DNA from: a virus
DNA: 64,000 bases
IMG/VR virus record: IMGVR_UViG_3300043570_002836
Location: 32,512-96,511 of that record
Reading direction: 5' to 3' (one strand)
Part shown: piece after piece, positions 1 through 64,000 of the stretch
Numbering within the stretch: the stretch's first letter is position 1
How the letters are laid out: each line of letters opens with the position of its first letter
Notes under the pieces: generated by a model
The model's input: the letters and a program-made list of their open reading frames with translations, nothing else
Told to the model about the DNA's origin: nothing
Databases searched by the model: none
Translations under genes and position numbers: made by a program

Positions 1-1701
1 TTGATTCAGGTGTTAGACCCGCGTCACCACCTGGTACAGGACCTGGAGGTGCTGGAGGACCTTCCATTCCACCACCCATGTCGGGAGCTCCCATATCACC
101 GCCTGGCGCTGGCGGAGGAGTTGTTGTGGCATTTTGAGTACCACCTGATTTAGTTGCGTACAATTTGTCGATATTATCAAATAAACCTGTATGAGTGATA
201 ATTGTTGCCGTATTAACTAATTCAGCACCGACTGCTCTTTCAATTCTTTGTTGTTGTAAATCAAGTTTAATTTCATCATCTGAGAAACCTAAAATATGTT
301 TTTTAGCCCATGACGCTGAAACAGGTGCGATACCTTCTTGTGCTGGCATTACCGCATCTTTGTATAATAACATTTTTTCTTTCCAAATGTCAATTTTTAA
401 TAAATCGGCTTGTGAAGAAGGATTAGTTAAACTTAATGTAAAGTTAGATAATTCATCCTCAAATCCTAATAAAAATAAATGGATAATCGCGATTTTATTC
501 ATCTCAGCAATCATACATTTCTGTATTTTATTAATAGTTCTTGCAAAACGAATATCCATTAATGATAAGTCTTTACCACCACCGACAGGTTCCTCAAATC
601 CTAAGAATGCTTTTGGTACACGTAATGCCGTTAATAATTTCTTTTGGATGTATTCGATATCGGCAATCTCACCTAAGTTCTGAGCGCCTGGTAATGTTTC
701 GATTGGGGATGCTTGTGCGGGGTCACGTACAGGAATAAAATAATCTTGGTCAACCGCCATTTGGTTAAACCTCATATCAACATTACCTGTTGCTGAGTCA
801 ACAACTTGACTTCTTTTGAATTTGTTAGCAACACGTTGTACGTATGGTTCAACATCTTTATCATCCATGTTACCAACGAATACTTTAAATACACGTCTTT
901 CAGGTGCTCTTGATGTACGATAAATCAACATCGCATCCTCAGATAACAATAACTGTTTCCAAATACGTCTTGCTTTTTCTAACATTGAAGTACCATAAGG
1001 AAGTTTTCTATCATCCCCCAATAAACGGAAGTGAGCGATTTCCCATGTGTTAAATTCCATGTCTTTAACTTTCCATTTGAATCTTAAACCTTTGTTTTCA
1101 ATTGGTTCATCAACATTTGCTGATTTGGCAGCCATACCTCTTTCCAAACGTTCAATCTCGATGTTTGGTAATTGCATACAACCAATAATACCTTTTTCAG
1201 TATCTAACTTTAAGTAAACAAAGTTATCCCCATACTTACATGTGTTTCTTGTCCACATAGGTAAGTTGGTATTGATATCTAAAGCGTTATTAAATAAATC
1301 GGTTAGAATTGATTTAATACGTTTAGATTCTGAGTATATTTGTAACATGTAACCATTTTGGTCAACTGTTGTAGATTCCTCACCGTAGATGTCTAATGCT
1401 GCAGAAATCTCAGGAGTGTACTCCATTGATTCGTAATCATAAAATGACGCCAAACGTGTTGGTTCATAATAAACGGCTTGTGTGTATAGATTACTTTCAA
1501 TTTTAGACCATTGGTTAGCTAAAAAATAAGTTTGTTGTGCTTGTAATTTTTCCCTATCATAATCGTCCTTTGAAGTTGTTTTTAACAACTCTTTTTTGTC
1601 AAATTTATATGTGGGATAATCTTGATTTAATAATGAGTTTGGACCAAACGCGTGTGATAAACGTTGCCAAACTGTCAGATTATTTTGTTTATTTTCCATA
1701 T
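1..1701 (-). CDS. Portal protein (T4 gp20-like), C-terminus cut by window edge
   Basis: This reading frame is open from a start codon at 1701 through to base 1, so the 3' end lies outside the window and 567 codons are visible. The product is read as the portal protein, the dodecameric ring at the head vertex through which DNA is packaged. Support: the N-terminus resembles myoviral portals (WQRLSHAFGPN near residue 12), the middle has a CKYGDNFVYLKLD-type segment and a RAPERRVFKVFVGN segment typical of gp20-like portals, and the large terminase gene follows directly upstream on the same strand. The visible end is a Gly/Pro/Met-rich low-complexity tail (bases 1-130), uncommon in T4 gp20. A TATTTA-like element lies upstream of the start. 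The family call is by recognition; the gp20 subfamily is inferred. Confidence 0.8.
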
Positions 1702-1756
1702 AGTAATTTTAAATCTATTTATCAATAATTAAATAGTAACTCGTAATCAATAAATA

Positions 1757-3523
1757 TTATCTACGACCAAATAACCACCCATAAGTTTCATAATCATTTC
1801 GACTTGGGTTATATCCATTCGATTGTCTCATTCTATCTTGATAATGTGGTATAACGGGATTAAAATCTAAGGTTTTACTAGCTTCCTCATTATCACTAAC
1901 AGTCCAAGATTCTAACATTGATTTTGTTAATTCGGTTACTTTTGTTAAATTACTGAAAGATGATTCGCCAACATAAGTAGCCATTGCGATAGACATAAGT
2001 AAATCGTCATGTCGTCCTTTTTGGTGGTCAGGTCTACCATTAATGTAAATGAACGTATCCATTTCATTGTACAAACGATGACTATATATTTTAAAATCGT
2101 GTCTCATCGCCTCTTCATATGATGCGATAATCTGAACACGTTTATTATTAAAGTTAATTCCTGGTATCTTCTCTGCAGATTTTGGATTATATTTCCAAGT
2201 GTTACCTAATTCAACACCATCAACATATAAATCTTTATATCCTAATTCCTGTAATTTACGTGATGTGGATACTCCCATACCACCCGTGATATCTATTACG
2301 ATATAGGCTGAATACATATTGGCCCATTTATAACATATTTCAGCCATAGTGTCAGGAGGTAATTTACCGACAAATTCTGCAACTTGTTCACGAGTATCAA
2401 AATCGACTAATTGAAATGAACTAAAATCCTCACTATCCCCACGACTGACATCGACACCCATAATGTATTTATGGCCAATAACAGGGTCCTTCCAAATCCA
2501 TAATTGATTACCCAACATTTTATTTTGAGGTTCAACCAAATAATTCTCACGGATTTTTTGCATTAATCTTGAGTCAAATACGTTATCCCCTGAACTAAGG
2601 AAGTTACACTCTAACTCTTGAGAAACTTTACGTTTGTCGTATTTAAGTTTTTTAACCATTCTTTCAAACCAATCAGAACATGGTTTGTGCCCATCCTTAA
2701 TTAATTCTTTAGCAACCTCAAAATCTCTCTCTAAAAATGGTTTGTCAGCCCAACTAATAATTTTGGTTGGGTCATATTCTTCTTTATTTAAAAGATAATG
2801 AATAGCATCATCAGTTTTAACAAAATATAAGTCGCTAGTATAACGAGGGTCACGATACCAATACATTTCCGTAATTTTGAAATCATTCATATTACGTAAC
2901 GCTTGGTCATAAATCTCATAGTAAATTGGGTCATTACCGTTAGGTGTTGATACCACAATTACTTTACCCCCTGTAGATAGGGACGCCATACAGGCAGACC
3001 AAAAGTCACTGTCGGCTTCGATAAACGCTGCCTCATCAAATACAAGTATTGTTGGAGTAAATCCACGTAAAGCATCCTTAGATGTTGCAACCGCTTTAAC
3101 CTCACAACTATTTGTTAATTTCCAATGTTTGGTAGATTTTTTATTTGGGTCAATTCCGACATTAGTCCATGACGGCCATTGAGTTACAAACAACCTAATC
3201 TTATTCGCCATCTCGATTGATGTATCAAGTTTGTTGGCAATAATAAGAATTTTCTCAGGTTTTTCTTTTTTAGCAAAAGCTAATTTTTTTGATATCCAAG
3301 CGGCGGTAACTGTTGATACGCCCGCTTGTCGATATTTTAAGGCAATGTTCTCATTATAATCTTCATAATCCTGTAACAATTTGATTTGGTCAGGGAATAA
3401 TTCTAGTGGAACAAATTTTGATACTGTGTTATCGTATGTTTGTAGATACGTTCTTAAAGCGTATGAGGTGTCCCTCATACACTTTACGTATTCTAGTAAT
3501 ATTTGTTCTTTAGTTAATGACAT
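1757..3523 (-). CDS. terL: Terminase large subunit (packaging ATPase-nuclease)
   Basis: Large terminase, 588 residues, the motor that pumps DNA through the portal and cuts concatemers. The order of motifs is complete: an adenine-binding Q motif (LFPDQIKLL, residues 43-51), a deviant Walker A (YRQAGVST, 64-71), Walker B (ILVFDEAAF, about 159-167, with D163 and E164), coupling motif VSTPNG (191-196), then an RNase H-like nuclease domain with acidic residues at D358 (GVDVSRGD), D411 (VIDITGG) and D506/D507 (RHDDLLM). Length and layout match T4 gp17-type terminases. The portal gene lies 55 bases downstream and a 552-residue unknown ends 3 bases upstream, so all are probably co-transcribed. Confidence 0.95.
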   Translation of the reverse strand: MSLTKEQILLEYVKCMRDTSYALRTYLQTYDNTVSKFVPLELFPDQIKLLQDYEDYNENIALKYRQAGVSTVTAAWISKKLAFAKKEKPEKILIIANKLDTSIEMANKIRLFVTQWPSWTNVGIDPNKKSTKHWKLTNSCEVKAVATSKDALRGFTPTILVFDEAAFIEADSDFWSACMASLSTGGKVIVVSTPNGNDPIYYEIYDQALRNMNDFKITEMYWYRDPRYTSDLYFVKTDDAIHYLLNKEEYDPTKIISWADKPFLERDFEVAKELIKDGHKPCSDWFERMVKKLKYDKRKVSQELECNFLSSGDNVFDSRLMQKIRENYLVEPQNKMLGNQLWIWKDPVIGHKYIMGVDVSRGDSEDFSSFQLVDFDTREQVAEFVGKLPPDTMAEICYKWANMYSAYIVIDITGGMGVSTSRKLQELGYKDLYVDGVELGNTWKYNPKSAEKIPGINFNNKRVQIIASYEEAMRHDFKIYSHRLYNEMDTFIYINGRPDHQKGRHDDLLMSIAMATYVGESSFSNLTKVTELTKSMLESWTVSDNEEASKTLDFNPVIPHYQDRMRQSNGYNPSRNDYETYGWLFGRR

Positions 3524-3526
3524 ACA

Positions 3527-5185
3527 TTAATCCTCGTCCATCCAAGACATGTCATCGTCAGAATCATCGTCTTCGTCTTCGTCAGGTTTATTACCATATT
3601 GTTTTTTAGTCATATATGATGGGTTTTGGTCCATTTGTTTTCTAAGACTTCTTGATTTTTCAACCAAACTACCGATATAATTCTCAGCAAATTCAGGGTC
3701 TTCTAAACCTAATGTAAATAATGACTTAGTTAATTTAAATAATTTATCTTTATTTTCGTTAGATAAAAATTTAAGTAAAAACGGTGTTAATTCTCTTTGT
3801 TCATTCACATCACTTACAACTCTGTTAAAAATTTTGTAAAATTCAATGTAAAATTTTTCACTGTATACCAAATCGTATGCTTCAACTTCTAATGAAGTGG
3901 CAGCTTTTTTAGTAAGTTCTCGTTGTCCTTTATCTTTAGGTCCACCAGCTGATGTAAAGAACATGATAACACCTTTAATTAATTCGTGAACTAATAATGG
4001 TAATGTTGATGCTCTTGCCTCAATAGTAAAAGGACCATTAGCTTTTTTAGGTTCTTGTGATGGGGTTCTTTCAGGTTCTTGAGATGGTTTTCTTTTAGGT
4101 TCTTCTGAATCATCAGAATCTTCAGAATCATCAGATGATTTACTTTTAGGTTGTTCAGAATCTTCGGGTGGTTTAACTTGGATTTGACCAATTTGTCCTC
4201 CACCTGAATTACCAACATTCCCGATGTCATCAAATAACCAATACATATGTAACATAATTGGTTGTATAACATTTGATATTTGGATAATTCTCTCACCACC
4301 AGGTAGTTCTGAAATTTTATCAGCACAAATTTCATATGCGTTTGAGTAGTATAATGACATACCTCTTCTGAACATATTAATAATCATTCGTCTTGATACC
4401 TCATCAGAAAATTCGTTCTTAGCTTTCTCAACAGTTGATGGTGAAATTTTAAAAGTTGACTCAACAGATTCTTTAACTTTTTCTTCATCAAAATCAACAC
4501 CTGCAGATTCGATATCACGTTTTAAATCTTCAATTTGTTGTTGTTTTTCAGCGTCGATGTCGGCAAATTTTTCGGCAATTTCCTCATCAGAAAAATTCTC
4601 AACTTTTGCTTTCATTCCTTGAAGTTGTTTTAAAAACCCTGTTGTAAGTTTACCATCCAATTTCAATTTAGCATTAAAGAACTCTCTATCAATACCCATC
4701 GCTTTTTCAACTGATTCTGCTGCAATTTCTTCAATCTCATCTTTGTTTCTCATTTGTAGTGAAATTAATTCACCCATCAAGTCACCAACAACACCCATGA
4801 AAACACGGAATGCGTTTTGAGAATCGGTTTTAAGATTTTGGTTAGCAATTGTCAAACGTCTATCAATACCTGAATTTCTACCCAATAATTCTTCTAAACG
4901 AACTATTGAATCTTTAAATGCCATTGAAGTAAAGAAATCAACTTGTGCTTGAGTTAAACCAAATTTACTAAGTGGTAATTCACCTCTTTCAATTTTACCT
5001 TGTAAATTTCTACTTGGTCTACCACCACCAACTTCAGACCCAAATGTCATTGGGGCTTCATTAATTTCTTTTTTAACTCTTTCTAAAAGATATTTTTCAT
5101 CTCTAGTTAAACCTTCACTAACTAATTTTCTTTCTAAAGTTTTTTTAACTTTAAAATATTTTTCCATGTTTTTGTTTAAGCTCAT
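3527..5185 (-). CDS. Hypothetical protein next to terminase, helical, Ser/Asp/Lys-rich insert
   Basis: A 552-residue protein of no recognised family. The first ~300 residues look helical and charged. A low-complexity stretch rich in Ser, Asp, Glu, Pro and Lys (about residues 335-385, with SDDSEDSDDSEEP and SQEPERTPSQEP-like units) separates them from a C-terminal helical part, and the end is very acidic (DEDEDDDSDDDMSW). It sits between the terminase and a repeat-containing unknown, with gaps of 3 and 8 bases, so it belongs to the head-packaging operon. A small-terminase, scaffold or head-completion role is possible by position only. Confidence 0.6.
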   Translation of the reverse strand: MSLNKNMEKYFKVKKTLERKLVSEGLTRDEKYLLERVKKEINEAPMTFGSEVGGGRPSRNLQGKIERGELPLSKFGLTQAQVDFFTSMAFKDSIVRLEELLGRNSGIDRRLTIANQNLKTDSQNAFRVFMGVVGDLMGELISLQMRNKDEIEEIAAESVEKAMGIDREFFNAKLKLDGKLTTGFLKQLQGMKAKVENFSDEEIAEKFADIDAEKQQQIEDLKRDIESAGVDFDEEKVKESVESTFKISPSTVEKAKNEFSDEVSRRMIINMFRRGMSLYYSNAYEICADKISELPGGERIIQISNVIQPIMLHMYWLFDDIGNVGNSGGGQIGQIQVKPPEDSEQPKSKSSDDSEDSDDSEEPKRKPSQEPERTPSQEPKKANGPFTIEARASTLPLLVHELIKGVIMFFTSAGGPKDKGQRELTKKAATSLEVEAYDLVYSEKFYIEFYKIFNRVVSDVNEQRELTPFLLKFLSNENKDKLFKLTKSLFTLGLEDPEFAENYIGSLVEKSRSLRKQMDQNPSYMTKKQYGNKPDEDEDDDSDDDMSWMDED

Positions 5186-5193
5186 CTTATAAA

Positions 5194-6087
5194 TTATTTA
5201 ATCATTCTATTTTTTTTAACTTGTCCCATAAAAAATCTAAATCCGTCAGATTTTGCTTCAGGGTCATCAGATGGGTCTGGGTCATCAAAAGGGTCAAAAT
5301 CAGGTTTTGGTGTAATTGTCGGTGCTGGTTTTGTACCAGGTTTAGGTAATACTTCAGGATTTCTAGCTTCAGGGTCGTCAGATGGGTCTGGGTCATCAAA
5401 AGGGTCAAAATCAGGTTTAGGTGTGATTGTTGGTGCAGGTTTTGTACCAGGTTCAGGTAAAACTTCAGGTGACTCCATAATAGTTCTAATGAAATCTTTC
5501 TTAGTCATTTTAGGAAAAATCGAATTTTCAATAATTTGTGAAAATTCATCTTCTAAAATACTTTCCCATTTTAAACTTGGTTTAATGTCGGCAATTTTAT
5601 TACCCATGTTTTTGTTTGATGCTTTACCAATCATATCCATATAACCACCTTCTTTAGTTTCCACTTTTTTAGGTAATCCTTTATGTTTAGTTGATGCAAA
5701 ATCTTTAACGTCTTTCTTAGACATTTCTTTAGCGGCTTCACCCGCTTTACCTTTTTTAGGTGTTTTACCTTTTTGCATACTTCTAACAACACCAAAAAAT
5801 TCTTGTTGTTTTTTAGATACTGATTTTTCATTTACTTCATCTTCACGAATTTCTTCTTCATATGTTACAAAAGGTTTTTTTTCGGATTTTGCTTTATTAA
5901 TTGAAACCATATCAGTTTTTGGTATGTTCAATGTTTGTTCTTTAACAGTTTTTCTCTGTTTAACCAATCTTACGTGTAAGTGATTAATTTGAGATTCGTT
6001 AAGAGACATAACCAAAGATGGTTTTAACCCATAACCAATTAAGCTCAATTTTTTTTCGTTAGTTTTCATATACAACTTTTTTTTCAA
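5194..6087 (-). CDS. Hypothetical protein with two Pro/Asp-rich tandem repeats
   Basis: A 297-residue unknown. The N-terminal half is basic and helical. Residues ~210-280 hold two almost identical ~35-residue repeats built from PEVLPxPGTKPAPTI, then TPKPDFDPFDDPDPSDD (bases about 5255-5460). Just before the repeats is the segment MTKKDFIRTIMES, which looks like the amphipathic tag ending in I-x-E seen elsewhere in this genome. The start overlaps the neighbouring 136-residue gene by 29 bases. Function unknown; position suggests a head or packaging component. Confidence 0.6.
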   Translation of the reverse strand: MKKKLYMKTNEKKLSLIGYGLKPSLVMSLNESQINHLHVRLVKQRKTVKEQTLNIPKTDMVSINKAKSEKKPFVTYEEEIREDEVNEKSVSKKQQEFFGVVRSMQKGKTPKKGKAGEAAKEMSKKDVKDFASTKHKGLPKKVETKEGGYMDMIGKASNKNMGNKIADIKPSLKWESILEDEFSQIIENSIFPKMTKKDFIRTIMESPEVLPEPGTKPAPTITPKPDFDPFDDPDPSDDPEARNPEVLPKPGTKPAPTITPKPDFDPFDDPDPSDDPEAKSDGFRFFMGQVKKNRMIK

Positions 6088-6469
6088 ATTCTAAAACGAT
6101 ATCACGTTCATATAATTTATCTTTAACTTTTTGTTCTTCATCACCAAAGTTAAACACTAATCGTTTTTTATAATTAAAGTCAATGTCATCATTTTCTTTT
6201 TCCCAACACAATGCGATAATACCATCCATTGAATCGGTCATACAAAAATAATCAGAATTTTGAATAACCTCCATTTCTATGGTATCATTTTTTAAAACTC
6301 CGACTTTCTTAATTAATTCTAAACTTGGAGGACTTGGGTATCCATTAGATGGTTTGGACTCCCAAGATTCTCCCCAGATTTCTTCCAAAGTATCTGAGAA
6401 AATAAATTCGTAAATATTATCTCCCTTATAGTTTGGCCCTAATTCATTGACATATATCAAATAACTCAT
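6059..6469 (-). CDS. Hypothetical acidic protein
   Basis: A 136-residue acidic protein with no recognised domain. It starts MSYLIYVNELGPNYKGDNIYEFIFSD and contains a Trp-rich segment (EIWGESWESKPSNGYPSPP, about residues 33-51). It overlaps the genes on both sides (29 bases downstream, 4 bases upstream), a sign of tight translational coupling in the head operon. Similar short proteins occur in tailed-phage structural blocks, but I cannot name a function. Confidence 0.6.
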   Translation of the reverse strand: MSYLIYVNELGPNYKGDNIYEFIFSDTLEEIWGESWESKPSNGYPSPPSLELIKKVGVLKNDTIEMEVIQNSDYFCMTDSMDGIIALCWEKENDDIDFNYKKRLVFNFGDEEQKVKDKLYERDIVLEFEKKVVYEN

Positions 6470-7791
6470 AGTAATTTAAAACCACCTTTAGTCGATACTT
6501 TTAATCTTTTATCTTCAACTTCAAACACGATGTCTTTACCAACTGTTTTACCTACTAATTTAGCCGTAGGGTATTTGCTTAAAACTTTAGCTGACGCTGC
6601 CTCTTGAGATTTACTCTCAGAAAGTTTTTGTATTTTATTAAATGTAGTTTCTTTTCTTTGTACGTTTTCTTTAACCAATTTTTTTGTTGGTTTAAAATAT
6701 TTACCTAATACTCTATCAACACTTGATTCAGAAAAAAGACTTTCAATCATGTCCTCAACTTGGAATGATTCGTCATCACTCATTTCATCGTGGTGAATTC
6801 TTCTACGTCTCGAACCTCTTGGTTTGAAATCTTCTTCTTCATCTTCTTCATCATCATCAAAGTTAAATCCTTCGGCCATTTCAGGTTCAGGTACTGCAGG
6901 TACTTCAGGTTCTAATTCTTCACCTTCTTCATCACCCATTTCATCACCCATTTCAGGTTCTTCCATATCCATGTCCATATCATCACCTTCTTCGTCATCA
7001 CCAAGACCTTCCAATTTGTCTAAGATATCTTCTTTATCTTCTTCTTCTAAGTTATTTAAATCTAAAGCCGATAATACAGAATTGATAACGTACTTAATAT
7101 CTTTTGATGGCATTTCATTTTCTTCGTCAGATAAAAACGTTCTAATTTTTTGTCCTAATTTTCCTGTGATTTTTTGAATTGATTTAAAAGTAACAACTTC
7201 ATCCTCATCATCTTCAGGTTCTTCCATGTCCATATCGTCTTCCATATCCATATCCATGTCTTCATCACCCATTTCAGGTTCAGGTAACTCTTCACCTTCA
7301 GGAGAAGGAATTGCCGAAGGGTCGGGAGCAGGTGCGGGTGCGGGAGCTGGTACAGGTGCGGGAGCTGGAGCGGGTGCCGCTTGTTCATCAGTTTCACCAC
7401 CACCTGAATTTAATTTTAAATAATATTTCATTTCCTCATCTTCACTTTCAAACAAAGAAACGTTTTTGTCGTAACCTTCGTTAACATTCACTTCTTTAGC
7501 GATTAAGTTTAATCTTTTAAATGCTTGTGAATATGAAGAATAGTATTTTCTATTTTTCATCGGTTCAATATAATCAGTCGATTCGTTCAAACCTTTTTTG
7601 ATTACATATCCGTTACGCTCTTTATCAATACGATAAGTATTTCCATCCGCCAAAGTAATAGTGTACTCAACAGACTTATCTTCATTTAGAGGTTTTGGTA
7701 TATTCTCTTTATATCTCGCAATTTCCATAATACGATTTATTTTAGCTAAACCTTCTAGTTTTTCACTACCAATTGGTCTTATTTTTCCCAT
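6466..7791 (-). CDS. Acidic low-complexity structural-block protein
   Basis: A 441-residue protein with a recognisable phage-type opening (MGKIRPIGSEKLEGLAKINR) and two very acidic Met/Asp/Glu tracts (about residues 170-205 and 270-310), an Ala-Pro repeat (about 138-158) and a basic patch GSRRRRIHH (about 328-336). The C-terminus is a small folded-looking domain (KLVGKTVGKDIVFEVEDKRLKVSTKGGF). This is probably the first gene of the transcript running to the portal: upstream lies a TATTTAT element and no further gene for about 75 bases. Highly acidic, disordered proteins near portal genes are often scaffold or core proteins; that role is only inferred. Confidence 0.6.
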   Translation of the reverse strand: MGKIRPIGSEKLEGLAKINRIMEIARYKENIPKPLNEDKSVEYTITLADGNTYRIDKERNGYVIKKGLNESTDYIEPMKNRKYYSSYSQAFKRLNLIAKEVNVNEGYDKNVSLFESEDEEMKYYLKLNSGGGETDEQAAPAPAPAPVPAPAPAPAPDPSAIPSPEGEELPEPEMGDEDMDMDMEDDMDMEEPEDDEDEVVTFKSIQKITGKLGQKIRTFLSDEENEMPSKDIKYVINSVLSALDLNNLEEEDKEDILDKLEGLGDDEEGDDMDMDMEEPEMGDEMGDEEGEELEPEVPAVPEPEMAEGFNFDDDEEDEEEDFKPRGSRRRRIHHDEMSDDESFQVEDMIESLFSESSVDRVLGKYFKPTKKLVKENVQRKETTFNKIQKLSESKSQEAASAKVLSKYPTAKLVGKTVGKDIVFEVEDKRLKVSTKGGFKLL

Positions 7792-7868
7792 CTTATTTTT
7801 TTTTAAAAATTATTTTATATATAAATATGTAATCAAATAGAAATGTTAATTAATTCTATTTAATGGCG

Positions 7869-8621
7869 TTAATATCTAAACTCTTTTAACGTAAGTTTTT
7901 TATCCGTTAGTTCATCTTTTAAATTTCTTATTTTTTCTAAATACCCATTTCTTCTTAGTACTTTGAAGACCAAATTTTCTTCGGAATATTCACCATCTTT
8001 TTGTAATCCACAAGTACGGTATTTTCTAAGTTTTTCATTATACTTATCAATCAGTTTTTTGGACTCATCAAAATCTTCATCTTTAACATTATCAACAAGA
8101 TTATCAATGATGTTCATCCATTGTTGTGATTTTGATTTAATTTTACCGTGATTGATATCAACAGTTTCACTAACAGGTGTCTCAACCCATTCGTCATTTA
8201 AGATTGAATATTTAGCGATACTCTTAACCTCATTTACCATAGACTCATCTTCAACATATAATTCAACTTCATAACCATAGATTGTGATATCGTGTTTTTT
8301 ATTATAAATTGTTTTCTTTAATTTGAATAAGTCCTCATATAAAGGTTTTTCTGAATTATTAAATTGTGAAAAATCCGCTAAGATATGTATATCAACATCT
8401 GAGTAATCGGACCAATTATAATTTGCCAATGAACCTGACATTATAATATCAGATATTACAAGATTCACATCTAAAAATTCAATAAAATCATTACCAATTT
8501 TTAATAATCGTTCTCTAACTTTTGGTTTCATGGTATAACTACCATTTGTTTTTTCCCAAATGTCAGTATTTAAAGTTTCCTTTAATTTGAAACTTTTTAA
8601 TATTTTACGAAAGTCACTCAT
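7869..8621 (-). CDS. Nucleotidyltransferase (Pol beta-like fold)
   Basis: A 250-residue protein with the signature of the DNA polymerase beta-type nucleotidyltransferase superfamily: a GS motif at residues 63-64 (SGSLANYNWS) followed by SDVD at 74-77 supplying the metal-binding aspartates, and a third acidic residue likely in the YEVELYVEDE strand (about residues 136-145). Such enzymes add nucleotides to RNA, protein or small molecules. The substrate cannot be read from the sequence. The C-terminus is charged and helical. The gene has a TATTTATTA element immediately before its start and stands alone between two tag- or KTSC-type genes, suggesting late expression. Confidence 0.8.
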   Translation of the reverse strand: MSDFRKILKSFKLKETLNTDIWEKTNGSYTMKPKVRERLLKIGNDFIEFLDVNLVISDIIMSGSLANYNWSDYSDVDIHILADFSQFNNSEKPLYEDLFKLKKTIYNKKHDITIYGYEVELYVEDESMVNEVKSIAKYSILNDEWVETPVSETVDINHGKIKSKSQQWMNIIDNLVDNVKDEDFDESKKLIDKYNEKLRKYRTCGLQKDGEYSEENLVFKVLRRNGYLEKIRNLKDELTDKKLTLKEFRY

Positions 8622-8651
8622 CAGTAATAAATACTTGATAAATATAATTTA

Positions 8652-8894
8652 TTACAGTTTTTTGAATTTATATACTTTCGCAATTTTACCACTAAAAAAT
8701 TTACCCTGAGATTCTGAAGTTCTCATTTGCGTAAATAATTGATGAGGTACGTCTAAATACTCATATCGAATACCTGTGTTAAATTCAATAATTAAATGTT
8801 TGGTTGCGGTATCGTATTCCGCTCTTTTAAAATTACTTGATTTAACTTCACAAATTATTTTAGTTCCGATGATTTCTTCTTTTAAAATTGACAT
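8652..8894 (-). CDS. KTSC-domain protein
   Basis: An 80-residue protein that matches the small KTSC domain over its length: SSNFKRAEYDTATKHLIIEF, then GIRYEYLDVPHQLF, then ESQGKFFSGKIAK. The family takes its name from a Lys-Thr-Ser-Cys motif, which is not intact here. KTSC domains are common in phages and are sometimes fused to lysyl-tRNA synthetase or helicases; their role is unknown. It lies 3 bases from the tagged protein upstream and is probably co-transcribed with it. Confidence 0.8.
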   Translation of the reverse strand: MSILKEEIIGTKIICEVKSSNFKRAEYDTATKHLIIEFNTGIRYEYLDVPHQLFTQMRTSESQGKFFSGKIAKVYKFKKL

Positions 8895-8897
8895 AAG

Positions 8898-9344
8898 TTA
8901 AGCTATTTTAGTTAATGTTGCGGAATAATCACCTTCAACACCTTTTATTTCCCCAACACCCGCAAGTGTAAATTGGCTAGCTTTTGTTTTTGCGGCTTGA
9001 ACCATTTTATTAATTTGGTTTTGGTCAAGTTTAAATAATTTATCTGTATTATCTTTCGCCCAAACCATTCCTTTACTATCTTTCCATATTGCAACAACAC
9101 CAATACCTCCTTTATAAACACTGAAACCTAACTTTGTAACATTCACGGCAACTTTATATTTAGTCTTAACACCATTGTATTCCAACGATAATGGACCACC
9201 ACTTGATGTGTTTGTCGGAGATATTTTAACGTTATTAACAACAACTTGTTCCATTAATGGTTTTTTCGATTCTTCAATAACTCTTTTGACAATTCTATTT
9301 AAATCAGACTCAGTTAATCTTATTACTTTTTTCATTTTTTTCAT
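8898..9344 (-). CDS. Protein with N-terminal amphipathic tag (tag type 1)
   Basis: A 148-residue protein whose first ~22 residues (KKVIRLTESDLNRIVKRVIE) are almost identical to those of three other proteins in the window, followed by unrelated sequence. The tag ends in I-E-E and is followed by a polar linker, which fits a prohead-protease-type (I/L)-x-E cleavage site. The remainder (residues ~32-148) looks like a small beta-rich domain (VSVYKGGIGVVAIWKDSKGM-like strands). Two starts are possible, three codons apart; the second would give MKKVIRLTE exactly as in the 14.7 kb protein. Inferred to be a virion or head-packaged protein. Confidence 0.65.
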   Translation of the reverse strand: MKKMKKVIRLTESDLNRIVKRVIEESKKPLMEQVVVNNVKISPTNTSSGGPLSLEYNGVKTKYKVAVNVTKLGFSVYKGGIGVVAIWKDSKGMVWAKDNTDKLFKLDQNQINKMVQAAKTKASQFTLAGVGEIKGVEGDYSATLTKIA

Positions 9345-9440
9345 TTTTTTATTATAGTGTTTTATGGTATTAAAACATCAATTTATTTTATGATTGAGTT
9401 TTAATAATAATTATCCTATAATTAATAAAAAAACAAAAAT

Positions 9441-11477
9441 ATGATTGAATCTGTAGAAAATAGTGGTAAAGGTAAAAAAGGTGATTCATCAACTCCTGTT
9501 TTAGATAACTTTAGTCGTGATTTAATTAAATTGGCTGAGGAGGGTAAATTAGACCCTGTAATCGGTCGTGATAGGGAGATTAATAGAATCGCCCAAATTT
9601 TATCAAGACGTAAGAAAAATAACCCAATTATTATTGGTGAACCAGGTTGTGGTAAAACTGCGATAGTTGAGGGATTGGCGATTAAAATTTACAACAACGA
9701 ATGTCCAAGAAATTTAATGGATAAAAAAATCGTATCGTTAGATATGACTTCAATTGTTGCAGGTACAAAGTATCGTGGTCAGTTCGAGGAAAGGATGAAA
9801 GTAATTATTGAAGAATTACAAACAAACCCAAACATTATTGTATTCATTGATGAGATACATACAATTGTTGGTGCTGGTAATTCATCAGGTTCAATGGATG
9901 CGTCTAATATCTTTAAACCCGCATTAGCAAGGGGTGAGATTCAATGTGTCGGAGCAACAACATTAGATGAATACCGTAAAAACTTTGAGAAAGACGGAGC
10001 GTTAGAAAGACGTTTCCAAAAAGTTATTGTTGACCCAGCGACCAAAGAAGAAACTTTTGAAATTCTTAAAAACGCTAAAGACAAATATGAAAATTACCAC
10101 AAAGTAGTTTATAGTGATGAGGTATTAACATTGTGTGTTGATTTGGCGGAAAGATATATTACGGATAGAGAATTTCCTGATAAGGCGTTTGACATCTTAG
10201 ATGAGGTTGGGGCTCGTAGTCAAGTTGAAGTTAAAATTCCTGATGAAATTGAGAAACTTAAATTAGAAGCTCTTGATATTAAACAAGAAAAATTGGATGT
10301 TGTAAAACGTCAAGATTACGAAGAGGCCGCTAATCTAAGAGATAAAGAAAAACGTATTCTAAACAAATTAGAAACTGAGAAAAAGAAATTTGAGGAAGAA
10401 CTAAATCAACAACGTAAAGAAATTAGTACTGAACTTGTTTATGACGTAGTTTCAAACATGACCAAAATTCCAATTTCTAAATTAAACGCTGATGAGACAA
10501 AATCATTAAGTGAAATGGAAGGTAATTTAAATGATAAAGTTATTGGTCAACCTGAAGCGGTTTCCAAAATTGCTAAATCAATTAGACGAAATCGTTTAGG
10601 GATTAAGGACCCGAACAAACCAATTGGCTCATTTATTTTCCTTGGTTCAACAGGTGTTGGTAAAACTCACTTAGCAAAACAATTAGCCAAACAAATTTTT
10701 GGTACTGAAGATGCGTTAATCAGAATTGATATGTCGGAATATCAAGAGAAACATAATATCTCAAGATTAATCGGTTCACCTCCAGGATATGTTGGTCACG
10801 AAGAAGGGGGACAATTAACCGAACAAGTTAAAAACAAACCTTACTCAGTGATTTTATTTGATGAGGTTGAGAAAGCGAACAAAGATATTTTCTCAACATT
10901 ACTTCAAGTACTAGATGATGGTCACTTGACAGATAGTTTAGGTAGAAAGATTAATTTCAAAAACTGTGTAATCATTATGACTTCAAATATTGGGGTTAGA
11001 AAATTACAAGATTTTGGAACAGGTATCGGATTTGGAACATCGGCAAAAACTTATGTTGAAGAAGAACAAAAACGTGATATGTTGAAAAAAGAACTTCAGA
11101 AGTTTTTCGCTCCTGAATTCTTAAACCGTATTGATGAGATTGTTGTATTCAAAAGTTTAAATCGTGAGGATGTTAAGAAAATAGTTCTATTGGAAGTTGA
11201 AAGATTACAAAAACGTTTAACAGGATTAAAATACAACTTCACATTTGACGAATCCGTTATTGATTTAATTTCTGAGGTTGGTTACGATGAAATATACGGT
11301 GCAAGACCTTTGAAAAGAGCTATCCAAGATAAGATTGAGGATTATATCTCAGAAGAAGTGTTGAAGGGTACTTTAGTGGAGAATGTTTTATACCGATTAA
11401 TTGTGATTGATAAAGAAGTTAAAATTGAAGAAGATAAACCTGTAAAAAAAGGTAGAAAGAAAAAGGGGGTTGAATAA
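9441..11477 (+). CDS. clpC: ClpC-type AAA+ unfoldase lacking the Clp N-domain
   Basis: A 678-residue Hsp100 ATPase. Two AAA+ modules are complete: the first has Walker A GEPGCGKT (about 66-73) and Walker B VFIDEIHT, the second has LGSTGVGKT and ILFDEVEK. Between them is a UVR-like segment (RQDYEEAANLRDKEKRI), which marks the ClpC rather than ClpA or ClpB lineage. A loop containing IGF (FGTGIGFGT) lies where ClpP-docking loops sit, so it may work with host ClpP; no clpP is visible here. The ~140-residue N-terminal adaptor-binding domain is missing, which should alter substrate choice. The gene stands alone on the plus strand and ends in its own terminator. Likely acquired from a Bacteroidota host. 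Confidence 0.93.
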   Translation: MIESVENSGKGKKGDSSTPVLDNFSRDLIKLAEEGKLDPVIGRDREINRIAQILSRRKKNNPIIIGEPGCGKTAIVEGLAIKIYNNECPRNLMDKKIVSLDMTSIVAGTKYRGQFEERMKVIIEELQTNPNIIVFIDEIHTIVGAGNSSGSMDASNIFKPALARGEIQCVGATTLDEYRKNFEKDGALERRFQKVIVDPATKEETFEILKNAKDKYENYHKVVYSDEVLTLCVDLAERYITDREFPDKAFDILDEVGARSQVEVKIPDEIEKLKLEALDIKQEKLDVVKRQDYEEAANLRDKEKRILNKLETEKKKFEEELNQQRKEISTELVYDVVSNMTKIPISKLNADETKSLSEMEGNLNDKVIGQPEAVSKIAKSIRRNRLGIKDPNKPIGSFIFLGSTGVGKTHLAKQLAKQIFGTEDALIRIDMSEYQEKHNISRLIGSPPGYVGHEEGGQLTEQVKNKPYSVILFDEVEKANKDIFSTLLQVLDDGHLTDSLGRKINFKNCVIIMTSNIGVRKLQDFGTGIGFGTSAKTYVEEEQKRDMLKKELQKFFAPEFLNRIDEIVVFKSLNREDVKKIVLLEVERLQKRLTGLKYNFTFDESVIDLISEVGYDEIYGARPLKRAIQDKIEDYISEEVLKGTLVENVLYRLIVIDKEVKIEEDKPVKKGRKKKGVE

Positions 11478-11492
11478 CCCCCCTTTTTTATT
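11465..11492. terminator. Bidirectional terminator between clpC and the M20-like peptidase
   Basis: GGGGGTT and AACCCCC form a strong stem that overlaps the clpC stop codon and is followed by T6. On the other strand the same stem is followed by a T run, so it can also end the peptidase transcript. Confidence 0.8.
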
Positions 11493-11499
11493 ACATTTA

Positions 11500-12315
11500 T
11501 TATCCGAGTATAGGGATATTTTTCTTTATAAACGGATAATAATTGTTACCCAAAGATTCAATCATTTCCTTACCCGTTTTAATTCCGTTATAAACGTCCT
11601 CAATAACAACGTATTCATTTTTTGTGTGGTAATCGTAATAACCAATAGCATAATTGATACAGGAGAAATCAAATTGTTTCTTTAATGCGTAAACATCCGT
11701 GTATGGGTGTGATTGGTACTCGTTACGACCCTCAAATCCTTCAGTCAATACTTTGTCACACTTGTCAAAGAAATCACCCTTACGGTCAAATAATTGAACT
11801 CCCATACAATACTCACTAACCATTAAGTTGCCAGGTGCGTCAAATTGGATTGCGTATCCAACATTTTCGAAAAACTCAGGGTCAGCATTTCTTGAACCGT
11901 GACAACCTGTTTCCTCAGATACGAAGAACGCAACTTTAAGATTTGGTAATTCTTTTAGTAATTCCAAACAAGCGAATACCCCACATTTATCATCACCACC
12001 AATACCTGTTGGATTACCTGAATTATTGTAAGCCTTTAACGCTGGTTTTAATTGACCTTGTTCGTTAGGTAAACTTTCTTCTCTAACGTTGATAGTGTCA
12101 ATATTATGAACCGTGTCAGTATGAGCAACAACACAAGGGAAATACTCAACCTCATCAGTTTGTTTCGTTACATAGATGTTATTCATATCATCTAAGTAAT
12201 ATTCGAAGTTGTTCTCAGTCAACCATTTTTCTAAGAAGTCAACCATTAGTCCTTCTTTATAAGTTTTTGTCGGTACTGATAAAACTTCTTTTAGTAAATT
12301 AAAATCTCTTTCCAT
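11500..12315 (-). CDS. M20/M28-like metallopeptidase or deacylase
   Basis: A 271-residue zinc hydrolase of the M20/M28 clan. Metal-site motifs are in order: VAHTDTV (His and Asp near residues 65-67), GIGGDDKCGV (bridging Asp near 103), SEETGCHGS (catalytic and metal Glu, about 133-134), FDAPG (Asp about 156) and a C-terminal His in GYYDYHTKNE. The lid/dimerisation domain of M20 enzymes is reduced, since the family is usually 370-450 residues. Likely an aminopeptidase of cytoplasmic peptides, and it would fit with ClpC-driven protein turnover next door, but the substrate is unknown. An alternative is an aminoacylase-type deacylase. Confidence 0.85.
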   Translation of the reverse strand: MERDFNLLKEVLSVPTKTYKEGLMVDFLEKWLTENNFEYYLDDMNNIYVTKQTDEVEYFPCVVAHTDTVHNIDTINVREESLPNEQGQLKPALKAYNNSGNPTGIGGDDKCGVFACLELLKELPNLKVAFFVSEETGCHGSRNADPEFFENVGYAIQFDAPGNLMVSEYCMGVQLFDRKGDFFDKCDKVLTEGFEGRNEYQSHPYTDVYALKKQFDFSCINYAIGYYDYHTKNEYVVIEDVYNGIKTGKEMIESLGNNYYPFIKKNIPILG

Positions 12316-12355
12316 ATTGTAAATGTACGGAAAGTTTATTAATAATAAAATATTT

Positions 12356-13498
12356 TTAAAATTTATTATTGACCCCTAATAAATTTTTATTAAAGTTTGA
12401 CTCTAACTGTTCTCTAATAATTTTTCTGATTTTTTTATTTTCGAATAATTTATAATTCTCAATAAACGTTGGGAAATCCTCAAAACTAATTTTTCTAGCC
12501 TCCTGAGAACCTCCTGAATTTGAACGTACAATTATTGTTACACCATTAACAACATTAACATTTTTAATTGTGAACGAATATCCTTCCATTGTCGGGATTG
12601 GATACCAATTAACACCATTATGTTTAACATGGGGTAATTTTTTGATGTATTTCATAATTCGTTCATAACCTTCAAAATCAGCGTCACCATCTTCAAACGA
12701 TGATTCAACCTTTTCAAGAACTCTTTTTAAATAATAATTAACATCTTTATTATACGTATCTCTATCAAAATTTTGACATCCAACGTTCCAAACATCTTCA
12801 CTATAATTACCAAAACTTCTATCTAAATTAGTTATTAATTTTTCAATTAATTCTTTGATTGATAAATTTTGAGAATCTGTTTCTTCATATAACCTTACTA
12901 AATTAGAAGCGATTGTAACATATTCAGTTAATAATTCTTTTTCAACAATGTTATACGGTTCTAAGATATTAGATAATTCGCTTTTAACCAAGTCAACCAA
13001 CCCATTTTCCATACATTCATTATACCTATTTTGATATTCGGTAATCATATTACTAACGTCATAACCCCACTCTTTATCATGGTCAAGTAAAAAGTGAGAA
13101 ATTCCACCATCGTCATCAATACCTTCAACATTAGGACTGTATTTAATAAGTTCTTTTAAAATACCCCTATTCTCCTCATCAAATTGACCAAAGTGATATC
13201 CTTCTTTAAAATCATCTTCAGCACTATCCCAACTAAGATATTCTCGTGGTTCACGATAATAATAACTATGAATGTTTAGCAACTCGATGGCGTCCTCCAT
13301 ATCATACTCACTTAAATCATCAATTAGTTTAAGGAATTCTCTTTCCTCAAATGTCAATTTAATAAATGTTTTACCTGGACTATTTTGGTTAAAGTGTTTA
13401 ACTTCCATATTATCACCAACTTCGACATCATTCTCGTATTCACCGTCAACAATTGATTTCAATACTATATATTCGTCAGAAAATTCACTTTCATCCAT
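12356..13498 (-). CDS. Hypothetical acidic protein with C-terminal tag-like helix
   Basis: A 380-residue acidic protein without a recognised domain. The middle is helical and rich in Tyr, Asn, Asp and Glu. The C-terminus has the segment LFENKKIRKIIREQLES, which resembles the N-terminal amphipathic tag of other proteins here (basic amphipathic helix with I-R-E and Q-L-E), only placed at the end. A TATTTATATAA element lies about 20 bases before the start codon, consistent with late expression. It is separated from the tmRNA by about 100 bases with divergent orientation. Confidence 0.6.
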   Translation of the reverse strand: MDESEFSDEYIVLKSIVDGEYENDVEVGDNMEVKHFNQNSPGKTFIKLTFEEREFLKLIDDLSEYDMEDAIELLNIHSYYYREPREYLSWDSAEDDFKEGYHFGQFDEENRGILKELIKYSPNVEGIDDDGGISHFLLDHDKEWGYDVSNMITEYQNRYNECMENGLVDLVKSELSNILEPYNIVEKELLTEYVTIASNLVRLYEETDSQNLSIKELIEKLITNLDRSFGNYSEDVWNVGCQNFDRDTYNKDVNYYLKRVLEKVESSFEDGDADFEGYERIMKYIKKLPHVKHNGVNWYPIPTMEGYSFTIKNVNVVNGVTIIVRSNSGGSQEARKISFEDFPTFIENYKLFENKKIRKIIREQLESNFNKNLLGVNNKF

Positions 13499-13534
13499 TT
13501 TAGAAACTTTTTTTTATATAAATATACTCAGAGC

Positions 13535-13564
13535 TTGGTCTTTTCATTTTTTCCCCTATATTTG
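13535..13564 (+). promoter_or_regulatory. Bacteroidota-type promoter for the tmRNA
   Basis: TTG at 13535-13537, a 19-base spacer, then TATATTTG at 13557-13564, matching the TTG / TAnnTTTG pattern of the Bacteroidota primary sigma factor. Transcription should start some 25 bases before the mature tmRNA 5' end. Confidence 0.75.
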
Positions 13565-13596
13565 TATTAATAAACAACGAAAGTTCTTTGATTTAT

Positions 13597-13980
13597 GGGG
13601 ATAACTTGGAATTGACTGGCATTGTTAATTATTCGGGGCACGCAGTGAGAAGATTCCTATCACTTAAATCTATGGTGTCAAATTTCAAACGGAGACGTTT
13701 TAGACAAAATGGAAGTTATCGGATTAATCCGTACTTCTGAAGTTACTGTAGCCTAATAGCAAACGGAAACGCGGGTCGGTGAGCATATAACCAAGGAACA
13801 GAAGCTCTTACAAAGACGGAAAAACGATTGAGTCCGTAAATCGAATTGTCCATTGGTTGTTAGTTTACGATGGTGAAGAACAAACTTACTATTTTTGGAA
13901 CATTAGAAAATGTTATCCTAAGCGTGTAGTCCTTAGTCTTTAAGGTGTACAAGACGCGGGTTCGACTCCCGCTATCTCCA
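13597..13980 (+). ncRNA. ssrA: tmRNA (SsrA), with an unusual 21-residue tag
   Basis: A one-piece tmRNA of about 384 nt. The 5' end GGGGATA pairs with TATCTCC at 13973-13979 to form the acceptor stem, and the T arm (GCGGG TTCGACT CCCGC, 13956-13972) is exact. A GGGGATAACTTGGAATTGACTGG opening is the tmRNA counterpart of the usual GGGGxxGAAAxGGxTTCGACxGG. CCA is not encoded. The tag frame starts at GGA (13691), the usual Bacteroidota resume residue, and reads GDVLDKM...RTSEVTVA (21 residues) to TAA TAG at 13754-13759; tandem stops support this frame. The tag is longer than typical and ends in VTVA instead of ALAA. It rescues stalled ribosomes and marks the peptide; degradation could involve the phage ClpC. 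Confidence 0.93.
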
Positions 13981-14008
13981 CTTTTAACCCTATCTCCACA
14001 CAAATAAA

Positions 14009-14040
14009 AAACCCCACTCTTTTTAGGATGGGGTTTTAAT
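14009..14040. terminator. Bidirectional terminator after the tmRNA
   Basis: AACCCCA and TGGGGTT pair around a short loop and are followed by T-rich sequence on both strands. It closes the tmRNA transcript on plus and the tagged-protein transcript on minus. Confidence 0.8.
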
Positions 14041-14057
14041 GTTTTATTATGGTAAAG

Positions 14058-14711
14058 TTATTTAATTCCTCCTTGTTGAAGTAATTTACCAAATGATTTC
14101 ATATCTTTAAATGCCGCATTTTTTATTTGACTAACATCAGTTTTTGCATATCTTTCCGCTTGATTAAATGCTTGTGTGAAATTTTTAGCGTCACCACGAG
14201 CTGCCGCGATTGACATATTTTTAATAACACCCGCTGGTGAAGTACTAATTAACGCTTTTAATGATTGTTTACCTGTATTAGTACTTAACACACCAAATAA
14301 TGGACTTGTTTTACTAATAATTTTTTTCCAAGTATCATCACCCGATAGTAAGGAGTATAATGGCCCTAATAACACATTTCCAACAGTACTAGATAAACTT
14401 TGTTCATCCATTCCACGTCTTGTTCTTACTTTGAACGGTTTACTATGTTTGTCTTTATACGTATCAAACATTTTTCTACCTGAATCACCTTTACCAAACC
14501 ATTTAGTATCATGACCATGTTTAGAATCTAAACTATCAAAATCATCAAATTCTTCTTCATCAAAATCATCACCCATATCATCAACTCTAGTAAATCTATC
14601 GTCTTTATCATACCATTCTTCGTCATCAAAAGAACCATATTTACTTTCACTAATCACTCTTTTAACTATTCTCATCAAATCTGATTCTGTTAATCTTATT
14701 ACTTTTTTCAT
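14058..14711 (-). CDS. Protein with N-terminal amphipathic tag (tag type 1)
   Basis: A 217-residue protein. Its first 21 residues (KKVIRLTESDLMRIVKRVIS plus E) match the 9.3 kb, 23.5 kb and 46.4 kb proteins, ending in I-S-E. Residues ~25-60 are strongly acidic (DDEEWYDKDD, EEEFDDFDS), then a basic linker, then a probable helical C-terminal domain with Ala/Ser-rich amphipathic helices (residues ~105-217). A TATTTATTA element lies about 20 bases before the start. No catalytic motif is seen. By its tag and promoter it is inferred to be a late, virion-associated protein. Confidence 0.65.
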   Translation of the reverse strand: MKKVIRLTESDLMRIVKRVISESKYGSFDDEEWYDKDDRFTRVDDMGDDFDEEEFDDFDSLDSKHGHDTKWFGKGDSGRKMFDTYKDKHSKPFKVRTRRGMDEQSLSSTVGNVLLGPLYSLLSGDDTWKKIISKTSPLFGVLSTNTGKQSLKALISTSPAGVIKNMSIAAARGDAKNFTQAFNQAERYAKTDVSQIKNAAFKDMKSFGKLLQQGGIK

Positions 14712-14747
14712 ATAAATCGTTTTTTAATAAATATATTATAAAATAAA

Positions 14748-14778
14748 AAAACCCCTCCGTTGAAGAAGGGGTTTTAAT
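14748..14778 (-). terminator. Terminator of the 250-residue coiled-coil gene
   Basis: On the minus strand AACCCCTTCTTCAACGGAGGGGTT forms a stem of about 8 bp followed by a run of seven T. Confidence 0.75.
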
Positions 14779-14792
14779 GTTTTATTTAAAGA

Positions 14793-15545
14793 CTACGCCA
14801 CCTCCGCAGCCTTTGATTTTTTTAATTTTACCCATATTGATTTATCCGTTCTTAAATTTTCGTAATCAAATAATAAAAATACTGATGTCGGTTCAAGAGT
14901 TAAATCATAACTATATGATGTAGTATAATAATTTGCGGTGTATTCACCATCTGAGAATGATACTTTATTGTAATCAATATTGGTTAATACAGTATCACCG
15001 ATTAATTCAGATATCACACCTATTTTAACGTAGATATCACTTTTTTCTGATAACACCTCAACATTAGTATTTTTAACAATAGTTAAAGTTGCGGGATATA
15101 ATAATGACCCATTTAATGTTTCTTTAAGGTCAACAAATGTTTTTGTCAATCTAATTTTAGCCTCAAGTTCTCTTTGTAATGAGTCTTCTAATTCTTTATT
15201 TAATTCATTACTGTCTTTTTGTAACTGAGCAAGTTGGGCAGAATTTACTTTTATAGTACGATTATTTTCATTTATCGTACCCACAATCTCACTAGCTCTT
15301 TTTTTATAAGAATCCATTAATTTCTCTCTATCAGGAGTATTTCCTTCTCTTTCAATTAAAATCTGTAATACAGACGTTAATACTTGTAATTCTTCATTTT
15401 CAGTTGATAAAGAAGAATTAGATAACGTTAATTTACGGATTATACTTTCTTTTTGTTTTGAGCTAATAACGTTTAACTTAATTTCCGCGATAATTTCTTT
15501 AGATGGTCTTGCGTCTGGTGCTTTAATTGGACTTGAATCTGACAT
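14793..15545 (-). CDS. Hypothetical coiled-coil protein
   Basis: A 250-residue protein. Residues ~20-140 form a long, heptad-rich helical region (LTLSNSSLSTENEELQVLTS, then ELNKELEDSLQRELEAKIRL), and residues ~150-250 look like a compact beta domain (VEVLSEKSDIYVKIGVI, then NYYTTSYSYDLTLEPTSVFL). No named family. It has a TATTTATTATAAT element upstream and its own terminator, so it is probably a single-gene late transcript. A fibre-like or tail-associated role is possible but not shown. Confidence 0.6.
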   Translation of the reverse strand: MSDSSPIKAPDARPSKEIIAEIKLNVISSKQKESIIRKLTLSNSSLSTENEELQVLTSVLQILIEREGNTPDREKLMDSYKKRASEIVGTINENNRTIKVNSAQLAQLQKDSNELNKELEDSLQRELEAKIRLTKTFVDLKETLNGSLLYPATLTIVKNTNVEVLSEKSDIYVKIGVISELIGDTVLTNIDYNKVSFSDGEYTANYYTTSYSYDLTLEPTSVFLLFDYENLRTDKSIWVKLKKSKAAEVA

Positions 15546-15601
15546 TTTTATGTTTTTTAGTTTTTATTTGTTTATTATAATAAATATCTTAAAAACTAAA
15601 A

Positions 15602-15626
15602 ATCCCACTTTTTAGGGTGGGATTTA
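15602..15626 (-). terminator. Terminator of the giant RNA transcript
   Basis: On the minus strand AATCCCACCC and GTGGGATT pair around a CTAAAAA loop and are followed by TTTTAG and T-rich sequence. It lies about 25 bases beyond the tRNA-like 3' end and would terminate the transcript started at about 16.6 kb. Confidence 0.75.
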
Positions 15627-15649
15627 CTTTACTTTTTATCAATGTGTTG

Positions 15650-15724
15650 TAGCATCGGACTGGAATCGAACCTGCTTGAGTCGGCTTATGAGACCGATGA
15701 AATACCTTACCTCCCCCCTGCTAT
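15650..15724 (-). tRNA. tRNA-like element with CAU anticodon at the 3' end of the giant RNA
   Basis: The anticodon arm TCGGT CTCATAA GCCGA (anticodon CAU) and the T loop TTCGATT are clear. The acceptor stem (GCAGGGG with CCGATGC) has two central mismatches and the T stem has an A-A mismatch, so it is weaker than the tRNAs at 24-29 kb. It could be a tRNA-Met or Ile2 gene, or a tRNA-like domain of the large RNA that ends here. Confidence 0.5.
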
Positions 15725-15725
15725 A

Positions 15726-16610
15726 TATAAAAAAACGTTGAGATTACACGTATTATTGAGAACCTTTGGAAGGATTATTGTTTCCCTTCGTATCCACTTT
15801 CTTTTGAAAAGTATTCCTCAGTGTCGGTTTTTTAGGTGAACCACTCCTTGAGACATCAACTACTCTCTCATTACTTAACTCTCTTCGAGAATGCCTTCCC
15901 GACTAATCCTTGCGAGATTAGAGGTATTTGGTAAGAATATAGGTCAACTTGCGGTATTCCTATGCAATGAACAACTCATTACTATGTAGACACCTTTCGT
16001 TGATATCTGACGGACACTTTTGCTTTATAGTTATAAATGTTACTTCATTTCCTTAAAGTTTTTTGTGTTGTGGATGAATCAAAGCAGTGGTCCGTCTTTC
16101 AGATTCGTCGTCTTTTGAACAACGAAATACCAAACTACTCTGTGAAGTATCCCTACCTCAATATTTTAAGATTACTTCGAGATTATTCTTTTGGTAAAGA
16201 ATTATCAAGGAAAATTTCAGCACCACCTGTTTGTTTTCATACCTTTCGGTTTTAAGCCACCTTTTATAATGGAATACGCAATAATAAAATTGGATAATCT
16301 TATTTTTCACAAAATTCCTACGAGTTATTCCTATTAGAGTTCCCTCCTCAATCTGATGACCCACATCACCAAATCATATAACCACTTTCTCTACATCGTT
16401 GACCTCGATACTAAAGGTTATACGGTATCCCGCTTGTGTACTCGACCTCGGTTTCCCAAGACGCAAATCATTTACACTCATGACTCACTTTATCCTACTT
16501 TCGTAGTTTATTTTATGGACTATACACGGCCCAATATCTTTATCAGTTTCATTACTTACTCCTGAACGGATAATCAATTTTTCAAAGAACGTCTCGGACA
16601 TTTCCGATTT
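15726..16610 (-). ncRNA. Giant structured noncoding RNA (GOLLD/ROOL-like candidate)
   Basis: A stretch of nearly 900 bases without a plausible gene but with dense RNA structure on the minus strand. Visible stem-loops include CTAC-GAAA-GTAG (16495-16506), CTTGG-GAAA-CCGAG (16446-16460), ACC-GAAA-GGT (16241-16250) and CTAATC-TCGCAAG-GATTAG (15903-15921); three have GNRA tetraloops. Two strong host-type promoters lie just upstream (16617-16758) and a terminator just beyond a tRNA-like end (15602). Phage-borne RNAs of this size next to tRNAs are known as the GOLLD and ROOL classes; size, setting and a tRNA-like 3' end fit best with GOLLD, but I cannot match a consensus by eye. RNase P RNA was considered and not supported. 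Confidence 0.65.
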
Positions 16611-16616
16611 GTTTTA

Positions 16617-16647
16617 CAAAGTTACGACTTTACTTTTGTTTTGTCAA
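16617..16647 (-). promoter_or_regulatory. Proximal promoter of the giant RNA
   Basis: On the minus strand TTGAC (16643-16647), then a spacer, then TAACTTTG (16617-16624); counting from TTG the spacer is 20 bases. Excellent match to the Bacteroidota TTG / TAnnTTTG pattern. Confidence 0.8.
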
Positions 16648-16727
16648 GTACCTTGTGAACTTTTTTTTGAGGTTTAGGAAACTCAACGTTTTATAACAGA
16701 TTGTCAACCTTTCCCTCATTTGTTTTA

Positions 16728-16758
16728 CAAACTTACGACATTCATATTTGTTTGTCAA
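16728..16758 (-). promoter_or_regulatory. Distal promoter of the giant RNA
   Basis: On the minus strand TTGAC (16754-16758), then TAAGTTTG (16728-16735) with a 20-base spacer after TTG. It repeats the layout of the proximal promoter about 110 bases away, including the following TAAAACAAAT, so the pair looks like a duplicated promoter. Confidence 0.75.
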
Positions 16759-16777
16759 GCGATTTGTAAAACTTTTT

Positions 16778-16933
16778 TTAAATTTTTTCTAAGTAAACTT
16801 CGAATGTACCATATTGTGTAGCTCTTGCTTGAGCAAACATTACATTTGGAGTCCAAAGTAACGCTCCGTTATCTGTGCGATAACCGTACAATACATTCTC
16901 ATCGTTTTCTTGGTCAACTACTTTTTCTGACAT
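16778..16933 (-). CDS. Small hypothetical protein (51 residues)
   Basis: A 51-residue reading frame starting MSEKVVDQENDENVLYGYRT and ending EVYLEKI. The codon composition and mix of residues look like a true gene (GALLWTPNVMFAQARATQYG in the middle). It stops about 20 bases before the distal giant-RNA promoter. A TACATTTG box lies about 55 bases upstream of the start. No family recognised. Confidence 0.55.
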   Translation of the reverse strand: MSEKVVDQENDENVLYGYRTDNGALLWTPNVMFAQARATQYGTFEVYLEKI

Positions 16934-17036
16934 TTGAAAAGAATTAAAGGGTTAATAAAAAAAGAACTGTTTGTTTCTAATTGTTTTACAAATGTATGTA
17001 ATAAATATTGATTAGAAAAGCGAAAACAGTTATTTA

Positions 17037-17594
17037 TTAGAATAATTTTTTCATTCGATTAATTTCCTCTTTAATTAATGTCGATTTCTCTTCGATTTCC
17101 TGTTCATTTAAATCTTTTGATTTTAAGTTTAATGCCCCTTGGGCGAATGTTACAGGCGATAAGAATATTTTTAATAGACCTTTTAATACGTCATCCTTAG
17201 ATTTATATTCTTCATCATTACCGTGAGATTCAGTGTCTTTAGATTTAAAATTAGATGAATTAACACCACCACTAATTAAATCTTCTACATTAACATTAGG
17301 TGAAATATCAAATGTGAATTTACCATTTTTGGTTTGACCAATTTGTCTTCCTTGGTGAACAATCTGACTATTTGTGACAGTTGGATAAAATCCTTCTAAT
17401 GTACTGACCCATTTATCACTTCCTATTTTGTGAGTAATTTCAACCGAGTCATGTCCTATTTTAGTAACTTTACCTTCATATGGACTAACAATATTATCAC
17501 CACTCTTAGTGGTGAATTTAAGTTTACTTTTATTTAAAAATGAAGTTCCTTCAGGAGTTCCATTAGGACATGGGTTTTCAAATTTTATATTCAT
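17037..17594 (-). CDS. M23-like (lysostaphin-fold) wall peptidase, degenerate, with C-terminal helix tag
   Basis: A 185-residue protein whose middle part resembles a LytM/M23 beta-sandwich: SGDNIVSPYEGKVTKIG (about 32-48), a strand with ITHKIGSDKWVSTLEGF, and VHQGRQIGQTKNGKFTFDI (about 80-98). The canonical HxxxD and HxH zinc ligands are not all visible, so it may be a non-catalytic binding version. The last residues (STLIKEEINRMKKLF) resemble the end of the M15 peptidase encoded just upstream. It overlaps that gene by 4 bases. Likely acts on peptidoglycan at entry or lysis. Confidence 0.6.
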   Translation of the reverse strand: MNIKFENPCPNGTPEGTSFLNKSKLKFTTKSGDNIVSPYEGKVTKIGHDSVEITHKIGSDKWVSTLEGFYPTVTNSQIVHQGRQIGQTKNGKFTFDISPNVNVEDLISGGVNSSNFKSKDTESHGNDEEYKSKDDVLKGLLKIFLSPVTFAQGALNLKSKDLNEQEIEEKSTLIKEEINRMKKLF

Positions 17595-18214
17595 TTCATT
17601 AAATTTTTAATCCTTTTAATATCTTCTTGAACATTGGCAAAACCTTTAGCTAAATCATCCAACCCTAAATTAGTTGACAAAACACCTTTTAATAAATTTT
17701 TACCTTCCTCCTTATAATCTGTGGATGATGAACTACTTGATGATGAATTATTATCTGATGACCCACTTGATTCAGGTGAGTCGGTTGTTGTGTTTGTGGC
17801 ATTTGAACCCATATTTTTAGAGCTTTGTTTGTGTTCCCAATGCCAAGGTTCTCTTGGTATAGTTGTAAACCCATACGTTGCCGCATTCTTTTTTAACCAC
17901 TCAAGGGCGTTACCTTTACCTACCTTAAAATTTAAATCAACGGCACCACCCCATCCATGGTTAGATGTACCAGGTTGTGCGGCTAATCCCCCTTTAGAAT
18001 ATAAACCTTTTCTTTTTACTAAATCTTTTTGAGTTTCTAAAGTTCGATATGAATCAGTTACGCCCCATTCAACACCTTCAGCTTTAGCTGCGGCAACCAT
18101 TTTAAGATAAGCAACTGATGCTTCAGAATTTAATTTATGATTACCACCGATGGATATTAAATAACTACCATTTAATAACCCATTTGACGCTTCGTTTAAA
18201 TTAGTTCTATTCAT
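17591..18214 (-). CDS. M15 (VanY/endolysin-type) D,D- or L,D-peptidase
   Basis: A 207-residue zinc peptidase of family M15. The core is clear: SYRTLETQ (Arg57 region), SNHGWGGAVDL with His86 and Asp93, and EPWHWEH (His125/His128), supplying the metal site. It cuts peptide cross-links or stem peptides of peptidoglycan. The domain ends near residue 130; a Ser/Asn-rich linker follows and the C-terminus ends in a helix NVQEDIKRIKNLMK, similar to the end of the next gene's product. Middle gene of a three-gene operon with a GAF protein upstream and the M23-like protein downstream. Confidence 0.85.
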   Translation of the reverse strand: MNRTNLNEASNGLLNGSYLISIGGNHKLNSEASVAYLKMVAAAKAEGVEWGVTDSYRTLETQKDLVKRKGLYSKGGLAAQPGTSNHGWGGAVDLNFKVGKGNALEWLKKNAATYGFTTIPREPWHWEHKQSSKNMGSNATNTTTDSPESSGSSDNNSSSSSSSSTDYKEEGKNLLKGVLSTNLGLDDLAKGFANVQEDIKRIKNLMK

Positions 18215-18215
18215 A

Positions 18216-18815
18216 TTAATATGTCATTAACACACCACCTAAAGCGGATGCGTGTTTTTCAAGTTCGTTTATTGAATGTTGACTTAAATTCATTTTTTGT
18301 TTGGTATAATCTAAACCTAAAGTTCCAATGAATTTGTCATCAATGGTCTTTATTGCAAATAAATACCCTGATTTACAATCTGTGGTTTCAGCAACATACT
18401 TTAGACCAAATGTAGCAATTGATTCGTCTTTATAATCGGGTATAATGATTTTATTATTATCTAATAATTCATTGATTGATTTACTGAATAAATTAACAGG
18501 GATATTTCTAAAATTAGTTTGTATTGAAGTAACATTAACATTAACTGTTTCATATATAACACTGAATTTAGCAATTGATTTACCTGTAGGGTAAAAATTA
18601 CCACCATTGTGAAATTGGGTAATCCAAACTCTATCGGCCTTAAATTCTTCACGAATTTCATCAATACTATGTGTAACTAATTCACTCACTTTTAAAGTTT
18701 CTTTAATCATATCAGGTTTTGACTTTCTCTTATCTAAATAGGTCTTTAATAGAACTAAAACAACAGGACCAAGAATACCCGTTAAAAACGCAACAACAAT
18801 TTCCTTACTCATCAA
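18216..18815 (-). CDS. Membrane-anchored GAF-domain protein
   Basis: A 199-residue protein with one N-terminal membrane helix (residues ~6-24, EIVVAFLTGILGPVVLVLLK) followed by a GAF-like domain (RVWITQFHNGGNFYPTGKS at about 62-80, then SGYLFAIKTIDDKFIGTLGLDY). GAF domains bind small ligands or mediate dimerisation. It heads the operon with the two wall peptidases (1-base gap to the M15 gene) and has a TATTTATAA element about 17 bases before its start. It might sense a signal at the envelope to time or localise wall cleavage, but that is inference. Confidence 0.7.
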   Translation of the reverse strand: MMSKEIVVAFLTGILGPVVLVLLKTYLDKRKSKPDMIKETLKVSELVTHSIDEIREEFKADRVWITQFHNGGNFYPTGKSIAKFSVIYETVNVNVTSIQTNFRNIPVNLFSKSINELLDNNKIIIPDYKDESIATFGLKYVAETTDCKSGYLFAIKTIDDKFIGTLGLDYTKQKMNLSQHSINELEKHASALGGVLMTY

Positions 18816-18845
18816 TAATTTTTATTTTATAAATATCTCTGAACA

Positions 18846-18872
18846 TAAAAAAAAGTCCCGAAGGACTTCTTT
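18846..18872 (-). terminator. Terminator of the RNA-ligase operon
   Basis: On the minus strand AAGTCC-TTCG-GGACTT is followed by a run of T. It overlaps the end of the RNA ligase gene. Confidence 0.8.
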
Positions 18873-19906
18873 TATTTCTCGTTAAGTAAGAATTGATTAC
18901 TAATGGATTTAAAACTTATTGTTCTATCGTAAGAACGAACAACAACACCTTCTCGTCCAAAATTAGAATTTAAGTTAGAAGGACTTTCGGCGTATTCTAA
19001 CATATTGTCAATTGAATTAGGTAAATCAAAATCAAAATCTAATATTGGCACTGTAGTTAATCCAAATTTTTGAGTTATCTCAGTAAATTGTAAGAATGGG
19101 ATGTTTTCTTGTGTATCAATATTGAACCCGTTGAAAAATCTTACAGTCTGTCCTTTAATTTTGTAAGGATTACCTTGAACACCTTCACCAATTAATTCAC
19201 CTTGTAAACATACGTTAAATCCTAATGTTTTTAACTTATCCTCAAGTTCTAACTCTCTAGCAACTTTCCAAAATGTATTATCATCAGTTTCAAGTAATTC
19301 TAAGTTACGGGAACATACACTAAACACCTCATCTTTCACGTAGAATGTTGCTGAAGAACCATCTAACTTTTCAGTCACGTAAAACTTCATCCCCAATTTA
19401 TTTTGGGTTCTGTATTTTTCGTAATCAGACGCCAAATTTTGAACTCTTTCTTCATCAGTCTTACGGATGAAAGATGGGAACAAACCTTTAACTTTACCAG
19501 CCAAAGATGCTGGAATTGGTGGTTCGTATTTAACAATGTCCAACATTTCAGTAACATCTAACCCTTCAAATGGGGTTACGTTAATGTTTGCATCAGGTGG
19601 GTTTAATACTACAATAGGTAAAATCAAACCTTGAGATACTTGACCTCGTAATCTTATAGTTTTCAAACGGAAACCTTCTTGGTCACCCATTTTTTTGAAT
19701 GAAGTTTTTCTTAAAAATTCAAATTCTTCACGAATTGGTAAGAACGAATCTACTTCACAGTAAACAATTAAATCACCTACTTTGTGATTCACATCTTTAG
19801 CAACAACAACTTTCCATCCGTCAATTGTTGCAAGTTCGATTTTATCGGCCCCCTCAATTGGTTGGATGTTACTTATTTTTCTAACGGTTGCTAATTTTCT
19901 TTCCAT
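18872..19906 (-). CDS. RNA ligase (DRB0094/Rnl5-like)
   Basis: A 344-residue nucleotidyltransferase ligase. An N-terminal OB-like domain (residues 1-110, ending RLRGQVSQGLILPI) precedes the catalytic core: nucleotidyl-accepting Lys180 in motif I (TEKLDGSS), motif IIIa-like LQGELIGEG, motif IV REGVVVRS and motif V ISFKS near the C-terminus. The N-terminal OB arrangement is that of the Deinococcus DRB0094 ligase group. It seals RNA, probably nicked tRNA, which suits the nearby tRNA array and cREC protein. The start overlaps the preceding small gene by 26 bases. Confidence 0.88.
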   Translation of the reverse strand: MERKLATVRKISNIQPIEGADKIELATIDGWKVVVAKDVNHKVGDLIVYCEVDSFLPIREEFEFLRKTSFKKMGDQEGFRLKTIRLRGQVSQGLILPIVVLNPPDANINVTPFEGLDVTEMLDIVKYEPPIPASLAGKVKGLFPSFIRKTDEERVQNLASDYEKYRTQNKLGMKFYVTEKLDGSSATFYVKDEVFSVCSRNLELLETDDNTFWKVARELELEDKLKTLGFNVCLQGELIGEGVQGNPYKIKGQTVRFFNGFNIDTQENIPFLQFTEITQKFGLTTVPILDFDFDLPNSIDNMLEYAESPSNLNSNFGREGVVVRSYDRTISFKSISNQFLLNEK

Positions 19907-20087
19907 TTGTTATTTCATTAAATTCGTTAATACCTCTACGTCTAAGGTCCCTATATTGGGATATCATAAAATTACTAATTTTATCGGGATTATGTTCATG
20001 TAAGTCCAACATTTTTTGTGCACTTGATACATCATCTAAAAAATCCAATAATTGGTATTTTACATACTTGTCATTTCCCACTACCAT
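19881..20087 (-). CDS. Small hypothetical protein upstream of RNA ligase
   Basis: A 68-residue helical, charged protein (LLDFLDDVSSAQKMLDLHEH). It overlaps the RNA ligase start by 26 bases and the small zinc-binding gene upstream by 17 bases, so it is very likely translated as part of the same operon. No family recognised. Confidence 0.6.
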   Translation of the reverse strand: MVVGNDKYVKYQLLDFLDDVSSAQKMLDLHEHNPDKISNFMISQYRDLRRRGINEFNEITNGKKISNR

Positions 20088-20244
20088 AACATTCTAATTT
20101 TTTATCTTTTACATTCCACAAGTCTTTAACCCCTTCCGTCATATGACAATTGTGTTTCTTTTCCATTCTTTTTCCGAACTCCACAATCATATCATTATGA
20201 CGATTACGAATAAAATGGGGACATTCTTTACAAGGTTTTTTCAT
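20071..20244 (-). CDS. Small Cys/His-rich protein (putative zinc-binding)
   Basis: A 57-residue frame, MKKPCKECPHFIRNRH..., with a CxxC (C5, C8), HNCH (31-34) and a late Cys (52), spacing suggestive of one zinc site. Similar tiny Cys/His proteins are common in phages. It overlaps the next gene by 17 bases and follows the metallophosphoesterase by 3 bases, so it sits in the same operon. Confidence 0.65.
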   Translation of the reverse strand: MKKPCKECPHFIRNRHNDMIVEFGKRMEKKHNCHMTEGVKDLWNVKDKKLECYGSGK

Positions 20245-20247
20245 AAT

Positions 20248-20916
20248 TTACCCAACAACATTTAACATTTCATCAGTGTGGTGGTCCTTTTCAATCTCTG
20301 AATGGATTGGTTGTTTATTTAGCAACGGAACCAACTCTCTCATCAGGTGGTATGGTCTAAATTCTAAGTGACCATCAATACCAGCATCAATTCGTTTTCC
20401 TTTACCCAACCTTTTATTGTTAGGTAAGTGACAGTGACCGTGTAAGTGCATTGCACCTTTACGTAAGTTATTCCACGAGTCAATCGGGTAGTGCATCAAT
20501 TGAATTTCTATTTTACCGATTTTTAATGTGTTATAGTGTGACACACTTGTAAATAATTCTTGAACCTCATCACGGTTATTTTCAATATGGTGGTCGTGGT
20601 TTCCAAGGATTAAATGTATGTTTTTACATATAACTCTATCTCTGAATTTTTGAATAGATTCAAATCCCCCAAAAGACCAATCACCTAAGTGTATTAAAAT
20701 ATCATCCTCTTTAACAATACTGTTAATGTTGTTAACAATAGTATCATTCATTAAATCCAAATTTTTGAAATCACGAGTTTCGTTAATTGGAACTGAACCA
20801 TCAGGTTTTCTCCAACTAGTAGTCCCACGACAAATGTTCGCATGATTGTAGTGTGTGTCCGATGTTACCCAAACATCAGGAAATTCTCCTTTTTTATTTG
20901 CTATAATTTTAATCAT
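20248..20916 (-). CDS. Calcineurin-like metallophosphoesterase
   Basis: A 222-residue phosphoesterase. Metal-binding motifs in order: SDTHYNH (about 19-25), LGDWSFGG (about 77-84), GNHDHH (about 103-108), a His in MHYPID, and LHGHCH (about 157-162). The family cleaves phosphoesters in nucleotides or nucleic acids. Its placement with RNA ligase and the cREC protein suggests end-processing, such as 2',3'-cyclic phosphate removal, but the substrate is not decided by sequence. It overlaps the upstream gene by 4 bases. Confidence 0.88.
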   Translation of the reverse strand: MIKIIANKKGEFPDVWVTSDTHYNHANICRGTTSWRKPDGSVPINETRDFKNLDLMNDTIVNNINSIVKEDDILIHLGDWSFGGFESIQKFRDRVICKNIHLILGNHDHHIENNRDEVQELFTSVSHYNTLKIGKIEIQLMHYPIDSWNNLRKGAMHLHGHCHLPNNKRLGKGKRIDAGIDGHLEFRPYHLMRELVPLLNKQPIHSEIEKDHHTDEMLNVVG

Positions 20917-21401
20917 GTTAATTCTAATTCTCTTTGTTTATACCATTCAGGGACTTCTCTATTTTTCCACACCGCAAACCCTGATTTAGCTCCTGTGTAA
21001 TAATTTCTATACGATTCAACAACACTATCTACTTTATACTCATCAGGCATTGCCTTTGGGGGGTTGGTAAATCCTTTGTCAACTATGTTTGGTTTCATTT
21101 TTAAACACCATTCAATAACTTCTTGAGATTTATGTCTCTTACCATAACGATATGTGTATTCATAACATAATTCCAACCCCAACTCACACAAATACAAATA
21201 GTTAGATAACGATTCTCTCGACCATATCGCACTTGGATGATTTTTGTGAGATAATTTATACGGTATCTCAGATTGTGTTTCAACAACGTGATGAACACCA
21301 CATAAAAGTTGTGCGGTCTCAAGTATCATTTTAACTACGTGCTTATCACAATGATATTCCGCACATTTCTTGACATCAAAATCCAATATAAAAACGTTCA
21401 T
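20913..21401 (-). CDS. Pyrimidine-dimer DNA glycosylase family (endonuclease V-like) protein
   Basis: A 162-residue protein matching a phage-common family annotated as pyrimidine dimer DNA glycosylase: MNVFILDFDVKKCAEYHCDK, then HVVKMILETAQLLCGVHH, HKNHPSAIW, EYTYRYGKRHK, and PKAMPDEYK with SYRNYY. Whether this branch truly excises pyrimidine dimers is not shown. The gene overlaps the metallophosphoesterase start by 4 bases. Confidence 0.8.
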   Translation of the reverse strand: MNVFILDFDVKKCAEYHCDKHVVKMILETAQLLCGVHHVVETQSEIPYKLSHKNHPSAIWSRESLSNYLYLCELGLELCYEYTYRYGKRHKSQEVIEWCLKMKPNIVDKGFTNPPKAMPDEYKVDSVVESYRNYYTGAKSGFAVWKNREVPEWYKQRELELT

Positions 21402-21423
21402 GTTGCTAATATAATAAAAATTA

Positions 21424-21894
21424 TTAAACGGTGTGTTCTATTTTTACTCTTACACAAGTTTGGTCCTGACCCTCATTCATTAAGAAGTTATTAATATAAC
21501 CCATAATGTTTGCTGACCCGATTGGGTTTGCTGAGTGAACAACAACTTCAGGAAATCTGACAGGTGTTTGTTTTTTATCAAATCTACTCATTGTTAAACG
21601 TTTTGGGTATTTATCGTAGAATTCGTTAACCATCCATTTAGCAACATCGTATCCTGTTTTTTCTTCGATGTTATCGTAATTTAATTTGTAATTTTTAGAT
21701 ACGTTATTGAAGTACTCCTGCATTGCGGTATCACCTAAATCGTGGTCTAATGAAATTAATGAAATGTTAGTCATACCAACTTTATTCACCAAGTTAACAA
21801 ACTCGTGAAAATTTCTTACTACTAACCAATCTTTATCGACAGGTGTACGGACATCGTCTAGGTAAATCCTCACCTTATTTAAATTTTCTCCCAT
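21424..21894 (-). CDS. cREC-domain protein (cyclic-phosphate-processing receiver)
   Basis: A 156-residue protein with the motif series of the cREC domain, a receiver-like fold associated with RNA repair: IYLDDVRTP (about 10-18), WLVVRNFHEF, ISLDHDLGD (about 46-54), TGYDVAKW and VVVHSANPIGSANM-like ending. It is not a conventional phosphotransfer receiver. The operon context (RNA ligase, metallophosphoesterase) supports a role in processing RNA ends after anticodon-nuclease attack. Assignment by motif recognition. Confidence 0.8.
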   Translation of the reverse strand: MGENLNKVRIYLDDVRTPVDKDWLVVRNFHEFVNLVNKVGMTNISLISLDHDLGDTAMQEYFNNVSKNYKLNYDNIEEKTGYDVAKWMVNEFYDKYPKRLTMSRFDKKQTPVRFPEVVVHSANPIGSANIMGYINNFLMNEGQDQTCVRVKIEHTV

Positions 21895-21928
21895 ATTAAA
21901 TTTTTATATTGTTTTTCTTTTTGTCTTA

Positions 21929-22294
21929 TTATTTAGAATTTTTATTTAATTTAATTAAAGTGAATAATTGAACAATAACGATTAAAATGATGTTTAAGAT
22001 AAAAAGTGGGATTCCTATTACAAAGATAATAAGATTAGTAGTTTGATAATCATAACCATAATCGTCCCCGATGTAGTTGATTAAATCACAACACCAAGTG
22101 AATACATTTAAGTTATATTCTGGTTTAAGGTCAGATAGGATACTGAAAAACTCAAAATAAGAGTTATAAACTTCGTGATTTTTTAAGTAATAAGGGTTTG
22201 CAACAGATAAATCGTTACCTAATAAAACAAATAATAAATAAAATACAATCCAAAATGTGATTGATAAAAAGTAAAGTGTCTTAACAGTTCTCAT
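21929..22294 (-). CDS. Hypothetical membrane protein (two TM helices)
   Basis: A 121-residue protein with a hydrophobic helix near residues 7-26 and another near 87-112, separated by a Tyr/Asn/Asp-rich ~60-residue segment with a CC pair. A host-type TATATTTG box lies about 25 bases before the start, so it is probably expressed early and separately from the repair operon. No family recognised. Confidence 0.6.
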   Translation of the reverse strand: MRTVKTLYFLSITFWIVFYLLFVLLGNDLSVANPYYLKNHEVYNSYFEFFSILSDLKPEYNLNVFTWCCDLINYIGDDYGYDYQTTNLIIFVIGIPLFILNIILIVIVQLFTLIKLNKNSK

Positions 22295-22338
22295 AGTTCC
22301 AAAGTTTAGTTAAGACAAATATACTAAAATTTTACATA

Positions 22339-23475
22339 TTACGCATAATCGCTTTGATTTAATTCAATATTAATTTTTGGTTTGTTATTCAACCCATCAT
22401 CAGGGTGTTCAAGATAACCTAATTGTCGAATAGATAAATAATACCCAACATTATTGTCATTTTTAATTTTCCATATCTTTTCAGGGTAAGATAGACCTTC
22501 TAATTCTTTGGGTGTGGTTTTAATATCGTCAATTTTTTTAAAATCATAAATATCCGTAACATAAAATTTATCACCAACTTTTTTATAAGAAAAACGGCCT
22601 AAAGTGGTTGCGACCATAAATTTAGGGTTAGCAAATAAAGTATTCAAAATCATATCACTCGATTTAGTACCTCCAGGTCCAAACCATTCTTTTTCGATAC
22701 CACCACCATAATCAACATACTCAACACTACCATAAGTTGTTTTACCTGTTCGTTTAATAGCATTATTAATAGTACTCATAATTATGGTTTTTTGAGGTCC
22801 TGTAAAATCATCAGTGGATAAATCACGAGCAAAAAATAATTCAGCAACATTAGGGAATAACTTTCTAAAATATGATTTAAGACCTTTTTTGATAGGACTA
22901 AATGCGGGAAATAAAGGGCTTGATAAAACGGCTAAAATATTCGCCCAAGAAGACCAAGAGGGTCCAGAATTTTTTGATTTTAATTCGTTAATATAGTCAG
23001 TTTTAAATTTGGCGTAAGACGATTTTGTAATGTTATCCATAACACCCGTTTTATTAGTTGGGATTATGGAATTATTATACCAACCTTTATGGGTTTTATT
23101 CATCCATAATTGAAATCCTTTTAAAAAGTCAACATTTTTTTTCGACTTATTATTAGTCGTATCTTTTGTTTTTAATTTATCAATATAGTCTTTAATTTTG
23201 CCGTGTAATATTGTAATTGCTTTAGGATTATTAGTTAAATCAACCCATTTTACCCCATTTTTATTTTTTGCAAACCAAACACCTTTTAATAATTTATAAT
23301 CATAGGTTTTGTCAAAATTAGTATAAACACCATCATTAATATTTTTAAGATATTTATCATAAAAACTTTGATTATCGTTTTTAAAATAATTTGAAGATGG
23401 TGATAGTTGTTCAGATAAAATATTTTTGACTAATGTTAATAATTGATTCTCGTTTAGACGTATTATTTTTTTCAT
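22339..23475 (-). CDS. Protein with N-terminal amphipathic tag (tag type 1)
   Basis: A 378-residue protein beginning KKIIRLNENQLLTLVKNILS then E, an evident variant of the shared tag, with L-S-E at the predicted cut site. The rest shows no named domain; it has a helical Lys/Asn-rich N-terminal half, a hydrophobic Pro-rich stretch (WANILAVLSSPLFPAFSPI, about 175-195) and a beta-rich C-terminal part. TATTTATAAT lies about 15 bases before the start codon, so it is a likely late gene. Inferred head-packaged or virion protein. Confidence 0.65.
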   Translation of the reverse strand: MKKIIRLNENQLLTLVKNILSEQLSPSSNYFKNDNQSFYDKYLKNINDGVYTNFDKTYDYKLLKGVWFAKNKNGVKWVDLTNNPKAITILHGKIKDYIDKLKTKDTTNNKSKKNVDFLKGFQLWMNKTHKGWYNNSIIPTNKTGVMDNITKSSYAKFKTDYINELKSKNSGPSWSSWANILAVLSSPLFPAFSPIKKGLKSYFRKLFPNVAELFFARDLSTDDFTGPQKTIIMSTINNAIKRTGKTTYGSVEYVDYGGGIEKEWFGPGGTKSSDMILNTLFANPKFMVATTLGRFSYKKVGDKFYVTDIYDFKKIDDIKTTPKELEGLSYPEKIWKIKNDNNVGYYLSIRQLGYLEHPDDGLNNKPKINIELNQSDYA

Positions 23476-23536
23476 AAAAATTTCTTTATTATAAATACAT
23501 TTTAAATGAAAAAAAAGCGTAAGGAATAGAATAAAG

Positions 23537-23643
23537 TTATTAATACAGGTTTCGAACCTGTGAGTCCCCGTGTATAGGTATCATACATACCACATTCCCA
23601 GACTTTATGTATGCTCAACCATAAGCCACTCGGTCAATTAATG
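23537..23643 (-). tRNA. Aberrant tRNA-like element, anticodon not assignable
   Basis: A perfect T arm (ACAGG TTCGAAA CCTGT), an acceptor stem (CATTAAT with ATTAATA, one mismatch) and a class II-type D arm (ACCGAGTGGCTTATGGT) are present, but the element is 107 nt and no standard 5-bp/7-nt anticodon arm can be folded. Instead CATACAT pairs with ATGTATG around an 18-nt loop. It may be a decayed serine- or leucine-type tRNA, one with an insertion in the anticodon arm, or a tRNA mimic. Last element of the array. Confidence 0.45.
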
Positions 23644-23857
23644 AACCTCCCCTGAGATTACGGAGAGTAGATATTCTCAGTTTTTCTTATACAAAACCCA
23701 ACGCGTCTTACCGCTTAAAAATCAACCATTACGTCGGAGTGAGGATGGTGTTCCACACTATTAACCCAACGACCCCCTTTACAAATCCTAATGAGGTATC
23801 AGATATATCATTGTTTAAGTAACGATACCAAATCTACTGAGTTTCTCGAACTCATTG
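23644..23857 (-). other. Intergenic spacer in the tRNA array
   Basis: About 214 bases between the aberrant tRNA-like element and tRNA-Ala. It contains short inverted repeats (GGTATC...GATACC around 23791-23828 and GAGTTCGAGAAACTC around 23837-23853) that could be processing stems. No gene or further tRNA is recognised. Confidence 0.4.
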
Positions 23858-23932
23858 TGGAGACAGTGGGAATCAAACCCACCCCACGGTGAATGCAAAT
23901 CACCATCGCCAAGTCTTGGAACATTTGCCCCC
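23858..23932 (-). tRNA. tRNA-Ala (UGC)
   Basis: Acceptor GGGGGCA with TGTCTCC (two G-U pairs), anticodon arm GGTGA TTTGCAT TCACC, T arm GTGGG TTTGATT CCCAC. Complete cloverleaf. Confidence 0.9.
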
Positions 23933-23942
23933 ATTTTATTTG

Positions 23943-24015
23943 AGCGGGTGGAGGTAATCGAAACCTCGTCCTTAGATTGGAAGTCTAATATAATAAGCCA
24001 CTATACGACACCCGC
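23943..24015 (-). tRNA. tRNA-Gly (UCC)
   Basis: Acceptor GCGGGTG with CACCCGC, anticodon arm TTAGA CTTCCAA TCTAA. Complete cloverleaf. Confidence 0.93.
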
Positions 24016-24101
24016 AAATTTGGGTAGAATCAGACGCGTTCTGTCTACCGAGACCTCATCGTTAATGAATTACTTCATCAGAGCGTACTGAGACACTATT
24101 G

Positions 24102-24181
24102 TGAACCTGGAGGGAGTCGAACCCTCAACCATATGGACTTCGGCTTAAACGAAGCGTGTTTACCAATTTCACCACAGGTCC
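24102..24181 (-). tRNA. tRNA-Leu (UAA)
   Basis: Acceptor GGACCTG with CAGGTTC, anticodon arm CTTCG TTTAAGC CGAAG, T arm GAGGG TTCGACT CCCTC. Variable arm is short for a class II tRNA. Confidence 0.9.
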
Positions 24182-24187
24182 ATTTTG

Positions 24188-24260
24188 TAGTCCTATCAGG
24201 ATTCGAACCTGAATCAAAGAGGTAGAAGCTCTTTATGTTAATCCCTTACACCATAGAACC
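24188..24260 (-). tRNA. tRNA-Arg (UCU)
   Basis: Acceptor GGTTCTA with TAGGACT (G-U pairs), anticodon arm AAGAG CTTCTAC CTCTT, T arm TCAGG TTCGAAT CCTGA. Confidence 0.9.
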
Positions 24261-24269
24261 AAATTGTTG

Positions 24270-24341
24270 AGGGCTGGGGGAATTTCGAAATCCCGACCTT
24301 TCGATTAACAGTCGAAGGCTCTTCCTCTGAGCTACCAACCC
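24270..24341 (-). tRNA. tRNA-Asn (GUU)
   Basis: Acceptor GGGTTGG with CCAGCCC, anticodon arm TTCGA CTGTTAA TCGAA. Complete cloverleaf. Confidence 0.92.
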
Positions 24342-24355
24342 TTATATTTGTTTTG

Positions 24356-24428
24356 AGGTCTCTAACGGATTCGAACCGTTATCCCTGGGTTACAAAGCCA
24401 GAATAATAAGCCATTATACTAAGAGACC
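24356..24428 (-). tRNA. tRNA-Thr (UGU)
   Basis: Acceptor GGTCTCT with AGAGACC, T arm AACGG TTCGAAT CCGTT. The anticodon arm CTGGC TTTGTAA CCCAG has one C-C mismatch at the loop-closing pair. Confidence 0.85.
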
Positions 24429-24647
24429 AATTTGTGATTACTCCTTGGGTGTTTCATCACATTTACGTGAATGGAGTGGCCAAACTCACTAACAACACGG
24501 ACATTAGTTTTTAACAAAATAACTATCGTCAAAAATCGTCAGTTTTTATCAACCAAAACTGAATAAACGGACTGTCGTATTTGTTAACACTATTTAAGTG
24601 CGTGTTACCTACGTTCACAATCAGAACCCTACTTGTTTACACTCCCG
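24429..24647 (-). other. Intergenic spacer between tRNA-Thr and tRNA-Asp
   Basis: About 219 bases with no gene. It contains inverted repeats such as GTCAGTTTTTATCAACCAAAAC-type half-sites and GTTAACA/TGTTACC-like segments, which could be processing stems. Nothing else is recognised. Confidence 0.35.
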
Positions 24648-24719
24648 CGGTCTATGAGAGAATCGAACTCTCAGCACATCCGTGACAGGGATGTATGTTA
24701 ACCATTACACTAATAGACC
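24648..24719 (-). tRNA. tRNA-Asp (GUC)
   Basis: Acceptor GGTCTAT with ATAGACC, anticodon arm CATCC CTGTCAC GGATG, discriminator G as usual for Asp. Confidence 0.93.
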
Positions 24720-24724
24720 TTTAG

Positions 24725-24795
24725 TAGCGGATTCAGGACTCGAACCTGGCCTCGGGGTTATGAGCCCCACGTGCTACCATTTACACTAAACCGCG
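24725..24795 (-). tRNA. tRNA-fMet-like initiator (CAU)
   Basis: The acceptor CGCGGTT with ATCCGCT leaves position 1 (C) opposite T at 72 unpaired, and the anticodon stem TGGGG CTCATAA CCCCG carries consecutive G-C pairs. An unpaired 1-72 position and a G-C-rich anticodon stem are hallmarks of initiator tRNA. T arm CCAGG TTCGAGT CCTGA has one end mismatch. Confidence 0.75.
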
Positions 24796-24801
24796 ATGTG
24801 T

Positions 24802-24871
24802 ATTCCCACGGAGAATCGAACTCCGATTTTATGGATGAAAACCATAGGTCCTAACCGTTAGACGATGGGAA
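24802..24871 (-). tRNA. tRNA-Glu (UUC)
   Basis: Acceptor TTCCCAT with GTGGGAA, anticodon arm TATGG TTTTCAT CCATA, T arm CGGAG TTCGATT CTCCG. Confidence 0.88.
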
Positions 24872-24886
24872 CGTTTAATTGTCTTA

Positions 24887-24917
24887 CAAATCTAAGTATT
24901 TACTTTTGATTATACAA
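24887..24917 (-). promoter_or_regulatory. Host-type promoter inside the tRNA array
   Basis: On the minus strand TTG (24915-24917), 20-base spacer, TAGATTTG (24887-24894), followed by TAAGAC. It should drive tRNA-Glu and the tRNAs downstream. Confidence 0.75.
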
Positions 24918-24939
24918 GACCTTTTTAATTTTTTTTCTG

Positions 24940-25013
24940 TGGTCCAGATAGGATTCGAACCTATGACCTTCGCTTTATGAGAGCGCCGCTCTAACCACCT
25001 GAGCTACAGAACC
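24940..25013 (-). tRNA. tRNA-Met (CAU), elongator-like
   Basis: Acceptor GGTTCTG with CTGGACC (one mismatch), D arm GTAGCTCAGGTGGTTAGAGC, anticodon loop CTCATAA, T arm ATAGG TTCGAAT CCTAT. CAU also occurs in lysidine-modified tRNA-Ile2, so elongator Met is the preferred but not certain reading. Confidence 0.8.
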
Positions 25014-25018
25014 TTATG

Positions 25019-25091
25019 TACCCCCAACAGGATTCGAACCTGTAAAAAATAGTTCCTAAAACTATCGTGTCTACCTTTCCACCATAGGGGC
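25019..25091 (-). tRNA. tRNA-Leu (UAG), short variable loop
   Basis: Acceptor GCCCCTA with TGGGGGT, anticodon arm ATAGT TTTAGGA ACTAT, T arm ACAGG TTCGAAT CCTGT. Only about five T residues lie between the anticodon and T stems, so the long variable arm normal for leucine tRNA is missing. Confidence 0.82.
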
Positions 25092-25141
25092 GTTTACTTC
25101 TATTCCAATACGTCAATGAACTCTTGTTCTGTTTTGTCTGA

Positions 25142-25172
25142 CAAATCTAATACTTTTATTTTGATTTGCCAA
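25142..25172 (-). promoter_or_regulatory. Host-type promoter upstream of tRNA-Leu(UAG)
   Basis: On the minus strand TTG (25170-25172), 20-base spacer, TAGATTTG (25142-25149). Same layout as the promoter at 24.9 kb. Confidence 0.75.
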
Positions 25173-25185
25173 ACTTAGGTCATAA

Positions 25186-25218
25186 AAAAAACCCCTCTCT
25201 TTTGGAGAAGGGTTTCAT
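25186..25218 (-). terminator. Terminator downstream of the DOT1-like methyltransferase
   Basis: On the minus strand AACCCTTCTCC and GGAGAG-type halves pair around AAAA, followed by GGGTTTTTTTT. It separates the methyltransferase gene from the next tRNA promoter. The remaining bases up to 25381 show no gene. Confidence 0.65.
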
Positions 25219-25381
25219 TTAAATTTTATCTTAATGAATTAACACACCTACTCCGATACACAAGGATTGTCCCCCTCCGTTCTCGCATTTAAAAGTATGT
25301 TATTCAAATTTTGCATTACTATGTCGTTTTTTATTAAATATATTGTACTTCTTGAAAAGTTCAATAGTTTATGAAAAAAAA

Positions 25382-25939
25382 TTATTTTTTTATGAATACG
25401 TATATAGTATTTGTACCATAATTAGTTGATGAGGTAAACCCATCTTTAAAATATTCTTTATTTGTCCAAGATTCTTTGAATGATTTTCTAGAGATAACTA
25501 AACAATCTGTAGGTATCATATTATAAATTTCGGCATCAATATTATTGGGGAATAACGTATTATCCATGTAGATTACTGTGGCATCAGAAATATCACAATT
25601 TAAAATATTGTCATTAATAAATGAAATATTATCATTTTTGATATTATGAGTTTCCATTAACTTTAATGATGTTTCGTATCGTTCACGACTATACTCAATA
25701 CCACAAGATTTTTTGGGGTTATATTCCACCCCAATATGGATTACTATTTTCCCAATACCTGAACCTAAGTCATAAAATACCGTATCATCATTAAAATGTG
25801 TTTTGTATTTGTTAACTATTTCGTTAATTGAATCGTAACCTGTTTCTCCATAACCTTCTGACCCGACAATATTAACATCAAATTCTGTTTTATTGTGGAT
25901 GTTATATGAATTAAAATTATATAATGTTTCTATCGACAT
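25382..25939 (-). CDS. DOT1-like SAM-dependent methyltransferase
   Basis: A 185-residue methyltransferase starting MSIETLYNFNSY. SAM-binding motif I is VFYDLGSGIGKI (about residues 55-66), followed by an acidic motif II GIEYSRERYETS and a motif IV-like VIYMDNTLFPNN. The DLGSGxGK plus E-x-S-x-x-R-x-E arrangement is that of DOT1-like proteins in the phage and bacterial branch. The substrate is unknown. A longer frame exists upstream to 25984, but that extension runs into tRNA-Tyr, so the start at 25939 is preferred. It probably shares a transcript with the tRNA upstream. Confidence 0.8.
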   Translation of the reverse strand: MSIETLYNFNSYNIHNKTEFDVNIVGSEGYGETGYDSINEIVNKYKTHFNDDTVFYDLGSGIGKIVIHIGVEYNPKKSCGIEYSRERYETSLKLMETHNIKNDNISFINDNILNCDISDATVIYMDNTLFPNNIDAEIYNMIPTDCLVISRKSFKESWTNKEYFKDGFTSSTNYGTNTIYVFIKK

Positions 25940-25953
25940 ATTGGTAAATTTTG

Positions 25954-26034
25954 TGGGAGTGGAGGGATTCGAACCCCCACGCAATAAAGACCTGATTTAC
26001 AGTCAGGCGAGCCAGCCAGTTGCTCAACACTCCC
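25954..26034 (-). tRNA. tRNA-Tyr (GUA), copy 1
   Basis: Acceptor GGGAGTG with CACTCCC, anticodon arm CCTGA CTGTAAA TCAGG, class II variable arm, T arm GGGGG TTCGAAT CCCTC. Nearly identical to the copy at 26.6 kb. Confidence 0.93.
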
Positions 26035-26073
26035 AAGTTAGGAAAGAGGAAGATGGTTTGTACGTCTTTTATT

Positions 26074-26568
26074 TTAGACCTCCAAATTTTTATTAAATAA
26101 GACATCACCTTCTTTCATATATTCTTTTTTCACTTTTTCAATCAAGGATTTCAAAGCGGAGTTACCTTGTGTTGTTTTTTTAAGGTCTTCAAGTTTAGGA
26201 CTACCTTTAAAACTAATCTTAGTATAAGACGTTCCGTTTTCTTTACCCCATACAATGTTAGTTAAACACAACTTGTCAATTTTCTTTTGCTCCTTTTCTT
26301 TTTCTTTCTCGAATAGAATATCATCAATAACTGAATCAAGTGTTCGTGAATAACCAAACTCTTTTGGTAAAGTTTTACAGAAGTTATAAACCTCATCTAA
26401 AACTTTAGACATACCTTCATTTAAAGGTTGGATATTTGTATTACCACCGTGTCCGTCATTTTGAGCGTATGCCGTTTTTTTACCGTTTATAAAAACATCA
26501 GCCATGAAACAAGTAGTTTCTTCGCTAAACATTTTGTTAATCTTTACATTTTTAAGTTCTATTTTCAT
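26074..26568 (-). CDS. Hypothetical protein
   Basis: A 164-residue protein starting MKIELKNVKINKMFSEETTC. The first third looks beta-rich (FMADVFINGKKTAYAQNDG), followed by helices rich in Lys and Glu (EKEKEKEQKKIDK, about 89-101). No family recognised. It lies between the two tRNA-Tyr copies and has its own host-type promoter (TAGATTTG at 26589-26596), so it is likely expressed early. Confidence 0.6.
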   Translation of the reverse strand: MKIELKNVKINKMFSEETTCFMADVFINGKKTAYAQNDGHGGNTNIQPLNEGMSKVLDEVYNFCKTLPKEFGYSRTLDSVIDDILFEKEKEKEQKKIDKLCLTNIVWGKENGTSYTKISFKGSPKLEDLKKTTQGNSALKSLIEKVKKEYMKEGDVLFNKNLEV

Positions 26569-26588
26569 ATTGTTTTTTTTTTGTCTTA

Positions 26589-26619
26589 CAAATCTACAAT
26601 TTTAATTTAGTTCTCACAA
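26589..26619 (-). promoter_or_regulatory. Host-type promoter of the 164-residue gene
   Basis: On the minus strand TTG (26617-26619), 20-base spacer, TAGATTTG (26589-26596), then TAAGAC. It ends about 20 bases before the start codon. Confidence 0.8.
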
Positions 26620-26644
26620 TAGTTTTTTTATTTTTTTTTTTAAG

Positions 26645-26725
26645 TGGGAGTGGAGGGATTCGAACCCCCACGCAATAAAGACCTGATTTACAGTCAGGCG
26701 AGCCAGCCAATTGCTCAACACTCCC
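26645..26725 (-). tRNA. tRNA-Tyr (GUA), copy 2
   Basis: Identical to copy 1 except for one substitution in the D-loop region. Flanking bases are also shared on one side, indicating a recent duplication. Confidence 0.93.
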
Positions 26726-26797
26726 AAAACATATCGTAGATTGTCCTTCACAATTTAACGGCGGGTTTGAACTTAATCAACTCTCCTACGATATTTG

Positions 26798-26869
26798 CAC
26801 ACCACCAAGGACTCGAACCCTGACCAAATGGGTTGGAACCATTTATGCTAGCCATTACACCAATGATGC
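26798..26869 (-). tRNA. tRNA-Trp (CCA)
   Basis: Acceptor GCATCAT with GTGGTGT (G-U pairs), anticodon arm AATGG TTCCAAC CCATT, discriminator G. T arm CAGGG TTCGAGT CCTTG. Confidence 0.9.
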
Positions 26870-26893
26870 GAATAATGAAACTTTGTTTCATTG

Positions 26894-26967
26894 AGGACAG
26901 AGAGAGGTTCGAACTCTCGAATAATGGATTTGCAGTCCACCCCCTTAGACCACTCAGGCATCTGTCC
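26894..26967 (-). tRNA. tRNA-Cys (GCA)
   Basis: Acceptor GGACAGA with TCTGTCC, anticodon arm GTGGA CTGCAAA TCCAT, T arm GAGAG TTCGAAC CTCTC, discriminator U as usual for Cys. Its first 14 bases overlap the end of the adjoining protein gene. Confidence 0.92.
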
Positions 26968-27361
26968 TTGAATTTACCATTTTAACTAAGACATCAACTA
27001 ATATTACATTGTCGATACCCTCAATTAAGATTGGATTTTTTGTTTTCCCGTTTTCGATTAAATTACCTACTCCCATGTAAAACTTACAATCAGTACTAAT
27101 ATTTGTTTTGTACATAATTGCGTTATACGCTTTTTGTTTTAATCTATCACTTCTAAATGTTGTTGTCAAATCTATGAAGATATCAACCCCGTCAATTGTT
27201 GTTTTAAAATCAAAATCAATAATTTGTTTTTTACCTAATGAGTTAATGAAAAATGGTTTTTCTTTATTTAACATTTTTTTTAACCCCGTTAATAATTCAA
27301 ACTTGTCTTCTAATGACTTTCCATTCAGACATTTTTCTTGGTTAGTTTTACTGTGTGTCAT
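26954..27361 (-). CDS. Hypothetical protein, possible PD-(D/E)xK nuclease fold
   Basis: A 135-residue protein starting MTHSKTNQEKCLNGKSLEDK. The arrangement IIDFDFKTTIDGVDIFIDLTTTF (about residues 46-68), with an acidic strand, a hairpin and a second acidic strand, resembles the core of restriction-like nucleases, but the key lysine is replaced by Thr (DLTTTF). The C-terminus (NSRTDA) overlaps the 5' end of tRNA-Cys by 14 bases, so one transcript must serve both. Function uncertain. Confidence 0.55.
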   Translation of the reverse strand: MTHSKTNQEKCLNGKSLEDKFELLTGLKKMLNKEKPFFINSLGKKQIIDFDFKTTIDGVDIFIDLTTTFRSDRLKQKAYNAIMYKTNISTDCKFYMGVGNLIENGKTKNPILIEGIDNVILVDVLVKMVNSRTDA

Positions 27362-27482
27362 AGTCGTAATGTTTTTAAATATTAAGTCGCGGGGAATCCA
27401 TCTGCCGCTTATTACTAGAATCTTGTGGTTTACTTACTATAGTTCATACCGTTACCACTAGGAAACCCAACTTAATATTTTG

Positions 27483-27554
27483 TAGCCCCTGTAGGACTCG
27501 AACCTACACTATTTTGTATGTAAAACAAACACTTTTCCTTTAAGTTAAGGAGCT
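27483..27554 (-). tRNA. tRNA-Val (UAC)
   Basis: Acceptor AGCTCCT with AGGGGCT, anticodon arm TTTGT TTTACAT ACAAA, T arm GTAGG TTCGAGT CCTAC. Confidence 0.9.
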
Positions 27555-27562
27555 AATTATTG

Positions 27563-27637
27563 TGTCCCCGACAGGAATCGAACCTGTGACCCTTCCATTA
27601 AAAGTGGAATGCTCTAAACCAACTGAGCTACGAGGAC
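27563..27637 (-). tRNA. tRNA-Lys (UUU)
   Basis: Acceptor GTCCTCG with CGGGGAC, anticodon arm TTCCA CTTTTAA TGGAA, T arm ACAGG TTCGATT CCTGT. Confidence 0.93.
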
Positions 27638-27648
27638 ATTTTTTTAAG

Positions 27649-27722
27649 TCGGAATGGTAGGGTTCGAACCTACGACCTTTCACGTATCAGGCGAATGCTC
27701 TAACCAACTGAGCTACATTCCG
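27649..27722 (-). tRNA. tRNA-Ile (GAU)
   Basis: Acceptor CGGAATG with CATTCCG, anticodon arm TTCGC CTGATAC GTGAA, T arm GTAGG TTCGAAC CCTAC. Confidence 0.93.
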
Positions 27723-27732
27723 TTATTTTTGG

Positions 27733-27804
27733 TCGGGGTAGCAGGTGTCGAACCTGCCGCCTCTTGGTCCCAAACCAAGCGTCTCTCCCCAAGACTATAC
27801 CCCG
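27733..27804 (-). tRNA. tRNA-Pro (UGG)
   Basis: Acceptor CGGGGTA with TACCCCG, anticodon arm CTTGG TTTGGGA CCAAG, T arm GCAGG TTCGACA CCTGC. Its 5' end abuts the stop codon of the next protein gene. Confidence 0.93.
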
Positions 27805-28200
27805 TTATTTTGTTTTTAAGATATCCCCCAACTTCTTTACACGATTTTTGAAAGTTGTGTTGTAGAACTTTTCAAAATCTTGTTTAAGGTAGTTGAATCT
27901 GATATCACACCCATTTTTTAATTCTTTGTATGTGGAACCCCAATTCATCCCATCATTTACCATATCAATAACCAAGATTCCTACAGATAAGTTAGTAACA
28001 TTCCCAACCCATATTGATATCTTCAATTCAGGGTTATATAAACCTCTACCATAAGATTCACCTCTTGGGTCAATAACAAAACCTCTTTTTTTGAACTCAT
28101 CTAAAATGAAAGTTACCATTTCAGGTTTTAAACCTGATTGAATAGATTTAATCTCGTTATTTAATCCTTGAACTTTAGTTATTTTGTCTGTAGTTGTCAT
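27805..28200 (-). CDS. Hypothetical protein in the tRNA array
   Basis: A 131-residue protein starting MTTTDKITKVQGLNNEIKSI. It has a helical N-terminus, a central beta region (GRGLYNPELKISIWVGNVTNLSV) and a basic helical C-terminus (KNRVKKLGDILKTK). No family recognised. It stops exactly at the 5' end of tRNA-Pro and has its own host-type promoter at 28.2 kb. Confidence 0.6.
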   Translation of the reverse strand: MTTTDKITKVQGLNNEIKSIQSGLKPEMVTFILDEFKKRGFVIDPRGESYGRGLYNPELKISIWVGNVTNLSVGILVIDMVNDGMNWGSTYKELKNGCDIRFNYLKQDFEKFYNTTFKNRVKKLGDILKTK

Positions 28201-28228
28201 ATGTATGGGTTTATCGTTGTTTGTCTTA

Positions 28229-28259
28229 CAAATCTACGAAATCATTTCCATTCTCACAA
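28229..28259 (-). promoter_or_regulatory. Host-type promoter of the 131-residue gene and the tRNAs after it
   Basis: On the minus strand TTG (28257-28259), 20-base spacer, TAGATTTG (28229-28236), then TAAGAC. Very similar to the promoter at 26.6 kb, including TTGTGAGAA at the -33 side. Confidence 0.8.
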
Positions 28260-28280
28260 CACTTTTGTTATTTTTTTTTG

Positions 28281-28350
28281 TACCGAGTATGGGTTTCGAA
28301 CCCACTTGACCATCCTTATGAGAGATAGTTCTTTTCCTTTAAGCCTCGGT
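28281..28350 (-). tRNA. tRNA with CAU anticodon (Met or Ile2)
   Basis: Acceptor ACCGAGG with ACTCGGT (one mismatch), anticodon arm TATCT CTCATAA GGATG, T arm GTGGG TTCGAAA CCCAT. With an initiator-like and an elongator-like CAU tRNA already present, this one may be tRNA-Ile2 reading AUA. Confidence 0.82.
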
Positions 28351-28357
28351 GTTTCTG

Positions 28358-28445
28358 CGGAAGATGTAGGGTTCGAACCTACGCATCATATTTCAGACCT
28401 ACTTGTTTAGCAAACAAGCCTCTTTACCGATTTGAGTAATCTTCC
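28358..28445 (-). tRNA. tRNA-Ser (GCU)
   Basis: Acceptor GGAAGAT with ATCTTCC, anticodon arm CTTGT TTGCTAA ACAAG, long variable arm, T arm GTAGG TTCGAAC CCTAC, discriminator G. Confidence 0.93.
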
Positions 28446-28448
28446 AAA

Positions 28449-28472
28449 TTATACCGACCTAGCTCGGTATCA
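28449..28472. other. Short palindrome between tRNA-Ser and tRNA-Arg
   Basis: ATACCGA-CCTAGC-TCGGTAT, a 7-bp perfect stem. Probably an RNA-processing or stability stem in the tRNA precursor. Confidence 0.45.
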
Positions 28473-28485
28473 CACATCGGATACG

Positions 28486-28557
28486 TAGTCCCCCAAGGAC
28501 TCGAACCTTGACAATAACATCCGTAGTGTTAAGTGCTATCCATTACACCAAGGAACC
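28486..28557 (-). tRNA. tRNA-Arg (ACG)
   Basis: Acceptor GGTTCCT with GGGGACT (G-U pairs), anticodon arm TAACA CTACGGA TGTTA, T arm CAAGG TTCGAGT CCTTG. An A34 anticodon would need TadA editing to inosine. Confidence 0.9.
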
Positions 28558-28559
28558 AA

Positions 28560-28584
28560 ATTATTAGGTCAGGACCTAATAATC
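28560..28584. other. Strong palindrome between tRNA-Arg and tRNA-His
   Basis: ATTATTAGGTC and GACCTAATAAT form a near-perfect 10-11 bp stem with a tiny loop. A second half-site (ATTATTAGGTT) follows a few bases later. Likely a processing or transcript-stability structure. Confidence 0.45.
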
Positions 28585-28612
28585 ACTCATTATTAGGTTT
28601 TAACCTTATATT

Positions 28613-28688
28613 GGGAGTATAGTGAGATTTGAACTCACCCTATTATCACCACAAAATAACGTGCTCAACCACTGACACTATATACTCC
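28613..28688 (-). tRNA. tRNA-His (GUG)
   Basis: Acceptor GGAGTAT with ATACTCC, anticodon arm TTATT TTGTGGT GATAA, discriminator C as required for His. The extra G at -1 is not encoded. Confidence 0.88.
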
Positions 28689-28766
28689 ATAAAAACCCCA
28701 CTTCATCAGCTTAACGGACTGACTGCCATATCGGAGGTGGGGGTATCCTGTTAATTCAGGACCTCG

Positions 28767-28839
28767 TGGGACAGGAGAGAATCGAACTCTCATTGCTTGT
28801 TCTTCAAACAAGTGCCTTGACCAACTTGGCAACTGACCC
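28767..28839 (-). tRNA. tRNA-Phe (GAA)
   Basis: Acceptor GGGTCAG with CTGTCCC (one mismatch), anticodon arm CTTGT TTGAAGA ACAAG, T arm GAGAG TTCGATT CTCTC. Confidence 0.9.
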
Positions 28840-28848
28840 AATTTATTG

Positions 28849-28921
28849 TTGTCCCACAAGGGTTCGAACCTCGACTCTTCTGTACCAAAAACAGACGTGT
28901 TGCCAATTACACTATAGGACA
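28849..28921 (-). tRNA. tRNA-Gln (UUG)
   Basis: Acceptor TGTCCTA with TGGGACA, anticodon arm TCTGT TTTTGGT ACAGA, T arm CGAGG TTCGAAC CCTTG. Confidence 0.9.
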
Positions 28922-28927
28922 GTGAGA

Positions 28928-29053
28928 TTACTTTTGTAATCTTTTTAATAATTTTTTAATTAACTTAAATTTGATTTTAATCCCTTTAGGTTCTTGTCTC
29001 AAAAACACTCGACTTGATTCGAATGTTCCTGTTAATACTTCTTTTCTTTTCAT
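28928..29053 (-). CDS. Small basic protein (41 residues)
   Basis: A 41-residue frame, MKRKEVLTGTFESSRVFLRQ, ending in a run of Lys/Leu/Ile (KLIKKLLKRLQK) that would form a basic amphipathic helix. It lies between tRNA-Ser(UGA) and tRNA-Gln. Likely translated, but short enough to doubt. Confidence 0.45.
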   Translation of the reverse strand: MKRKEVLTGTFESSRVFLRQEPKGIKIKFKLIKKLLKRLQK

Positions 29054-29072
29054 AATTTATTTTTCTTTTTTG

Positions 29073-29155
29073 CGGAAGACAGAGGAATCGAACCCCTAAA
29101 GCTTTTACACCCAGCTGATTTCAAGTCAGTGTCCTCGTCCATTCGGGCGCCTTCC
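29073..29155 (-). tRNA. tRNA-Ser (UGA)
   Basis: Acceptor GGAAGGC with GTCTTCC, anticodon loop CTTGAAA on stem CTGA/TCAG, long variable arm, T arm AGGGG TTCGATT CCTCT, discriminator G. First tRNA of the array in transcription order. Confidence 0.88.
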
Positions 29156-29198
29156 GTATTTTTATCTTTACCAATATGTCAAAGAACTTTTCATTTTA

Positions 29199-29226
29199 CA
29201 AAGTTACATTTTTTATTTTGTAACTT
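29199..29226 (-). promoter_or_regulatory. Promoter at the head of the tRNA array
   Basis: On the minus strand TAACTTTG at 29199-29206, identical to the -7 box of the giant-RNA promoter, with a weak GTTAC-like -33 about 18 bases upstream. Confidence 0.6.
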
Positions 29227-29243
29227 CCTAATTTTTATTCCAT

Positions 29244-29278
29244 AAAAAAACCCCCGAACTTTTGGTTCAGGGGTCTTA
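29244..29278 (-). terminator. Terminator upstream of the tRNA array
   Basis: On the minus strand GACCCCTGAACC and GGTTC-GGGGG-type halves pair around AAAA and are followed by TTTTTTT. It separates the small-gene operon from the tRNA transcript. Confidence 0.75.
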
Positions 29279-29300
29279 CTAAATTAATATACGTTTATAT

Positions 29301-29420
29301 TTAACTTAATATGTTTTCTGAACCATATGACATGCTAAACCACATCGGATACGATACGCAACAAACGCGAATCTGTTTCGATGGACTTACTTGTTTAATA
29401 TGTTGTTCAGTTGCTCTCAT
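29301..29420 (-). CDS. Possible small protein (39 residues)
   Basis: A 39-residue frame starting MRATEQHIKQVSPSKQIRVC. Composition is protein-like at first (rich in charged residues) and Cys/Ser/Met-rich later. The neighbouring frame also stays open over the second half and reads FVAYRIRCGLACHM before a stop, so a small indel may have changed the end. Kept as a tentative gene. Confidence 0.3.
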   Translation of the reverse strand: MRATEQHIKQVSPSKQIRVCCVSYPMWFSMSYGSENILS

Positions 29421-29490
29421 TTTTTTTATTCTTTAATATATATCTACAAATTTAGTAAAAGTTTGTTGAATGTCAATGTTTTTTTAAATT

Positions 29491-29673
29491 TTAACTGTTT
29501 TTCCACTCTTTCCAATAGTCAAATTCTTTTAAATTTTCTAAAAATTGTTTCTCAACCATTACATAGTTACTTGAGTTTTCCATTTCAGATAACATATTGA
29601 AAAATTGTTGTCCATCTAATGACTCGGCAAACTGTCTATGTTCTTCTTCTAATATTTCGTGAAATCTTCCCAT
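29491..29673 (-). CDS. Small hypothetical acidic protein
   Basis: A 60-residue helical, acidic protein starting MGRFHEILEEEHRQFAESLD. It follows the 59-residue gene by one base, which supports translation from a shared transcript. No family recognised. Confidence 0.55.
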   Translation of the reverse strand: MGRFHEILEEEHRQFAESLDGQQFFNMLSEMENSSNYVMVEKQFLENLKEFDYWKEWKNS

Positions 29674-29674
29674 C

Positions 29675-29854
29675 TTATATTTTCTTTACGTGGTATTCGT
29701 GACCTGAATCAGAATTTGTTTGAAAGATGTCTTTCATTGTTTCAGCTTCATTTTCGGTTTCAAATTCCCAAACCTCAATATCAGTGTTTAATAAAATAAC
29801 AGGTAAACTTTTTCCTGTTTTTTTGTTTTTTACGTTTTTGATAATTACATACAT
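29675..29854 (-). CDS. Small hypothetical protein (59 residues)
   Basis: A 59-residue frame starting MYVIIKNVKNKKTGKSLPVI. The pattern of alternating hydrophobic strands and a following helix (FETENEAETMKDIFQTN) resembles a small alpha/beta domain of the kind found in many phages. A host-type promoter lies directly upstream (29874-29904). Confidence 0.6.
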   Translation of the reverse strand: MYVIIKNVKNKKTGKSLPVILLNTDIEVWEFETENEAETMKDIFQTNSDSGHEYHVKKI

Positions 29855-29873
29855 AGTCTCGATATTTTTTTTA

Positions 29874-29904
29874 CAAATCTAATAACAATTTAGATATTAA
29901 ACAA
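29874..29904 (-). promoter_or_regulatory. Host-type promoter of the 59- and 60-residue genes
   Basis: On the minus strand TTG (29902-29904), 20-base spacer, TAGATTTG (29874-29881). Confidence 0.75.
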
Positions 29905-29906
29905 CT

Positions 29907-32573
29907 TTAAAATCTGTTTTTTTTCTTACCACCAAACATTCTTAAATTTTGTTCGGCTAACGTACCCTTCTTTAATTCAAAGATTTCATTTCGGTTAAGG
30001 GGTTTATTAACTTGTTTTGGTTTTTCATCCTTAGATGGATGATAAATATCTTTTCGGTTTTGGATGTTATTGATTAAATCGTAATTTATTTTGGCGTTTT
30101 CTTGTTTTGGTTTAACATTTAATTTGAGAACATTGGTTAATAAATTTTCAATTTTATCCTTAACTATGTTGAATTCGGATAAATTTGACGAGTTAATTAC
30201 TTCAATTGTTATTTCTTTAAATTTTTCGGTAATTAACTCGGATAATGGTCCAAAATCTTTTTTTGTTTTACTAATTTTTGAATAATTACTTCTAATTTTT
30301 GACGACATATTAGTGTCAGGATGTTGTGTTAAACTATTTGGATGAATACGTCGATAAAACCCAATTTTTTTAGTGTGGGTTAATTTTACTTTATTTTTAT
30401 ATAATCGACCCATTAAATCGGAATCAGCCGCACATCTCCACCCCTCAAATCCATTCATATTTAAAAATAAGTTTTTATTAATACCGAATACACCTTCACC
30501 GTATGTGTTAGTTGTGGTGATGGTTTTATTAATTCCTTTAACGTCACCTTTAAAATCTAAATACATAGGTTTAATTAAGTCATGCGTACTTTTTTTGGCC
30601 ATGATATCTTGTATTAATTGTTCTGTCATAATATCGTCAGAATCAAAAAATAAAATATAATTAGATTTACTAATTTTAGTTAAACTATTTTTAATAATAT
30701 ATGGACCAACATTTTTTTCAAAGTATTGAAAACTTATTCGACTATCAAAACTATTATTTTTCACATATTCTAATGTTTTTTTACAACCATCAATTCCGAT
30801 GAAGATTTCACATTCAAGGTTTTTGATAGACTTAATTATGGATTGTAACGTTTCATCAAGGAATTCAACATTGTCGAATGTTGGTAATATAATTGTTATT
30901 TCTTTCTCTTCATTTTTAATATCGAATTCATTAACTATTTTATCAATAAACAACAAATCTTTATATACCAATATGTTTTCGTTATTTTTATCATTTCCGA
31001 TAACTATAACTTTATCACCATGTGACCATTTTTGTAAATTTTCCAAAATTACAACTGAAAAATCTTTTTTAGTTTTATCAACATTAAATAAAATTTTACT
31101 ACCTATTTTCTCTTTAAAGTTATTTTCTAAATACGTTAAATGGTGCATGTTCATTCGTGAAATTAAGTACTTATTCTCAACCATTTTTCTTGCAGGGTCA
31201 GAAAGAACCGAACTATAAATATGTCTACCGTATTTTCTATCATCTATCTTATATATTGATGGTACATAAAGTTTATCTTCTAAAAAATAGTATTTATCAC
31301 TTTTATAATATGTAATTATTGGTGAATATAATGTATCAATATTATTAAGTTTCATTAAATTCACCTCCTCTCTTAGTTGACGGTCATTATAACATTCATC
31401 ATTATCTAAAGTCATAATATATTCACAATTCACCGATTTACATTTTTCTAAACCCAAATTTCTTTTATCAATCATACCATCAATTTTATCGGTATATTCG
31501 GTTTCATAAATAACTAACTCATCAATATATCCGTAATTTTGTAATTCAAGTAATAATTGTTCATTTTCATATGAACCAATTTCACCCGAAAAACTTTTTT
31601 TCTGATGTATAACACAAACATAATCAACAACATTAATAATTGACTCAATTGATTTTTTTAACACATCAACATTATAAAATGAATTATATGATACACCAAC
31701 TTTAATATTATGTAGATTTCTTTCTTTAAACTTTGTTTTAATATTTTTACTTATATCGTACCATTTATTATCTTTTAATAAATTAGATAGTAATCTTTCT
31801 AAGTCGTTGTAATTTTCATACTCATGAATCAAATCACCAAAATAATTTTTTTTACTTTTTTCAGAAACTACACATTTATTGTTATTTAACAAATAAAATA
31901 ATCTTACTTGTTCTTGTATTGAGGTTTCATAAAAATGGAGGTTCAACACTATTTTTGAGTTTGAAATAACTTCATCTAAATTATTAGTGAAATCTTTAGG
32001 TAAAAAATTTATATTTGAGTTACTAATTTCATTACCTGAGACATCATAACTATCACCAATAACAACCAAATTAAATTTCGAATTTAATTTTTGTAATATC
32101 TCAAATCTTTTTTTGTTAACCGACCCATAAAATAAAATGTCATACTTTGGGTTTTTTTTATTTTCAAGAATATCTAAAGATTTGGAATATTTCATAGGCA
32201 TAAATTTTACTTTATTATAACCTATATTTTCTAAGAACCATTTGTTAGACATATCATAATCCCAAATTTCATCACATTCATCTAACCATTTTTTTAAATG
32301 AAGTGTTCTCTTCTTTATTACTGGTGATTTACTTTTGGGGTTAAACCAATTTGGATTGTAATTAAAAAGTTGTTCTAACTGATAGACAATTATTTTTTTA
32401 TTTGGGTAATTTTCTCTATAATAGTCAATATTTTTCCCCAAATTATACCCAAGAATAACTAAACAATTATTGTACTTAGAGTCATTAGAATATAAATCGA
32501 CTACCATTTTTTTTACATGTGAAAACGTTCCGTTATCATTGTCACGATTAATTACACATTTAATACTTTCCAT
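29907..32573 (-). CDS. Large multidomain glycosyltransferase
   Basis: An 888-residue protein with three parts. Residues ~1-290 resemble a GT-B-type domain in capsule and glycan enzymes (NCLVILGYNLGKNIDYYREN, then ILFYGSVNKKRFEIL). Residues ~295-540 look like a GT-A-type domain (KVGVSYNSFYNVDVLKKSIE, with a DNDE motif near residue 393). Residues ~555-780 are a classic GT2 domain (EITIILPTFDNVEFLDETL, then LFFDSDDIMTEQLI with a DSDD metal site). Such enzymes decorate cell-surface or virion glycans, or DNA bases. The gene is monocistronic by position. Target unknown. Confidence 0.85.
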   Translation of the reverse strand: MESIKCVINRDNDNGTFSHVKKMVVDLYSNDSKYNNCLVILGYNLGKNIDYYRENYPNKKIIVYQLEQLFNYNPNWFNPKSKSPVIKKRTLHLKKWLDECDEIWDYDMSNKWFLENIGYNKVKFMPMKYSKSLDILENKKNPKYDILFYGSVNKKRFEILQKLNSKFNLVVIGDSYDVSGNEISNSNINFLPKDFTNNLDEVISNSKIVLNLHFYETSIQEQVRLFYLLNNNKCVVSEKSKKNYFGDLIHEYENYNDLERLLSNLLKDNKWYDISKNIKTKFKERNLHNIKVGVSYNSFYNVDVLKKSIESIINVVDYVCVIHQKKSFSGEIGSYENEQLLLELQNYGYIDELVIYETEYTDKIDGMIDKRNLGLEKCKSVNCEYIMTLDNDECYNDRQLREEVNLMKLNNIDTLYSPIITYYKSDKYYFLEDKLYVPSIYKIDDRKYGRHIYSSVLSDPARKMVENKYLISRMNMHHLTYLENNFKEKIGSKILFNVDKTKKDFSVVILENLQKWSHGDKVIVIGNDKNNENILVYKDLLFIDKIVNEFDIKNEEKEITIILPTFDNVEFLDETLQSIIKSIKNLECEIFIGIDGCKKTLEYVKNNSFDSRISFQYFEKNVGPYIIKNSLTKISKSNYILFFDSDDIMTEQLIQDIMAKKSTHDLIKPMYLDFKGDVKGINKTITTTNTYGEGVFGINKNLFLNMNGFEGWRCAADSDLMGRLYKNKVKLTHTKKIGFYRRIHPNSLTQHPDTNMSSKIRSNYSKISKTKKDFGPLSELITEKFKEITIEVINSSNLSEFNIVKDKIENLLTNVLKLNVKPKQENAKINYDLINNIQNRKDIYHPSKDEKPKQVNKPLNRNEIFELKKGTLAEQNLRMFGGKKKNRF

Positions 32574-32750
32574 AAAAATTTAAAATTTATAACAATATCT
32601 GTCTTTCAATCGTTTAACTTTGTTGTAATACTCTGTTTTATCTACTATATTCATACTTAATAAATATAAACTAATAAAAATTATAATGTATTTTATAATA
32701 TTAGTTTTTTAACTTGAATGTTTTTTAATTTTTGTATAAATTTAGTCATA

Positions 32751-33239
32751 ATGGAAAAGGTATTAGTGTTAAATTCAGATTATACCCCAATTAATGTTAC
32801 GTCATTAATAAGGGGTTTTATATTGGTGGATAAGGGTAAAGCTGAGGTTTTAAAGTCAGGTAACAACCCTATTATGTCAGATGATAAAGAATATATCCGA
32901 CCGTTAATTATAAGATTATTAAGTTATGTTAGATATCGTGTTAAATCATTGAAGATTAATAGACAACGAATCTTTAAACGTGACGAATTTAAATGTGCTT
33001 ATTGTAATTCATCTAAGAATTTAACTATCGACCATATCAGACCTAAATCAAGGGGTGGTGATAATACATGGTTGAACTTAATTACGTGTTGTAAAAACTG
33101 TAACCGAATCAAGGATAATAAAACTCCTGAAGAGGCTAATATGAAATTACTTAGAAGACCATTTGAACCATCAATATTCTCCGAGGTGATTAACCCAACT
33201 ATATCTCAAATTTGGGATGAATTTAAACAAACGTACTAA
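32751..33239 (+). CDS. HNH endonuclease
   Basis: A 162-residue HNH nuclease of the type common in Bacteroidota. The core has CAYC (about 84-87), IDHIRPKSRGGDNTWLNLI with the catalytic His, and CCKNCN, forming a zinc-bound beta-beta-alpha-metal fold. The N-terminus (MEKVLVLNSDYTPINVTSLI) is the conserved leader of this family, so the start at 32751 is chosen over one 11 codons earlier, which would overlap a TAAATTTA promoter-like box. It is followed by a terminator and not embedded in another gene, so it is a free-standing gene rather than an intron homing nuclease. Confidence 0.88.
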   Translation: MEKVLVLNSDYTPINVTSLIRGFILVDKGKAEVLKSGNNPIMSDDKEYIRPLIIRLLSYVRYRVKSLKINRQRIFKRDEFKCAYCNSSKNLTIDHIRPKSRGGDNTWLNLITCCKNCNRIKDNKTPEEANMKLLRRPFEPSIFSEVINPTISQIWDEFKQTY

Positions 33240-33242
33240 AAG

Positions 33243-33270
33243 CAAAAAGGTGTCTCACGACACCTTTTCA
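33243..33270 (+). terminator. Terminator of the HNH gene
   Basis: AAAAGGTGTC and GACACCTTTT pair perfectly around a four-base loop. It is symmetric and may work in both directions. Confidence 0.75.
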
Positions 33271-33328
33271 CCAGATTTGCTCTCCTTTCTTTAAAATGTT
33301 AAGCCTTTTAGACAAATCTAAAAGATTG

Positions 33329-35098
33329 TTATGATACCAAACTTTTTATTTTATCAATACCTGTGGTTGCTAATCCTTTAACTTTACTACCAACGTTTGA
33401 TGTATTTGTACTTAAAGCGTTTGATTTTATCTTTTGAGTAACATCACCTAATTTACCTGTTAAACTTTGTAATTTAGGACAAATGTAGTCACTAATTTTA
33501 TGTTCGATAGTTTGTCCAAATGTACTTTGTTCGGCCATCTCAACCATAGCATTTCTTAATATGTCATATCCAGGACCTGTTAATCCTTGTTCGTTTTTAA
33601 TTTTATTAATAGCACCTTCGGCAATATCTTTTGCTAACATTTTACTAACAAAACTACAATTAGTTAAATTATGTAATTCTGTTAATGGTAAGTTACCCAC
33701 CGCAACTATTACAATGTTCCCTAACCAACTATTTGGGTCGAAACCAAACTTAGTTACCAACCATTTAGCAATATGTTCTTTAAAGTACTGAAATATACCT
33801 GTAGAGGCGTTTCCGAATAATCCACCTAATAAATCAAAGAAACTTTCCTTAATCAAATCTTTATTAAATTCTTGAGAATGTAAATAAGCGGTTTCAGTGA
33901 TTACTAAGTCAAAAAACTTTTTAACGTCTTTTTTACTTTTAGGGTTAATGTTTTCAGTTAATAACTTGTAACGATTAACGATAATTGTACTTTCAGATAA
34001 TAATCTATTTTGTTTTTTTACTGAGGTTTTAATCAAATTTTCTTTGATTATTTTTTTCATATCCATAGATTCATTTGTTTGTCTTGATTTATTTCTCATG
34101 AATTCATAAAGACCATACTTACTTGAATCTTGTAATAAATTATCTAATTCATCTTGAACACCAAAAGCCCCTGAATTAAATTTGGTGTTTTGTTCATAAC
34201 AACCAAATACCATTTTCTTTAACGCCATTAATGTTGCGTCATCAATTTTAGTATTACTATCTTTCATGTTGTAAAGTGCTTTAATCGACGTTCTACAATT
34301 ACTTTTAGTATACTGTTTAGTGTTTGCTAATTTTAACAATTCTTTAGGGTCCGTGACAATTTTTACTGATTCGGTATCGCCACTATTTGCGTCTTTATAG
34401 GCCTCTTTTTGTTTTTGAGTCATTTGATAAACAATAGTTGGACTACCCATGTCAACTAATTGTTTGTAATATTCCTTGTATTTACCCGCCATTAAGTCTC
34501 TAATATCAATGTGGTCATCATGTTCGGGTTGAGGGACTTCAGGTTCTTCTAAAGTATATCCTGCTAGATTTAACGCGGTTTCAATTGGTGTTTGTTGTTC
34601 AATTTTAGTATTAACCGTATTAATTTTTTGATATATGAATCTTTCACCAGGATTAAAGATTTTGGATAATGTACTTAAATCAACTTTTTTATATTCACGA
34701 CCTTGTTTAAATTCACTTGGTTCGTCTTTAATATAATCTTTATTATTCCCAATAAAGTCGGTAATAAATGCGTCTTGTTTACCTTTAGGACTTTTAGGGT
34801 CTACTGTTGTATCACAAGCCCATGTAAATTCTTTTTGAGTTTTTCGATTAACACCTTTTCCTGTGGTCTTACCGATTTCCATCTCATAAAGCCAAACATC
34901 ATCACCTTTACTATTTTTACCCGTTACAACTAATTTGTCAGCTTTTGTTGTTTTAGGTTGGGTACCAATATCAATGGTAAACCAAGGGAGTTTTTCTTTT
35001 GTGAAACACCCTTGATTTATCGCCTCTTGAATAGTTAACGGTTTATTTTCTGTATCTTGTTCGTTAATGTTTTTTCTTCCCATTTTGTTTTTTAACAT
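33329..35098 (-). CDS. Large hypothetical protein with internal tag-like helices
   Basis: A 589-residue protein with no named family. Residues ~345-385 hold two tag-like amphipathic stretches (MKKIIKENLIKTSVKKQNRLL then S-E, and VNRYKLLTEN) that resemble the N-terminal tags of other proteins, so the protein may be a fusion of an N-terminal module and a tag-plus-C-terminal module, possibly split by a protease. The C-terminal half has several hydrophobic helices (LGNIVIVAVGNLPL). It lies 20 bases after the annexin-like protein gene and is probably co-transcribed. Inferred virion protein. Confidence 0.6.
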   Translation of the reverse strand: MLKNKMGRKNINEQDTENKPLTIQEAINQGCFTKEKLPWFTIDIGTQPKTTKADKLVVTGKNSKGDDVWLYEMEIGKTTGKGVNRKTQKEFTWACDTTVDPKSPKGKQDAFITDFIGNNKDYIKDEPSEFKQGREYKKVDLSTLSKIFNPGERFIYQKINTVNTKIEQQTPIETALNLAGYTLEEPEVPQPEHDDHIDIRDLMAGKYKEYYKQLVDMGSPTIVYQMTQKQKEAYKDANSGDTESVKIVTDPKELLKLANTKQYTKSNCRTSIKALYNMKDSNTKIDDATLMALKKMVFGCYEQNTKFNSGAFGVQDELDNLLQDSSKYGLYEFMRNKSRQTNESMDMKKIIKENLIKTSVKKQNRLLSESTIIVNRYKLLTENINPKSKKDVKKFFDLVITETAYLHSQEFNKDLIKESFFDLLGGLFGNASTGIFQYFKEHIAKWLVTKFGFDPNSWLGNIVIVAVGNLPLTELHNLTNCSFVSKMLAKDIAEGAINKIKNEQGLTGPGYDILRNAMVEMAEQSTFGQTIEHKISDYICPKLQSLTGKLGDVTQKIKSNALSTNTSNVGSKVKGLATTGIDKIKSLVS

Positions 35099-35117
35099 TA
35101 CTGTTTTTTATTTTGTC

Positions 35118-36896
35118 TTAAGCACTTGGGTCAAGAGGTTTTAATTCATCAGGGGCTGGTGCGACTAAATTGTTGTTACCACCTGTAGTACCACCTGAGT
35201 TACCTTGTTTAGCCTTAAACTCGGCCATGATTTTATCGTAAAGTTCTTGAGTTAATGACCCGTCAGTTGAACCATTGTCTTTTAATGCTTTCTCAGTTTC
35301 AGGACCAAATATTCGGTCAATTTTAATACCAAGTGCTGATTGGATTTCACCAATTTTATAACCTTTACAACCTTTTTTAATTGGGAATGAACCACATTCT
35401 GGTAAATTTTTAATTGTTGATGTTGATGTTGATGTTGATGTTGATGTACTTGGTTTAATATCAGTTTCACCTGCAATAGGGAAATCAATTTGTTCCATCA
35501 TGTTTCTACGTGATTCAACTAATACTGTATCACCTCTTAATGAACAAGACCATTTTTTACCGATAAATTTCGCTCCTTCAGCATCCCAAATTTCACCATC
35601 AGAATAAAATCTATAATTTTTCTTATTTAATCCGTTTAAGTTAATAAAATATGTGTAACCCATATTATCGGTTAACGCACTTGAACTTGGGAATTTAGTT
35701 TTTAAACAAGGGTACTTTTTCAACCATACAGGCCAAGCAGCAACTTTTTTACCATCTTCCCATCCTTCAGAATCTTCGTCAACATCATTGTCATCAATAA
35801 TTTTAACACCAGTATCGTCAAAAACTTCATGTATTTTATTTCTTCTGATGTATGCCTCATATAATGATTCATTCATTTCGACTTCAGATGATTGACCACC
35901 ACCTATCTGTGCTACAGGTCTACCACTAACACACGCCAATGTTGCATTAGTATCTTTAGGTTGATTATTGCTGGATGTTGTAGTAATTCTTTGACCTTCA
36001 GCATAAAATCTGTATTGTTTTTGATAAATTGTACCATCAGTTTTTTTACGTCGTTTACCATTAATAACAACATATGTATATCCTTCAGGGTCAGCTCTAA
36101 CACCATCAGGTGTTACAGTTCCTTTACTTTGGTAAAGACAAGGGAAATGTTCTTGATAATATTTTCTACTTTTAGATTCCGCAGGAATTAATTTAATACC
36201 ACCACCTGACCATTTACTAACCGCTCTTTTAAATGCGGTTATTACAGGAGCTAACTCACCTTCAGATAAATCTTCAGCTAAATCATCCGCAAAATCAGCA
36301 CCTTGATATTCATATATAACACCACATAAATCGGCAACATTTGCGTTTTTCAGTTTAGAAGCTGCTAGATTAACTTTATCCTCATCAGTTCCCCATCCTA
36401 TTATCCCTGTGTAAAATAATTCGGCAATTTCTAAATGAGCTGATTTATCTAAAGCCGCCTCTTGCATAAGACTGTCTTCTTTACCGTATTTCTCAACAGT
36501 TGAACAAGCCTCCATAGTTTTTCTTAAAACTTCTTCATTATCGGCATTTCTATAGGCCGAATATAAAAATATACCAGTTAATGCTATGACAGGAAGTGCG
36601 ACCGCAGCACCAACAGGTGTCATTAATGCGGCTCCAAGTGCTGCAGGGGTTGATATAGCGGATAGAGCCCCCGTTCCTGCTGCGGCACCACTTGCGGCTG
36701 CACCTGCGAATGCCGCACCTGCAGTACCCGCAACCATCCCACCTGTACCTACAACTGCGTCTTCGGCATCACTTTCTTTAATTAACGGTAACTTAATCGT
36801 ATCTTGATTCTCAGTTAACGTTTTATTAGAATCATATTTCATTAACAATAATGCTCTTGAGACAACATCGTTAGGGTTAAAATTTTCTTTACTCAT
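35118..36896 (-). CDS. Large putative virion protein with annexin-like repeat and peptidoglycan-binding domain
   Basis: A 592-residue protein. Residues ~47-113 are a long Ala/Gly-rich hydrophobic region that could insert in membranes. Residues ~155-226 look like one annexin repeat, including IIGWGTDEDKVNL (165-177) and DLAEDLSEGEL. Two similar modules follow (PCLYQSKGTVTPDGV...YVVINGKRRKK...YRFYAEG and PCLKTKFPSSSALTDN...YFINLNG...YRFYSDG). A Ser-Thr repeat leads to a C-terminal PG-binding-1-like domain (IGEIQSALGIKIDRIFGPET). The start is followed by SRALLLMKYDSNKTLTEN. A TATTTATAAT element lies about 15 bases upstream. Possibly a virion protein that contacts membrane and wall during entry. 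Confidence 0.65.
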   Translation of the reverse strand: MSKENFNPNDVVSRALLLMKYDSNKTLTENQDTIKLPLIKESDAEDAVVGTGGMVAGTAGAAFAGAAASGAAAGTGALSAISTPAALGAALMTPVGAAVALPVIALTGIFLYSAYRNADNEEVLRKTMEACSTVEKYGKEDSLMQEAALDKSAHLEIAELFYTGIIGWGTDEDKVNLAASKLKNANVADLCGVIYEYQGADFADDLAEDLSEGELAPVITAFKRAVSKWSGGGIKLIPAESKSRKYYQEHFPCLYQSKGTVTPDGVRADPEGYTYVVINGKRRKKTDGTIYQKQYRFYAEGQRITTTSSNNQPKDTNATLACVSGRPVAQIGGGQSSEVEMNESLYEAYIRRNKIHEVFDDTGVKIIDDNDVDEDSEGWEDGKKVAAWPVWLKKYPCLKTKFPSSSALTDNMGYTYFINLNGLNKKNYRFYSDGEIWDAEGAKFIGKKWSCSLRGDTVLVESRRNMMEQIDFPIAGETDIKPSTSTSTSTSTSTIKNLPECGSFPIKKGCKGYKIGEIQSALGIKIDRIFGPETEKALKDNGSTDGSLTQELYDKIMAEFKAKQGNSGGTTGGNNNLVAPAPDELKPLDPSA

Positions 36897-36943
36897 TTGT
36901 TTAATTTTTATTATAAATATTTGTTTATTTTAAAAAATGTAAA

Positions 36944-37192
36944 TTATAACAGAGTATTTGCTTTTCCTCTGTTTATTTTTACGATATCGGCCCATTTAAC
37001 TAACGCGATTTGATTAGCGGGACCTCTTGTTACTCCTGACTCCCATTTAGTAACTGTTGGATATGGTGGTTTTACACCGTCACCACCCGAAGCGGCACCA
37101 CCAGCATCATCTTGTTCAATTAAATCCGAATAACCATCAATATCTATGACTTTATTCATTATACTAATAATGTCGTCTATATTTGTTCCCAT
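36944..37192 (-). CDS. Small hypothetical protein
   Basis: An 82-residue protein with a helical acidic N-terminus (NIDDIISIMNKVIDIDG), a Gly/Ala-rich hinge and a C-terminus with YPTVTKWESGVTRGPANQ. TATTTAT lies only about 4 bases before the start codon, so its mRNA would be almost leaderless if this is the promoter. No family recognised. Confidence 0.55.
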   Translation of the reverse strand: MGTNIDDIISIMNKVIDIDGYSDLIEQDDAGGAASGGDGVKPPYPTVTKWESGVTRGPANQIALVKWADIVKINRGKANTLL

Positions 37193-37216
37193 AATGATAA
37201 ATACTCATTTAAATAA

Positions 37217-37247
37217 AAAACCCCCAATTATATGGGGGCCTTTTTAA
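37217..37247 (-). terminator. Terminator upstream of the 82-residue gene's neighbour
   Basis: AACCCCC and GGGGG pair around AATTATAT, flanked by T-rich and A-rich runs; it can work in either direction. Confidence 0.7.
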
Positions 37248-37561
37248 AAAAAGTCAGATGGGGGTAAGTTTTTAGGATTGATTAAGTAGTATTCATTTAA
37301 AAATGATATTACCTCATCCTCTAATTCTTCATCATCGTACATATCGTCAAAATCGTCATAATCAATTTCGTCTTCATCTATTAAATTTTCAAATTCATCA
37401 ATTTTATTTAACAAAACATCGTAACCGAAGTTTTTAATTTCATTGAATTCAATTTGACTTGTTCTTATTTCATCATCACTATCAAGTAAAGTTCTAAATG
37501 TAACGTCTAATGTTTGTGATGATTCGTTTATGTAAAAAGAGACTAATTCTTTTATTTCCAT
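37244..37561 (-). CDS. Hypothetical acidic protein
   Basis: A 105-residue, strongly acidic protein (DEDEIDYDDFDDMYDDEELEDE, read in two segments near residues 60-85). It follows the 145-residue acidic gene by one base. No family recognised. Acidic, DNA-mimic-like composition is notable but not diagnostic. Confidence 0.55.
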   Translation of the reverse strand: MEIKELVSFYINESSQTLDVTFRTLLDSDDEIRTSQIEFNEIKNFGYDVLLNKIDEFENLIDEDEIDYDDFDDMYDDEELEDEVISFLNEYYLINPKNLPPSDFF

Positions 37562-37562
37562 T

Positions 37563-38000
37563 TTAGTATTTGTTGAATCTATTGAACATATCTAAAGATT
37601 TATTTAGTTGTTCTTGTAATGAAAAGATTTCAATGTCATCCATATCATCAAAAATATCGTCATCTTCAAAGTCTACTGTTCCGTTCTCTAAATCATCAGG
37701 ACCATCACCTATTGTGTCAAGTTCCATCTCATCAATTAAATCTTCAGTGGTTTCACCTGAGAATAATCCCGTGTTTTTTCCATCATGTTTCATTTCATTG
37801 ATACCAGTATTTCTGTATGTACCAACCTCACCTCTATTATTAACGGTAATTCCATTTTTGTCATTCGCTAAATCTTGGACATATAATGGTTGTTCGTTAG
37901 TATTTGCGTATTGGGTAACATATCCGTCATAAATTTCTTTATGTTGGTCAAGGATGTTAGTTCTTTCCTCGTTAGTCATTTTAAAAAAATAAGCGTTCAT
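37563..38000 (-). CDS. Hypothetical acidic protein with phage-common N-terminal motif
   Basis: A 145-residue acidic protein. After a short leader it reads MTNEERTNILDQHKEIYDG, an amphipathic helix of a kind often found at the start of phage virion proteins. The C-terminus ends in a helix (LQEQLNKSLDMFNRFNKY). TATTTATAAAT lies about 13 bases upstream of the first ATG, which favours that start. No domain recognised. Confidence 0.55.
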   Translation of the reverse strand: MNAYFFKMTNEERTNILDQHKEIYDGYVTQYANTNEQPLYVQDLANDKNGITVNNRGEVGTYRNTGINEMKHDGKNTGLFSGETTEDLIDEMELDTIGDGPDDLENGTVDFEDDDIFDDMDDIEIFSLQEQLNKSLDMFNRFNKY

Positions 38001-38058
38001 AATTTTTTTTATTTATAAATATGTTGATTAACGGCAATATTAAAATTATCATTAGATT

Positions 38059-38349
38059 ATGAAAATTGATATTGATGAATACGCAGAAAATGCGGTGTTG
38101 TTAACAGGTCTCGAAGAGGCTATAATAGGGATTGTTGAGGAGTTTGGGAATGGACCAAGAATATTATATTCTAAGTCAAAAATCATTAATATTCTTTGTG
38201 AAAGAGATTTAATGACTGAAAGTGAAGCTGAAGAATTTTATGATTACAATATTATTGGTCTTCATGCTGGTGAACAAAACGCGGTATTTTTAGATTTACC
38301 AATTAAACCCATCAAAACTAATGATGGGTGGGATTATGAATTAGAATGA
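38059..38349 (+). CDS. Conserved phage hypothetical protein
   Basis: A 96-residue protein matching a widespread phage family of unknown function: VLLTGLEEAIIGIVEEFGNG, then ILYSKSKIINILCERD, then SEAEEFYDYNIIGLHAGEQN and AVFLDLP. The conserved Y-x-x-x-K-I-I-x-I-L and E-F-x-x-x-N-x-x-G-x-x-x-G pattern is intact. It overlaps the end of the convergent 257-residue gene by 9 bases. Confidence 0.75.
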   Translation: MKIDIDEYAENAVLLTGLEEAIIGIVEEFGNGPRILYSKSKIINILCERDLMTESEAEEFYDYNIIGLHAGEQNAVFLDLPIKPIKTNDGWDYELE

Positions 38350-39114
38350 TTGAAGATATATTTGAAAGACTTTACTAGCTAAAGTTTTAATATGTTTATT
38401 AACTAATTGTAATACTTTATCTTGATTTTCATCTTTATCATCCTCATCGTCATTATCGTACACACTTGAGTTGATATCATATTTATCATTAACTAATTCC
38501 ATAGTAACCATAATCATAATAGTCCTAACATTATCAGCTTCGTCTAATAGTTCCTGAAATTTTTCCTCGTTATTCATAACTTGGTCACCATAATGTCTAT
38601 CAATATATTCTCTACCCATATACAAAAACGGTGCTGATTGGAACATATTAACAAGTGACACTTCTCTAAGGAGTTTTAAAAATCTAACCAAATCCACAAA
38701 ATAATTTTTACCATTAATTTTAAAATATTTAATGACATCGGCATTTCTAATAAACGTGTCCATATCATTATTTTCGGTAATTTTATTTCTACCCTGACAA
38801 TGTGCTTTTTGTGAAAAACCTTTTGGGTTTTTACAATCTATACTCTTTTTATATTTTTTAGACCATTTCTCTTCAATAGGTTTTTCTTCTCTACCACCAA
38901 AATCCCATGCGTCAGTTTCAGATATTAAATTTAATTGACTGATTTTTTCCCCAACATTATCTTTATCACCGTCATCCCAAACAACTGAATAATCGTCAGA
39001 ACCAAAAACATTATATACCGATTTAACTGTACCCCAAGTATTTGGTGTAAGAGATTCACCATCCATATATAATAATCTAACTCTATCTCCTGGTTTTAAT
39101 TTTGGGTTTAACAT
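38341..39114 (-). CDS. Hypothetical protein with N-terminal SH3-like and SIDCxxPKGFSQKAHC motif
   Basis: A 257-residue protein. Residues ~5-60 look like a small SH3/KOW-type beta domain (KPGDRVRLLYMDGESLTPNT, then YSVVWDDGDKD). Residues ~87-110 carry KKSIDCKNPKGFSQKAHCQG, a short Cys-containing motif recurrent in phage virion proteins. The rest is helical and acidic. A TATTTATTG element lies upstream of the start. Function unknown, probably structural. Confidence 0.6.
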   Translation of the reverse strand: MLNPKLKPGDRVRLLYMDGESLTPNTWGTVKSVYNVFGSDDYSVVWDDGDKDNVGEKISQLNLISETDAWDFGGREEKPIEEKWSKKYKKSIDCKNPKGFSQKAHCQGRNKITENNDMDTFIRNADVIKYFKINGKNYFVDLVRFLKLLREVSLVNMFQSAPFLYMGREYIDRHYGDQVMNNEEKFQELLDEADNVRTIMIMVTMELVNDKYDINSSVYDNDDEDDKDENQDKVLQLVNKHIKTLASKVFQIYLQSF

Positions 39115-39165
39115 AATTTCAAAATATTTATAACAATAAATATGCGTGATATATTTATATTGTAT

Positions 39166-39792
39166 ATGAAGACTACGATTTTAATCACTGAACAACAAAA
39201 AAGACGACTTATCATTGAATCATTGAATGATGAGGTAAATGATAATGTAACAGAAAATGTGTCGTTATTTAAAAAAATAGCACAATTTTCGTCTGATGAA
39301 TTTTCTAATAATCTTGGTTTCCTAATAACTTGGGGAGCGGGTATTGGTGGTTTCATGGGACCTGTTAATAGTTTCTTATCTGGTCAGTATCCTAATTTAA
39401 GTGAAACCGATACAAGTCTAATTTTATTAGGTGTTCTTGGTACTATTTTTATGAATGGTAAAGATTTAATTTTTGACGTTATTAATAAGATTAAGGAGAA
39501 TGGTTTAACTAAAGAATTTAAAACTACGTTGGGAAAAGCTAAAGACTTAAAAACAACATTTACATCATTCTTAAAATCAATTGACGTTAATGTTGGTAGT
39601 ATTATGACTATGTTATCATACGCGTTTATGATACCTTCATTAGGACCAATTATTCACTTTATACAATCGGGTAGTGTTAGTCATGATGACATTAAATTAT
39701 TTATCGCGTCGTTAGGGATGTCAAAGTTTATTACGTTGTCTACTAAAACTTTAAGTGTTTTTATTAAAAAATTAATGGATAAATTGAAATAG
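39166..39792 (+). CDS. Tagged membrane protein (tag type 2)
   Basis: A 208-residue protein starting MKTTILITEQQKRRLIIES, a looser version of the tag with I-I-E at the cut site. After an acidic linker it shows several hydrophobic helices (LGFLITWGAGIGGFMGPVNS; SLILLGVLGTIFM; IMTMLSYAFMIPSLGPIIHF). The chosen start is eight codons inside a longer frame because TATTTATATT ends just before it. Together with the tagged 46.4 kb protein it suggests that membrane-active proteins are among the tagged set. Confidence 0.65.
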   Translation: MKTTILITEQQKRRLIIESLNDEVNDNVTENVSLFKKIAQFSSDEFSNNLGFLITWGAGIGGFMGPVNSFLSGQYPNLSETDTSLILLGVLGTIFMNGKDLIFDVINKIKENGLTKEFKTTLGKAKDLKTTFTSFLKSIDVNVGSIMTMLSYAFMIPSLGPIIHFIQSGSVSHDDIKLFIASLGMSKFITLSTKTLSVFIKKLMDKLK

Positions 39793-40794
39793 TTACACGT
39801 TTTGTAATAATGTGTTGATTACTGTTTCTTGGTCTCTTTGATTTAGTGTGTGAATATCAGGATGGGTTTCGAACCAATTTCTAATTACAGATTCCAACGG
39901 AATTCGTCTTACTTTAGATAATCTTTTAAAACCTTTAACTTGGGCCTTTATTTCATATGGTTTTGTATAATAATGTAATGATTCCTCACTTTTTTCATCA
40001 TCTTCAAAATCATATTCACCTGTAGTATATTGATTGTAATGTTCTAATTCATGGGCAATTAAATCATTTAACTCACCAATAATATCATACATCATTTTTT
40101 TAATGTCCCCATTAGGGTTATACACAATAAGAACTTCAATGGTGTCTTCGTGTTTAACATAATTACCATTAACTAAAAATGTTTTCACATCTTCATTAGG
40201 TCTAATCACAAGTTCAACTGTAATATTTTTAGGACCATTAATGAATTCATATGTCATATCATCACTAATGTCTTCAGGTAAGGCATATTCCCCATCACCT
40301 TTGGTTTTTAATACTTTAACAATATCTTTTACAATTGTTCTAATTGCGTGTCTATTCATTTTACCTTCTAATAAATTATTAACTTCATCAGTAACCACAT
40401 CAATGTTTTCAATATTAACAATTCCATCAAATCCAATTCTACTTTTTAAAACTCCTTCAATATCATGTTTGATAACATTAATCATTTGTCTTGAAAAAAG
40501 TCGTATAATGTTGTTAAATTGGTCATAATCCAATATAGTTTTAATTTGTTTTAACCGACTTAAATAATCAACATCACCACCAACAATTGAAATATTCAGA
40601 TAGATTACGGGCATCCAATCACCAACAACTATCTTGTTTTTAATGTCAATAATCTCATCAACAACATAATTAATGTGTCCCTCCATTTTTTTAGTGGAAT
40701 ATGAATCATCAAAAGTAAGTCCGTCATATCCAAAGGTATTATTCTTTAATATTCGACTTATAAAACTTATATTGTATTGGTCTTCTTGTGACAT
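39793..40794 (-). CDS. Putative zinc metalloprotease (HELEH)
   Basis: A 333-residue protein with an HExxH motif (AHELEHYNQY; His248-Glu249-x-x-His252) in a helix preceded by a hydrophobic stretch (IIGELNDLI), and a downstream acidic/Tyr-rich segment. The N-terminal ~235 residues are beta-rich and unrecognised (VPVIYLNISIVGG, VELVIRPNEDVKTFLV). Metalloprotease or peptidase-like domain is likely; the third ligand is uncertain. It has TATTTATAAG upstream and is a single-gene unit converging on the 39.8 kb gene. Confidence 0.7.
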   Translation of the reverse strand: MSQEDQYNISFISRILKNNTFGYDGLTFDDSYSTKKMEGHINYVVDEIIDIKNKIVVGDWMPVIYLNISIVGGDVDYLSRLKQIKTILDYDQFNNIIRLFSRQMINVIKHDIEGVLKSRIGFDGIVNIENIDVVTDEVNNLLEGKMNRHAIRTIVKDIVKVLKTKGDGEYALPEDISDDMTYEFINGPKNITVELVIRPNEDVKTFLVNGNYVKHEDTIEVLIVYNPNGDIKKMMYDIIGELNDLIAHELEHYNQYTTGEYDFEDDEKSEESLHYYTKPYEIKAQVKGFKRLSKVRRIPLESVIRNWFETHPDIHTLNQRDQETVINTLLQNV

Positions 40795-40917
40795 TTTAAC
40801 TCTTTATATACTTATAAATATATTTTATTTTTCATTTGTGAACTTAATAAATATTTTGAAAAATAAAATTATAGATAAAGGTACAAAAAAATACATTAAA
40901 TGTTTAAAAATATTGAC

Positions 40918-41343
40918 ATGGAATTACTAAATACTCACCCAATAAAAAAGTCAGACCTAGGTTTTCACGGAAATCTATTCGGGGGGAAATTACTTGCTTG
41001 GTTAGACGCATCAGCCGTTGCTTACGCAATGCAATTGTGTGATACACCAAGAATGGTTACAGTGTCGATTGATAAATGTGTTTTTGAAAAACCCTCAAAG
41101 GAGGGTCAATTATTAAAGATTTTTGGGTGGCCGTCAGCTATCGGAACAACCTCAGTAACATTATATATTGAAGCTCGAGCTCACAATGTTAGGACTGGTA
41201 AACAATTTATAGTCTTAAAAACACATACTAAATTTGTTTATATTGATGAAGATGGTGCTCCGTTACCGTTGAAGGATAAGTCAATCAAACGAATTAATGA
41301 TATGATTGAATTAAATAAATTAGAAACTGAAGATTCTATATAA
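40918..41343 (+). CDS. Acyl-CoA thioesterase (hotdog fold, YciA-like)
   Basis: A 141-residue hotdog protein. It has the family features DLGFHGNLFGGKLLAWLDASAV (about residues 12-32, with the N-terminal Asn/Gly loop and active-site Asp), VTVSIDKCVFEKPSKEGQ, and a late VYIDEDGAPLPL. Such enzymes hydrolyse acyl-CoA. A phage-borne copy is unusual and may alter host lipid or acyl pools. The start at 40918 (MELLNTHPI) is preferred over one six codons upstream. The stop overlaps the convergent gene by 8 bases. Confidence 0.88.
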   Translation: MELLNTHPIKKSDLGFHGNLFGGKLLAWLDASAVAYAMQLCDTPRMVTVSIDKCVFEKPSKEGQLLKIFGWPSAIGTTSVTLYIEARAHNVRTGKQFIVLKTHTKFVYIDEDGAPLPLKDKSIKRINDMIELNKLETEDSI

Positions 41344-42535
41344 ATTGAATAGAAACTTTTAGATTCCCATCACCTTTAATTACTCTGTGGTATACACCTT
41401 CAGGGATGATGTATTGTTTACCAACTTCAAGTTGTTTAGGTAATTCATTATCTATTTGGATTCCCCAACCATTACCTTCAATAATTGTAATTAATCGGTC
41501 TTCTCTATCTCTATGCCATTTAAACTCGTCTGAGTTAGTTTGTTCACTAAAAACTCGTACTTTATTATCACCCTCTTTAATTTCGTCAAACGGTAATTCC
41601 TCGGTTTTAGATTTTTTGTTTTTAAATAACTTTAAAAGAAATAAAAACACAGTTCCTCCAGGTAATAAGAATATTCCAGCCATACCAACTTTTACCATGG
41701 TTCTTTTAAAAACACCTTTAAGTTCGTTACCAATTTTTTCACGTTCTTCTTTACTAATTGGTTCATCACTATTAACTAATTTCGTTAAATTAGAATACGC
41801 ACTTTTAGCATCATCACCTGAATTTTTCAATTCTTCTAAGAATGTTTTTTTAATTGATGAACTATGTTTGGTAAAAAAATTTTTTACTTTGTTCTCAGAT
41901 AACTCAGTAGATATTTGAGCAATTTCATTAATGTTATTATCCATTTCCTCAACATCAGTGTATAATGAATACGCAACAAAATCACTATTTTGAATCATAC
42001 GAGTTAACACTCTATTAAGTGTTTTTTCTGCGGCATCTCTTAAATCATCGTCGTTAGGGTCTTTAATATATAGAGTAATAATTACTCTTACTGAAATATC
42101 CTCACCCCTACTCCAATTTGTGTTTTCGGGTTTAACGTATTCAACCACAAATTTAGATTCTTCCGAATCATAACCCGACAAATATTCTTGCAACTCAGTT
42201 TTAAATTTTTCAGCGGATGATACTAAAGAATCAAATATTTCAGGAACAATGGTATTAAAAAATAATTGAGTATTATACTCGTTGAACAATTGTACAAATC
42301 TACAGGTTTCACGTAATATTGAGCCAAATTTTTCATTTAGACCACCTTCACTATTAAATGTGTTAATATATACCTCAAAAGTATCTTTACTATTGTAGAT
42401 ATTGTATTTTAATGAAACTAACTCAACTTCAGGAGTTTTCTCAAAAGTTATATCATACTGTTTTTTTAACCGTATTAGTGTTACTTGAATAAACTTTTCA
42501 AAATTTGTTTTAACTTTTAATTCTCTTTCGTTCAT
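41336..42535 (-). CDS. Hypothetical membrane protein with C-terminal cupin domain
   Basis: A 399-residue protein. Residues ~1-270 are helical and acidic without a named family. A single membrane helix with GIFLLPGGTVFLFLLKLF lies near residues ~283-305. The last ~75 residues form a small cupin (FKWHRDREDRLITIIEGNGW, then QYIIPEGVYHRVIKGDG) with His positions compatible with a metal site. It follows the tagged Cys-rich gene by one base on the same strand. Function unknown. Confidence 0.65.
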   Translation of the reverse strand: MNERELKVKTNFEKFIQVTLIRLKKQYDITFEKTPEVELVSLKYNIYNSKDTFEVYINTFNSEGGLNEKFGSILRETCRFVQLFNEYNTQLFFNTIVPEIFDSLVSSAEKFKTELQEYLSGYDSEESKFVVEYVKPENTNWSRGEDISVRVIITLYIKDPNDDDLRDAAEKTLNRVLTRMIQNSDFVAYSLYTDVEEMDNNINEIAQISTELSENKVKNFFTKHSSSIKKTFLEELKNSGDDAKSAYSNLTKLVNSDEPISKEEREKIGNELKGVFKRTMVKVGMAGIFLLPGGTVFLFLLKLFKNKKSKTEELPFDEIKEGDNKVRVFSEQTNSDEFKWHRDREDRLITIIEGNGWGIQIDNELPKQLEVGKQYIIPEGVYHRVIKGDGNLKVSIQFI

Positions 42536-42536
42536 A

Positions 42537-43529
42537 TTACCAATTTCTTGATGATTTTAGTCCCAATTTTTTTGCGTATCTCCCGACATTACAACTCCAA
42601 TATCCTGCCATAGTTCTATCTTTCTTTTGGTCACAATTATGTCTCGCTCTAAATGATTTGGCTCTATCTTTATTACCATTTTTAACTCTTAAATTGGGGT
42701 CACCAAATGTAACCTTTTTTACGGTACCTTTAGGAGTTTTAACATAAACTGCGAATTTTTTTGGTCCACCTGGTGTTCTAAATGGACTACCTAATTTAAC
42801 ATTTTTACCACGGTGTAATGCCTCACTAATTAATTCCTCCAAATCCTCTTCATACATTGGAGCGTCCAAATAAATTTCTTCACCACTTTCAAGGATTACT
42901 TTTTTTCCTAAGTCAGATTCAACAATCCAACTGTCTTCATCATTTAATGATATTAAATTTTCATTATATAGTCTTCTAACTTCATTAATTATTCTAAAAT
43001 AATTTTCAGAATAAACTCTAAATACATTATCAGATAATGATATGTTATTATCTAAATGATATTTTAATTCGTTTGATATTTTAATATTTTCAGTTAACTT
43101 CATTGGTGTCTTTTTACCCCATTTTTTACCTTTACCTTTTGTCCCACATGCGGATGGTGTTGGTCTACAAGCAGGATATTTTGCTCTATCCTCACCGTCA
43201 CTTCTACCACATGATTTACACGTTTTTTTACCGTTAGAGTCGGTACGACAGGTATTACAATCAACCCATCCTTGTGATTTGCCTTTACCTCCTTGTCTTG
43301 AAAACCATCCGTGTAATCCTGATTTATTTTCTTTTGAGTAATCAGTTTTAGTTCCTTCATCAATTTCGGTTTCCTCTTTCCAAATTTTACCTTGTCGACA
43401 TTTAACTACCGCACCTGAGGCGTATGCCGATGGCCAAACATCGTACTTTTGTTTTGCCAATCTTGTACATCTATCATCCTTTTTTTTAGCTTCTAATAGT
43501 ATCTCATGAATTATTGTTTTAATATTCAT
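42537..43529 (-). CDS. Tagged Cys-rich phage virion-type protein
   Basis: A 330-residue protein. The start chosen (MNIKTIIHEILLEAKKK) gives a tag-like helix ending L-L-E; a frame 10 codons longer exists but overlaps a TATTTAT box. Residues ~20-50 carry DRCTRLAKQKYDVWPSAYAS, a motif recurrent in phage proteins. Then comes a Gly/Lys/Cys-rich segment (GKSQGWVDCNTCRTD, KTCKSCGRSDGEDRAKYPAC, SACGTKGKGKKWGK) with several Cys pairs, perhaps a zinc knuckle. The C-terminus has a Lys/Arg-rich part with FRARHNCDQKKD and NVGRYAKKLGLK. Inferred virion protein. Confidence 0.65.
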   Translation of the reverse strand: MNIKTIIHEILLEAKKKDDRCTRLAKQKYDVWPSAYASGAVVKCRQGKIWKEETEIDEGTKTDYSKENKSGLHGWFSRQGGKGKSQGWVDCNTCRTDSNGKKTCKSCGRSDGEDRAKYPACRPTPSACGTKGKGKKWGKKTPMKLTENIKISNELKYHLDNNISLSDNVFRVYSENYFRIINEVRRLYNENLISLNDEDSWIVESDLGKKVILESGEEIYLDAPMYEEDLEELISEALHRGKNVKLGSPFRTPGGPKKFAVYVKTPKGTVKKVTFGDPNLRVKNGNKDRAKSFRARHNCDQKKDRTMAGYWSCNVGRYAKKLGLKSSRNW

Positions 43530-43571
43530 AAATATCTTTTTTATTTTAATAAATATCACTATATTTGAGAT

Positions 43572-43976
43572 ATGAAAGAAAAAACGTTATATATTCTTAG
43601 GGGTATACCAGGTGCGGGTAAAACCACATTGGCAAAGTCTATTGGTGCGGTTCATTTTGAAGCTGATATGTACTTTATGGTTGGTAAGGAATATAAATTT
43701 GATGTTACCAAATTAAAACAAGCACACGCTTGGTGTCAAGACCAAGTTAGAATCTCAATGAAGAACTCTGATAACAAAATTGGGGATTTAAGAATTGCAG
43801 TGTCCAACACATTCACACAAGAGTGGGAAATGGAACCGTATGTCGAAATGGCGAAAGAATACGGATTTAAAGTTTTCACACTTATTGTTGAAAATCGTCA
43901 CGGGGGTGTTAATCAACACGAAGTACCTGAAGACAAAATTGAATTAATGAAAAACCGTTTTGAAGTAAAATTATGA
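43572..43976 (+). CDS. P-loop kinase (AAA_33/PNK-like)
   Basis: A 134-residue P-loop protein with Walker A LRGIPGAGKTTLA (about 9-21), an aspartate-bearing strand VHFEADMYF, and a later VFTLIVENRH. It resembles zeta-toxin or polynucleotide-kinase-type kinases that phosphorylate nucleic acid ends, nucleotides or sugars. A kinase of this size could supply the 5'-phosphate needed by the RNA ligase, but the substrate is unproven. A TATATTTG host-type box lies about 6 bases before the start. It overlaps the next gene by 4 bases. Confidence 0.8.
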   Translation: MKEKTLYILRGIPGAGKTTLAKSIGAVHFEADMYFMVGKEYKFDVTKLKQAHAWCQDQVRISMKNSDNKIGDLRIAVSNTFTQEWEMEPYVEMAKEYGFKVFTLIVENRHGGVNQHEVPEDKIELMKNRFEVKL

Positions 43977-44191
43977 AAATGTTCCGAAGATTGTTAAGTT
44001 CAGTACTACTTGTTGCAAGAATAATAGTAATGTTTAAATTTATAATGTTATCGTGGTTAACTATCTTTTATCCCACAGATTACCCATCGTCAGTATTAAC
44101 TTGGTGGGTTTACTATATGATATTCGATATGTGGATGATATTAATGTTACCGTCTGATGAAATTATCCCTGACGATGAAGATGAAGACTAA
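43973..44191 (+). CDS. Small membrane protein
   Basis: A 72-residue protein with two hydrophobic segments (LSSVLLVARIIVMFKFIML and VLTWWVYYMIFDMWMILMLP) and an acidic tail (DEIIPDDEDED). Translationally coupled to the P-loop kinase by a 4-base overlap. Function unknown. Confidence 0.6.
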   Translation: MKMFRRLLSSVLLVARIIVMFKFIMLSWLTIFYPTDYPSSVLTWWVYYMIFDMWMILMLPSDEIIPDDEDED

Positions 44192-44192
44192 T

Positions 44193-44414
44193 TTATTTAG
44201 AAAATTTTCGAAAGTAGAAATACAATCCAAAAAATAGTCCCGATATACAATACAAAACGAAGTTTGCGTAGAATAAACTTCCTGTTAAGACTATCAGATA
44301 GTATTGTACAATGTCGAAACCAAATGGATTGAAGAACATTGCCAACATAAGGAACTTTATTGAAAGGTTTCCTAAAAATATTTGTTTCCATGTTTTGATT
44401 CTGCTCATAATCAT
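44193..44414 (-). CDS. Small membrane protein
   Basis: A 73-residue protein with two membrane helices (LMLAMFFNPFGFDIVQYYLI and FYANFVLYCISGLFFGLYFY). A second frame of the same length runs in the same interval, but the one chosen has the typical FFNPFGFD segment of a known small phage/Bacteroidota membrane protein type. It converges on the previous gene with one base between stops. Frame choice is a judgement. Confidence 0.5.
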   Translation of the reverse strand: MIMSRIKTWKQIFLGNLSIKFLMLAMFFNPFGFDIVQYYLIVLTGSLFYANFVLYCISGLFFGLYFYFRKFSK

Positions 44415-44527
44415 CCATATGTGTTAATTTAACTTTTATGTAATAAATAATTACGAAATTTAATATAAATTAATTGTTGAGTTATTTTGATTTATACTAA
44501 TATTTATTATTATAAATAAGCAAAAGT

Positions 44528-45034
44528 ATGAAAAAATATATAATTAACGAAAATAAACTTCGTACCGCGATACGTCAACATCTTCTTGAGCAAGAGTCAA
44601 CACAAGAACCTAAAGAAGAACAAAAAAGATGTTTAACAACTAATACGGTTAACTTGGATGAAATCGTTGGATTAAATGATGGATTTAAAAATTACACTTC
44701 AAAACTTTATAAAAGAAGTGGTGGAATTAGTGGTATGGTTGATGCCTTGGACATATTAAGAACTTTAAGGTTACATCCTGATGTTAGTGATTCAGGTGAA
44801 CACTTATCTTATGATTTAATGAATCACTTAAACACATTCCGTGGTAAAAACTATATGGATGAAACAACTAGTAATTGTCACAGTGCTATGGATAAAGTTA
44901 TCGAACTTTATAAAGAAAACCAACATGGTGAAGAATTAGTTAAAGATATTGAGAAAGTATTAGCACACGCAGACCCGTCGTCAAGAGCTAAAGAATATTT
45001 AAAGAGATGTTTACAATTAGTAAAAGAAAAATAA
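44528..45034 (+). CDS. Tagged helical protein (tag type 2)
   Basis: A 168-residue protein starting MKKYIINENKLRTAIRQHLL then E, a tag-type helix ending L-L-E followed by a Gln/Glu-rich linker. The rest is helical with no family (SGGISGMVDALDILRTLRLH, then CHSAMDKVIELYKENQHGEE). A TATTTATTATT element lies about 25 bases upstream. Inferred late, head-associated protein. Confidence 0.65.
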   Translation: MKKYIINENKLRTAIRQHLLEQESTQEPKEEQKRCLTTNTVNLDEIVGLNDGFKNYTSKLYKRSGGISGMVDALDILRTLRLHPDVSDSGEHLSYDLMNHLNTFRGKNYMDETTSNCHSAMDKVIELYKENQHGEELVKDIEKVLAHADPSSRAKEYLKRCLQLVKEK

Positions 45035-45085
45035 CCCTCTTTACTGAGGACGTTTAGGACCGTTACTGTTATGGTAACAAACTAA

Positions 45086-45116
45086 GGGGAGGTTTCGCTA
45101 CCATCCCCTTTTTTTA
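45086..45116 (+). terminator. Terminator after the tagged 168-residue gene
   Basis: GGGGAGG and CCATCCCC pair around a TTTCGCTA loop, followed by T7. The preceding ~45 bases contain a small inverted repeat (GTTACTG/TGGTAAC). Confidence 0.8.
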
Positions 45117-45143
45117 TGCGAGATATTTATCAATAAAAACGTT

Positions 45144-45398
45144 ATGGAAAAAATTAAATGGTTCTTTACAGAAATCATAAACATCTATTCAACAAAAAAA
45201 TCATACTTTTCAAAAAAAAGGATTGAGTCAGGAATAGCGTTTGTGATTGCACAATGGGGTATGATTTTCTTTTTATTAGAAAAACATATAAATTTGTCAA
45301 TGGGTGAATTCTTATTATGGGCGGCGGCTGAGTTTGCGGTTGCTGGTTGGATGATTCACAAAATCCAAAAAGAAAAGAGTGATAACACACCTTCTTAA
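45144..45398 (+). CDS. Small membrane protein, holin candidate
   Basis: An 84-residue protein with a charged N-terminal helix (KKSYFSKKRIESG) and two closely spaced membrane helices (IAFVIAQWGMIFFLLEK; FLLWAAAEFAVAGWMIHKI), ending in a charged tail. Size, two helices and position in a late single-gene unit (TATTTATCA upstream) fit a holin, but this is not proof; it could be another small inner-membrane protein. Confidence 0.6.
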   Translation: MEKIKWFFTEIINIYSTKKSYFSKKRIESGIAFVIAQWGMIFFLLEKHINLSMGEFLLWAAAEFAVAGWMIHKIQKEKSDNTPS

Positions 45399-45400
45399 AC

Positions 45401-45430
45401 TAAAACCCCCCAAGTGATTGGGGGTTTTTA
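45401..45430. terminator. Bidirectional terminator
   Basis: AACCCCC and GGGGGTT pair around an 8-base loop, with T-rich sequence on both sides. Shared by the holin-like gene and the convergent tagged gene. Confidence 0.8.
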
Positions 45431-46447
45431 CTATGTTTTACCAAATCCAGCATTTAATCCAGTATTTACCACCCTACTTTGAATATCTCCTTTGACGTAT
45501 TCTTTGGCAACTTTTACAACAGGTTTAACCATAGGTTTAAGCACTTTAGCAACTGTCGTAACAGGTTTAACCATAGGTTTAACCACTTTAGCAACTTTCA
45601 TAACAGGTTTAATTTTACTAAATTCCACAAAAGTTTGTTCAATTCTGGTTAAAACACCACCAACACGATTAATTATCCCCAATAATGGGTTTAACAGACT
45701 TTTTAATGTAGGAACTTTATTTATTATCGCACTTATCGCTTGTCTAATTTGCAATATTACTTTAGAACCGTAACTACTAATTTTGGTTAAAAACAGTTTA
45801 AGATGACTCCACCAAGTTGTTTTAGACGCTTTTGTGAAGATGTTTATTAATTTAGTTTCACCTTTCAATATAGGTTTAAGAGCCCCCATTATTTTACCAC
45901 CAACACCTGCCAACAATAACCAAATTAAATCGTTAAGAAGGTTAAACCAATTAACGACCCCTTTTTGTACCCAAGAATAAATATCATAAGCAACTAATAA
46001 TCCCCAAGCAACCATATTTATTACGTGACCACCAAAGAGTGATATAACAATTTGTGCAATGCTTCCACCAACACCACTCATAGCATCTCTAAATCCATTC
46101 GCAACTTGTTCCAATGTTAAACCTTGAAAGGGATTTGGAAGCTTTTTAGCTTCACCTTTAGGTGCTGTACTTTTACATATAGTATTCGCGTTTTTATATA
46201 TATAGTCACCCGTCCCGTCAGTTGTATTAGACCAAGGTTTAACCAATTTTTTAGAGTAAGAACTTATTTCTTGTTGTGTCATTTGTCTAAACCCTATGGG
46301 ACATACACTTTGATTTTTACCAGAATTTTTCAAATTGGTCATCCAATCATTACTAATTTTGGGATTACTAATTTTGGGTTGTTCGGATATAACTTTTTTA
46401 ACTAGTCTAACCAAATCGGACTCGGTTAATCTTATTACTTTGCTCAT
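45431..46447 (-). CDS. Tagged membrane-active protein (tag type 1)
   Basis: A 338-residue protein starting SKVIRLTESDLVRLVKKVIS then E, nearly identical to the tags at 9.3 and 14.7 kb. Residues ~115-195 are hydrophobic (GSIAQIVISLFGGHVINMVA, then WGLLVAYDIYSWVQKG and LIWLLLAGVGG). The C-terminal third has three similar repeats of the type VAKVxKPMVKPV (about residues 280-325). TATTTATAG lies about 15 bases before the start. A packaged, membrane-active ejection protein is an attractive but unproven reading. Confidence 0.65.
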   Translation of the reverse strand: MSKVIRLTESDLVRLVKKVISEQPKISNPKISNDWMTNLKNSGKNQSVCPIGFRQMTQQEISSYSKKLVKPWSNTTDGTGDYIYKNANTICKSTAPKGEAKKLPNPFQGLTLEQVANGFRDAMSGVGGSIAQIVISLFGGHVINMVAWGLLVAYDIYSWVQKGVVNWFNLLNDLIWLLLAGVGGKIMGALKPILKGETKLINIFTKASKTTWWSHLKLFLTKISSYGSKVILQIRQAISAIINKVPTLKSLLNPLLGIINRVGGVLTRIEQTFVEFSKIKPVMKVAKVVKPMVKPVTTVAKVLKPMVKPVVKVAKEYVKGDIQSRVVNTGLNAGFGKT

Positions 46448-46480
46448 AAAATGTTTTTACTATAAATACATTAAAATGTG

Positions 46481-47005
46481 TTATAGTAAAAATTTAAGTA
46501 TTTTTTCTTTGATACCTGATTGTTTAATCCCTTCTTTCATTTTTTTAGTATGAACGAAGTTAGGTAATTTACTTAAATCCAAATCATCAATAGCTACCCA
46601 ATGTGTTACTTCAGGGTGGTTATTTAACCAAGTATTGATTTCTGACACTCTGTTACCTTCTAAATCAGACATGCGTTTAAGTACGGTGTCAGGTGTAACA
46701 TCAATAGGTGACTTAATCACACCGTATTCTTTAAACATATGTTGTAAGTCTACCAAGGTACAATGTAGTTTCCAATCTGAGGATACAACAATCTCAGCAT
46801 CAGTTAATTCCAATATTTCATTTAGAACTTTAACCGCTTTGGAGTTGAAGTTATCCATCTTGATATGTGCGGGAATTTTTGGGTCGTTAACATAACCCTG
46901 ACTTTCAGGATTGTTTAACTTCCATTTTTTAATCTTTTTCATGCGTCCACCCCACTCGGTAGATAAACACATAACACCATCGTTATCTAAAAATATTACT
47001 TTCAT
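46481..47005 (-). CDS. HAD-superfamily phosphatase (Swiss-army-knife RNA-repair type)
   Basis: A 174-residue HAD-fold protein. Motif I is FLDNDGVMC (Asp7, Asp9), motif II is IVVSSDWK (about residues 72-79), and the late acidic motif is WVAIDDLDL (about 139-147). This layout is that of the HAD domain found in multi-enzyme RNA-repair proteins. It may dephosphorylate RNA ends or nucleotides. The unusual DxN in place of DxD-x-T is noted. Gene 3 bases after the papain-like gene. Confidence 0.8.
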   Translation of the reverse strand: MKVIFLDNDGVMCLSTEWGGRMKKIKKWKLNNPESQGYVNDPKIPAHIKMDNFNSKAVKVLNEILELTDAEIVVSSDWKLHCTLVDLQHMFKEYGVIKSPIDVTPDTVLKRMSDLEGNRVSEINTWLNNHPEVTHWVAIDDLDLSKLPNFVHTKKMKEGIKQSGIKEKILKFLL

Positions 47006-47008
47006 AAG

Positions 47009-47491
47009 TTATATAATTTGGTATGCGAAATAAATTTCTTTTTTCAATTTTATTGAGTCTTCGTAATTACCTATAACCACACCATTCTTAATTGTGAACG
47101 CGTGACCTCTAACTAAGATGAAGAATGTTCCTTCAGGGTTTTTCTTAATGAATGTCCCAACAGTCATTTTTCTTTTAACTACCTCACCCTTCACTTTAAC
47201 ATCGTAACGTAAGTCTCCGCGAGTTTTACCAATTGGTTTAATTTTCTTGTAATTACAAGTATAACGAACCTCAGACAATTTATTTAATGTTGAGTACGTA
47301 CTATAAGTCCCTTGTCTTGGTTTTCTATCAAATTTCTCAGAGATTATCCCCCAAGCCTTGTCATAAGGTATGTCAAACGCTGATGCGAATGCTCTTACAA
47401 CACAATCATTTCTCTCCGCTTTAGCGATTGTTGATTCATCATAACCTTTAATCGCGTTAGATGTCATTTCGTATGGTACAGTTGTTTTCAT
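47009..47491 (-). CDS. Papain-like cysteine protease/peptidase fold protein
   Basis: A 160-residue protein with NDCVVRAFASAFDIPYDKAW (Cys near residue 30) and, about 95 residues on, FFILVRGHAFTIKNGVVIGN (His near residue 129), the Cys-His order of papain-like or C39-like peptidases. Similar phage proteins are common and uncharacterised. A TATCTTTG promoter-type box lies directly before the start, so it is probably expressed early with the HAD gene downstream. Confidence 0.7.
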   Translation of the reverse strand: MKTTVPYEMTSNAIKGYDESTIAKAERNDCVVRAFASAFDIPYDKAWGIISEKFDRKPRQGTYSTYSTLNKLSEVRYTCNYKKIKPIGKTRGDLRYDVKVKGEVVKRKMTVGTFIKKNPEGTFFILVRGHAFTIKNGVVIGNYEDSIKLKKEIYFAYQII

Positions 47492-47558
47492 ATATCAAAG
47501 ATACAAAAAAATCTTAAATTACCATAACCACGGAGATAACGTTTTCTAAAATTATCAA

Positions 47559-47762
47559 CTATTCAAAATCTTTATCTTTGATTTTTCTTTCTAATTCAAC
47601 AATTTGGGCAAAACCGCTCAATGCGAACAAAGCAGCACAAGCCCAAGCAACCATTTCCCACGTACTTTTAGTACTGAAATACGAGTTATAAAACGATGAT
47701 ATACCACCAACTAATAATGAGTATTTATTAATCACTGACATTACTTTTTCAAACTTTTTCAT
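47559..47762 (-). CDS. Small membrane protein
   Basis: A 67-residue protein with a central hydrophobic helix (WEMVAWACAALFALSGFAQI) and a weaker one before it (LVGGISSFYNSYF). The opening MKKFEKVMS resembles that of the 58.3 kb membrane protein. Function unknown. Confidence 0.55.
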   Translation of the reverse strand: MKKFEKVMSVINKYSLLVGGISSFYNSYFSTKSTWEMVAWACAALFALSGFAQIVELERKIKDKDFE

Positions 47763-47816
47763 AATTTTAAATTTTAGGTTTTGTGTGTTTTATACTTTGT
47801 ATTAATTTATCATATT

Positions 47817-48203
47817 TTATTTATTTAAAACTTCTAAACAATTTTTTTGCCAATCAAAATGGCCAACGTTTAATGGTTGACAACTATCTTTAGATTCCAT
47901 AATTGATATTAATTCGTGTAAGTCATCATCCAAGTGGAATACGAACCCCATACCTTCTAAAAACGTAATCTTATCTTTATGTGCGGTAAACTTAACTCTA
48001 CTATTTGGAATACCAATCCTTTCACAACTTTCCCACAAATCTTTATTCCAATCAGGTTTTGTCCAAGGATGGAGTATAGACTCATCTTCACTTACTCTTG
48101 AAGTAACAACCCATACCTCATACCCTTGTTCGACTAGTTCTTTTGCGAATTCCTCGACATGAGGTAACGATAAGGTACCGTCGTAATCAAAACTAACTTT
48201 CAT
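47817..48203 (-). CDS. HAD-like hydrolase
   Basis: A 128-residue short HAD-fold protein: motif I SFDYDGTLS (Asp6, Asp8), motif II VVTSRVSED, and a late LDDD (about residue 93) for Mg2+. The cap domain is absent. Length suits a small nucleotidase or phosphatase of unknown substrate. A TATATTTG host-type promoter lies about 25 bases upstream. Confidence 0.75.
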   Translation of the reverse strand: MKVSFDYDGTLSLPHVEEFAKELVEQGYEVWVVTSRVSEDESILHPWTKPDWNKDLWESCERIGIPNSRVKFTAHKDKITFLEGMGFVFHLDDDLHELISIMESKDSCQPLNVGHFDWQKNCLEVLNK

Positions 48204-48236
48204 AATGTGTGATTTAACTTGTCCTACAAATATAAT

Positions 48237-48270
48237 AAAAAAATCCCAAACTTAAAAGAATGGGATTTTA
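48237..48270 (-). terminator. Terminator of dnaK
   Basis: On the minus strand AATCCCATTC and the facing GTTTGGGATT form a stem with T7 following. It lies just after the dnaK stop codon. Confidence 0.7.
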
Positions 48271-48293
48271 ATTTTATATTAAATTAAGGTTAT

Positions 48294-50165
48294 CTATTTC
48301 ACTTCTTCAAATTCTACATCAGAAACATCGTTTGTGTCATATGATTCATTAGTAGGTTCTTGATTAGATTTATTATAAAGGTTCTCACTGATTGATTGGA
48401 ACTTAGTATTAATAGATTCAATCTTAGAATCTAAAATAGTTATTTCTTTTTTCTCAACTGACTCCTTCAAACTAGTAATAAGTTCATTAATATCTTTTTT
48501 ATCGTCTTCAGAAATTTTATCATCTAAATCTTTTAATGACTTTTCTGATTGGAAGATTGTCGTGTCAGCCTTATTGATTAATTCAACCTCTTCTCTTGCT
48601 TTTTGGTCAGACTCGGCGTTTAATTCAGCGTCGGCCTTCATTCTTTCAATTTCTTCTTTAGATAAACCTGAAGACGCTTCAATTTTAATTGATTGTACTT
48701 TGTTAGTTCCTTTATCCAATGCTGATACGTTAATGATACCGTTAGCATCTATGTCAAAGGTCACTTCTATCTGTGGGACCCCTCTTTGTGATGGTGGGAC
48801 ATCAGTTAATTGGAATTTACCAATGGTTTTATTGTCGCTAGCCATGGCTCTCTCACCTTGTAGTACATGGATATCAACACTTGGTTGATTATCAACTGCC
48901 GTTGAGAATACTTGTGACTTTTTAGTTGGAATTGTTGTGTTTGACTCTATTAATTTAGTGAATATACCACCCATAGTTTCAATACCTAATGATAATGGGG
49001 TAACATCTAATAAAAGTACGTCTTTAACGTCACCAGCTAACACACCACCTTGGATAGCGGCACCTAACGCAACTACCTCATCAGGATTTACCCCTTTTGA
49101 AGGTTCTTTACCGAAGAAACTCTTAACTGCATCCTGAATAGCGGGAATTCTTGTTGTACCACCAACTAAAATAATTTCATCAATGTCAGTTATTTTAATA
49201 CCAGCGTTTTTTAACGCATTTTTACACGGTTCAATTGTTCTCTTAACTAAATTATCAACAAGTTGTTCAAATTTAGATTTTGTTAAAGAAACCACTAAAT
49301 GTTTTGGAATTCCATCAACAGGGATTAAGTATGGTAAGTTAATTTCAGTTGATGATGATGATGACAACTCAATTTTCGCTTTCTCAGCCGCCTCTTTTAA
49401 TCTCTGAAGAGCCATTGGGTCTTTACTTGGGTCAACACCGTTCTCTTTCTTAAACTCATCAATTAAAAAGTTGATAATTGTTTGGTCAAAGTCATCCCCA
49501 CCTAAATGTGTGTCACCATCTGTAGATAATACTTCAAATACACCATCACCTAACTCAAGAATTGAAACATCATGGGTTCCACCACCGCAATCGAATACTA
49601 CAACTAACATATCTTGGTTTTTCTTATCAAGACCGTAAGCCAATGCTGCCGCGGTTGGTTCGTTGATGATACGTCTTACAGTTAAACCCGCAATTTCGCC
49701 AGCTTCTTTGGTTGCCTGACGTTGAGCGTCGTTAAAATGAGCGGGAACTGTAATAACCGCTTCAGTAACTGTTGTTCCCAAGTAATCTTCGGCAGTTTTT
49801 TTCATTTTTTGTAGAATAGTTGCGGAAATCTCCTGTGGAGAATAATCTTTACTCTCAATTTTCACTCTAGGTGAGTTATTCTTACCTTTTATCACTTCAT
49901 ATGGTACTTTCCCTATTTCTGACTTAGATTCGTCAAATGTAGTACCCATAAATCGTTTAATAGAATATACCGTTTTAGTGGGGTTAGTTACAGATTGTCT
50001 TTTTGCGGGGTCACCTACCTTTCTTTCAGATTCGTTAATATATCCAACAACTGAAGGTGTTGTTCTTTTACCTTCACTGTTAGGGATTACCACAGGTTCC
50101 CCATTTTCCATAACCGCCACACATGAATTTGTGGTTCCTAAATCAATACCAATAATTTTACTCAT
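48294..50165 (-). CDS. dnaK: DnaK (Hsp70 chaperone)
   Basis: A full-length Hsp70, 623 residues (typical 600-650). The ATPase domain starts [20 protein letters not shown] and has the phosphate and adenosine motifs ([16 protein letters not shown], near residue 195; [13 protein letters not shown], near 336). The linker [13 protein letters not shown] leads to the substrate-binding domain (THIPTKK-like segment read as [12 protein letters not shown]) and the helical lid, ending DVEFEEVK as in cellular DnaK. No dnaJ or grpE is visible, so host co-chaperones are probably used. Phage DnaK could assist head or tail assembly or replication-complex remodelling. An inverted-repeat operator candidate lies upstream. 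Confidence 0.97.
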
Positions 50166-50217
50166 AATTTTTTTAATTTTTATTTTAATTTACAAAAACA
50201 CTATTAAAATCATACCA

Positions 50218-50245
50218 TCTGTCAAAGTATGACAAAATGTCAGGT
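50218..50245. promoter_or_regulatory. Possible operator between dnaK and the 55-residue gene
   Basis: TGTCA-AAGTA-TGACA is a perfect inverted repeat, and another TGTCA follows after AAA. It overlaps the TTGACA -33 region of a dnaK promoter candidate. It is not the CIRCE element. Confidence 0.4.
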
Positions 50246-50289
50246 TATTTTTTTTTTGTGTCAGTATATAATTATATTAAAAATATTTG

Positions 50290-50297
50290 TAAATTTG
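50290..50297 (+). promoter_or_regulatory. Host-type -7 box of the 55-residue gene
   Basis: TAAATTTG, four bases before the ATG at 50302, matching TAnnTTTG. No good TTG sits at the usual distance. Confidence 0.45.
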
Positions 50298-50301
50298 TAG
50301 T

Positions 50302-50469
50302 ATGATAAAGAAAAAAGTAGAAATAGAACATAAAAAGTGGGAAAGAGTGTTTGAAGACGACGATTCAATCACAATCTTTAAATATGATAGTAAACGAAGT
50401 ATGGTTAATCCATATGAAGTTGAAATCAAATATAAGAATGAGAAGAGAGCACCTAAACGTAAAGTTTAA
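50302..50469 (+). CDS. Small basic hypothetical protein (55 residues)
   Basis: A 55-residue basic protein starting MIKKKVEIEHKKWERVFEDD and ending EKRAPKRKV. It is divergent from dnaK and its stop overlaps the stop of the convergent coiled-coil gene by 4 bases. No family recognised. Confidence 0.6.
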   Translation: MIKKKVEIEHKKWERVFEDDDSITIFKYDSKRSMVNPYEVEIKYKNEKRAPKRKV

Positions 50470-51143
50470 CCGTTGTCTTTTGACGCATACTTAATACCCA
50501 TAATGGTTCCAACAATTGAGAACGCGTTTGTAAGTAAGATTCCAAACATATTTGCCCAAGCGGCACTAATAACTTGTGTGTCTTTACCCATAGTAAGGGT
50601 TATGATATAAACTAAGGTTGTTACTAAACCAACACCAATTATCATCCATAAAGCAACCTTAACAATAATTGAGATTAATTCCGTTTGATTTCTTTTTTGG
50701 ATAAAATCTAAGTCATTTTCAGCATTTTCTTTAGCGGTTTCTGCGGTCAGTCTGGCCTGTTCAGATTTAACCATTTCATGTTTTAATTCCTCAGTTAAAC
50801 GGATATTTTCTAATTTCCACTCATTAAGTTCTCGATTTTGAACTTCGTAGGTTAATTTATCTTGACCAACTTCATCTAATGTTTGATTTAATTCGCTTAA
50901 AATTCGACTATTCTCATCATTTAAATCACTTAATTCTTTATTTTGAGATTGAATTTTTTTGGTGATTTCAAGACGTTTTTTTCTTTTATCACTGTCTTTG
51001 GTTTCACATTCCTTTAGATAATTTTTAAAGTCATCGTCATCTTCACTATCAATAAGTTTAGTAATGTTACCTTCAAGACCCACACGTTTGGTAACGTATA
51101 GGTCCATCAATAATTTTTTAGTATTACTATCTATTTTAATCAT
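50466..51143 (-). CDS. Coiled-coil membrane protein downstream of the two-component system
   Basis: A 225-residue protein. Residues ~50-155 form a long charged coiled coil (KKIQSQNKELSDLNDENSRI, then EELKHEMVKSEQARLTAETA). Two membrane helices follow (ISIIVKVALWMIIGVGLVTT, about 157-177; AAWANMFGILLTNAFSIVGT, about 194-214). It overlaps the response-regulator gene by 4 bases, so it is expressed with the kinase and regulator. It could be the membrane output or partner of the pathway. Confidence 0.7.
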   Translation of the reverse strand: MIKIDSNTKKLLMDLYVTKRVGLEGNITKLIDSEDDDDFKNYLKECETKDSDKRKKRLEITKKIQSQNKELSDLNDENSRILSELNQTLDEVGQDKLTYEVQNRELNEWKLENIRLTEELKHEMVKSEQARLTAETAKENAENDLDFIQKRNQTELISIIVKVALWMIIGVGLVTTLVYIITLTMGKDTQVISAAWANMFGILLTNAFSIVGTIMGIKYASKDNG

Positions 51144-51577
51144 TTGTAAACTTTAAATGGTAATGTTCTGTTTTTATAACCTTCATAATCTTTTCTGAAC
51201 TCTTCTAAACGAGGTTCAATGTCATCAGATTTAATAATCCAAAATTGTGCACCCGCTTGAACCGCTTTTGCTTGTTCTTCGGCTTCGTTTGAAGATGATA
51301 TAATCCCAATTACAACGTGATTACCAAACTCAAAATTTATTTTTCTGATTAACTCAATACCATCAAAAGAACTACCAATAATGTTTAAATCAACAAATAC
51401 ACATTCTGGTTTATCATAATTGTCCCCTTCTTGGAACCATTTTTCAAATAGTTTTGCGGCTTCATCAGAACTATTTAATGCGTTTAAAGATAAACTTATG
51501 TCAAGTAATGAACACGCATCTTCAAATACTAAATGGAATAAATCCTCATCATCCACTAATAAAATTGAATCAATCAT
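51140..51577 (-). CDS. Response regulator, stand-alone receiver domain
   Basis: A 145-residue CheY-like receiver. Key residues are present: acidic pocket Asp9/Asp10 (LLVDDED), phospho-acceptor Asp63 (VFVDLNI), a Ser switch (IISSSNE, about 93-98) and Lys116 (WIIKSDD). There is no DNA-binding or enzymatic output domain. It lies 19 bases after the histidine kinase gene and overlaps the coiled-coil membrane gene by 4 bases. It should receive phosphate from the kinase and pass the signal by protein-protein contact. Confidence 0.92.
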   Translation of the reverse strand: MIDSILLVDDEDLFHLVFEDACSLLDISLSLNALNSSDEAAKLFEKWFQEGDNYDKPECVFVDLNIIGSSFDGIELIRKINFEFGNHVVIGIISSSNEAEEQAKAVQAGAQFWIIKSDDIEPRLEEFRKDYEGYKNRTLPFKVYK

Positions 51578-51596
51578 TTTTTTTTCGTTTTTTATA

Positions 51597-53720
51597 TTAT
51601 TTTATTTTTATTTTCATTTTTGTACCTGTTTCATTTTTCTCACAGGTAATACTAAATCCATGTTCTTCCAAAATCGCCACACAAATATTTAGACCCAAAC
51701 CAGTTCCTGATTCTTTTTGACCTTCTTTTCTAGTGTAAGGTTTTGATAACTCATCAAAATCTTTTTGGTTAATCCCTCGACCATTATCTTGTATATTCAG
51801 AGTATCACCTTCAAAATAAATTTTAACAAATTTAGTGTCCGAATCATTATACTTTAAACCATTTCTAATCAAGTTGTCAACTGCGGTACAGAATAGAGGT
51901 TCGTTTACCTCAATAGTTGGTAATTCGTCAATAATAACTTGACTAATATATGCCGTTGATAATAAGTAGTCAGTTAGAATCATTTTTAAATCACATTCGG
52001 TTTTGTTTAATACAACATCTTTCTTTACAAGATTGGTAAATTCGTAAACTCCTTTATAAACTTTTTGTGAGTGTTTAAGACCTTCCTTAATCATTTTAAG
52101 TGGGGCTTCGATTTTAAGATTAGTAATATCTTCTTGAGTTAATCTTCTTTCTAATGAGTTAACACCTCTTGGGATGTAAGTATTAATCCCTGAGTGCATA
52201 TCGTGTCTTAATATCTTTGCCGCGTGTTCTAAATACGTGTTTTTCTTTTCAATTTCTTTCTTTTGTTCGTGAGAGTTGGTAATATCTGTGGCTATTTTCA
52301 TAACACGATAAATTTTACCATCTATACCAACAATTGGATTATAAGTCGCCTGCAAATACACTAAGGTCCCATCTTTTTTAGTTCTATTAATTTCCCCTGA
52401 GAATAATATACCTTCTTTTAATTTTTCCCAAAAAACACGATACTCATCACTATTTAAGTCATCATCTGAGATAAACATACTATGGTGTTTTCCGACTATT
52501 TCATCCTGTGATGAATAACCCATAGTATTTAAAAACAATTCATTAGCAAAAAGAATATTTCCATCTAAATCAAACTCAATCACTGCATTAGATTTATTAA
52601 TTGCGTTCATTCTATTACGAATTTCAAGTTCCTTTTTTTTCAGTTCGGTAACATCTTGTCTAATTGATGAAAAACCTTCTAATTTTTGTTCTTTGTCAAA
52701 TAATGCTTTGATGTATGTGTCAACATAATACAGTTCACCTGTTTTTGTTTTATTAGTAACAACATCATTCCATATTTTACCTTTTAATACTTTGTCATAC
52801 ATCTTACCCCAATATCCGTCAGGTTGTGAATCGGAATTAACGATACTATGGTCTTTACCCTTCACATCTTTTAATTTCCAACCCGATACCTCTTCAAATT
52901 TAGAGTTTACGTGAGTTATTTTTCCTTTGTTGTCAGTAATTGAAACAATCGCCGCTTCATTTATGAATTTTTCAGTTTCTATATTTCTTCTCGTTAAATC
53001 ATTACTTTCTTTAACCCAACATGAGAATGAGTAAGTAGACGATAATAATTGAGAAAACTCTAGTTCAGATTTTTTCCACTCACGAGGAGTTAAACTTTCA
53101 ATACATATAACACCAATGACTTCCCCCTTAAAAATAATTGGAACATCCAACATAGATTTTATACCAAGAGGTTTTAGATATGTTTCAGTAAAACAAGAAG
53201 TTGCGGTATGTGTTTTGGCATCATTGGCAACAATTACAGGGTTAATTAAAAGAGCTAAAAAATATGGTTTGAAATCTTTCTTGTTTAGTTTAATGTCTTG
53301 GTACCAAGTGTCTTCTGATTTAACATATAGTTGTTCACATATAATTGAAGTTTTATCGTGATTATATAACCATATAGAACATCTATCCGTATTCATTGTT
53401 TCAGATACTTCTTTAGTTAAAACTTTAGCACCTTCAGAAGTGTTACCTTCATAAAACAAAGTATTATGTGATTGAGAAATTAATACTTCAGTTAATTTTA
53501 CACTATATTTTGATTCAGTATCAATTTGTTTGTTTTTTTTCAAATATTCATTAATGAAGACCATTAAACTTAATACGATTAAACCTTTTGTGTAAAAACT
53601 AAAATGGATTATATTCTCAGTGACTAAGATTAATTCTGTGTAAATTAATACGTGCATTAAGAAAAAAGATAATAACCCAACTACACCAATGGTTAACGAA
53701 ATTCTAGATAATTTATTCAT
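51597..53720 (-). CDS. Sensor histidine kinase (2 TM, GAF, PAS, PAS, HATPase)
   Basis: A 707-residue hybrid-free histidine kinase. Two N-terminal membrane helices (about 8-30 and 42-57), a GAF domain (about 75-235, GVICIESLTPREW), PAS 1 (about 250-360, FEEVSGWKLKDVKGKDHS), PAS 2 (about 370-480, LFLNTMGYSSQDEIVGKHHS), then a dimerisation helix with H-box LRHDMHSGIN (His506), N-box VDNLIRNGLKY (Asn616), G1 DNGRGI (645-650) and G2 GTGLGLN (673-679). All catalytic motifs look intact. TATTTATTAAG lies just before the start codon. A complete phage-encoded sensor kinase is very unusual; it may originate from a Bacteroidota host. Confidence 0.95.
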   Translation of the reverse strand: MNKLSRISLTIGVVGLLSFFLMHVLIYTELILVTENIIHFSFYTKGLIVLSLMVFINEYLKKNKQIDTESKYSVKLTEVLISQSHNTLFYEGNTSEGAKVLTKEVSETMNTDRCSIWLYNHDKTSIICEQLYVKSEDTWYQDIKLNKKDFKPYFLALLINPVIVANDAKTHTATSCFTETYLKPLGIKSMLDVPIIFKGEVIGVICIESLTPREWKKSELEFSQLLSSTYSFSCWVKESNDLTRRNIETEKFINEAAIVSITDNKGKITHVNSKFEEVSGWKLKDVKGKDHSIVNSDSQPDGYWGKMYDKVLKGKIWNDVVTNKTKTGELYYVDTYIKALFDKEQKLEGFSSIRQDVTELKKKELEIRNRMNAINKSNAVIEFDLDGNILFANELFLNTMGYSSQDEIVGKHHSMFISDDDLNSDEYRVFWEKLKEGILFSGEINRTKKDGTLVYLQATYNPIVGIDGKIYRVMKIATDITNSHEQKKEIEKKNTYLEHAAKILRHDMHSGINTYIPRGVNSLERRLTQEDITNLKIEAPLKMIKEGLKHSQKVYKGVYEFTNLVKKDVVLNKTECDLKMILTDYLLSTAYISQVIIDELPTIEVNEPLFCTAVDNLIRNGLKYNDSDTKFVKIYFEGDTLNIQDNGRGINQKDFDELSKPYTRKEGQKESGTGLGLNICVAILEEHGFSITCEKNETGTKMKIKIK

Positions 53721-53743
53721 GCTTAATAAATATTCTAATAAAC

Positions 53744-53777
53744 CAAAAAACCCCCAAGTTTTAACAAGGGGGTCTTA
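53744..53777. terminator. Terminator between the kinase and the GH19 lysin
   Basis: AACCCCC and GGGGG pair around AAGTTTTAACAA, followed by a T-rich or A-rich run. Likely functions for upstream transcripts on plus; its partner gene on that strand is not evident. Confidence 0.55.
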
Positions 53778-53863
53778 AACGAAAAAAACTAAATTATTTA
53801 TTTTCGGAATGTCGTTATTTATTCAAATTATAAACCAATGTCTAATATTTATCAATATAAAAT

Positions 53864-54703
53864 TTGAATATTATGTTAAAAATTGGTTCAACAGGGGAAG
53901 ATGTAAAAACGTTACAATCTAAATTGGGATTAACACCTGATGGTGTATTTGGTCCTGGCACTGAAAAAGCGGTTAAATCATGGCAAACTAATAATGGTTT
54001 GACTTCCGATGGTATTATCGGTCAACAATCGTGGAGTAAATTATTTGGTGATACAAAATCTATAGTTAAAGAAGATGTTGTTATTACCCCAACAACAAGT
54101 GGGTTAAACATTGATAAATTACGTGGTCATATACCTGACACTGTTTTATCTCAAATTGATGAAACCGCAAAAAAGTTTCGTATTACAACAAATTTAAGAT
54201 TAGCTCATTTCTTATCACAATGTTCACATGAAAGTGGTGGTTTTAGAGTAACAGTTGAAAATTTACATTACTCGTCAGATGGTCTTAAAAAAGTGTTCGG
54301 AAAGTATTTTCCAGGAAATCTTTCAGAATCGTACGCAAAACAACCTGAAAAGATAGCTTCAAGAGTTTATGGTGGAAGAATGGGTAATGGTGATGAAACG
54401 ACCAAGGAAGGGTTTAAATTCCGTGGACGAGGGTTCATCCAATTAACAGGTAAATCTAACTATGTAAACTTCACTAAGTTCATTGGTGAGGATTGTGTTT
54501 CTAATCCTGATTTGGTTTCAACTAAATACCCATTAGCATCTGCAGCTTATTTCTTTGATGCTAACACTTTATGGAGTGTTTGTGATAAAGGTGCTGACGA
54601 TAAAACAGTTGCTTTAGTAACAAAAAGAGTTAACGGTGGAACTAACGGTCTTGAGGATAGATTAAAACACTTTAAAGAATATTACAAATTATTAACCCAA
54701 TAA
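53864..54703 (+). CDS. Endolysin: peptidoglycan-binding domain plus GH19 chitinase-like/lysozyme domain
   Basis: A 279-residue lysin. Residues ~5-58 are a PG-binding-1 domain (GSTGEDVKTLQSKLGLTPDG, then VFGPGTEKAVKSWQ). Residues ~85-279 are a GH19-type muramidase/chitinase (AHFLSQCSHESGGFRVTVEN, with the catalytic Glu in SHESGG; RVYGGRMGNGDE; KFRGRGFIQLTGKSNY). It cuts glycan strands of peptidoglycan. TATTTATCA lies before the start, so late expression is likely. No signal peptide is seen, so it would need a holin such as the 45.1 kb candidate. Confidence 0.92.
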   Translation: MNIMLKIGSTGEDVKTLQSKLGLTPDGVFGPGTEKAVKSWQTNNGLTSDGIIGQQSWSKLFGDTKSIVKEDVVITPTTSGLNIDKLRGHIPDTVLSQIDETAKKFRITTNLRLAHFLSQCSHESGGFRVTVENLHYSSDGLKKVFGKYFPGNLSESYAKQPEKIASRVYGGRMGNGDETTKEGFKFRGRGFIQLTGKSNYVNFTKFIGEDCVSNPDLVSTKYPLASAAYFFDANTLWSVCDKGADDKTVALVTKRVNGGTNGLEDRLKHFKEYYKLLTQ

Positions 54704-54705
54704 AA

Positions 54706-54736
54706 CAAAACCCCTCGTTTGAGGGGTTTTTTGTTT
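54706..54736. terminator. Bidirectional terminator after the GH19 lysin
   Basis: AAACCCCTC-GTTT-GAGGGGTTT, a perfect stem with T-rich flanks on both strands. Confidence 0.85.
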
Positions 54737-55447
54737 TTATAAGAATGTGATTTCATTTGTTACAGAATCCCATTCGAATTTCCATGGTGTTTGAGAGTAT
54801 AAGTATTGTTCATTCAATAATGACGCATTGAAGAAGTGAGTGTGTCCATCGAAGTAGTGACCGTGTCCTGTGTGGATGTGACCACATACGTGAATCTTTG
54901 GTTTGATTTGTTTGATTTTCTCAGCAAGTAATTCACAACCTAAGTGGTCTCCTCGGCGACCATCAACATCATCTAAGAATCCCCATGCTGGCCCGTGAGT
55001 GATTAAGATATCAATATCTTCAGGAATCATATCCCATTTCGCTTTTAACTCATCACCATTTTTTGGTAAGTTGAACGCCCAATTGTAGAATTCAGGTTGC
55101 CAAGGAGAACCCCATATTTTAACTTCAGGTTTGTCACCATCTTGGATAGTTAACAATTCATCTTGGATGTAATCAATACTTTTGTATCCTGTTAAGTTAC
55201 CTTTAACTTTTTCAGCGTTATTTTGGAATCCCCAATCGTGATTACCCGCGATGAATATTTTGTGGTCATAGTTAAGACCATCGTACCATTTAGCGAATTC
55301 ATTTATTTCGTGTTCGTAACCCATAGATGATATGTCACCTGCGTGGATTAAGATATTTCCCCCAGGTAAGTCACCCAAAGAGTTGTTGTGAACATGTTTA
55401 TGTTTGTTGTGTGTATCACTGATTAATGTTACTGTGTATTTTCCCAT
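54737..55447 (-). CDS. Calcineurin-like metallophosphoesterase (MPPED-like)
   Basis: A 236-residue phosphoesterase with LISDTHNKH (about 8-16), HAGDIS (about 35-40), AGNHDWG (about 66-72), ITHGPAWG (about 147-154) and CGHIHTGHG (about 186-194), forming the metal site. The spacing and the THGPAWG segment resemble the metallophosphoesterase-domain (MPPED) group. The substrate is unknown. A TATATTTG host-type box lies about 10 bases upstream of the start. Second member of this superfamily in the window, only distantly similar to the 20.9 kb one. Confidence 0.88.
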   Translation of the reverse strand: MGKYTVTLISDTHNKHKHVHNNSLGDLPGGNILIHAGDISSMGYEHEINEFAKWYDGLNYDHKIFIAGNHDWGFQNNAEKVKGNLTGYKSIDYIQDELLTIQDGDKPEVKIWGSPWQPEFYNWAFNLPKNGDELKAKWDMIPEDIDILITHGPAWGFLDDVDGRRGDHLGCELLAEKIKQIKPKIHVCGHIHTGHGHYFDGHTHFFNASLLNEQYLYSQTPWKFEWDSVTNEITFL

Positions 55448-55471
55448 TTTAAAAGTTTTTTACAAATATAA

Positions 55472-55666
55472 TTAAAATTTATTATTTTGGGTTAAATGTT
55501 TTATTAAATCATCAATTGATAATTCATCTTTTGGTTTACCAAGATTATATGAGGTAAAAGTTTTATCTCCGTTTTTTAATTTAACCATCAGATAACCTAG
55601 TTCACTTAAATATATTTTTTCTAATTCACCCACACCATTGGGGGTGTTAATCGTCAATCCCACCAT
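55472..55666 (-). CDS. Small hypothetical protein (64 residues)
   Basis: A 64-residue protein with a small beta-domain opening (VGLTINTPNGVGELEKIYLS) and helical end. It overlaps the 204-residue gene by 13 bases. No family recognised. Confidence 0.6.
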   Translation of the reverse strand: MVGLTINTPNGVGELEKIYLSELGYLMVKLKNGDKTFTSYNLGKPKDELSIDDLIKHLTQNNKF

Positions 55667-56268
55667 CCCTCGACACGATTTGACATTATTTTGAATACTA
55701 ATTTACGACATCTATCTTGATTTTCGTGAGCAATTTCCATTGCAATTAGGTTTTTATCTTTTTCTTCTACAGGTCGACTGAATCGGTTAACCTCACCTGA
55801 CATCACACGTTTGTATTGACGTGGGTATTTTTTGAAGTATTCATCAAAATTCTCACTAATTTCTTCAATCTCCAATCTTTTGGAATCTTTATATTTTTCA
55901 GGGATATTATCTACATCTGTAACATCCAACCAAAGAATGTTAGATTCGTGATAATCCATATATTCCATATTGTAGTGGTCATCTTGACAACGTTGGATTA
56001 AACGTGAAGTTAATCTCATTAATTCGGCATCACGTTTAGCATTAGTGTGTCTATTTTTCCCACCGATATATTCAGCTTGGTTGTTCAATTTAACTCTAAT
56101 AACTTCATAAATGAAAAATGAATCCCAATCACGGTCTTTCCATATTACAGGAAACCATTTCCATAGGTTTTTAACACCTTCAATAAAGTTTTTGTGGCAA
56201 TATTTACCATCAAATCTCCACCATAAACGGATTTTTTCAAATATGGTTATTTTTTCATCTCTTACCAT
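55654..56268 (-). CDS. Hypothetical protein
   Basis: A 204-residue protein rich in Trp, Arg, Lys and Glu near the N-terminus (KIRLWWRFDGKYCHKNFIEG, then NLWKWFPVIWKDRDWD). The rest is helical, with HTNAKRDAELMRLTSRLIQR and a central DDHYNMEYMDYHESN. Similar proteins occur in phages with no known role. It overlaps both neighbours by 7-13 bases in a three-gene run. Confidence 0.6.
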   Translation of the reverse strand: MVRDEKITIFEKIRLWWRFDGKYCHKNFIEGVKNLWKWFPVIWKDRDWDSFFIYEVIRVKLNNQAEYIGGKNRHTNAKRDAELMRLTSRLIQRCQDDHYNMEYMDYHESNILWLDVTDVDNIPEKYKDSKRLEIEEISENFDEYFKKYPRQYKRVMSGEVNRFSRPVEEKDKNLIAMEIAHENQDRCRKLVFKIMSNRVEGWWD

Positions 56269-56474
56269 CCTTCAAAAGTTTTTTTAGATTCTTCATATAA
56301 TTCATAAAATACTTCAGGTTTTACCCAATCGTATCTATTTTCTTCATGACCTTTAAGTTTAAAAAACATTTCACCTTCAAGTTCAATGTATTTTTTAACT
56401 TTACCCGTAATCGGGTTTAATATCAAATATTCGTTTATTATCTTCATAGAACAAATATAGTAATTATCTATCAA
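56262..56474 (-). CDS. Small hypothetical protein (70 residues)
   Basis: A 70-residue protein starting MIDNYYICSMKIINEYLILN. A second possible start nine codons in (MKIINEYL) is close to a short unmarked upstream stretch. It overlaps the next gene by 7 bases. No family recognised. Confidence 0.5.
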   Translation of the reverse strand: MIDNYYICSMKIINEYLILNPITGKVKKYIELEGEMFFKLKGHEENRYDWVKPEVFYELYEESKKTFEGW

Positions 56475-56477
56475 TAA

Positions 56478-56512
56478 AAAAAGGGGTTAGTAAATAAATT
56501 ACAAACCCCCAT
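56478..56512 (-). terminator. Possible terminator
   Basis: GGGGTT and AACCCCC separated by about 17 bases, with a T-rich run on the minus strand. Weak loop; low certainty. Confidence 0.4.
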
Positions 56513-56590
56513 TATATATAGGCACTCTGATGAGTGTGATAGTATTAATAAATATATCTATTTTTTTAAAAAATTAACGTTTTAATAACA

Positions 56591-56809
56591 TTAGTTAATA
56601 TTTTTTTGGATTTCAATAGTTCTCAACGATTTTTGTCGTTCATATGTTGAATTAATAGTCATTAATTTAATGTCAGATAACTCATCGGACCATTTAGTTA
56701 AATACGATTCAAATAATCTATCACTCACATTAATGTGGTCAAGTGTTAATGATGAATTTAAAGTTTTTAATACCCATTGGTATTCAGTTTCAATTGAAAT
56801 TATGTTCAT
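56591..56809 (-). CDS. Small hypothetical protein (72 residues)
   Basis: A 72-residue helical protein (LKTLNSSLTLDHINVSDRLF, then SLRTIEIQKN at the end). It follows the 64-residue membrane gene by 2 bases, so the two are likely co-transcribed. No family recognised. Confidence 0.5.
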   Translation of the reverse strand: MNIISIETEYQWVLKTLNSSLTLDHINVSDRLFESYLTKWSDELSDIKLMTINSTYERQKSLRTIEIQKNIN

Positions 56810-56811
56810 AG

Positions 56812-57006
56812 TTATTTATTTTGTTTTGACATGTGAGATAATAATGATTTTAAATTAACACTCGGATTATCGGTTTTACCTTTAACTTTCTTGGTAGTTG
56901 TGAACTTAATATGTATGAATTTCTTAAAATGGTTATACAATAATACCATAAAATAAATTGGGAATCCAATTACGATTAATAAGATAATGAATAAGAATAT
57001 TTTCAT
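56812..57006 (-). CDS. Small membrane protein
   Basis: A 64-residue protein with one N-terminal membrane helix (IFLFIILLIVIGFPIYFMVL) and a basic cytoplasmic tail. The opening suggests an inner-membrane anchor. Function unknown. Confidence 0.55.
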   Translation of the reverse strand: MKIFLFIILLIVIGFPIYFMVLLYNHFKKFIHIKFTTTKKVKGKTDNPSVNLKSLLSHMSKQNK

Positions 57007-57080
57007 TGTTACAGTTATTTATATTAATTATTGACCAAACCTGAATTTGACCTTATACTGAATTATAGTATATTTTTATT

Positions 57081-57359
57081 ATGAAAAAAGCTTTAGAAGT
57101 TTTATTGAACAAAGTTTTCAAAAAAGATTTAGAACTTCTATATGGGGACGGGTGTTATATTATAGTTAATCGAGTACATTTTTCTCAGTATCAAAAGTGT
57201 TATATGGTTGATTGTAAATTAATGATTCCCAAAGATAATAAACTTGAGGACTTTGAGATAATTTATCCTGATGGATTAAATTATTTAATGAATGAATCGT
57301 GGAAATATATGGTGGTATCAGAAAGTACACAATTTATGTCCACTGTAGACTTTTTTTAG
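57081..57359 (+). CDS. Hypothetical protein
   Basis: A 92-residue protein starting MKKALEVLLNKVFKKDLELL with a beta-rich middle (GCYIIVNRVHFSQYQKCYMV). It is the first of three small plus-strand genes before fkbP. No family recognised. Confidence 0.55.
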   Translation: MKKALEVLLNKVFKKDLELLYGDGCYIIVNRVHFSQYQKCYMVDCKLMIPKDNKLEDFEIIYPDGLNYLMNESWKYMVVSESTQFMSTVDFF

Positions 57360-57382
57360 TATATTTGTGAAAAAAACGAACT

Positions 57383-57712
57383 ATGGGAACTTTAGCACTT
57401 GTAAATGTATATAACGAAAACGGGGATAGATTATTCAGTCTACACGTACAACACGATGGTGGTTCATTACTAAAAAAACGATTAGAAAACATTATAGATA
57501 ATGGTCGATTAATCGGTAATTTAGGACTAACAACACCAAAATTAGGTGAGGCGTTTTTAAGTATGGGGTGCTTTGGAGCGTCTTTGGTTGCATTACTCAA
57601 AAATGAGTGTGGGGAGATATATATAACTAATAATACTAATACATTGGGGTTGTACAGTTACACCTACGATATTCGTTTTGACTACGAAACCAATAAAATT
57701 GTATTGAATTAA
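57383..57712 (+). CDS. Hypothetical protein
   Basis: A 109-residue protein, MGTLALVNVYNENGDRLFSL..., predicted beta-rich then helical (GEAFLSMGCFGASLVALLKN), ending with beta strands (YSYTYDIRFDYETNKIVL). A TATATTTG-like box (TATATTTGTG) lies about 15 bases upstream. No family recognised. Confidence 0.6.
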   Translation: MGTLALVNVYNENGDRLFSLHVQHDGGSLLKKRLENIIDNGRLIGNLGLTTPKLGEAFLSMGCFGASLVALLKNECGEIYITNNTNTLGLYSYTYDIRFDYETNKIVLN

Positions 57713-57759
57713 ACTTGATTATTAACAATAATAGACTATAATTACTAAAAAACTAAATT

Positions 57760-58185
57760 ATGAAAAAAGTACAAAATGGTGACACTGTTGTAGTTAATTA
57801 CACAGGAAGACTAGAAGATGGGACTGTTTTTGATTCATCTTTAACTGAAGGAAGAGAACCTTTAAAAGCTCAATTAGGACAAGGTCTTTTAATTAAAGGA
57901 TTTGAAGATGGTATTATTGAAATGACTATCGGTGATAAAAAAACAATTGAAATTGACCCATCAAACGCATATGGTGACGTTAACTCAGAAATGATTGTTG
58001 AAGTCCCAAGAGAACAAATACCTGAAGGTGTTTCAGTTGGTGATATGTTACAAGCTGAAGGACCAATGGGACCTGTTAATGTTAAAGTTGCCGAAATTAA
58101 AGAAGGAACTATCGTAGTTGACGCTAATCATCCTTTGGCAGGACAAAAATTAATCTTTGATTTAGAACTTGTTTCCATTGATTAA
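57760..58185 (+). CDS. FKBP-type peptidyl-prolyl isomerase (SlyD-like)
   Basis: A 141-residue FKBP. The core matches SlyD/FKBP: GDTVVVNYTGRLEDGTVFDS (about 7-26), LIKGFEDGIIEMTIGDKKTI (about 50-69) and DPSNAYGDVNSEMIVEVPRE, with the insert-in-flap domain (EGVSVGDMLQAEGPMG...VDANHPLAG) that makes SlyD a chaperone as well as an isomerase. The C-terminal metal-binding tail of E. coli SlyD is absent. It acts on folding of proline-containing clients in the cytoplasm and would complement phage DnaK and ClpC. It ends in a strong terminator. Confidence 0.93.
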   Translation: MKKVQNGDTVVVNYTGRLEDGTVFDSSLTEGREPLKAQLGQGLLIKGFEDGIIEMTIGDKKTIEIDPSNAYGDVNSEMIVEVPREQIPEGVSVGDMLQAEGPMGPVNVKVAEIKEGTIVVDANHPLAGQKLIFDLELVSID

Positions 58186-58204
58186 GACTAAAAAATAGAA
58201 AATC

Positions 58205-58240
58205 ACGAGACCACCAATTAAACACTGGTGGTTCTTTTTT
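58205..58240 (+). terminator. Terminator of the FKBP gene
   Basis: ACCACCA and TGGTGGT pair around ATTAAACAC and are followed by CT8. Confidence 0.85.
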
Positions 58241-58320
58241 TTTATGGGGGTTTGATTGAATAATCCCCAAAATTTTATTAACTTTAACTAAAAGTTATTA
58301 ACAATCTAAACTAAACGATT

Positions 58321-58656
58321 ATGAAAGAAAAATTTGAAAAAGTAATGTCATTAACAAAACAATTTTTTAAAAACGTCATGGTATATGGTATTGTTATCAT
58401 ATCAGTAATTGCGTCATTCATTGTAGGGTATACGTACCGCAAATTGACAACTAAAACCATTGTACCTAAAACCGAAATGGAAAGGGTTAGAAAGAAAGAT
58501 GTAACATTGGCAATTGATGAAAGTCATCATCTAATCATCATTAACAACAACACAGGGGACTACACTGTCTACCAAGATTCAATAGGTAAAACTATTTTTA
58601 AACTTTACGCAGCGAATGTTTGGGGACAACACAATTCTACTAACACTTTAAAATAA
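58321..58656 (+). CDS. Membrane-anchored hypothetical protein
   Basis: A 111-residue protein with one N-terminal membrane helix (NVMVYGIVIISVIASFIVGY, about 18-38) and a mostly soluble remainder. It precedes the lytic transglycosylase by 7 bases and may be its partner. A start similar to that of the 47.7 kb small membrane protein (KEKFEKVMS) is noted. Confidence 0.55.
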   Translation: MKEKFEKVMSLTKQFFKNVMVYGIVIISVIASFIVGYTYRKLTTKTIVPKTEMERVRKKDVTLAIDESHHLIIINNNTGDYTVYQDSIGKTIFKLYAANVWGQHNSTNTLK

Positions 58657-58663
58657 AAAACCT

Positions 58664-59221
58664 ATGAAAATTAAAGATTTAACACTAGTCTCATTATTTA
58701 CAGTTTCAATGTTGATTTTATTCACGTCTTTACAATCATTCTACCAAAAATCTGATTTTGAAAAAGAGATTGTGTTGGTAAAGAATCATTCAGATATAAT
58801 AACCCCAACACCAATGTTTATGTATGAAAACATTGAGAAATATTCAAAAAAATATAAAATACCTAAACATATTGCTTACAATATCTCGTTTTTGGAAACT
58901 CGTTATCAAGGACCATTTCATTGGAAATATAACCCACATCAAACATCATGTGTGGGGGCGTTAGGACCAATGCAAATCATGCCAGGAACGGCTCGACTAA
59001 TTCAGAAACATAGTGTACCTAATAATAAGTTGAAAACCGATGTTAGATTAAACATTGAGATTAGTATGAAGTTGTTACGAAAATTACACGACAAATATGG
59101 TGATTGGGAAATTGTTTGTGGTTGTTACAACACAGGAAAACCATTAGTAAATGATTACGCTAGATTTTGTGCTAACACATATGATTACCAAGATAATTGG
59201 GTACGACCAAATAATATTTAA
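58664..59221 (+). CDS. SLT-type lytic transglycosylase, membrane-anchored
   Basis: A 185-residue enzyme. Residues ~7-25 form an N-terminal membrane helix or uncleaved signal (TLVSLFTVSMLILFTSLQSF). The catalytic domain has Glu78 (NISFLETRYQGPF), GALGPMQIMPGTARL (about 98-112) and a C-terminal CGCYNTG. It cleaves the glycan backbone of peptidoglycan without hydrolysis. Anchored to the membrane it could act from the periplasm, during lysis or to remodel the wall. Paired with the 58.3 kb membrane gene. Confidence 0.9.
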   Translation: MKIKDLTLVSLFTVSMLILFTSLQSFYQKSDFEKEIVLVKNHSDIITPTPMFMYENIEKYSKKYKIPKHIAYNISFLETRYQGPFHWKYNPHQTSCVGALGPMQIMPGTARLIQKHSVPNNKLKTDVRLNIEISMKLLRKLHDKYGDWEIVCGCYNTGKPLVNDYARFCANTYDYQDNWVRPNNI

Positions 59222-59608
59222 TTACTTATAAAGTATTGATTCAGAATCGGGAAAGTCACGTTCAAATTTTTTCATCATGGCTCCTGATTCTGAATTTGCT
59301 TCATCTTCATTCTCACCACCGATATCAGGACCCATATCTCGTTTCTTAACGTCCATCTGATGTTCATGAACCCATTCGTGAGCCAAGGTTCTTAAAATGT
59401 CACGATTCATCCTATTTTTAGATAATATTCGAATGTCATGAGGTAGTCTACTACCTGTGGTCATTTTACCAACTCTTTCACCAAGGAAAGTGATTGTTAA
59501 ATCGTGTTTTAATGGGAATTCCTTCTGAAGGTATTTTATAAATTTATTATAAACTTCTACCTCATCTTTTTTAATTCCTGATTTTTTATGTATAATAGTT
59601 ACTTTCAT
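59222..59608 (-). CDS. Putative zinc metallopeptidase (HEWVH)
   Basis: A 128-residue protein with an HExxH motif (TLAHEWVHEHQM; His77, Glu78, His81) and a downstream Glu about 20 residues later (NEDEANSES) that could be the third ligand, as in SprT- or M78-like enzymes. It lies directly next to the end of the SLT gene, on the opposite strand. TATTTATAA precedes the start. Substrate unknown. Confidence 0.72.
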   Translation of the reverse strand: MKVTIIHKKSGIKKDEVEVYNKFIKYLQKEFPLKHDLTITFLGERVGKMTTGSRLPHDIRILSKNRMNRDILRTLAHEWVHEHQMDVKKRDMGPDIGGENEDEANSESGAMMKKFERDFPDSESILYK

Positions 59609-59675
59609 TCTGTTTATAAATATCTTATAATAAACTTTAAGAATAGTAAACTATTTATATATTAAAAGATTAATT

Positions 59676-60437
59676 ATGAAATTTATAATCACAGAATCGC
59701 AAAAAAACAAAATGGTTAAGAAATATTTGAAGGAACAAGATAGTAGTTCTGATGGTGGACTTAGTCTTGGTGACATTGGTAGACAAGCTATTGAATACGC
59801 TAAAAAATTAATTAGAGATAAAGATTCAGGTTCTTCATCATCATCAAATAATGGTAGTTCACATGATGGTGCGTCAAGTACCTCAAGTACTCCAAGTGGA
59901 CCTGTTAGTATTGGTAATGTATCGGCTAAAGGTCAAGAACTATTGAATAATCCAAATTTTAAATCTAAACTTAGTGAAATATCAAGTGCGATTGGTATTG
60001 ATGAGAATTCAATTATTAAGTTGATGCAACACGAATCAGGTTTAAATCCTTCGGTTAAAAATAGTATCGGATGTGTTGGTTTAATTCAATTTTGTCCAGA
60101 TGGTAAGAATGGAACAACTAAAACAATAAGTGGTAAGAAATACTCATTAGAAGATATTAGAACTAATTTAGATACTCAGATGGAGGCCATAAAAGAATTT
60201 TGGATGGCGGGACATAAAAGTGGTAAAATTAAAACACCTACTGATTTGTACATATTCAACTTTTGGCCTGTAGCCGCAGGTAAACCAAATGACTATGTAT
60301 TACAAACAAATGGTATGTCCGCACAAACAGTTGCAAAAGCGAACCCTGTATTTAACAAAAAATTAGGTAAACCTGTTGACACACCATTAACTGTTGGTGA
60401 TTTAAATCAGTACTACCGAACTACAGGAATGGTATAA
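59676..60437 (+). CDS. Tagged lytic transglycosylase (tag type 2)
   Basis: A 253-residue protein starting KFIITESQKNKMVKKYLKE, the tag with L-K-E at its end. A Ser/Gly-rich linker (about 50-75) leads to a lysozyme-like transglycosylase domain: catalytic Glu120 (IIKLMQHESGLNPSV), then SIGCVGLIQFCPDG (about 129-142) and a Trp-rich FWMAGHKSG. The combination of a head-targeting-type tag with a wall-cutting enzyme suggests it is carried in the particle for use during infection. TATTTATATATT lies about 20 bases before the start. Confidence 0.85.
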   Translation: MKFIITESQKNKMVKKYLKEQDSSSDGGLSLGDIGRQAIEYAKKLIRDKDSGSSSSSNNGSSHDGASSTSSTPSGPVSIGNVSAKGQELLNNPNFKSKLSEISSAIGIDENSIIKLMQHESGLNPSVKNSIGCVGLIQFCPDGKNGTTKTISGKKYSLEDIRTNLDTQMEAIKEFWMAGHKSGKIKTPTDLYIFNFWPVAAGKPNDYVLQTNGMSAQTVAKANPVFNKKLGKPVDTPLTVGDLNQYYRTTGMV

Positions 60438-60456
60438 ACATTAAAAAATATTAGTC

Positions 60457-60624
60457 ATGAAAGATAAAGAAATTGATTTTGTAATATTCGACCCAGCGGT
60501 GAGCCCAACTCAGGATTGGGAATTATATAAACGATTGTATATTGACCCATATCCTGAGAAACAAATAATCTCACATGACACAATTATTGAGTATTCATAT
60601 ATTAAAAAAACCCCTAAACAATAG
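60457..60624 (+). CDS. Small hypothetical protein (55 residues)
   Basis: A 55-residue frame starting MKDKEIDFVIFDPAVSPTQD and ending YIKKTPKQ, which overlaps the following terminator. The composition is protein-like; it follows the tagged transglycosylase by 19 bases. No family recognised. Confidence 0.55.
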   Translation: MKDKEIDFVIFDPAVSPTQDWELYKRLYIDPYPEKQIISHDTIIEYSYIKKTPKQ

Positions 60625-60637
60625 GGGTTTTTTATTT
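60609..60637. terminator. Bidirectional terminator
   Basis: AAACCCCTA and TAGGGGTTT pair around AACAA, with A- and T-rich flanks. Shared by convergent genes. Confidence 0.8.
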
Positions 60638-60875
60638 AAAAGTACCATTTTCCTGTGTGACCGTTTACTTTAGTCATTCGAATAAAAGGTATTTTTTTCA
60701 CTAACGACTTTGGCATTACCAAAGAATCGTATGATACCCATCCAACTGTTTTAAGGATTCTTTTGTCGCCAGCAACAAACATATGATTAACACCGTTATA
60801 CGTAATAAAATCACCACTTTTTACTTCATAAGTAACTCTACCAATCTTAATCGTTTCTACTGTTATTACCGCCAT
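60636..60875 (-). CDS. Hypothetical protein
   Basis: A 79-residue protein starting MAVITVETIKIGRVTYEVKS, predicted beta-rich (KSGDFITYNGVNHMFVAGDK). It overlaps the next gene upstream by 29 bases, so both are in one operon of three small genes. No family recognised. Confidence 0.55.
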   Translation of the reverse strand: MAVITVETIKIGRVTYEVKSGDFITYNGVNHMFVAGDKRILKTVGWVSYDSLVMPKSLVKKIPFIRMTKVNGHTGKWYF

Positions 60876-61005
60876 CTGTTTTATCTTTAATTGGTTGAAA
60901 AATAATTTGATACCCTTTGAATATATCTTTAATACTTTTCAGGTCTTTGGTAAAACCCTCAATTATTATAATCTGTTTATCTTTTGTGTTTACGATATAT
61001 TTCAT
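60847..61005 (-). CDS. Small hypothetical protein (52 residues)
   Basis: A 52-residue frame starting MKYIVNTKDKQIIIIEGFTK. ATGA joins its start to the stop of the membrane gene upstream, a typical coupling, and it overlaps the 79-residue gene by 29 bases. Strong strand-helix pattern; no family recognised. Confidence 0.55.
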   Translation of the reverse strand: MKYIVNTKDKQIIIIEGFTKDLKSIKDIFKGYQIIFQPIKDKTDGGNNSRND

Positions 61006-61175
61006 AGTCTAAAGATACAAATAATTATCATTTCACAAAGAAGTAAGACAAATAATTTATCTCTTAACTTATAATTATTGTTACCCAAGTCAGGTTTTTT
61101 AACCACACTATGAACTAACAAACAATATGTTACTAACATAATTCCAATTCCAATACTAAACATAATATCTTTCAT
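61002..61175 (-). CDS. Small membrane protein (57 residues)
   Basis: A 57-residue protein with two hydrophobic helices (MFSIGIGIMLVTYCLLVH; LFVLLLCEMIIICIF) and a polar loop between them. It is coupled by ATGA to the next gene. Function unknown. Confidence 0.55.
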   Translation of the reverse strand: MKDIMFSIGIGIMLVTYCLLVHSVVKKPDLGNNNYKLRDKLFVLLLCEMIIICIFRL

Positions 61176-61186
61176 TTTAAATTAAT

Positions 61187-61528
61187 TTATCGTCTTCTTT
61201 TATGTAATCCATGTCTAATTGATTCCTCAACTAAAACTACCACACCTGTTATAACTAATGTTACACCAATTCTTTGTAAGTTATAAATCTGTGGTTGTGT
61301 CGGTTGTTGTTGATTATACATAACAGGATAAAGTTGGTTAGCGTATAGGTATGTTACACCGCCCCCAATCATAAGAATTGAACCTGTAAAGGTCAAGTCC
61401 ACGTCATTACCACAACCAAATCTCAAACCATAATAACCTAATGGTGAGAATTGTGCTCTACTGAATGATGACATCAGTGTGAATAAGAACACTACCGTAA
61501 TTTGTTTAATCCAAGTTTTCATAGTCAT
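61187..61528 (-). CDS. Secreted or membrane protein of unknown function
   Basis: A 113-residue protein with an N-terminal signal-like helix (IKQITVVFLFTLMSSFSRAQ, a possible signal-peptidase site after SRA), a Gly-rich hydrophobic segment (FTGSILMIGGGVTYLYAN), and a second helix (IGVTLVITGVVVLVEESI) followed by a basic tail. A start two codons later is also possible. It overlaps the previous gene by 4 bases. Confidence 0.6.
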   Translation of the reverse strand: MTMKTWIKQITVVFLFTLMSSFSRAQFSPLGYYGLRFGCGNDVDLTFTGSILMIGGGVTYLYANQLYPVMYNQQQPTQPQIYNLQRIGVTLVITGVVVLVEESIRHGLHKRRR

Positions 61529-62061
61529 TTCAATTTAATTAGTACACTTAATCTATGGTATTTTTTCCAACTGTTTCTAATAATATCAACTTTGAATTCT
61601 AACTCATTCATGGGGATAAATGTATCAATCACTTGTACACCCTCAATTCCTTCATTCATCTTTTTTATTACTCGGTCAAATAAACCACTGTTCTTGTGGT
61701 ATTCATAATAATCTTCGACAAATTTATTGTAAACGTCAACACTTATTTGTTTAACGGCATTCTCACTAGCAATCTTAAAAAACGCTTCGGAATATAATGA
61801 CCACCCTTTTAAACTATCTTTTGGGTATTTCTTAACTTCACGTTTACCACCTGTGATTGTGTTATAGATGTCATACTTTGACATATTAGAATTCTCATCC
61901 AAAATGAACAACTCAGGGTTATAATTAATTGATTTAATCTTATCAATTATTGTTCTCCCGTTACCACCCCATTTTAATCTTGGGGATGTTGCCTTTCTAA
62001 CCCAACCATCACCAATAAATGAATTCTCAAACACAACACCACTTACCGCTCTTTTTTGCAT
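61525..62061 (-). CDS. Hypothetical protein
   Basis: A 178-residue basic protein, MQKRAVSGVVFENSFIGDGW..., with KATSPRLKWGGNGRTIIDKI near residues 23-42 and a long mixed helix region. The layout of a basic N-terminus, a central ITGGKREVKKYPKDSLKGW and a helical end could suit a nuclease such as a VSR- or restriction-like fold, but no catalytic motif is clear. Coupled to both neighbours. Confidence 0.5.
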   Translation of the reverse strand: MQKRAVSGVVFENSFIGDGWVRKATSPRLKWGGNGRTIIDKIKSINYNPELFILDENSNMSKYDIYNTITGGKREVKKYPKDSLKGWSLYSEAFFKIASENAVKQISVDVYNKFVEDYYEYHKNSGLFDRVIKKMNEGIEGVQVIDTFIPMNELEFKVDIIRNSWKKYHRLSVLIKLK

Positions 62062-62064
62062 ACC

Positions 62065-62370
62065 TTATTTGATATATAATGTTTTTAAATACTCAATGTC
62101 TTGGTCACTTATTAAATCATTAGACGCTTCATTCACCATTGATTGAAACTCAATACCAACATTTTCCAAGGTCTCTCTTAATGTTGTATATCCAATACTT
62201 ATACCTAAGAAAACAACGTTATCAAAATCTATTAATTCAACATCAACATCAATCTCATCACCTAATTCATATACGTGCACTTGATGTACTACAGTCATTG
62301 TAATTGACCCATTATGTAATGTGATATCATTCTCGATATTCACCATTAATGTTTTACTTACTATATTCAT
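62065..62370 (-). CDS. Hypothetical acidic protein
   Basis: A 101-residue acidic, beta-rich protein (VNIENDITLHNGSITMTVVH, then VDVELIDFDNVVFLGISIGY) with a helical C-terminus. It precedes the previous gene by 3 bases. No family recognised. Confidence 0.55.
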   Translation of the reverse strand: MNIVSKTLMVNIENDITLHNGSITMTVVHQVHVYELGDEIDVDVELIDFDNVVFLGISIGYTTLRETLENVGIEFQSMVNEASNDLISDQDIEYLKTLYIK

Positions 62371-62375
62371 ATCTT

Positions 62376-62534
62376 TTATTTTAAAACCATGTATTTAACA
62401 CCATCAACAATTTTAGTAACGTACTTACCACCATCTTTCTTCTCAACCTTTTTAGTTGACTTAGCGGTTTTAGTGTTTTTCTCAGGTTCACCGTATTTCT
62501 CCTTTAACACTTCTCTCATTGAAAATCTTTCCAT
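62376..62534 (-). CDS. Small basic protein (52 residues)
   Basis: A 52-residue Lys-rich protein starting MERFSMREVLKEKYGEPEKN. The frame extends 10 codons further upstream, but a TATATTTG host-type promoter lies in that extension, so the start at 62534 is preferred. No family recognised. Confidence 0.55.
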   Translation of the reverse strand: MERFSMREVLKEKYGEPEKNTKTAKSTKKVEKKDGGKYVTKIVDGVKYMVLK

Positions 62535-62561
62535 AACTCTTATCGTTTTTACAAATATAAA

Positions 62562-62598
62562 CAAAAAACCCCAACTTTTACATTGGGGTGTTAATTTT
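62562..62598 (-). terminator. Terminator of the ABC-membrane-domain gene
   Basis: On the minus strand AACACCCCAATG and the facing GTTGGGGTT pair, followed by T6. Confidence 0.7.
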
Positions 62599-62600
62599 TT

Positions 62601-63431
62601 TTAATTTATTCTGTTTAATACGTCTTTAATTCTTGTGAATGTTTCAACCCCAACAGGTATTGACATTAAGGAAAATAAGAATTGATTAATGTACGCATAC
62701 ATTGCAATTGAATCCCCTTGAGATAAATTTGTGTTATTATGTGTAAACACGATTAATGCCAACACTAAAAAACTAACTCTTGTTCCAATCAATGAAACCC
62801 AATTTTTACCTTGTAATGTTGAACCATAAATCATTATCTTTCTTCGTCTGTTAAAGAAAGATTCAATCTTATCATCATCCCCTTCGGTAATTATACTTAT
62901 TTTATCCTCGTAGTGTGTATGGTTAACACGAGTACTTTGTGATATTTTTTTATAAAAATGGTACACAATAAATGATATTGGTATTACACAAGCCATTGAC
63001 ACAAAACCTGTCATTGGGTGTTCTAAAAATATAAAGATTAATGACCCCACCAATGTTATTATCGCCATTATATAGTAATGAATATCATTCTCTAAAAAAT
63101 TAATCAAATTATTGGTCAACTCAGTTCTGGCAATTTTTGTTGAATTATCGGAATCCTTTGAGTTTTTCAAAAATTTAAGAACAACACTATTATAAATTGT
63201 TGTATACACCTTAGTATCGTAAACCATTCTTCGGTAAATAAAGTAATTTTCAAATACCATAATACCTAAGAAACAATATAACCAATTATAATCATTTTTT
63301 AACAGACCATCAATCATTTTACCCAACACAAAAGGCTCAAGTAAAAATAAAAGTTGTGCGATAAACATATACGTATAAATCAATAGTAACGGATACTTAA
63401 ATTCTTTCGCTATTATGTAAATCTGTTTCAT
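62601..63431 (-). CDS. Orphan ABC exporter transmembrane domain
   Basis: A 276-residue protein with the six-helix layout of type 1 ABC exporters: YPLLLIYTYMFIAQLLFLLE (about 13-32), WLYCFLGIMVFENYFIYRRM, IMAIITLVGSLIFIFLEHPM, and TRVSFLVLALIVFTHNNTNL as landmarks. No nucleotide-binding domain follows, and none is visible in the window. It may pair with a host ATPase, block a host transporter, or act as an unrelated membrane factor. It follows thymidylate synthase by 3 bases. Confidence 0.75.
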   Translation of the reverse strand: MKQIYIIAKEFKYPLLLIYTYMFIAQLLFLLEPFVLGKMIDGLLKNDYNWLYCFLGIMVFENYFIYRRMVYDTKVYTTIYNSVVLKFLKNSKDSDNSTKIARTELTNNLINFLENDIHYYIMAIITLVGSLIFIFLEHPMTGFVSMACVIPISFIVYHFYKKISQSTRVNHTHYEDKISIITEGDDDKIESFFNRRRKIMIYGSTLQGKNWVSLIGTRVSFLVLALIVFTHNNTNLSQGDSIAMYAYINQFLFSLMSIPVGVETFTRIKDVLNRIN

Positions 63432-63434
63432 TTT

Positions 63435-64000
63435 TTAATTTGATAATGGAGCTTTGATAGTTCCGTGTGATTGGTAATTCTTAATAACAAAATCAGTGAT
63501 TAAACAACTATTTAAAAACTCATCAATCCCTTCATTAAAATTAACTTGATTAGATATTACTAATGTCGGTAATTCAAATGGTGTTCTCGTTCTTGTCGGA
63601 ATATTAAATTCATCACAAACTTTTGTGAATTCTTCATCACTCATTCCTTCCTGTATCTTAGACAAATCTAATTTGGGGTTTTCATAACACATACAAACTC
63701 TTTCATCAACTCGTAATTCTCTACCAATTTGTTCTTTTGCTTGTTCAATATGATTTGAATATAGATGAGTATCACCCAAGTTTCCAATCAATTCATCAGG
63801 AACCATATTAACTGTTTTAGCAATGATTTCCAATAACAATCCATAAGATGCGATGTTAAATGGTAAACCTAAAAATGTATCTACTGAACGTTGATTCCAC
63901 ATTAATGAGATTGCTCGTTTAGGGATATTAATAGAATCATAGTATTCCATAACATTTCCTATACCATCATAACATAATAACCCTTTGTATTTTTTTAAAA
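63435..64000 (-). CDS. thyA: Thymidylate synthase ThyA, N-terminus outside the window
   Basis: The frame is open to the window edge, so the visible 188 codons are the C-terminal part. The ThyA core is clear: NQRSVDTFLGLPFNIASYGL (the RSxD phosphate loop and following helix), LIGNLGDTHLYSNHIEQAKE (the GDxHxYxNH dUMP-binding motif) and the ending YQSHGTIKAPLSN. The catalytic Cys, normally just before the RSxD loop, must lie beyond base 64000. It makes dTMP from dUMP with methylene-tetrahydrofolate, supplying DNA replication. It heads the transcript with the ABC membrane domain. Confidence 0.92.
   Translation of the reverse strand, partial: LKKYKGLLCYDGIGNVMEYYDSINIPKRAISLMWNQRSVDTFLGLPFNIASYGLLLEIIAKTVNMVPDELIGNLGDTHLYSNHIEQAKEQIGRELRVDERVCMCYENPKLDLSKIQEGMSDEEFTKVCDEFNIPTRTRTPFELPTLVISNQVNFNEGIDEFLNSCLITDFVIKNYQSHGTIKAPLSN

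What the first reader, a model, noticed from the sequence alone, without database searches (positions are those of the whole stretch)
13597..13980. Phage tmRNA with an unusually long tag ending VTVA
The tag frame has a Bacteroidota-type resume codon (GGA) and tandem stops, but encodes 21 residues (GDVLDKM...RTSEVTVA) in place of a short tag ending ALAA. Loss of the usual C-terminal degron could spare tagged phage proteins from host ClpXP or redirect them to another protease.
Basis: partly seen in the sequence, partly recalled or inferred. Interest (0 to 1): 0.72.

Follow-up and report, generated by a model that had tools for sequence, protein, structure and literature searches.

The report
Phage tmRNA with private degradation tag
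A large family of viruses of Bacteroidota bacteria makes its own ribosome-rescue RNA that adds a conserved 21-residue tag unlike the host's 9-residue one, and the RNA gene almost always lies beside a virus-encoded protein-unfolding machine, so the virus may send rescued proteins to its own degradation system.

Summary
The tmRNA is real (Rfam RF00023, 70.9 bits; ARAGORN misses it) and has the reported 21-codon tag, GDVLDKMEVIGLIRTSEVTVA. It is not a one-off. All 43 tmRNAs read from records sharing a neighbouring gene, and about 150 loci found by tag DNA, carry a 21-22 residue tag of consensus GNVLNKMxxxGLIRxxEVxVA. Gly11 and Leu12 are invariant, and conserved residues are kept through synonymous codons. 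Bacteroidota tmRNAs resume at the same place but encode 9-10 residues ending ALAA/AMAA; none of 395 Bacteroidota genomes has the long tag. A Bacteroidota-type promoter supports that host.

The key neighbour is a phage ClpC-type unfoldase without the N domain, usually 2-5 kb upstream on the same strand, present in 78 of 80 records picked by tag alone. All 81 ClpCs examined keep a ClpP-docking tripeptide. ClpP occurs in 15 and SmpB in 4 of 36 related records.

Best explanation: the phage rescues ribosomes and marks the products with a private degron for its own ClpC, working with host or phage ClpP. RNA, tag and linkage are shown; recognition by ClpC is inferred. Closest precedent: the Mycoplasma tag-Lon switch. 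"Sparing from degradation" is not excluded but less likely.

The parts
13597..13980 (+). phage tmRNA (ssrA), CCA not encoded
   Evidence: RF00023, 70.9 bits; acceptor and T stems covary across 49 relatives, G3.U70 alanine identity pair (G13599.U13977) kept in 43 of 49
13691..13759 (+). tag reading frame GDVLDKMEVIGLIRTSEVTVA (13691-13753) plus stops TAA TAG
   Evidence: resume codon aligned with Rfam and with Bacteroidota tmRNAs; same tag type in 43 of 43 relatives
13644..13671 (+). candidate pseudoknot 1 (13644-13648 with 13660-13664; 13651-13655 with 13667-13671)
   Evidence: read from the sequence; not tested by covariation
13557..13564 (+). TATATTTG, matching the Bacteroidota -7 promoter element TAnnTTTG
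   Evidence: motif within 60 nt upstream of the tmRNA in 40 of 49 relatives against 4.8% background
9441..11477 (+). ClpC-type AAA+ unfoldase without N domain, [IV]GF ClpP-docking loop present
   Evidence: phrog_4871, Pfam AAA_2, AAA_lid_9, ClpB_D2-small, S. aureus ClpC 739 bits, docking loop in 81 of 81 relatives
11500..12315 (-). M20-like peptidase, conserved between clpC and tmRNA
   Evidence: Pfam PF01546 27.1 bits over cut-off 24.6, phrog_4191, synteny
12356..13498 (-). unknown fast-evolving protein next to the tmRNA in most relatives; link to the system uncertain
   Evidence: 17-29% identity among homologues, position, no fold match

Best explanation
This is a phage-encoded, alanine-accepting tmRNA. 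During infection it would enter stalled ribosomes (with host SmpB, or phage SmpB in some relatives) and append a 21-residue phage-specific tag in place of the host's 9-residue ALAA tag. The tag is a private degron: its C-terminal end, mostly [VTA]VA, plus a conserved Gly-Leu-centred N-terminal part, is recognised by the phage's own N-domain-less ClpC. ClpC unfolds the tagged chains and feeds them to ClpP (host ClpP, or phage ClpP in a subset) through its [IV]GF loop. The phage would thereby control both ribosome rescue and the fate of the rescued proteins. Shown: the RNA, the tag and its conservation, absence of the tag from Bacteroidota genomes searched, the ClpC linkage and intact ClpC/ClpP motifs. 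Inferred: charging, tagging, recognition by ClpC, degradation.
For: All 43 tmRNAs read from records holding the ClpC gene or the window have a 21-22 residue tag. Peptide-level conservation: Leu12 invariant with five codons, Arg14 as AGA and CGT/CGC, pN/pS 0.55 against 0.85 and 0.96. Host tags are 9-10 residues ending ALAA/AMAA; 0 of 395 Bacteroidota genomes have the long tag, control positive in 6 of 7 phage records. Tag-only scan: clpC upstream in the held flank for 55 of 80 loci and in the record for 22 of 24 others checked. ClpP-docking tripeptide kept in 81 of 81 phage ClpCs, other motifs in 80-81. ClpP in 15 of 36 records and SmpB in 4 of 36. Tag distance tracks ClpC best (r 0.62), and TerL adds nothing given ClpC.
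Against: No biochemical data. All members belong to one phage lineage with strong synteny, so linkage may be inherited rather than functional. A phage with ClpC 94% identical to the window's carries the other tag subtype, so fine pairing is loose. ClpP is not found in several records of 274-304 kb, so host ClpP would have to be used. The partial correlations may reflect ClpC being the best phylogenetic clock.
Confidence: 0.55

Rival explanations
1. The tag still works through host ClpXP (or a host ClpA/ClpC): a terminal -VA is tolerated, and the extra N-terminal residues serve another purpose such as spacing or adaptor binding. Phage ClpC does something unrelated.
For: Terminal Ala in 80 of 84 tags; LVA and AAV variants of the E. 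coli tag are used as degradation tags (PMC9382460).
Against: A subgroup ends VTI, others VKA, VEA or VGA, so an LAA-like end is not maintained; 12 further residues are conserved; ClpC is nearly always present.
Confidence: 0.22
2. The tag is protective: the phage rescues ribosomes but spares the products from host proteolysis.
For: The host ALAA end is absent in every tag read.
Against: A merely inert tag need not be conserved in sequence and length; a protease partner is linked. No direct evidence.
Confidence: 0.1
3. The tag is a targeting or functional peptide (a structured element directing proteins to a phage compartment or partner), not mainly a degron.
For: The N-terminal half has an amphipathic pattern closed by invariant Gly-Leu (inference).
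Against: ClpC linkage; no similar C-terminus was found among 3,659 ORFs in related loci.
Confidence: 0.08
4. The tag frame is unconstrained drift or the gene is a decayed tmRNA.
For: ARAGORN misses it and reports a tmRNA in only 7 of 43; the single-sequence folding energy is unremarkable (z -1.31).
Against: Constant length, frame-specific conservation, alanine-identity stem, promoter.
Confidence: 0.03

Closest known systems
Mycoplasma/Mesoplasma extended ssrA tag read by Lon (Gur and Sauer 2008; Ge and Karzai 2009, known here through PMC3985003 and PMC9382460)
   Same: An extended tmRNA tag without ALAA and a switch to a different protease.
   Different: That is cellular, ends AFA/NYAFA and is read by Lon after ClpXP loss; here it is phage-borne, ends mostly -VA, and the linked enzyme is ClpC.
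Bacteroidota tmRNA, tag GENNYALAA and similar
   Same: Gly resume codon at the same position, one-piece tmRNA, similar bases before the resume codon.
   Different: 9-10 residues ending ALAA/AMAA against 21-22 residues ending mostly VA.
Other phage tmRNAs (Streptomyces phages, Bacillus phage G, mycobacteriophages, Melnitz, huge phages)
   Same: Phage-borne ssrA; SmpB is also known in huge phages (PMC7162821, PMC4131195, PMC9004378).
   Different: The Streptomyces phage tags listed, such as ANSKFAFALAA, end ALAA; no linked ClpC is described in the passages read.
Bacterial ClpC (Hsp100)
   Same: D1, short M domain and D2; 739 bits to S. aureus ClpC over residues 13-650.
   Different: No N domain; best bacterial relative found only 54% identical.
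Moraphages (large aquatic Bacteroidota phages, PMC12619734)
   Same: Clp ATPase and a putative peptidase are core genes; Bacteroidota hosts predicted; some encode DnaK.
   Different: tmRNA is not mentioned there; membership of the window in that group was not tested.

Membership tests
tmRNA (RF00023) | covariance-model score over the gathering cut-off | tested here: met
   70.9 against 47 bits
tmRNA (RF00023) | tRNA-like domain with G3.U70 and T arm | tested here: met
   present in the window and in 43 of 49 relatives, with stem covariation
tmRNA (RF00023) | resume codon followed by an open tag frame with stop | tested here: met
tmRNA (RF00023) | alanylation, SmpB binding and tagging | not testable with these tools
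   needs an experiment
canonical ssrA tag | short tag ending ALAA or close variant | tested here: not met
   21 residues ending VTVA; relatives mostly -VA, some VTI
Mollicute-type Lon tag | extended tag ending AFA, read by Lon | tested here: not met
   length similar, but no AFA end in any tag read; Lon dependence not testable here
ClpC/Hsp100 unfoldase | two AAA+ modules with Walker A/B, pore loops and arginine finger | tested here: met
   80-81 of 81 proteins
ClpC/Hsp100 unfoldase | ClpP-docking [ILV]GF/L loop | tested here: met
   81 of 81: VGF 46, IGF 34, MGF 1
ClpC/Hsp100 unfoldase | N-terminal adaptor-binding domain | tested here: not met
   homology starts at ClpC residue 155 and no N-domain Pfam hit; hence 'ClpC-type', not a full ClpC

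The most novel reading that the evidence does not exclude
A phage lineage carries a closed tag-and-destroy circuit: its own tmRNA with a two-part degron, its own ClpC without the adaptor domain, and in many members its own ClpP or SmpB. It would replace the host's ssrA-ClpXP pathway in infected cells and control which stalled products are recycled.
Probability: 0.45. Interest if true: 0.86.

Novelty: new variant of a known kind. Interest (0 to 1): 0.76.

Why it matters
The C-terminal ALAA tag is described as highly conserved across bacteria except Mycoplasma (PMC3985003). Here a common phage lineage has swapped it for a different conserved peptide and keeps an unfoldase beside it. If the pair works as proposed, it would be the first phage-encoded degron-protease pairing for trans-translation that I know of, would help explain why large phages carry tmRNA and Clp genes, and would offer an orthogonal degradation tag for laboratory use. 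It may have been overlooked because ARAGORN, used in phage surveys (PMC7162821, PMC9004378), reports only 7 of 43 of these RNAs.

Tried and rejected
Exact tag DNA from the window in viral contigs: no hit. blastn of the tmRNA to cultured phages gave only short matches at the 3' end, and tblastn of a consensus tag to cultured phages gave nothing (short query, weak negative). The tag is not borrowed from phage protein C-termini. Phage records with ClpC-like proteins at 45-58% identity: no tmRNA in five of seven searched; two huge phages have long but different tags. The 380-residue neighbour gave a confident model (pLDDT 86.5) with no significant match in PDB or BFVD, so no adaptor role can be claimed. 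Single-sequence RNA folding is uninformative (z -1.31). The sigma-70 promoter scan is at chance level. Shuffling tag columns across sequences is not a useful null, because it keeps third-position variability: it gives 0.57 against the observed 0.55. Strict tag-ClpC co-evolution is rejected: tag subtype differs between phages whose ClpC is 94% identical. The association of an IGF loop with ClpP carriage (Fisher p 3e-4) is confounded by phylogeny and not relied on. In the first alignment one row (L054) was taken at wrong coordinates; it was not used for the tag statistics.

Full report
Observation. The window holds a genuine tmRNA at 13597-13980 (Rfam RF00023, 70.9 bits, E 1.4e-25). ARAGORN does not list it. 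The acceptor stem GGGGATA/TATCTCC contains the G3.U70 pair of alanine acceptors, the T arm is intact, P2 (13638-13643 with 13922-13927) pairs, and a candidate pseudoknot 1 precedes the resume codon. The tag frame runs from GGA 13691 to GCC 13753, followed by TAA TAG: GDVLDKMEVIGLIRTSEVTVA.

Is it more than one odd sequence? Two kb upstream lies 9441-11477 (+), a ClpC-type double AAA+ protein. Its relatives in IMG/VR gave 80 loci. An Rfam search of 50 of those whole records found a tmRNA in 42; most of the other eight stop within about 3 kb of clpC. With the window, 43 tmRNAs were read, and all 43 carry a tag of 21 (37) or 22 (6) residues, such as GNVLNKMETLGLLRESEVTVA, GNVLDKMATIGLIREEAAVVA and GNTFAKMATLGLTREASVVAA. 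In the 21-mers position 11 is always Gly and position 12 always Leu; Lys6 and Arg14 are nearly constant.

Selection on the peptide. Over 84 distinct 21-codon DNA versions, pN/pS is 0.55 in the tag frame against 0.85 and 0.96 in the other two frames. The invariant Leu12 uses five codons, and Arg14 uses AGA as well as CGT/CGC, so the peptide and not just the RNA is kept. The last residue is Ala in 80 of 84. The residues before it vary (TVA, VVA, AVA, VAA, VGA, VKA, VEA, NVA, EVA), and one subgroup ends VTI.

Contrast with hosts. tmRNAs from Bacteroidota genomes resume with Gly at the same place (nt 95-99) but encode GENNYALAA, GENNFALAA, GERQFALAA, GESYNYAMAA and the like, 9-10 residues. A search with a consensus tag found nothing in 395 Bacteroidota genomes; the same query rings in 6 of 7 phage records. 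The tmRNA has TAnnTTTG, the Bacteroidota -7 element (own knowledge), within 60 nt upstream in 40 of 49 cases against 4.8% background. Together these support Bacteroidota hosts, though no host was shown directly.

Linkage to ClpC. In 55, clpC lies upstream on the same strand within the stored DNA, 2.0-5.3 kb away. Of 24 others searched as whole records, 22 hold it, and the last lies on a record already known to have it (that of L071). The two without it are an 8-kb fragment and a 52-kb record whose tag locus held only 209 bases upstream. A second pattern gave 70 loci, all with tags of 21 residues, and clpC upstream wherever at least 3.4 kb was held. The scan patterns fix the core motif, so there only the length, the C-terminus and the ClpC neighbour are informative. 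Conversely, 51 of 53 clpC loci with at least 5.5 kb held downstream have a tmRNA. One host-type tag pattern was found in only 6 viral contigs, none with this ClpC; these look like bacterial ssrA genes.

State of the machine. All 81 phage ClpCs keep a [IVM]GF ClpP-docking tripeptide; Walker, pore-loop and arginine-finger motifs are found in 80-81. The N domain is absent: homology starts at ClpC residue 155. ClpP is encoded in 15 of 36 related records, with the expected Ser, His and Asp in the eight read; SmpB in 4 of 36. Neither is found in G000, a 96.5-kb record that may be a fragment. Between clpC and the tmRNA nearly every relative has an M20-like peptidase and a fast-evolving unknown protein.

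Co-variation. Tag distance correlates with ClpC distance (r 0.62) more than with TerL (0.46), the phrog_36119 neighbour (0.52), M20 (0.35) or the tmRNA's own flanks (0.51-0.53). With ClpC cut to 170 columns r stays at 0.60, and the partial correlation with TerL given ClpC is -0.05. This is suggestive only: ClpC may simply be the best clock. Against tight pairing, a relative with ClpC 94% identical to the window's has the other tag subtype inside otherwise near-identical tmRNA ends.

Mechanism. The best-supported reading is a phage-run tag-and-destroy pathway: phage tmRNA rescues ribosomes, its tag is a private degron, and phage ClpC delivers the products to ClpP. RNA, tag, conservation and linkage are shown here. 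Charging, tagging, recognition and degradation are inferred. Alternatives (host ClpXP still reads -VA; the tag stabilises; the tag targets) are listed with tests.

Known relatives. The working parallel is the Mycoplasma extended tag read by Lon, where ALAA is replaced by AFA in the absence of ClpXP (PMC3985003; PMC9382460). Phage tmRNAs, and SmpB in huge phages, are known (PMC7162821; PMC4131195; PMC9004378). A 2025 tmRNA database paper gives 10 residues as the commonest tag length and says nothing of this class in the passages read (PMC11915505). Moraphages, large phages with predicted Bacteroidota hosts, list a Clp ATPase and a putative peptidase as core genes, and the paper does not mention tmRNA (PMC12619734). 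I found no description of this tag or its pairing with ClpC in the held library, which is not all literature.

Limits. One phage lineage with strong synteny, mostly fragmentary records, no cultured member found, no experiment.

Noticed in passing
window 15735-16142 (-); records G003, G004, G005, G007, G010, G024, G025, G027, G030, G031, G034, G039, G044: GOLLD RNA (RF02032, 315 bits in the window) lies 0.1-3.1 kb downstream of the phage tmRNA on the opposite strand in 14 of the 15 records where both positions were listed (G049 is the exception); SmpB, where present, can lie in the same interval (G004) or directly next to GOLLD (G469, G470). A link between GOLLD, whose function is unknown, and ribosome rescue deserves a look.
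   Followed up: partly
L434 (LR756504.1), L433 and L435 (LR756508.1): Two other huge phages with ClpC-like proteins (45-49% identity) have tmRNAs with long but different tags, about 24 residues ending EMAVAA and 36 residues ending KPAAV; LR756508.1 also has a second, 112-nt hit that looks like a tRNA-like domain only.
   Followed up: partly
window 12356-13498 (-): Unknown protein next to the tmRNA in most relatives, 17-29% identical between homologues, with a confident predicted structure and no significant fold match in PDB or viral models.
   Followed up: partly
window 48294-50165 (-): Phage-encoded DnaK (Pfam HSP70, 841 bits), a further protein-quality-control gene in the same phage.
   Followed up: no
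window 23942-28921 (-): Array of 23 tRNA genes covering most amino acids, including two tRNA-Tyr.
   Followed up: no
window 18872-19906 (-) and 46481-47005 (-): RNA ligase (phrog_968) and a HAD domain of RNA-repair proteins (PF18143): a possible RNA-repair set in a phage with many tRNAs.
   Followed up: no
window 51140-53720 (-): GAF/PAS histidine-kinase-like protein followed by a response-regulator domain protein, an unusual two-component pair for a phage.
   Followed up: no
L046, L055, L056, L069, L072, between clpC and the tmRNA position: The M20-like peptidase is inverted and only 45-49% identical to the window's, yet keeps its place between clpC and the tmRNA position, as if replaced in situ.
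   Followed up: no

What the first reader, a model, noticed from the sequence alone, without database searches (positions are those of the whole stretch)
15602..16758. Giant structured RNA with tandem strong promoters and a tRNA-like end
About 960 nt from promoter to terminator without a gene, with several GNRA-capped hairpins, two near-identical consensus promoters 110 bases apart, and a tRNA-like CAU domain before the terminator. Size and context match the rare phage-associated GOLLD/ROOL RNAs, whose function in infection is unknown. It may be a divergent member or a new class.
Basis: partly seen in the sequence, partly recalled or inferred. Interest (0 to 1): 0.82.

Follow-up and report, generated by a model that had tools for sequence, protein, structure and literature searches.

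The report
Phage GOLLD RNA with rRNA-like leader
This stretch encodes a known kind of giant phage RNA (GOLLD, which assembles into hollow RNA cages); what appears new is that in phages of Bacteroidota it starts with the same promoter-plus-boxA leader that bacteria use for ribosomal RNA, and the phage's transfer-messenger RNA and tRNA arrays start the same way.

Summary
It is neither a new class nor rare: pattern scans of IMG/VR gave about 210 loci. Its 5' domain, which Rfam does not model, is shared by 178 of 180 of those loci tested. In 36 diverse full-length sequences, 148 of 191 predicted pairs show compensatory changes (at most 7 after column shuffling). The two promoters are Bacteroidota-type (TTG-N20-TAnnTTTG). 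The CAU domain is a degraded tRNA-Met-like element (16.6 bits, cut-off 29); many relatives have an intact tRNA-Met there. New here: after the promoter lie a hairpin and a boxA-like GTTCTTTGAAA, exact in 126/155 GOLLD leaders against 1/2649 control stretches. In the window this element heads GOLLD, the phage tmRNA and both tRNA arrays, and host rRNA leaders carry it. I conclude that the phage makes its stable RNAs with an rRNA-type antitermination leader. What the RNA does beyond cage assembly stays unproven. The tmRNA, convergent with GOLLD in 71/73 loci, encodes an unusual conserved 21-residue tag.

The parts
16728..16758 (-). distal Bacteroidota-type promoter TTG-N20-TAAGTTTG
   Evidence: 59 of 155 related loci have two such matches within 300 nt
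16617..16647 (-). proximal Bacteroidota-type promoter TTG-N20-TAACTTTG
   Evidence: such a promoter within 250 nt in 139/155 GOLLD loci, 5% of control stretches
16594..16607 (-). leader hairpin TCGGA-AATG-TCCGA
   Evidence: the stem varies with pairing kept in relatives
16580..16590 (-). boxA-like element GTTCTTTGAAA
   Evidence: exact in 126/155 leaders, 1/2649 control stretches; the only exact copy in the window
16143..16543 (-). GOLLD 5' domain (not covered by the Rfam model)
   Evidence: 79 of 105 pairs have compensatory changes
15735..16142 (-). GOLLD 3' domain
   Evidence: RF02032 1-416/416, 315.3 bits; 69 of 83 pairs have compensatory changes
15651..15721 (-). degraded tRNA-Met(CAU)-like element; by reading, acceptor 5/7 and T-stem 4/5 pairs
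   Evidence: 16.6 bits, cut-off 29; relatives in the same place 27-62 bits
15600..15625 (-). intrinsic terminator
13597..13983 (+). phage tmRNA, convergent neighbour; promoter 13535-13564, boxA-like GTTCTTTGA 13583-13591
29179..29206 (-). TAnnTTTG plus boxA-like GTTCTTTGACATATTGG at the head of tRNA array 1
25113..25149 (-). TAnnTTTG plus boxA-like GTTCATTGACGTATTGG at the head of tRNA array 2 (tRNA-Leu first)

Best explanation
The feature is a GOLLD RNA of a large phage of Bacteroidota. Shown by sequence: a full GOLLD core (5' and 3' domains) is headed by two Bacteroidota-type promoters, a small hairpin and a boxA-like site, and is followed after 13 nt by a tRNA-Met-like element and a terminator. 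Inferred: host RNA polymerase starts at the promoter; the nascent boxA recruits the host NusB-S10 complex as in rRNA operons, so the long untranslated transcript escapes Rho and folds with the help of the antitermination complex. In relatives with an intact 3' tRNA, RNase P would cut the GOLLD 3' end free; here the degraded tRNA may stay on as a tail. The RNA then assembles into a nanocage like the published GOLLD 14-mer. The same kind of leader drives the phage's tmRNA and tRNA arrays, so GOLLD most likely belongs to a co-regulated stable-RNA programme that acts on the translation apparatus during infection.
For: Rfam 315 bits over the full model; 148/191 pairs with compensatory changes against at most 7 in column shuffles. 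Promoter in 139/155 loci against 5% of controls. boxA in 126/155 leaders against 1/2649 controls, then tested on sets not used to find it: phage tmRNA leaders 51/53 against 2% in shuffles, host 16S leaders 8/13 against 1.7%. In the window promoter + boxA occurs five times (0.47 expected); four are the heads of tmRNA, GOLLD and the two tRNA arrays. The tRNA-array versions continue like host rRNA leaders. Cage structure of GOLLD env-38 and ribosome pull-down: PMC12286853.
Against: No expression data. No test of NusB-S10 binding or antitermination. Cage formation was shown for another GOLLD, and one prophage GOLLD is dispensable for phage production (cited in PMC7567579). GOLLDs of Acinetobacter phages and streptococcal prophages show no boxA upstream, so boxA is not needed for GOLLD as such.
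Confidence: 0.78

Rival explanations
1. A GOLLD RNA as described, but GTTCTTTGAAA is not an antitermination site: it is an element of the initially transcribed region that stabilises the RNA or marks it for processing, for example by RNase III at the hairpin.
For: The element always lies close behind the promoter, and no binding data exist.
Against: It matches the boxA of rRNA leaders in sequence and place, also in host genomes, and it occurs in tmRNA and tRNA-array leaders without the GOLLD hairpin.
Confidence: 0.15
2. GOLLD is mainly a carrier or maturation scaffold for the tRNA-Met at its 3' end; the cage shields or delivers that tRNA.
For: tRNA within about 27 nt of the 3' end in 36/194 loci, 29 of them Met; published idea of cages holding linked tRNAs (PMC12286853).
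Against: 158 of 194 loci have no ARAGORN tRNA there, and in this window the tRNA is degraded.
Confidence: 0.1
3. A chance run of sequence without a structured RNA.
For: Only the absence of transcript data.
Confidence: 0.01

Closest known systems
GOLLD RNA (Rfam RF02032), including GOLLD env-38 solved as a homo-14-mer cage (PMC12286853)
   Same: Full-length model match; two domains of about 400 nt each; variable linker inside the 3' domain; phage-borne; near tRNAs, often next to tRNA-Met.
   Different: Bacteroidota-type promoter, hairpin and boxA leader; conserved convergent phage tmRNA; tRNA-like element after the 3' end rather than in the linker.
GOLLDs of Acinetobacter phages (Herod, vB_AciJM_313; L231, L232)
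   Same: 3' domain (E 1e-48 or better) and weakly the 5' domain (E about 6e-6) are shared; a tRNA follows closely in Herod.
   Different: They lie inside large tRNA arrays, and no boxA-like site was found upstream.
rRNA operon leaders with boxA (Nus antitermination)
   Same: Order promoter, hairpin, boxA; motif shared with Bacteroidota 16S leaders.
   Different: Here it heads a phage RNA; factor binding not shown.
ROOL RNA
   Same: Giant phage RNA near tRNAs that forms a cage (PMC12286853).
   Different: No Rfam ROOL match in the window.

Membership tests
GOLLD RNA (RF02032) | Covariance-model score above the curated cut-off over the full 3' domain | tested here: met
   315.3 bits, cut-off 150, positions 1-416 of 416
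GOLLD RNA (RF02032) | Conserved secondary structure supported by covariation | tested here: met
   148/191 pairs with compensatory changes, at most 7 in column shuffles
GOLLD RNA (RF02032) | A 5' domain upstream, total length about 800 nt or more | tested here: met
   5' domain in 178/180 loci tested; core of about 810 nt
GOLLD RNA (RF02032) | Phage or prophage location near tRNA genes | tested here: met
   Virus contig with terminase; 23 tRNAs at 23.9-28.9 kb
GOLLD RNA (RF02032) | Assembly into a 14-mer cage | not testable with these tools
   Known for env-38 only (PMC12286853)
GOLLD RNA (RF02032) | Transcript that rises during lytic growth | not testable with these tools
   No expression data held
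ROOL RNA | Rfam ROOL match | tested here: not met
   None at the cut-off in the window
tRNA-Met (3' element) | Rfam or ARAGORN tRNA call | tested here: not met
   16.6 bits, cut-off 29; no ARAGORN call
rRNA-type boxA leader | boxA core behind the promoter, shared with host rRNA leaders | tested here: met
   126/155 exact in GOLLD leaders; host 16S leaders 8/13 with at most one mismatch, 1.7% in shuffles
rRNA-type boxA leader | Binding of NusB-S10 and read-through of Rho-dependent terminators | not testable with these tools
   Needs an experiment
tmRNA (neighbour, 13597-13983) | Rfam tmRNA score above cut-off, G3-U70 acceptor pair, reading frame for a tag with stop | tested here: met
   70.9 bits, cut-off 47; GGGGATA/TATCTCC acceptor; tag frame conserved in 71 sequences

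The most novel reading that the evidence does not exclude
Phages of Bacteroidota run a dedicated stable-RNA programme: GOLLD cage, tmRNA with a non-host tag, and tRNA arrays are all transcribed as rRNA mimics under boxA antitermination, and the cage acts on the translation apparatus (holding ribosomes, tRNAs or tmRNA) during infection.
Probability: 0.25. Interest if true: 0.88.

Novelty: new variant of a known kind. Interest (0 to 1): 0.6.

Why it matters
The function of GOLLD RNAs is an open question. This clade adds two testable handles: an rRNA-type leader that predicts NusB-S10-dependent synthesis, and a conserved convergent tmRNA plus tRNA arrays under the same kind of leader, which point to the translation apparatus. 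It also shows that GOLLD is widespread in phages with Bacteroidota-type promoters, so the RNA could be studied in infection if an isolate that carries it is found. The RNA core itself is an ordinary GOLLD member; the variant claim rests on the leader and the neighbourhood.

Tried and rejected
Sigma-70 reading of the promoters: rejected. ROOL, RNase P or a new class: rejected. A functional tRNA at the 3' end: not supported for this window, though it holds for many relatives. Host copies: a pattern scan of 84,980 bacterial and archaeal genomes gave 9 matches; by profile only 3 (Streptococcus) are GOLLD and the other 6 look like chance matches, so no Bacteroidota prophage copy was found. boxA as a general GOLLD feature: rejected, none found upstream of Acinetobacter and Streptococcus GOLLDs. 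An SSU rRNA family search in six genomes returned nothing, so rRNA leaders were fetched with a 16S 5'-end pattern. My first scan for the Bacteroidota promoter used a wrong spacing (22 instead of 20) and missed both promoters; corrected. A script check of acceptor pairing was off by one base, so acceptor pairs were read by hand. The figure 178 of 180 counts loci whose 3'-domain match begins at profile position 5 or less; Streptococcus loci (position 6) fall outside it and lack this 5' domain. No phage or chromosomal protein frame in the window shares the tmRNA tag motif.

Full report
What is there. The stretch 16758-15602 on the minus strand holds, in order: two Bacteroidota-type promoters 111 bases apart, a short hairpin, a boxA-like element, an RNA core of about 810 nt, a short U-rich spacer, a tRNA-like element with a CUCAUAA anticodon loop, and an intrinsic terminator. 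Rfam's GOLLD model matches 16142-15735 from its first to its last position at 315.3 bits (cut-off 150, E 2e-89); no ROOL match is seen. The window is part of a 96.5-kb virus contig. Its terminase matches T4-like large subunits; the nearest records are a huge metagenomic phage and Flavobacterium phages, at 26-29% identity.

Relatives and covariation. A profile built from the window and two uncultured huge phages (634 and 642 kb) found the 3' domain in 210 loci. The 5' domain, which the Rfam model does not cover, is present in 178 of 180 loci with upstream sequence. About 84 loci came in through a 5'-domain pattern, so this share is partly by construction, but the other two patterns targeted the 3' domain only. 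An alignment of 36 full-length sequences below 85% identity gives a consensus fold with 191 pairs, 148 of which have compensatory double changes (79/105 in the 5' domain, 69/83 in the 3' domain); six column-shuffled alignments give 0 to 7. This is a real structured RNA and a full GOLLD.

Promoters and leader. The sigma-70 scan does not find the two promoters. They fit the TTG / TAnnTTTG form used in Bacteroidota (consensus from general knowledge). A TTG-N18-23-TAnnTTTG match occurs within 250 nt upstream in 139 of 155 GOLLD loci and in 5% of control stretches. Between promoter and core, GTTCTTTGAAA occurs exactly in 126 of 155 leaders and in 1 of 2,649 control stretches. In most leaders a hairpin precedes it whose stem changes while pairing is kept (TCGGA/TCCGA, TCAGGA/TCCTGA, TCTCA/TGAGA). 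The word resembles the boxA core of rRNA leaders (general knowledge).

Because I found the motif by looking at GOLLD leaders, I tested it on other sets. Phage tmRNA leaders carry it, with at most one mismatch, in 51 of 53 distinct cases against 2% in shuffles. In 13 Bacteroidota genomes the 200 nt before 16S carry it in 8, against 1.7% in shuffles. In the window, a TAnnTTTG followed by such a word occurs five times (0.47 expected); four of these are the heads of the tmRNA, the GOLLD and the two tRNA arrays. The tRNA-array versions (GTTCTTTGACATATTGG, GTTCATTGACGTATTGG) continue like some host rRNA leaders (GTTCATAGACATATTGG).

The 3' tRNA-like element. In 36 of 194 loci ARAGORN finds a tRNA within about 27 nt of the GOLLD 3' end, 29 of them Met(CAU); on distinct tails it is 27 of 147. 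Two relatives checked are strong tRNAs (56-62 bits), a sub-clade near the window scores 27-29, and the window 16.6. I read it as a co-transcribed tRNA-Met gene that is decaying here. In the huge phages L001 and L002 the RNA lies between two copies of one odd tRNA-like sequence.

The convergent tmRNA. At 13597-13983 (+) lies a tmRNA (70.9 bits). In relatives it lies 115-3,300 nt downstream of GOLLD, on the opposite strand in 71 of 73. Its tag frame, starting at a glycine codon, is conserved in 71 sequences (GNVLNKMETLGLLRGSEVTVA and variants; window GDVLDKMEVIGLIRTSEVTVA), with synonymous changes enriched in that frame (37% against 18% and 6% in the other two). The 24 Bacteroidota chromosomal tmRNAs checked have tags of 9-10 residues, all ending in AA and 23 of them in ALAA, AMAA or RLAA. 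Phage tmRNAs as such are known (402 of 18,146 phages in PMC9004378).

Mechanism. Shown by sequence: membership, domains, leader anatomy, neighbourhood. Inferred: boxA recruits NusB-S10 so that the untranslated RNA is made processively and folds under the antitermination complex; the RNA assembles into the cage known for GOLLD env-38 (PMC12286853). A GOLLD of a Lactobacillus prophage accumulates in lytic growth but is dispensable for phage production (cited in PMC7567579), so the benefit is probably conditional. The leader shared with tmRNA and tRNA arrays, and the reported ribosome pull-down (PMC12286853), make the translation apparatus the likeliest target.

Limits. There are no expression data. 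Loci were found by patterns and include near-identical contigs; counts on distinct sequences are given where made. Shuffles for the motif tests keep base composition only. The host phylum is inferred from promoter type, boxA match and terminase relatives, not shown. No paper in the held library contains both GOLLD and boxA, but most subscription papers are missing from it, so priority cannot be claimed.

Noticed in passing
window 13597-13983 (+); relatives such as L008 861-1249, L022 6509-6896: Phage tmRNA with a conserved tag of about 21 residues (window GDVLDKMEVIGLIRTSEVTVA) that ends in VTVA or similar; 24 Bacteroidota chromosomal tmRNAs have 9-10 residue tags ending in AA. The phage may tag stalled products with something other than the usual ClpXP degron.
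   Followed up: partly
window 29206-29179 (-) and 25149-25113 (-): Both tRNA arrays of the phage begin with TAnnTTTG plus an rRNA-type boxA (GTTCTTTGACATATTGG, GTTCATTGACGTATTGG).
   Followed up: partly
window about 29155-29071 (-): A tRNA-Ser(UGA)-like gene, read by eye, right behind the boxA of tRNA array 1; neither ARAGORN nor the Rfam scan lists it.
   Followed up: no
L002 about 5668-5765 and 6863-6960; L001 about 5775-5890 and 6838-6911; L002 7042-7131: In two huge phages GOLLD lies between two copies of a tRNA-Glu-like sequence, some with an insert in the D-loop and an anticodon loop of unusual size. Could be a trace of duplication, or processing signals on both sides of the RNA.
   Followed up: no
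window 9441-11477 (+): ATP-dependent protease family (phrog_4871, E 4e-241) close to the tmRNA; a possible partner for the unusual tag.
   Followed up: no
window 18872-19906 (-) and 20248-20916 (-): RNA ligase (phrog_968) and phosphoesterase (phrog_547) genes upstream of GOLLD and beside the tRNA arrays; possibly tRNA repair.
   Followed up: no
L020 8490-8874: ARAGORN calls a tmRNA that overlaps the GOLLD pattern match at 8538-8560; probably a false call.
   Followed up: no
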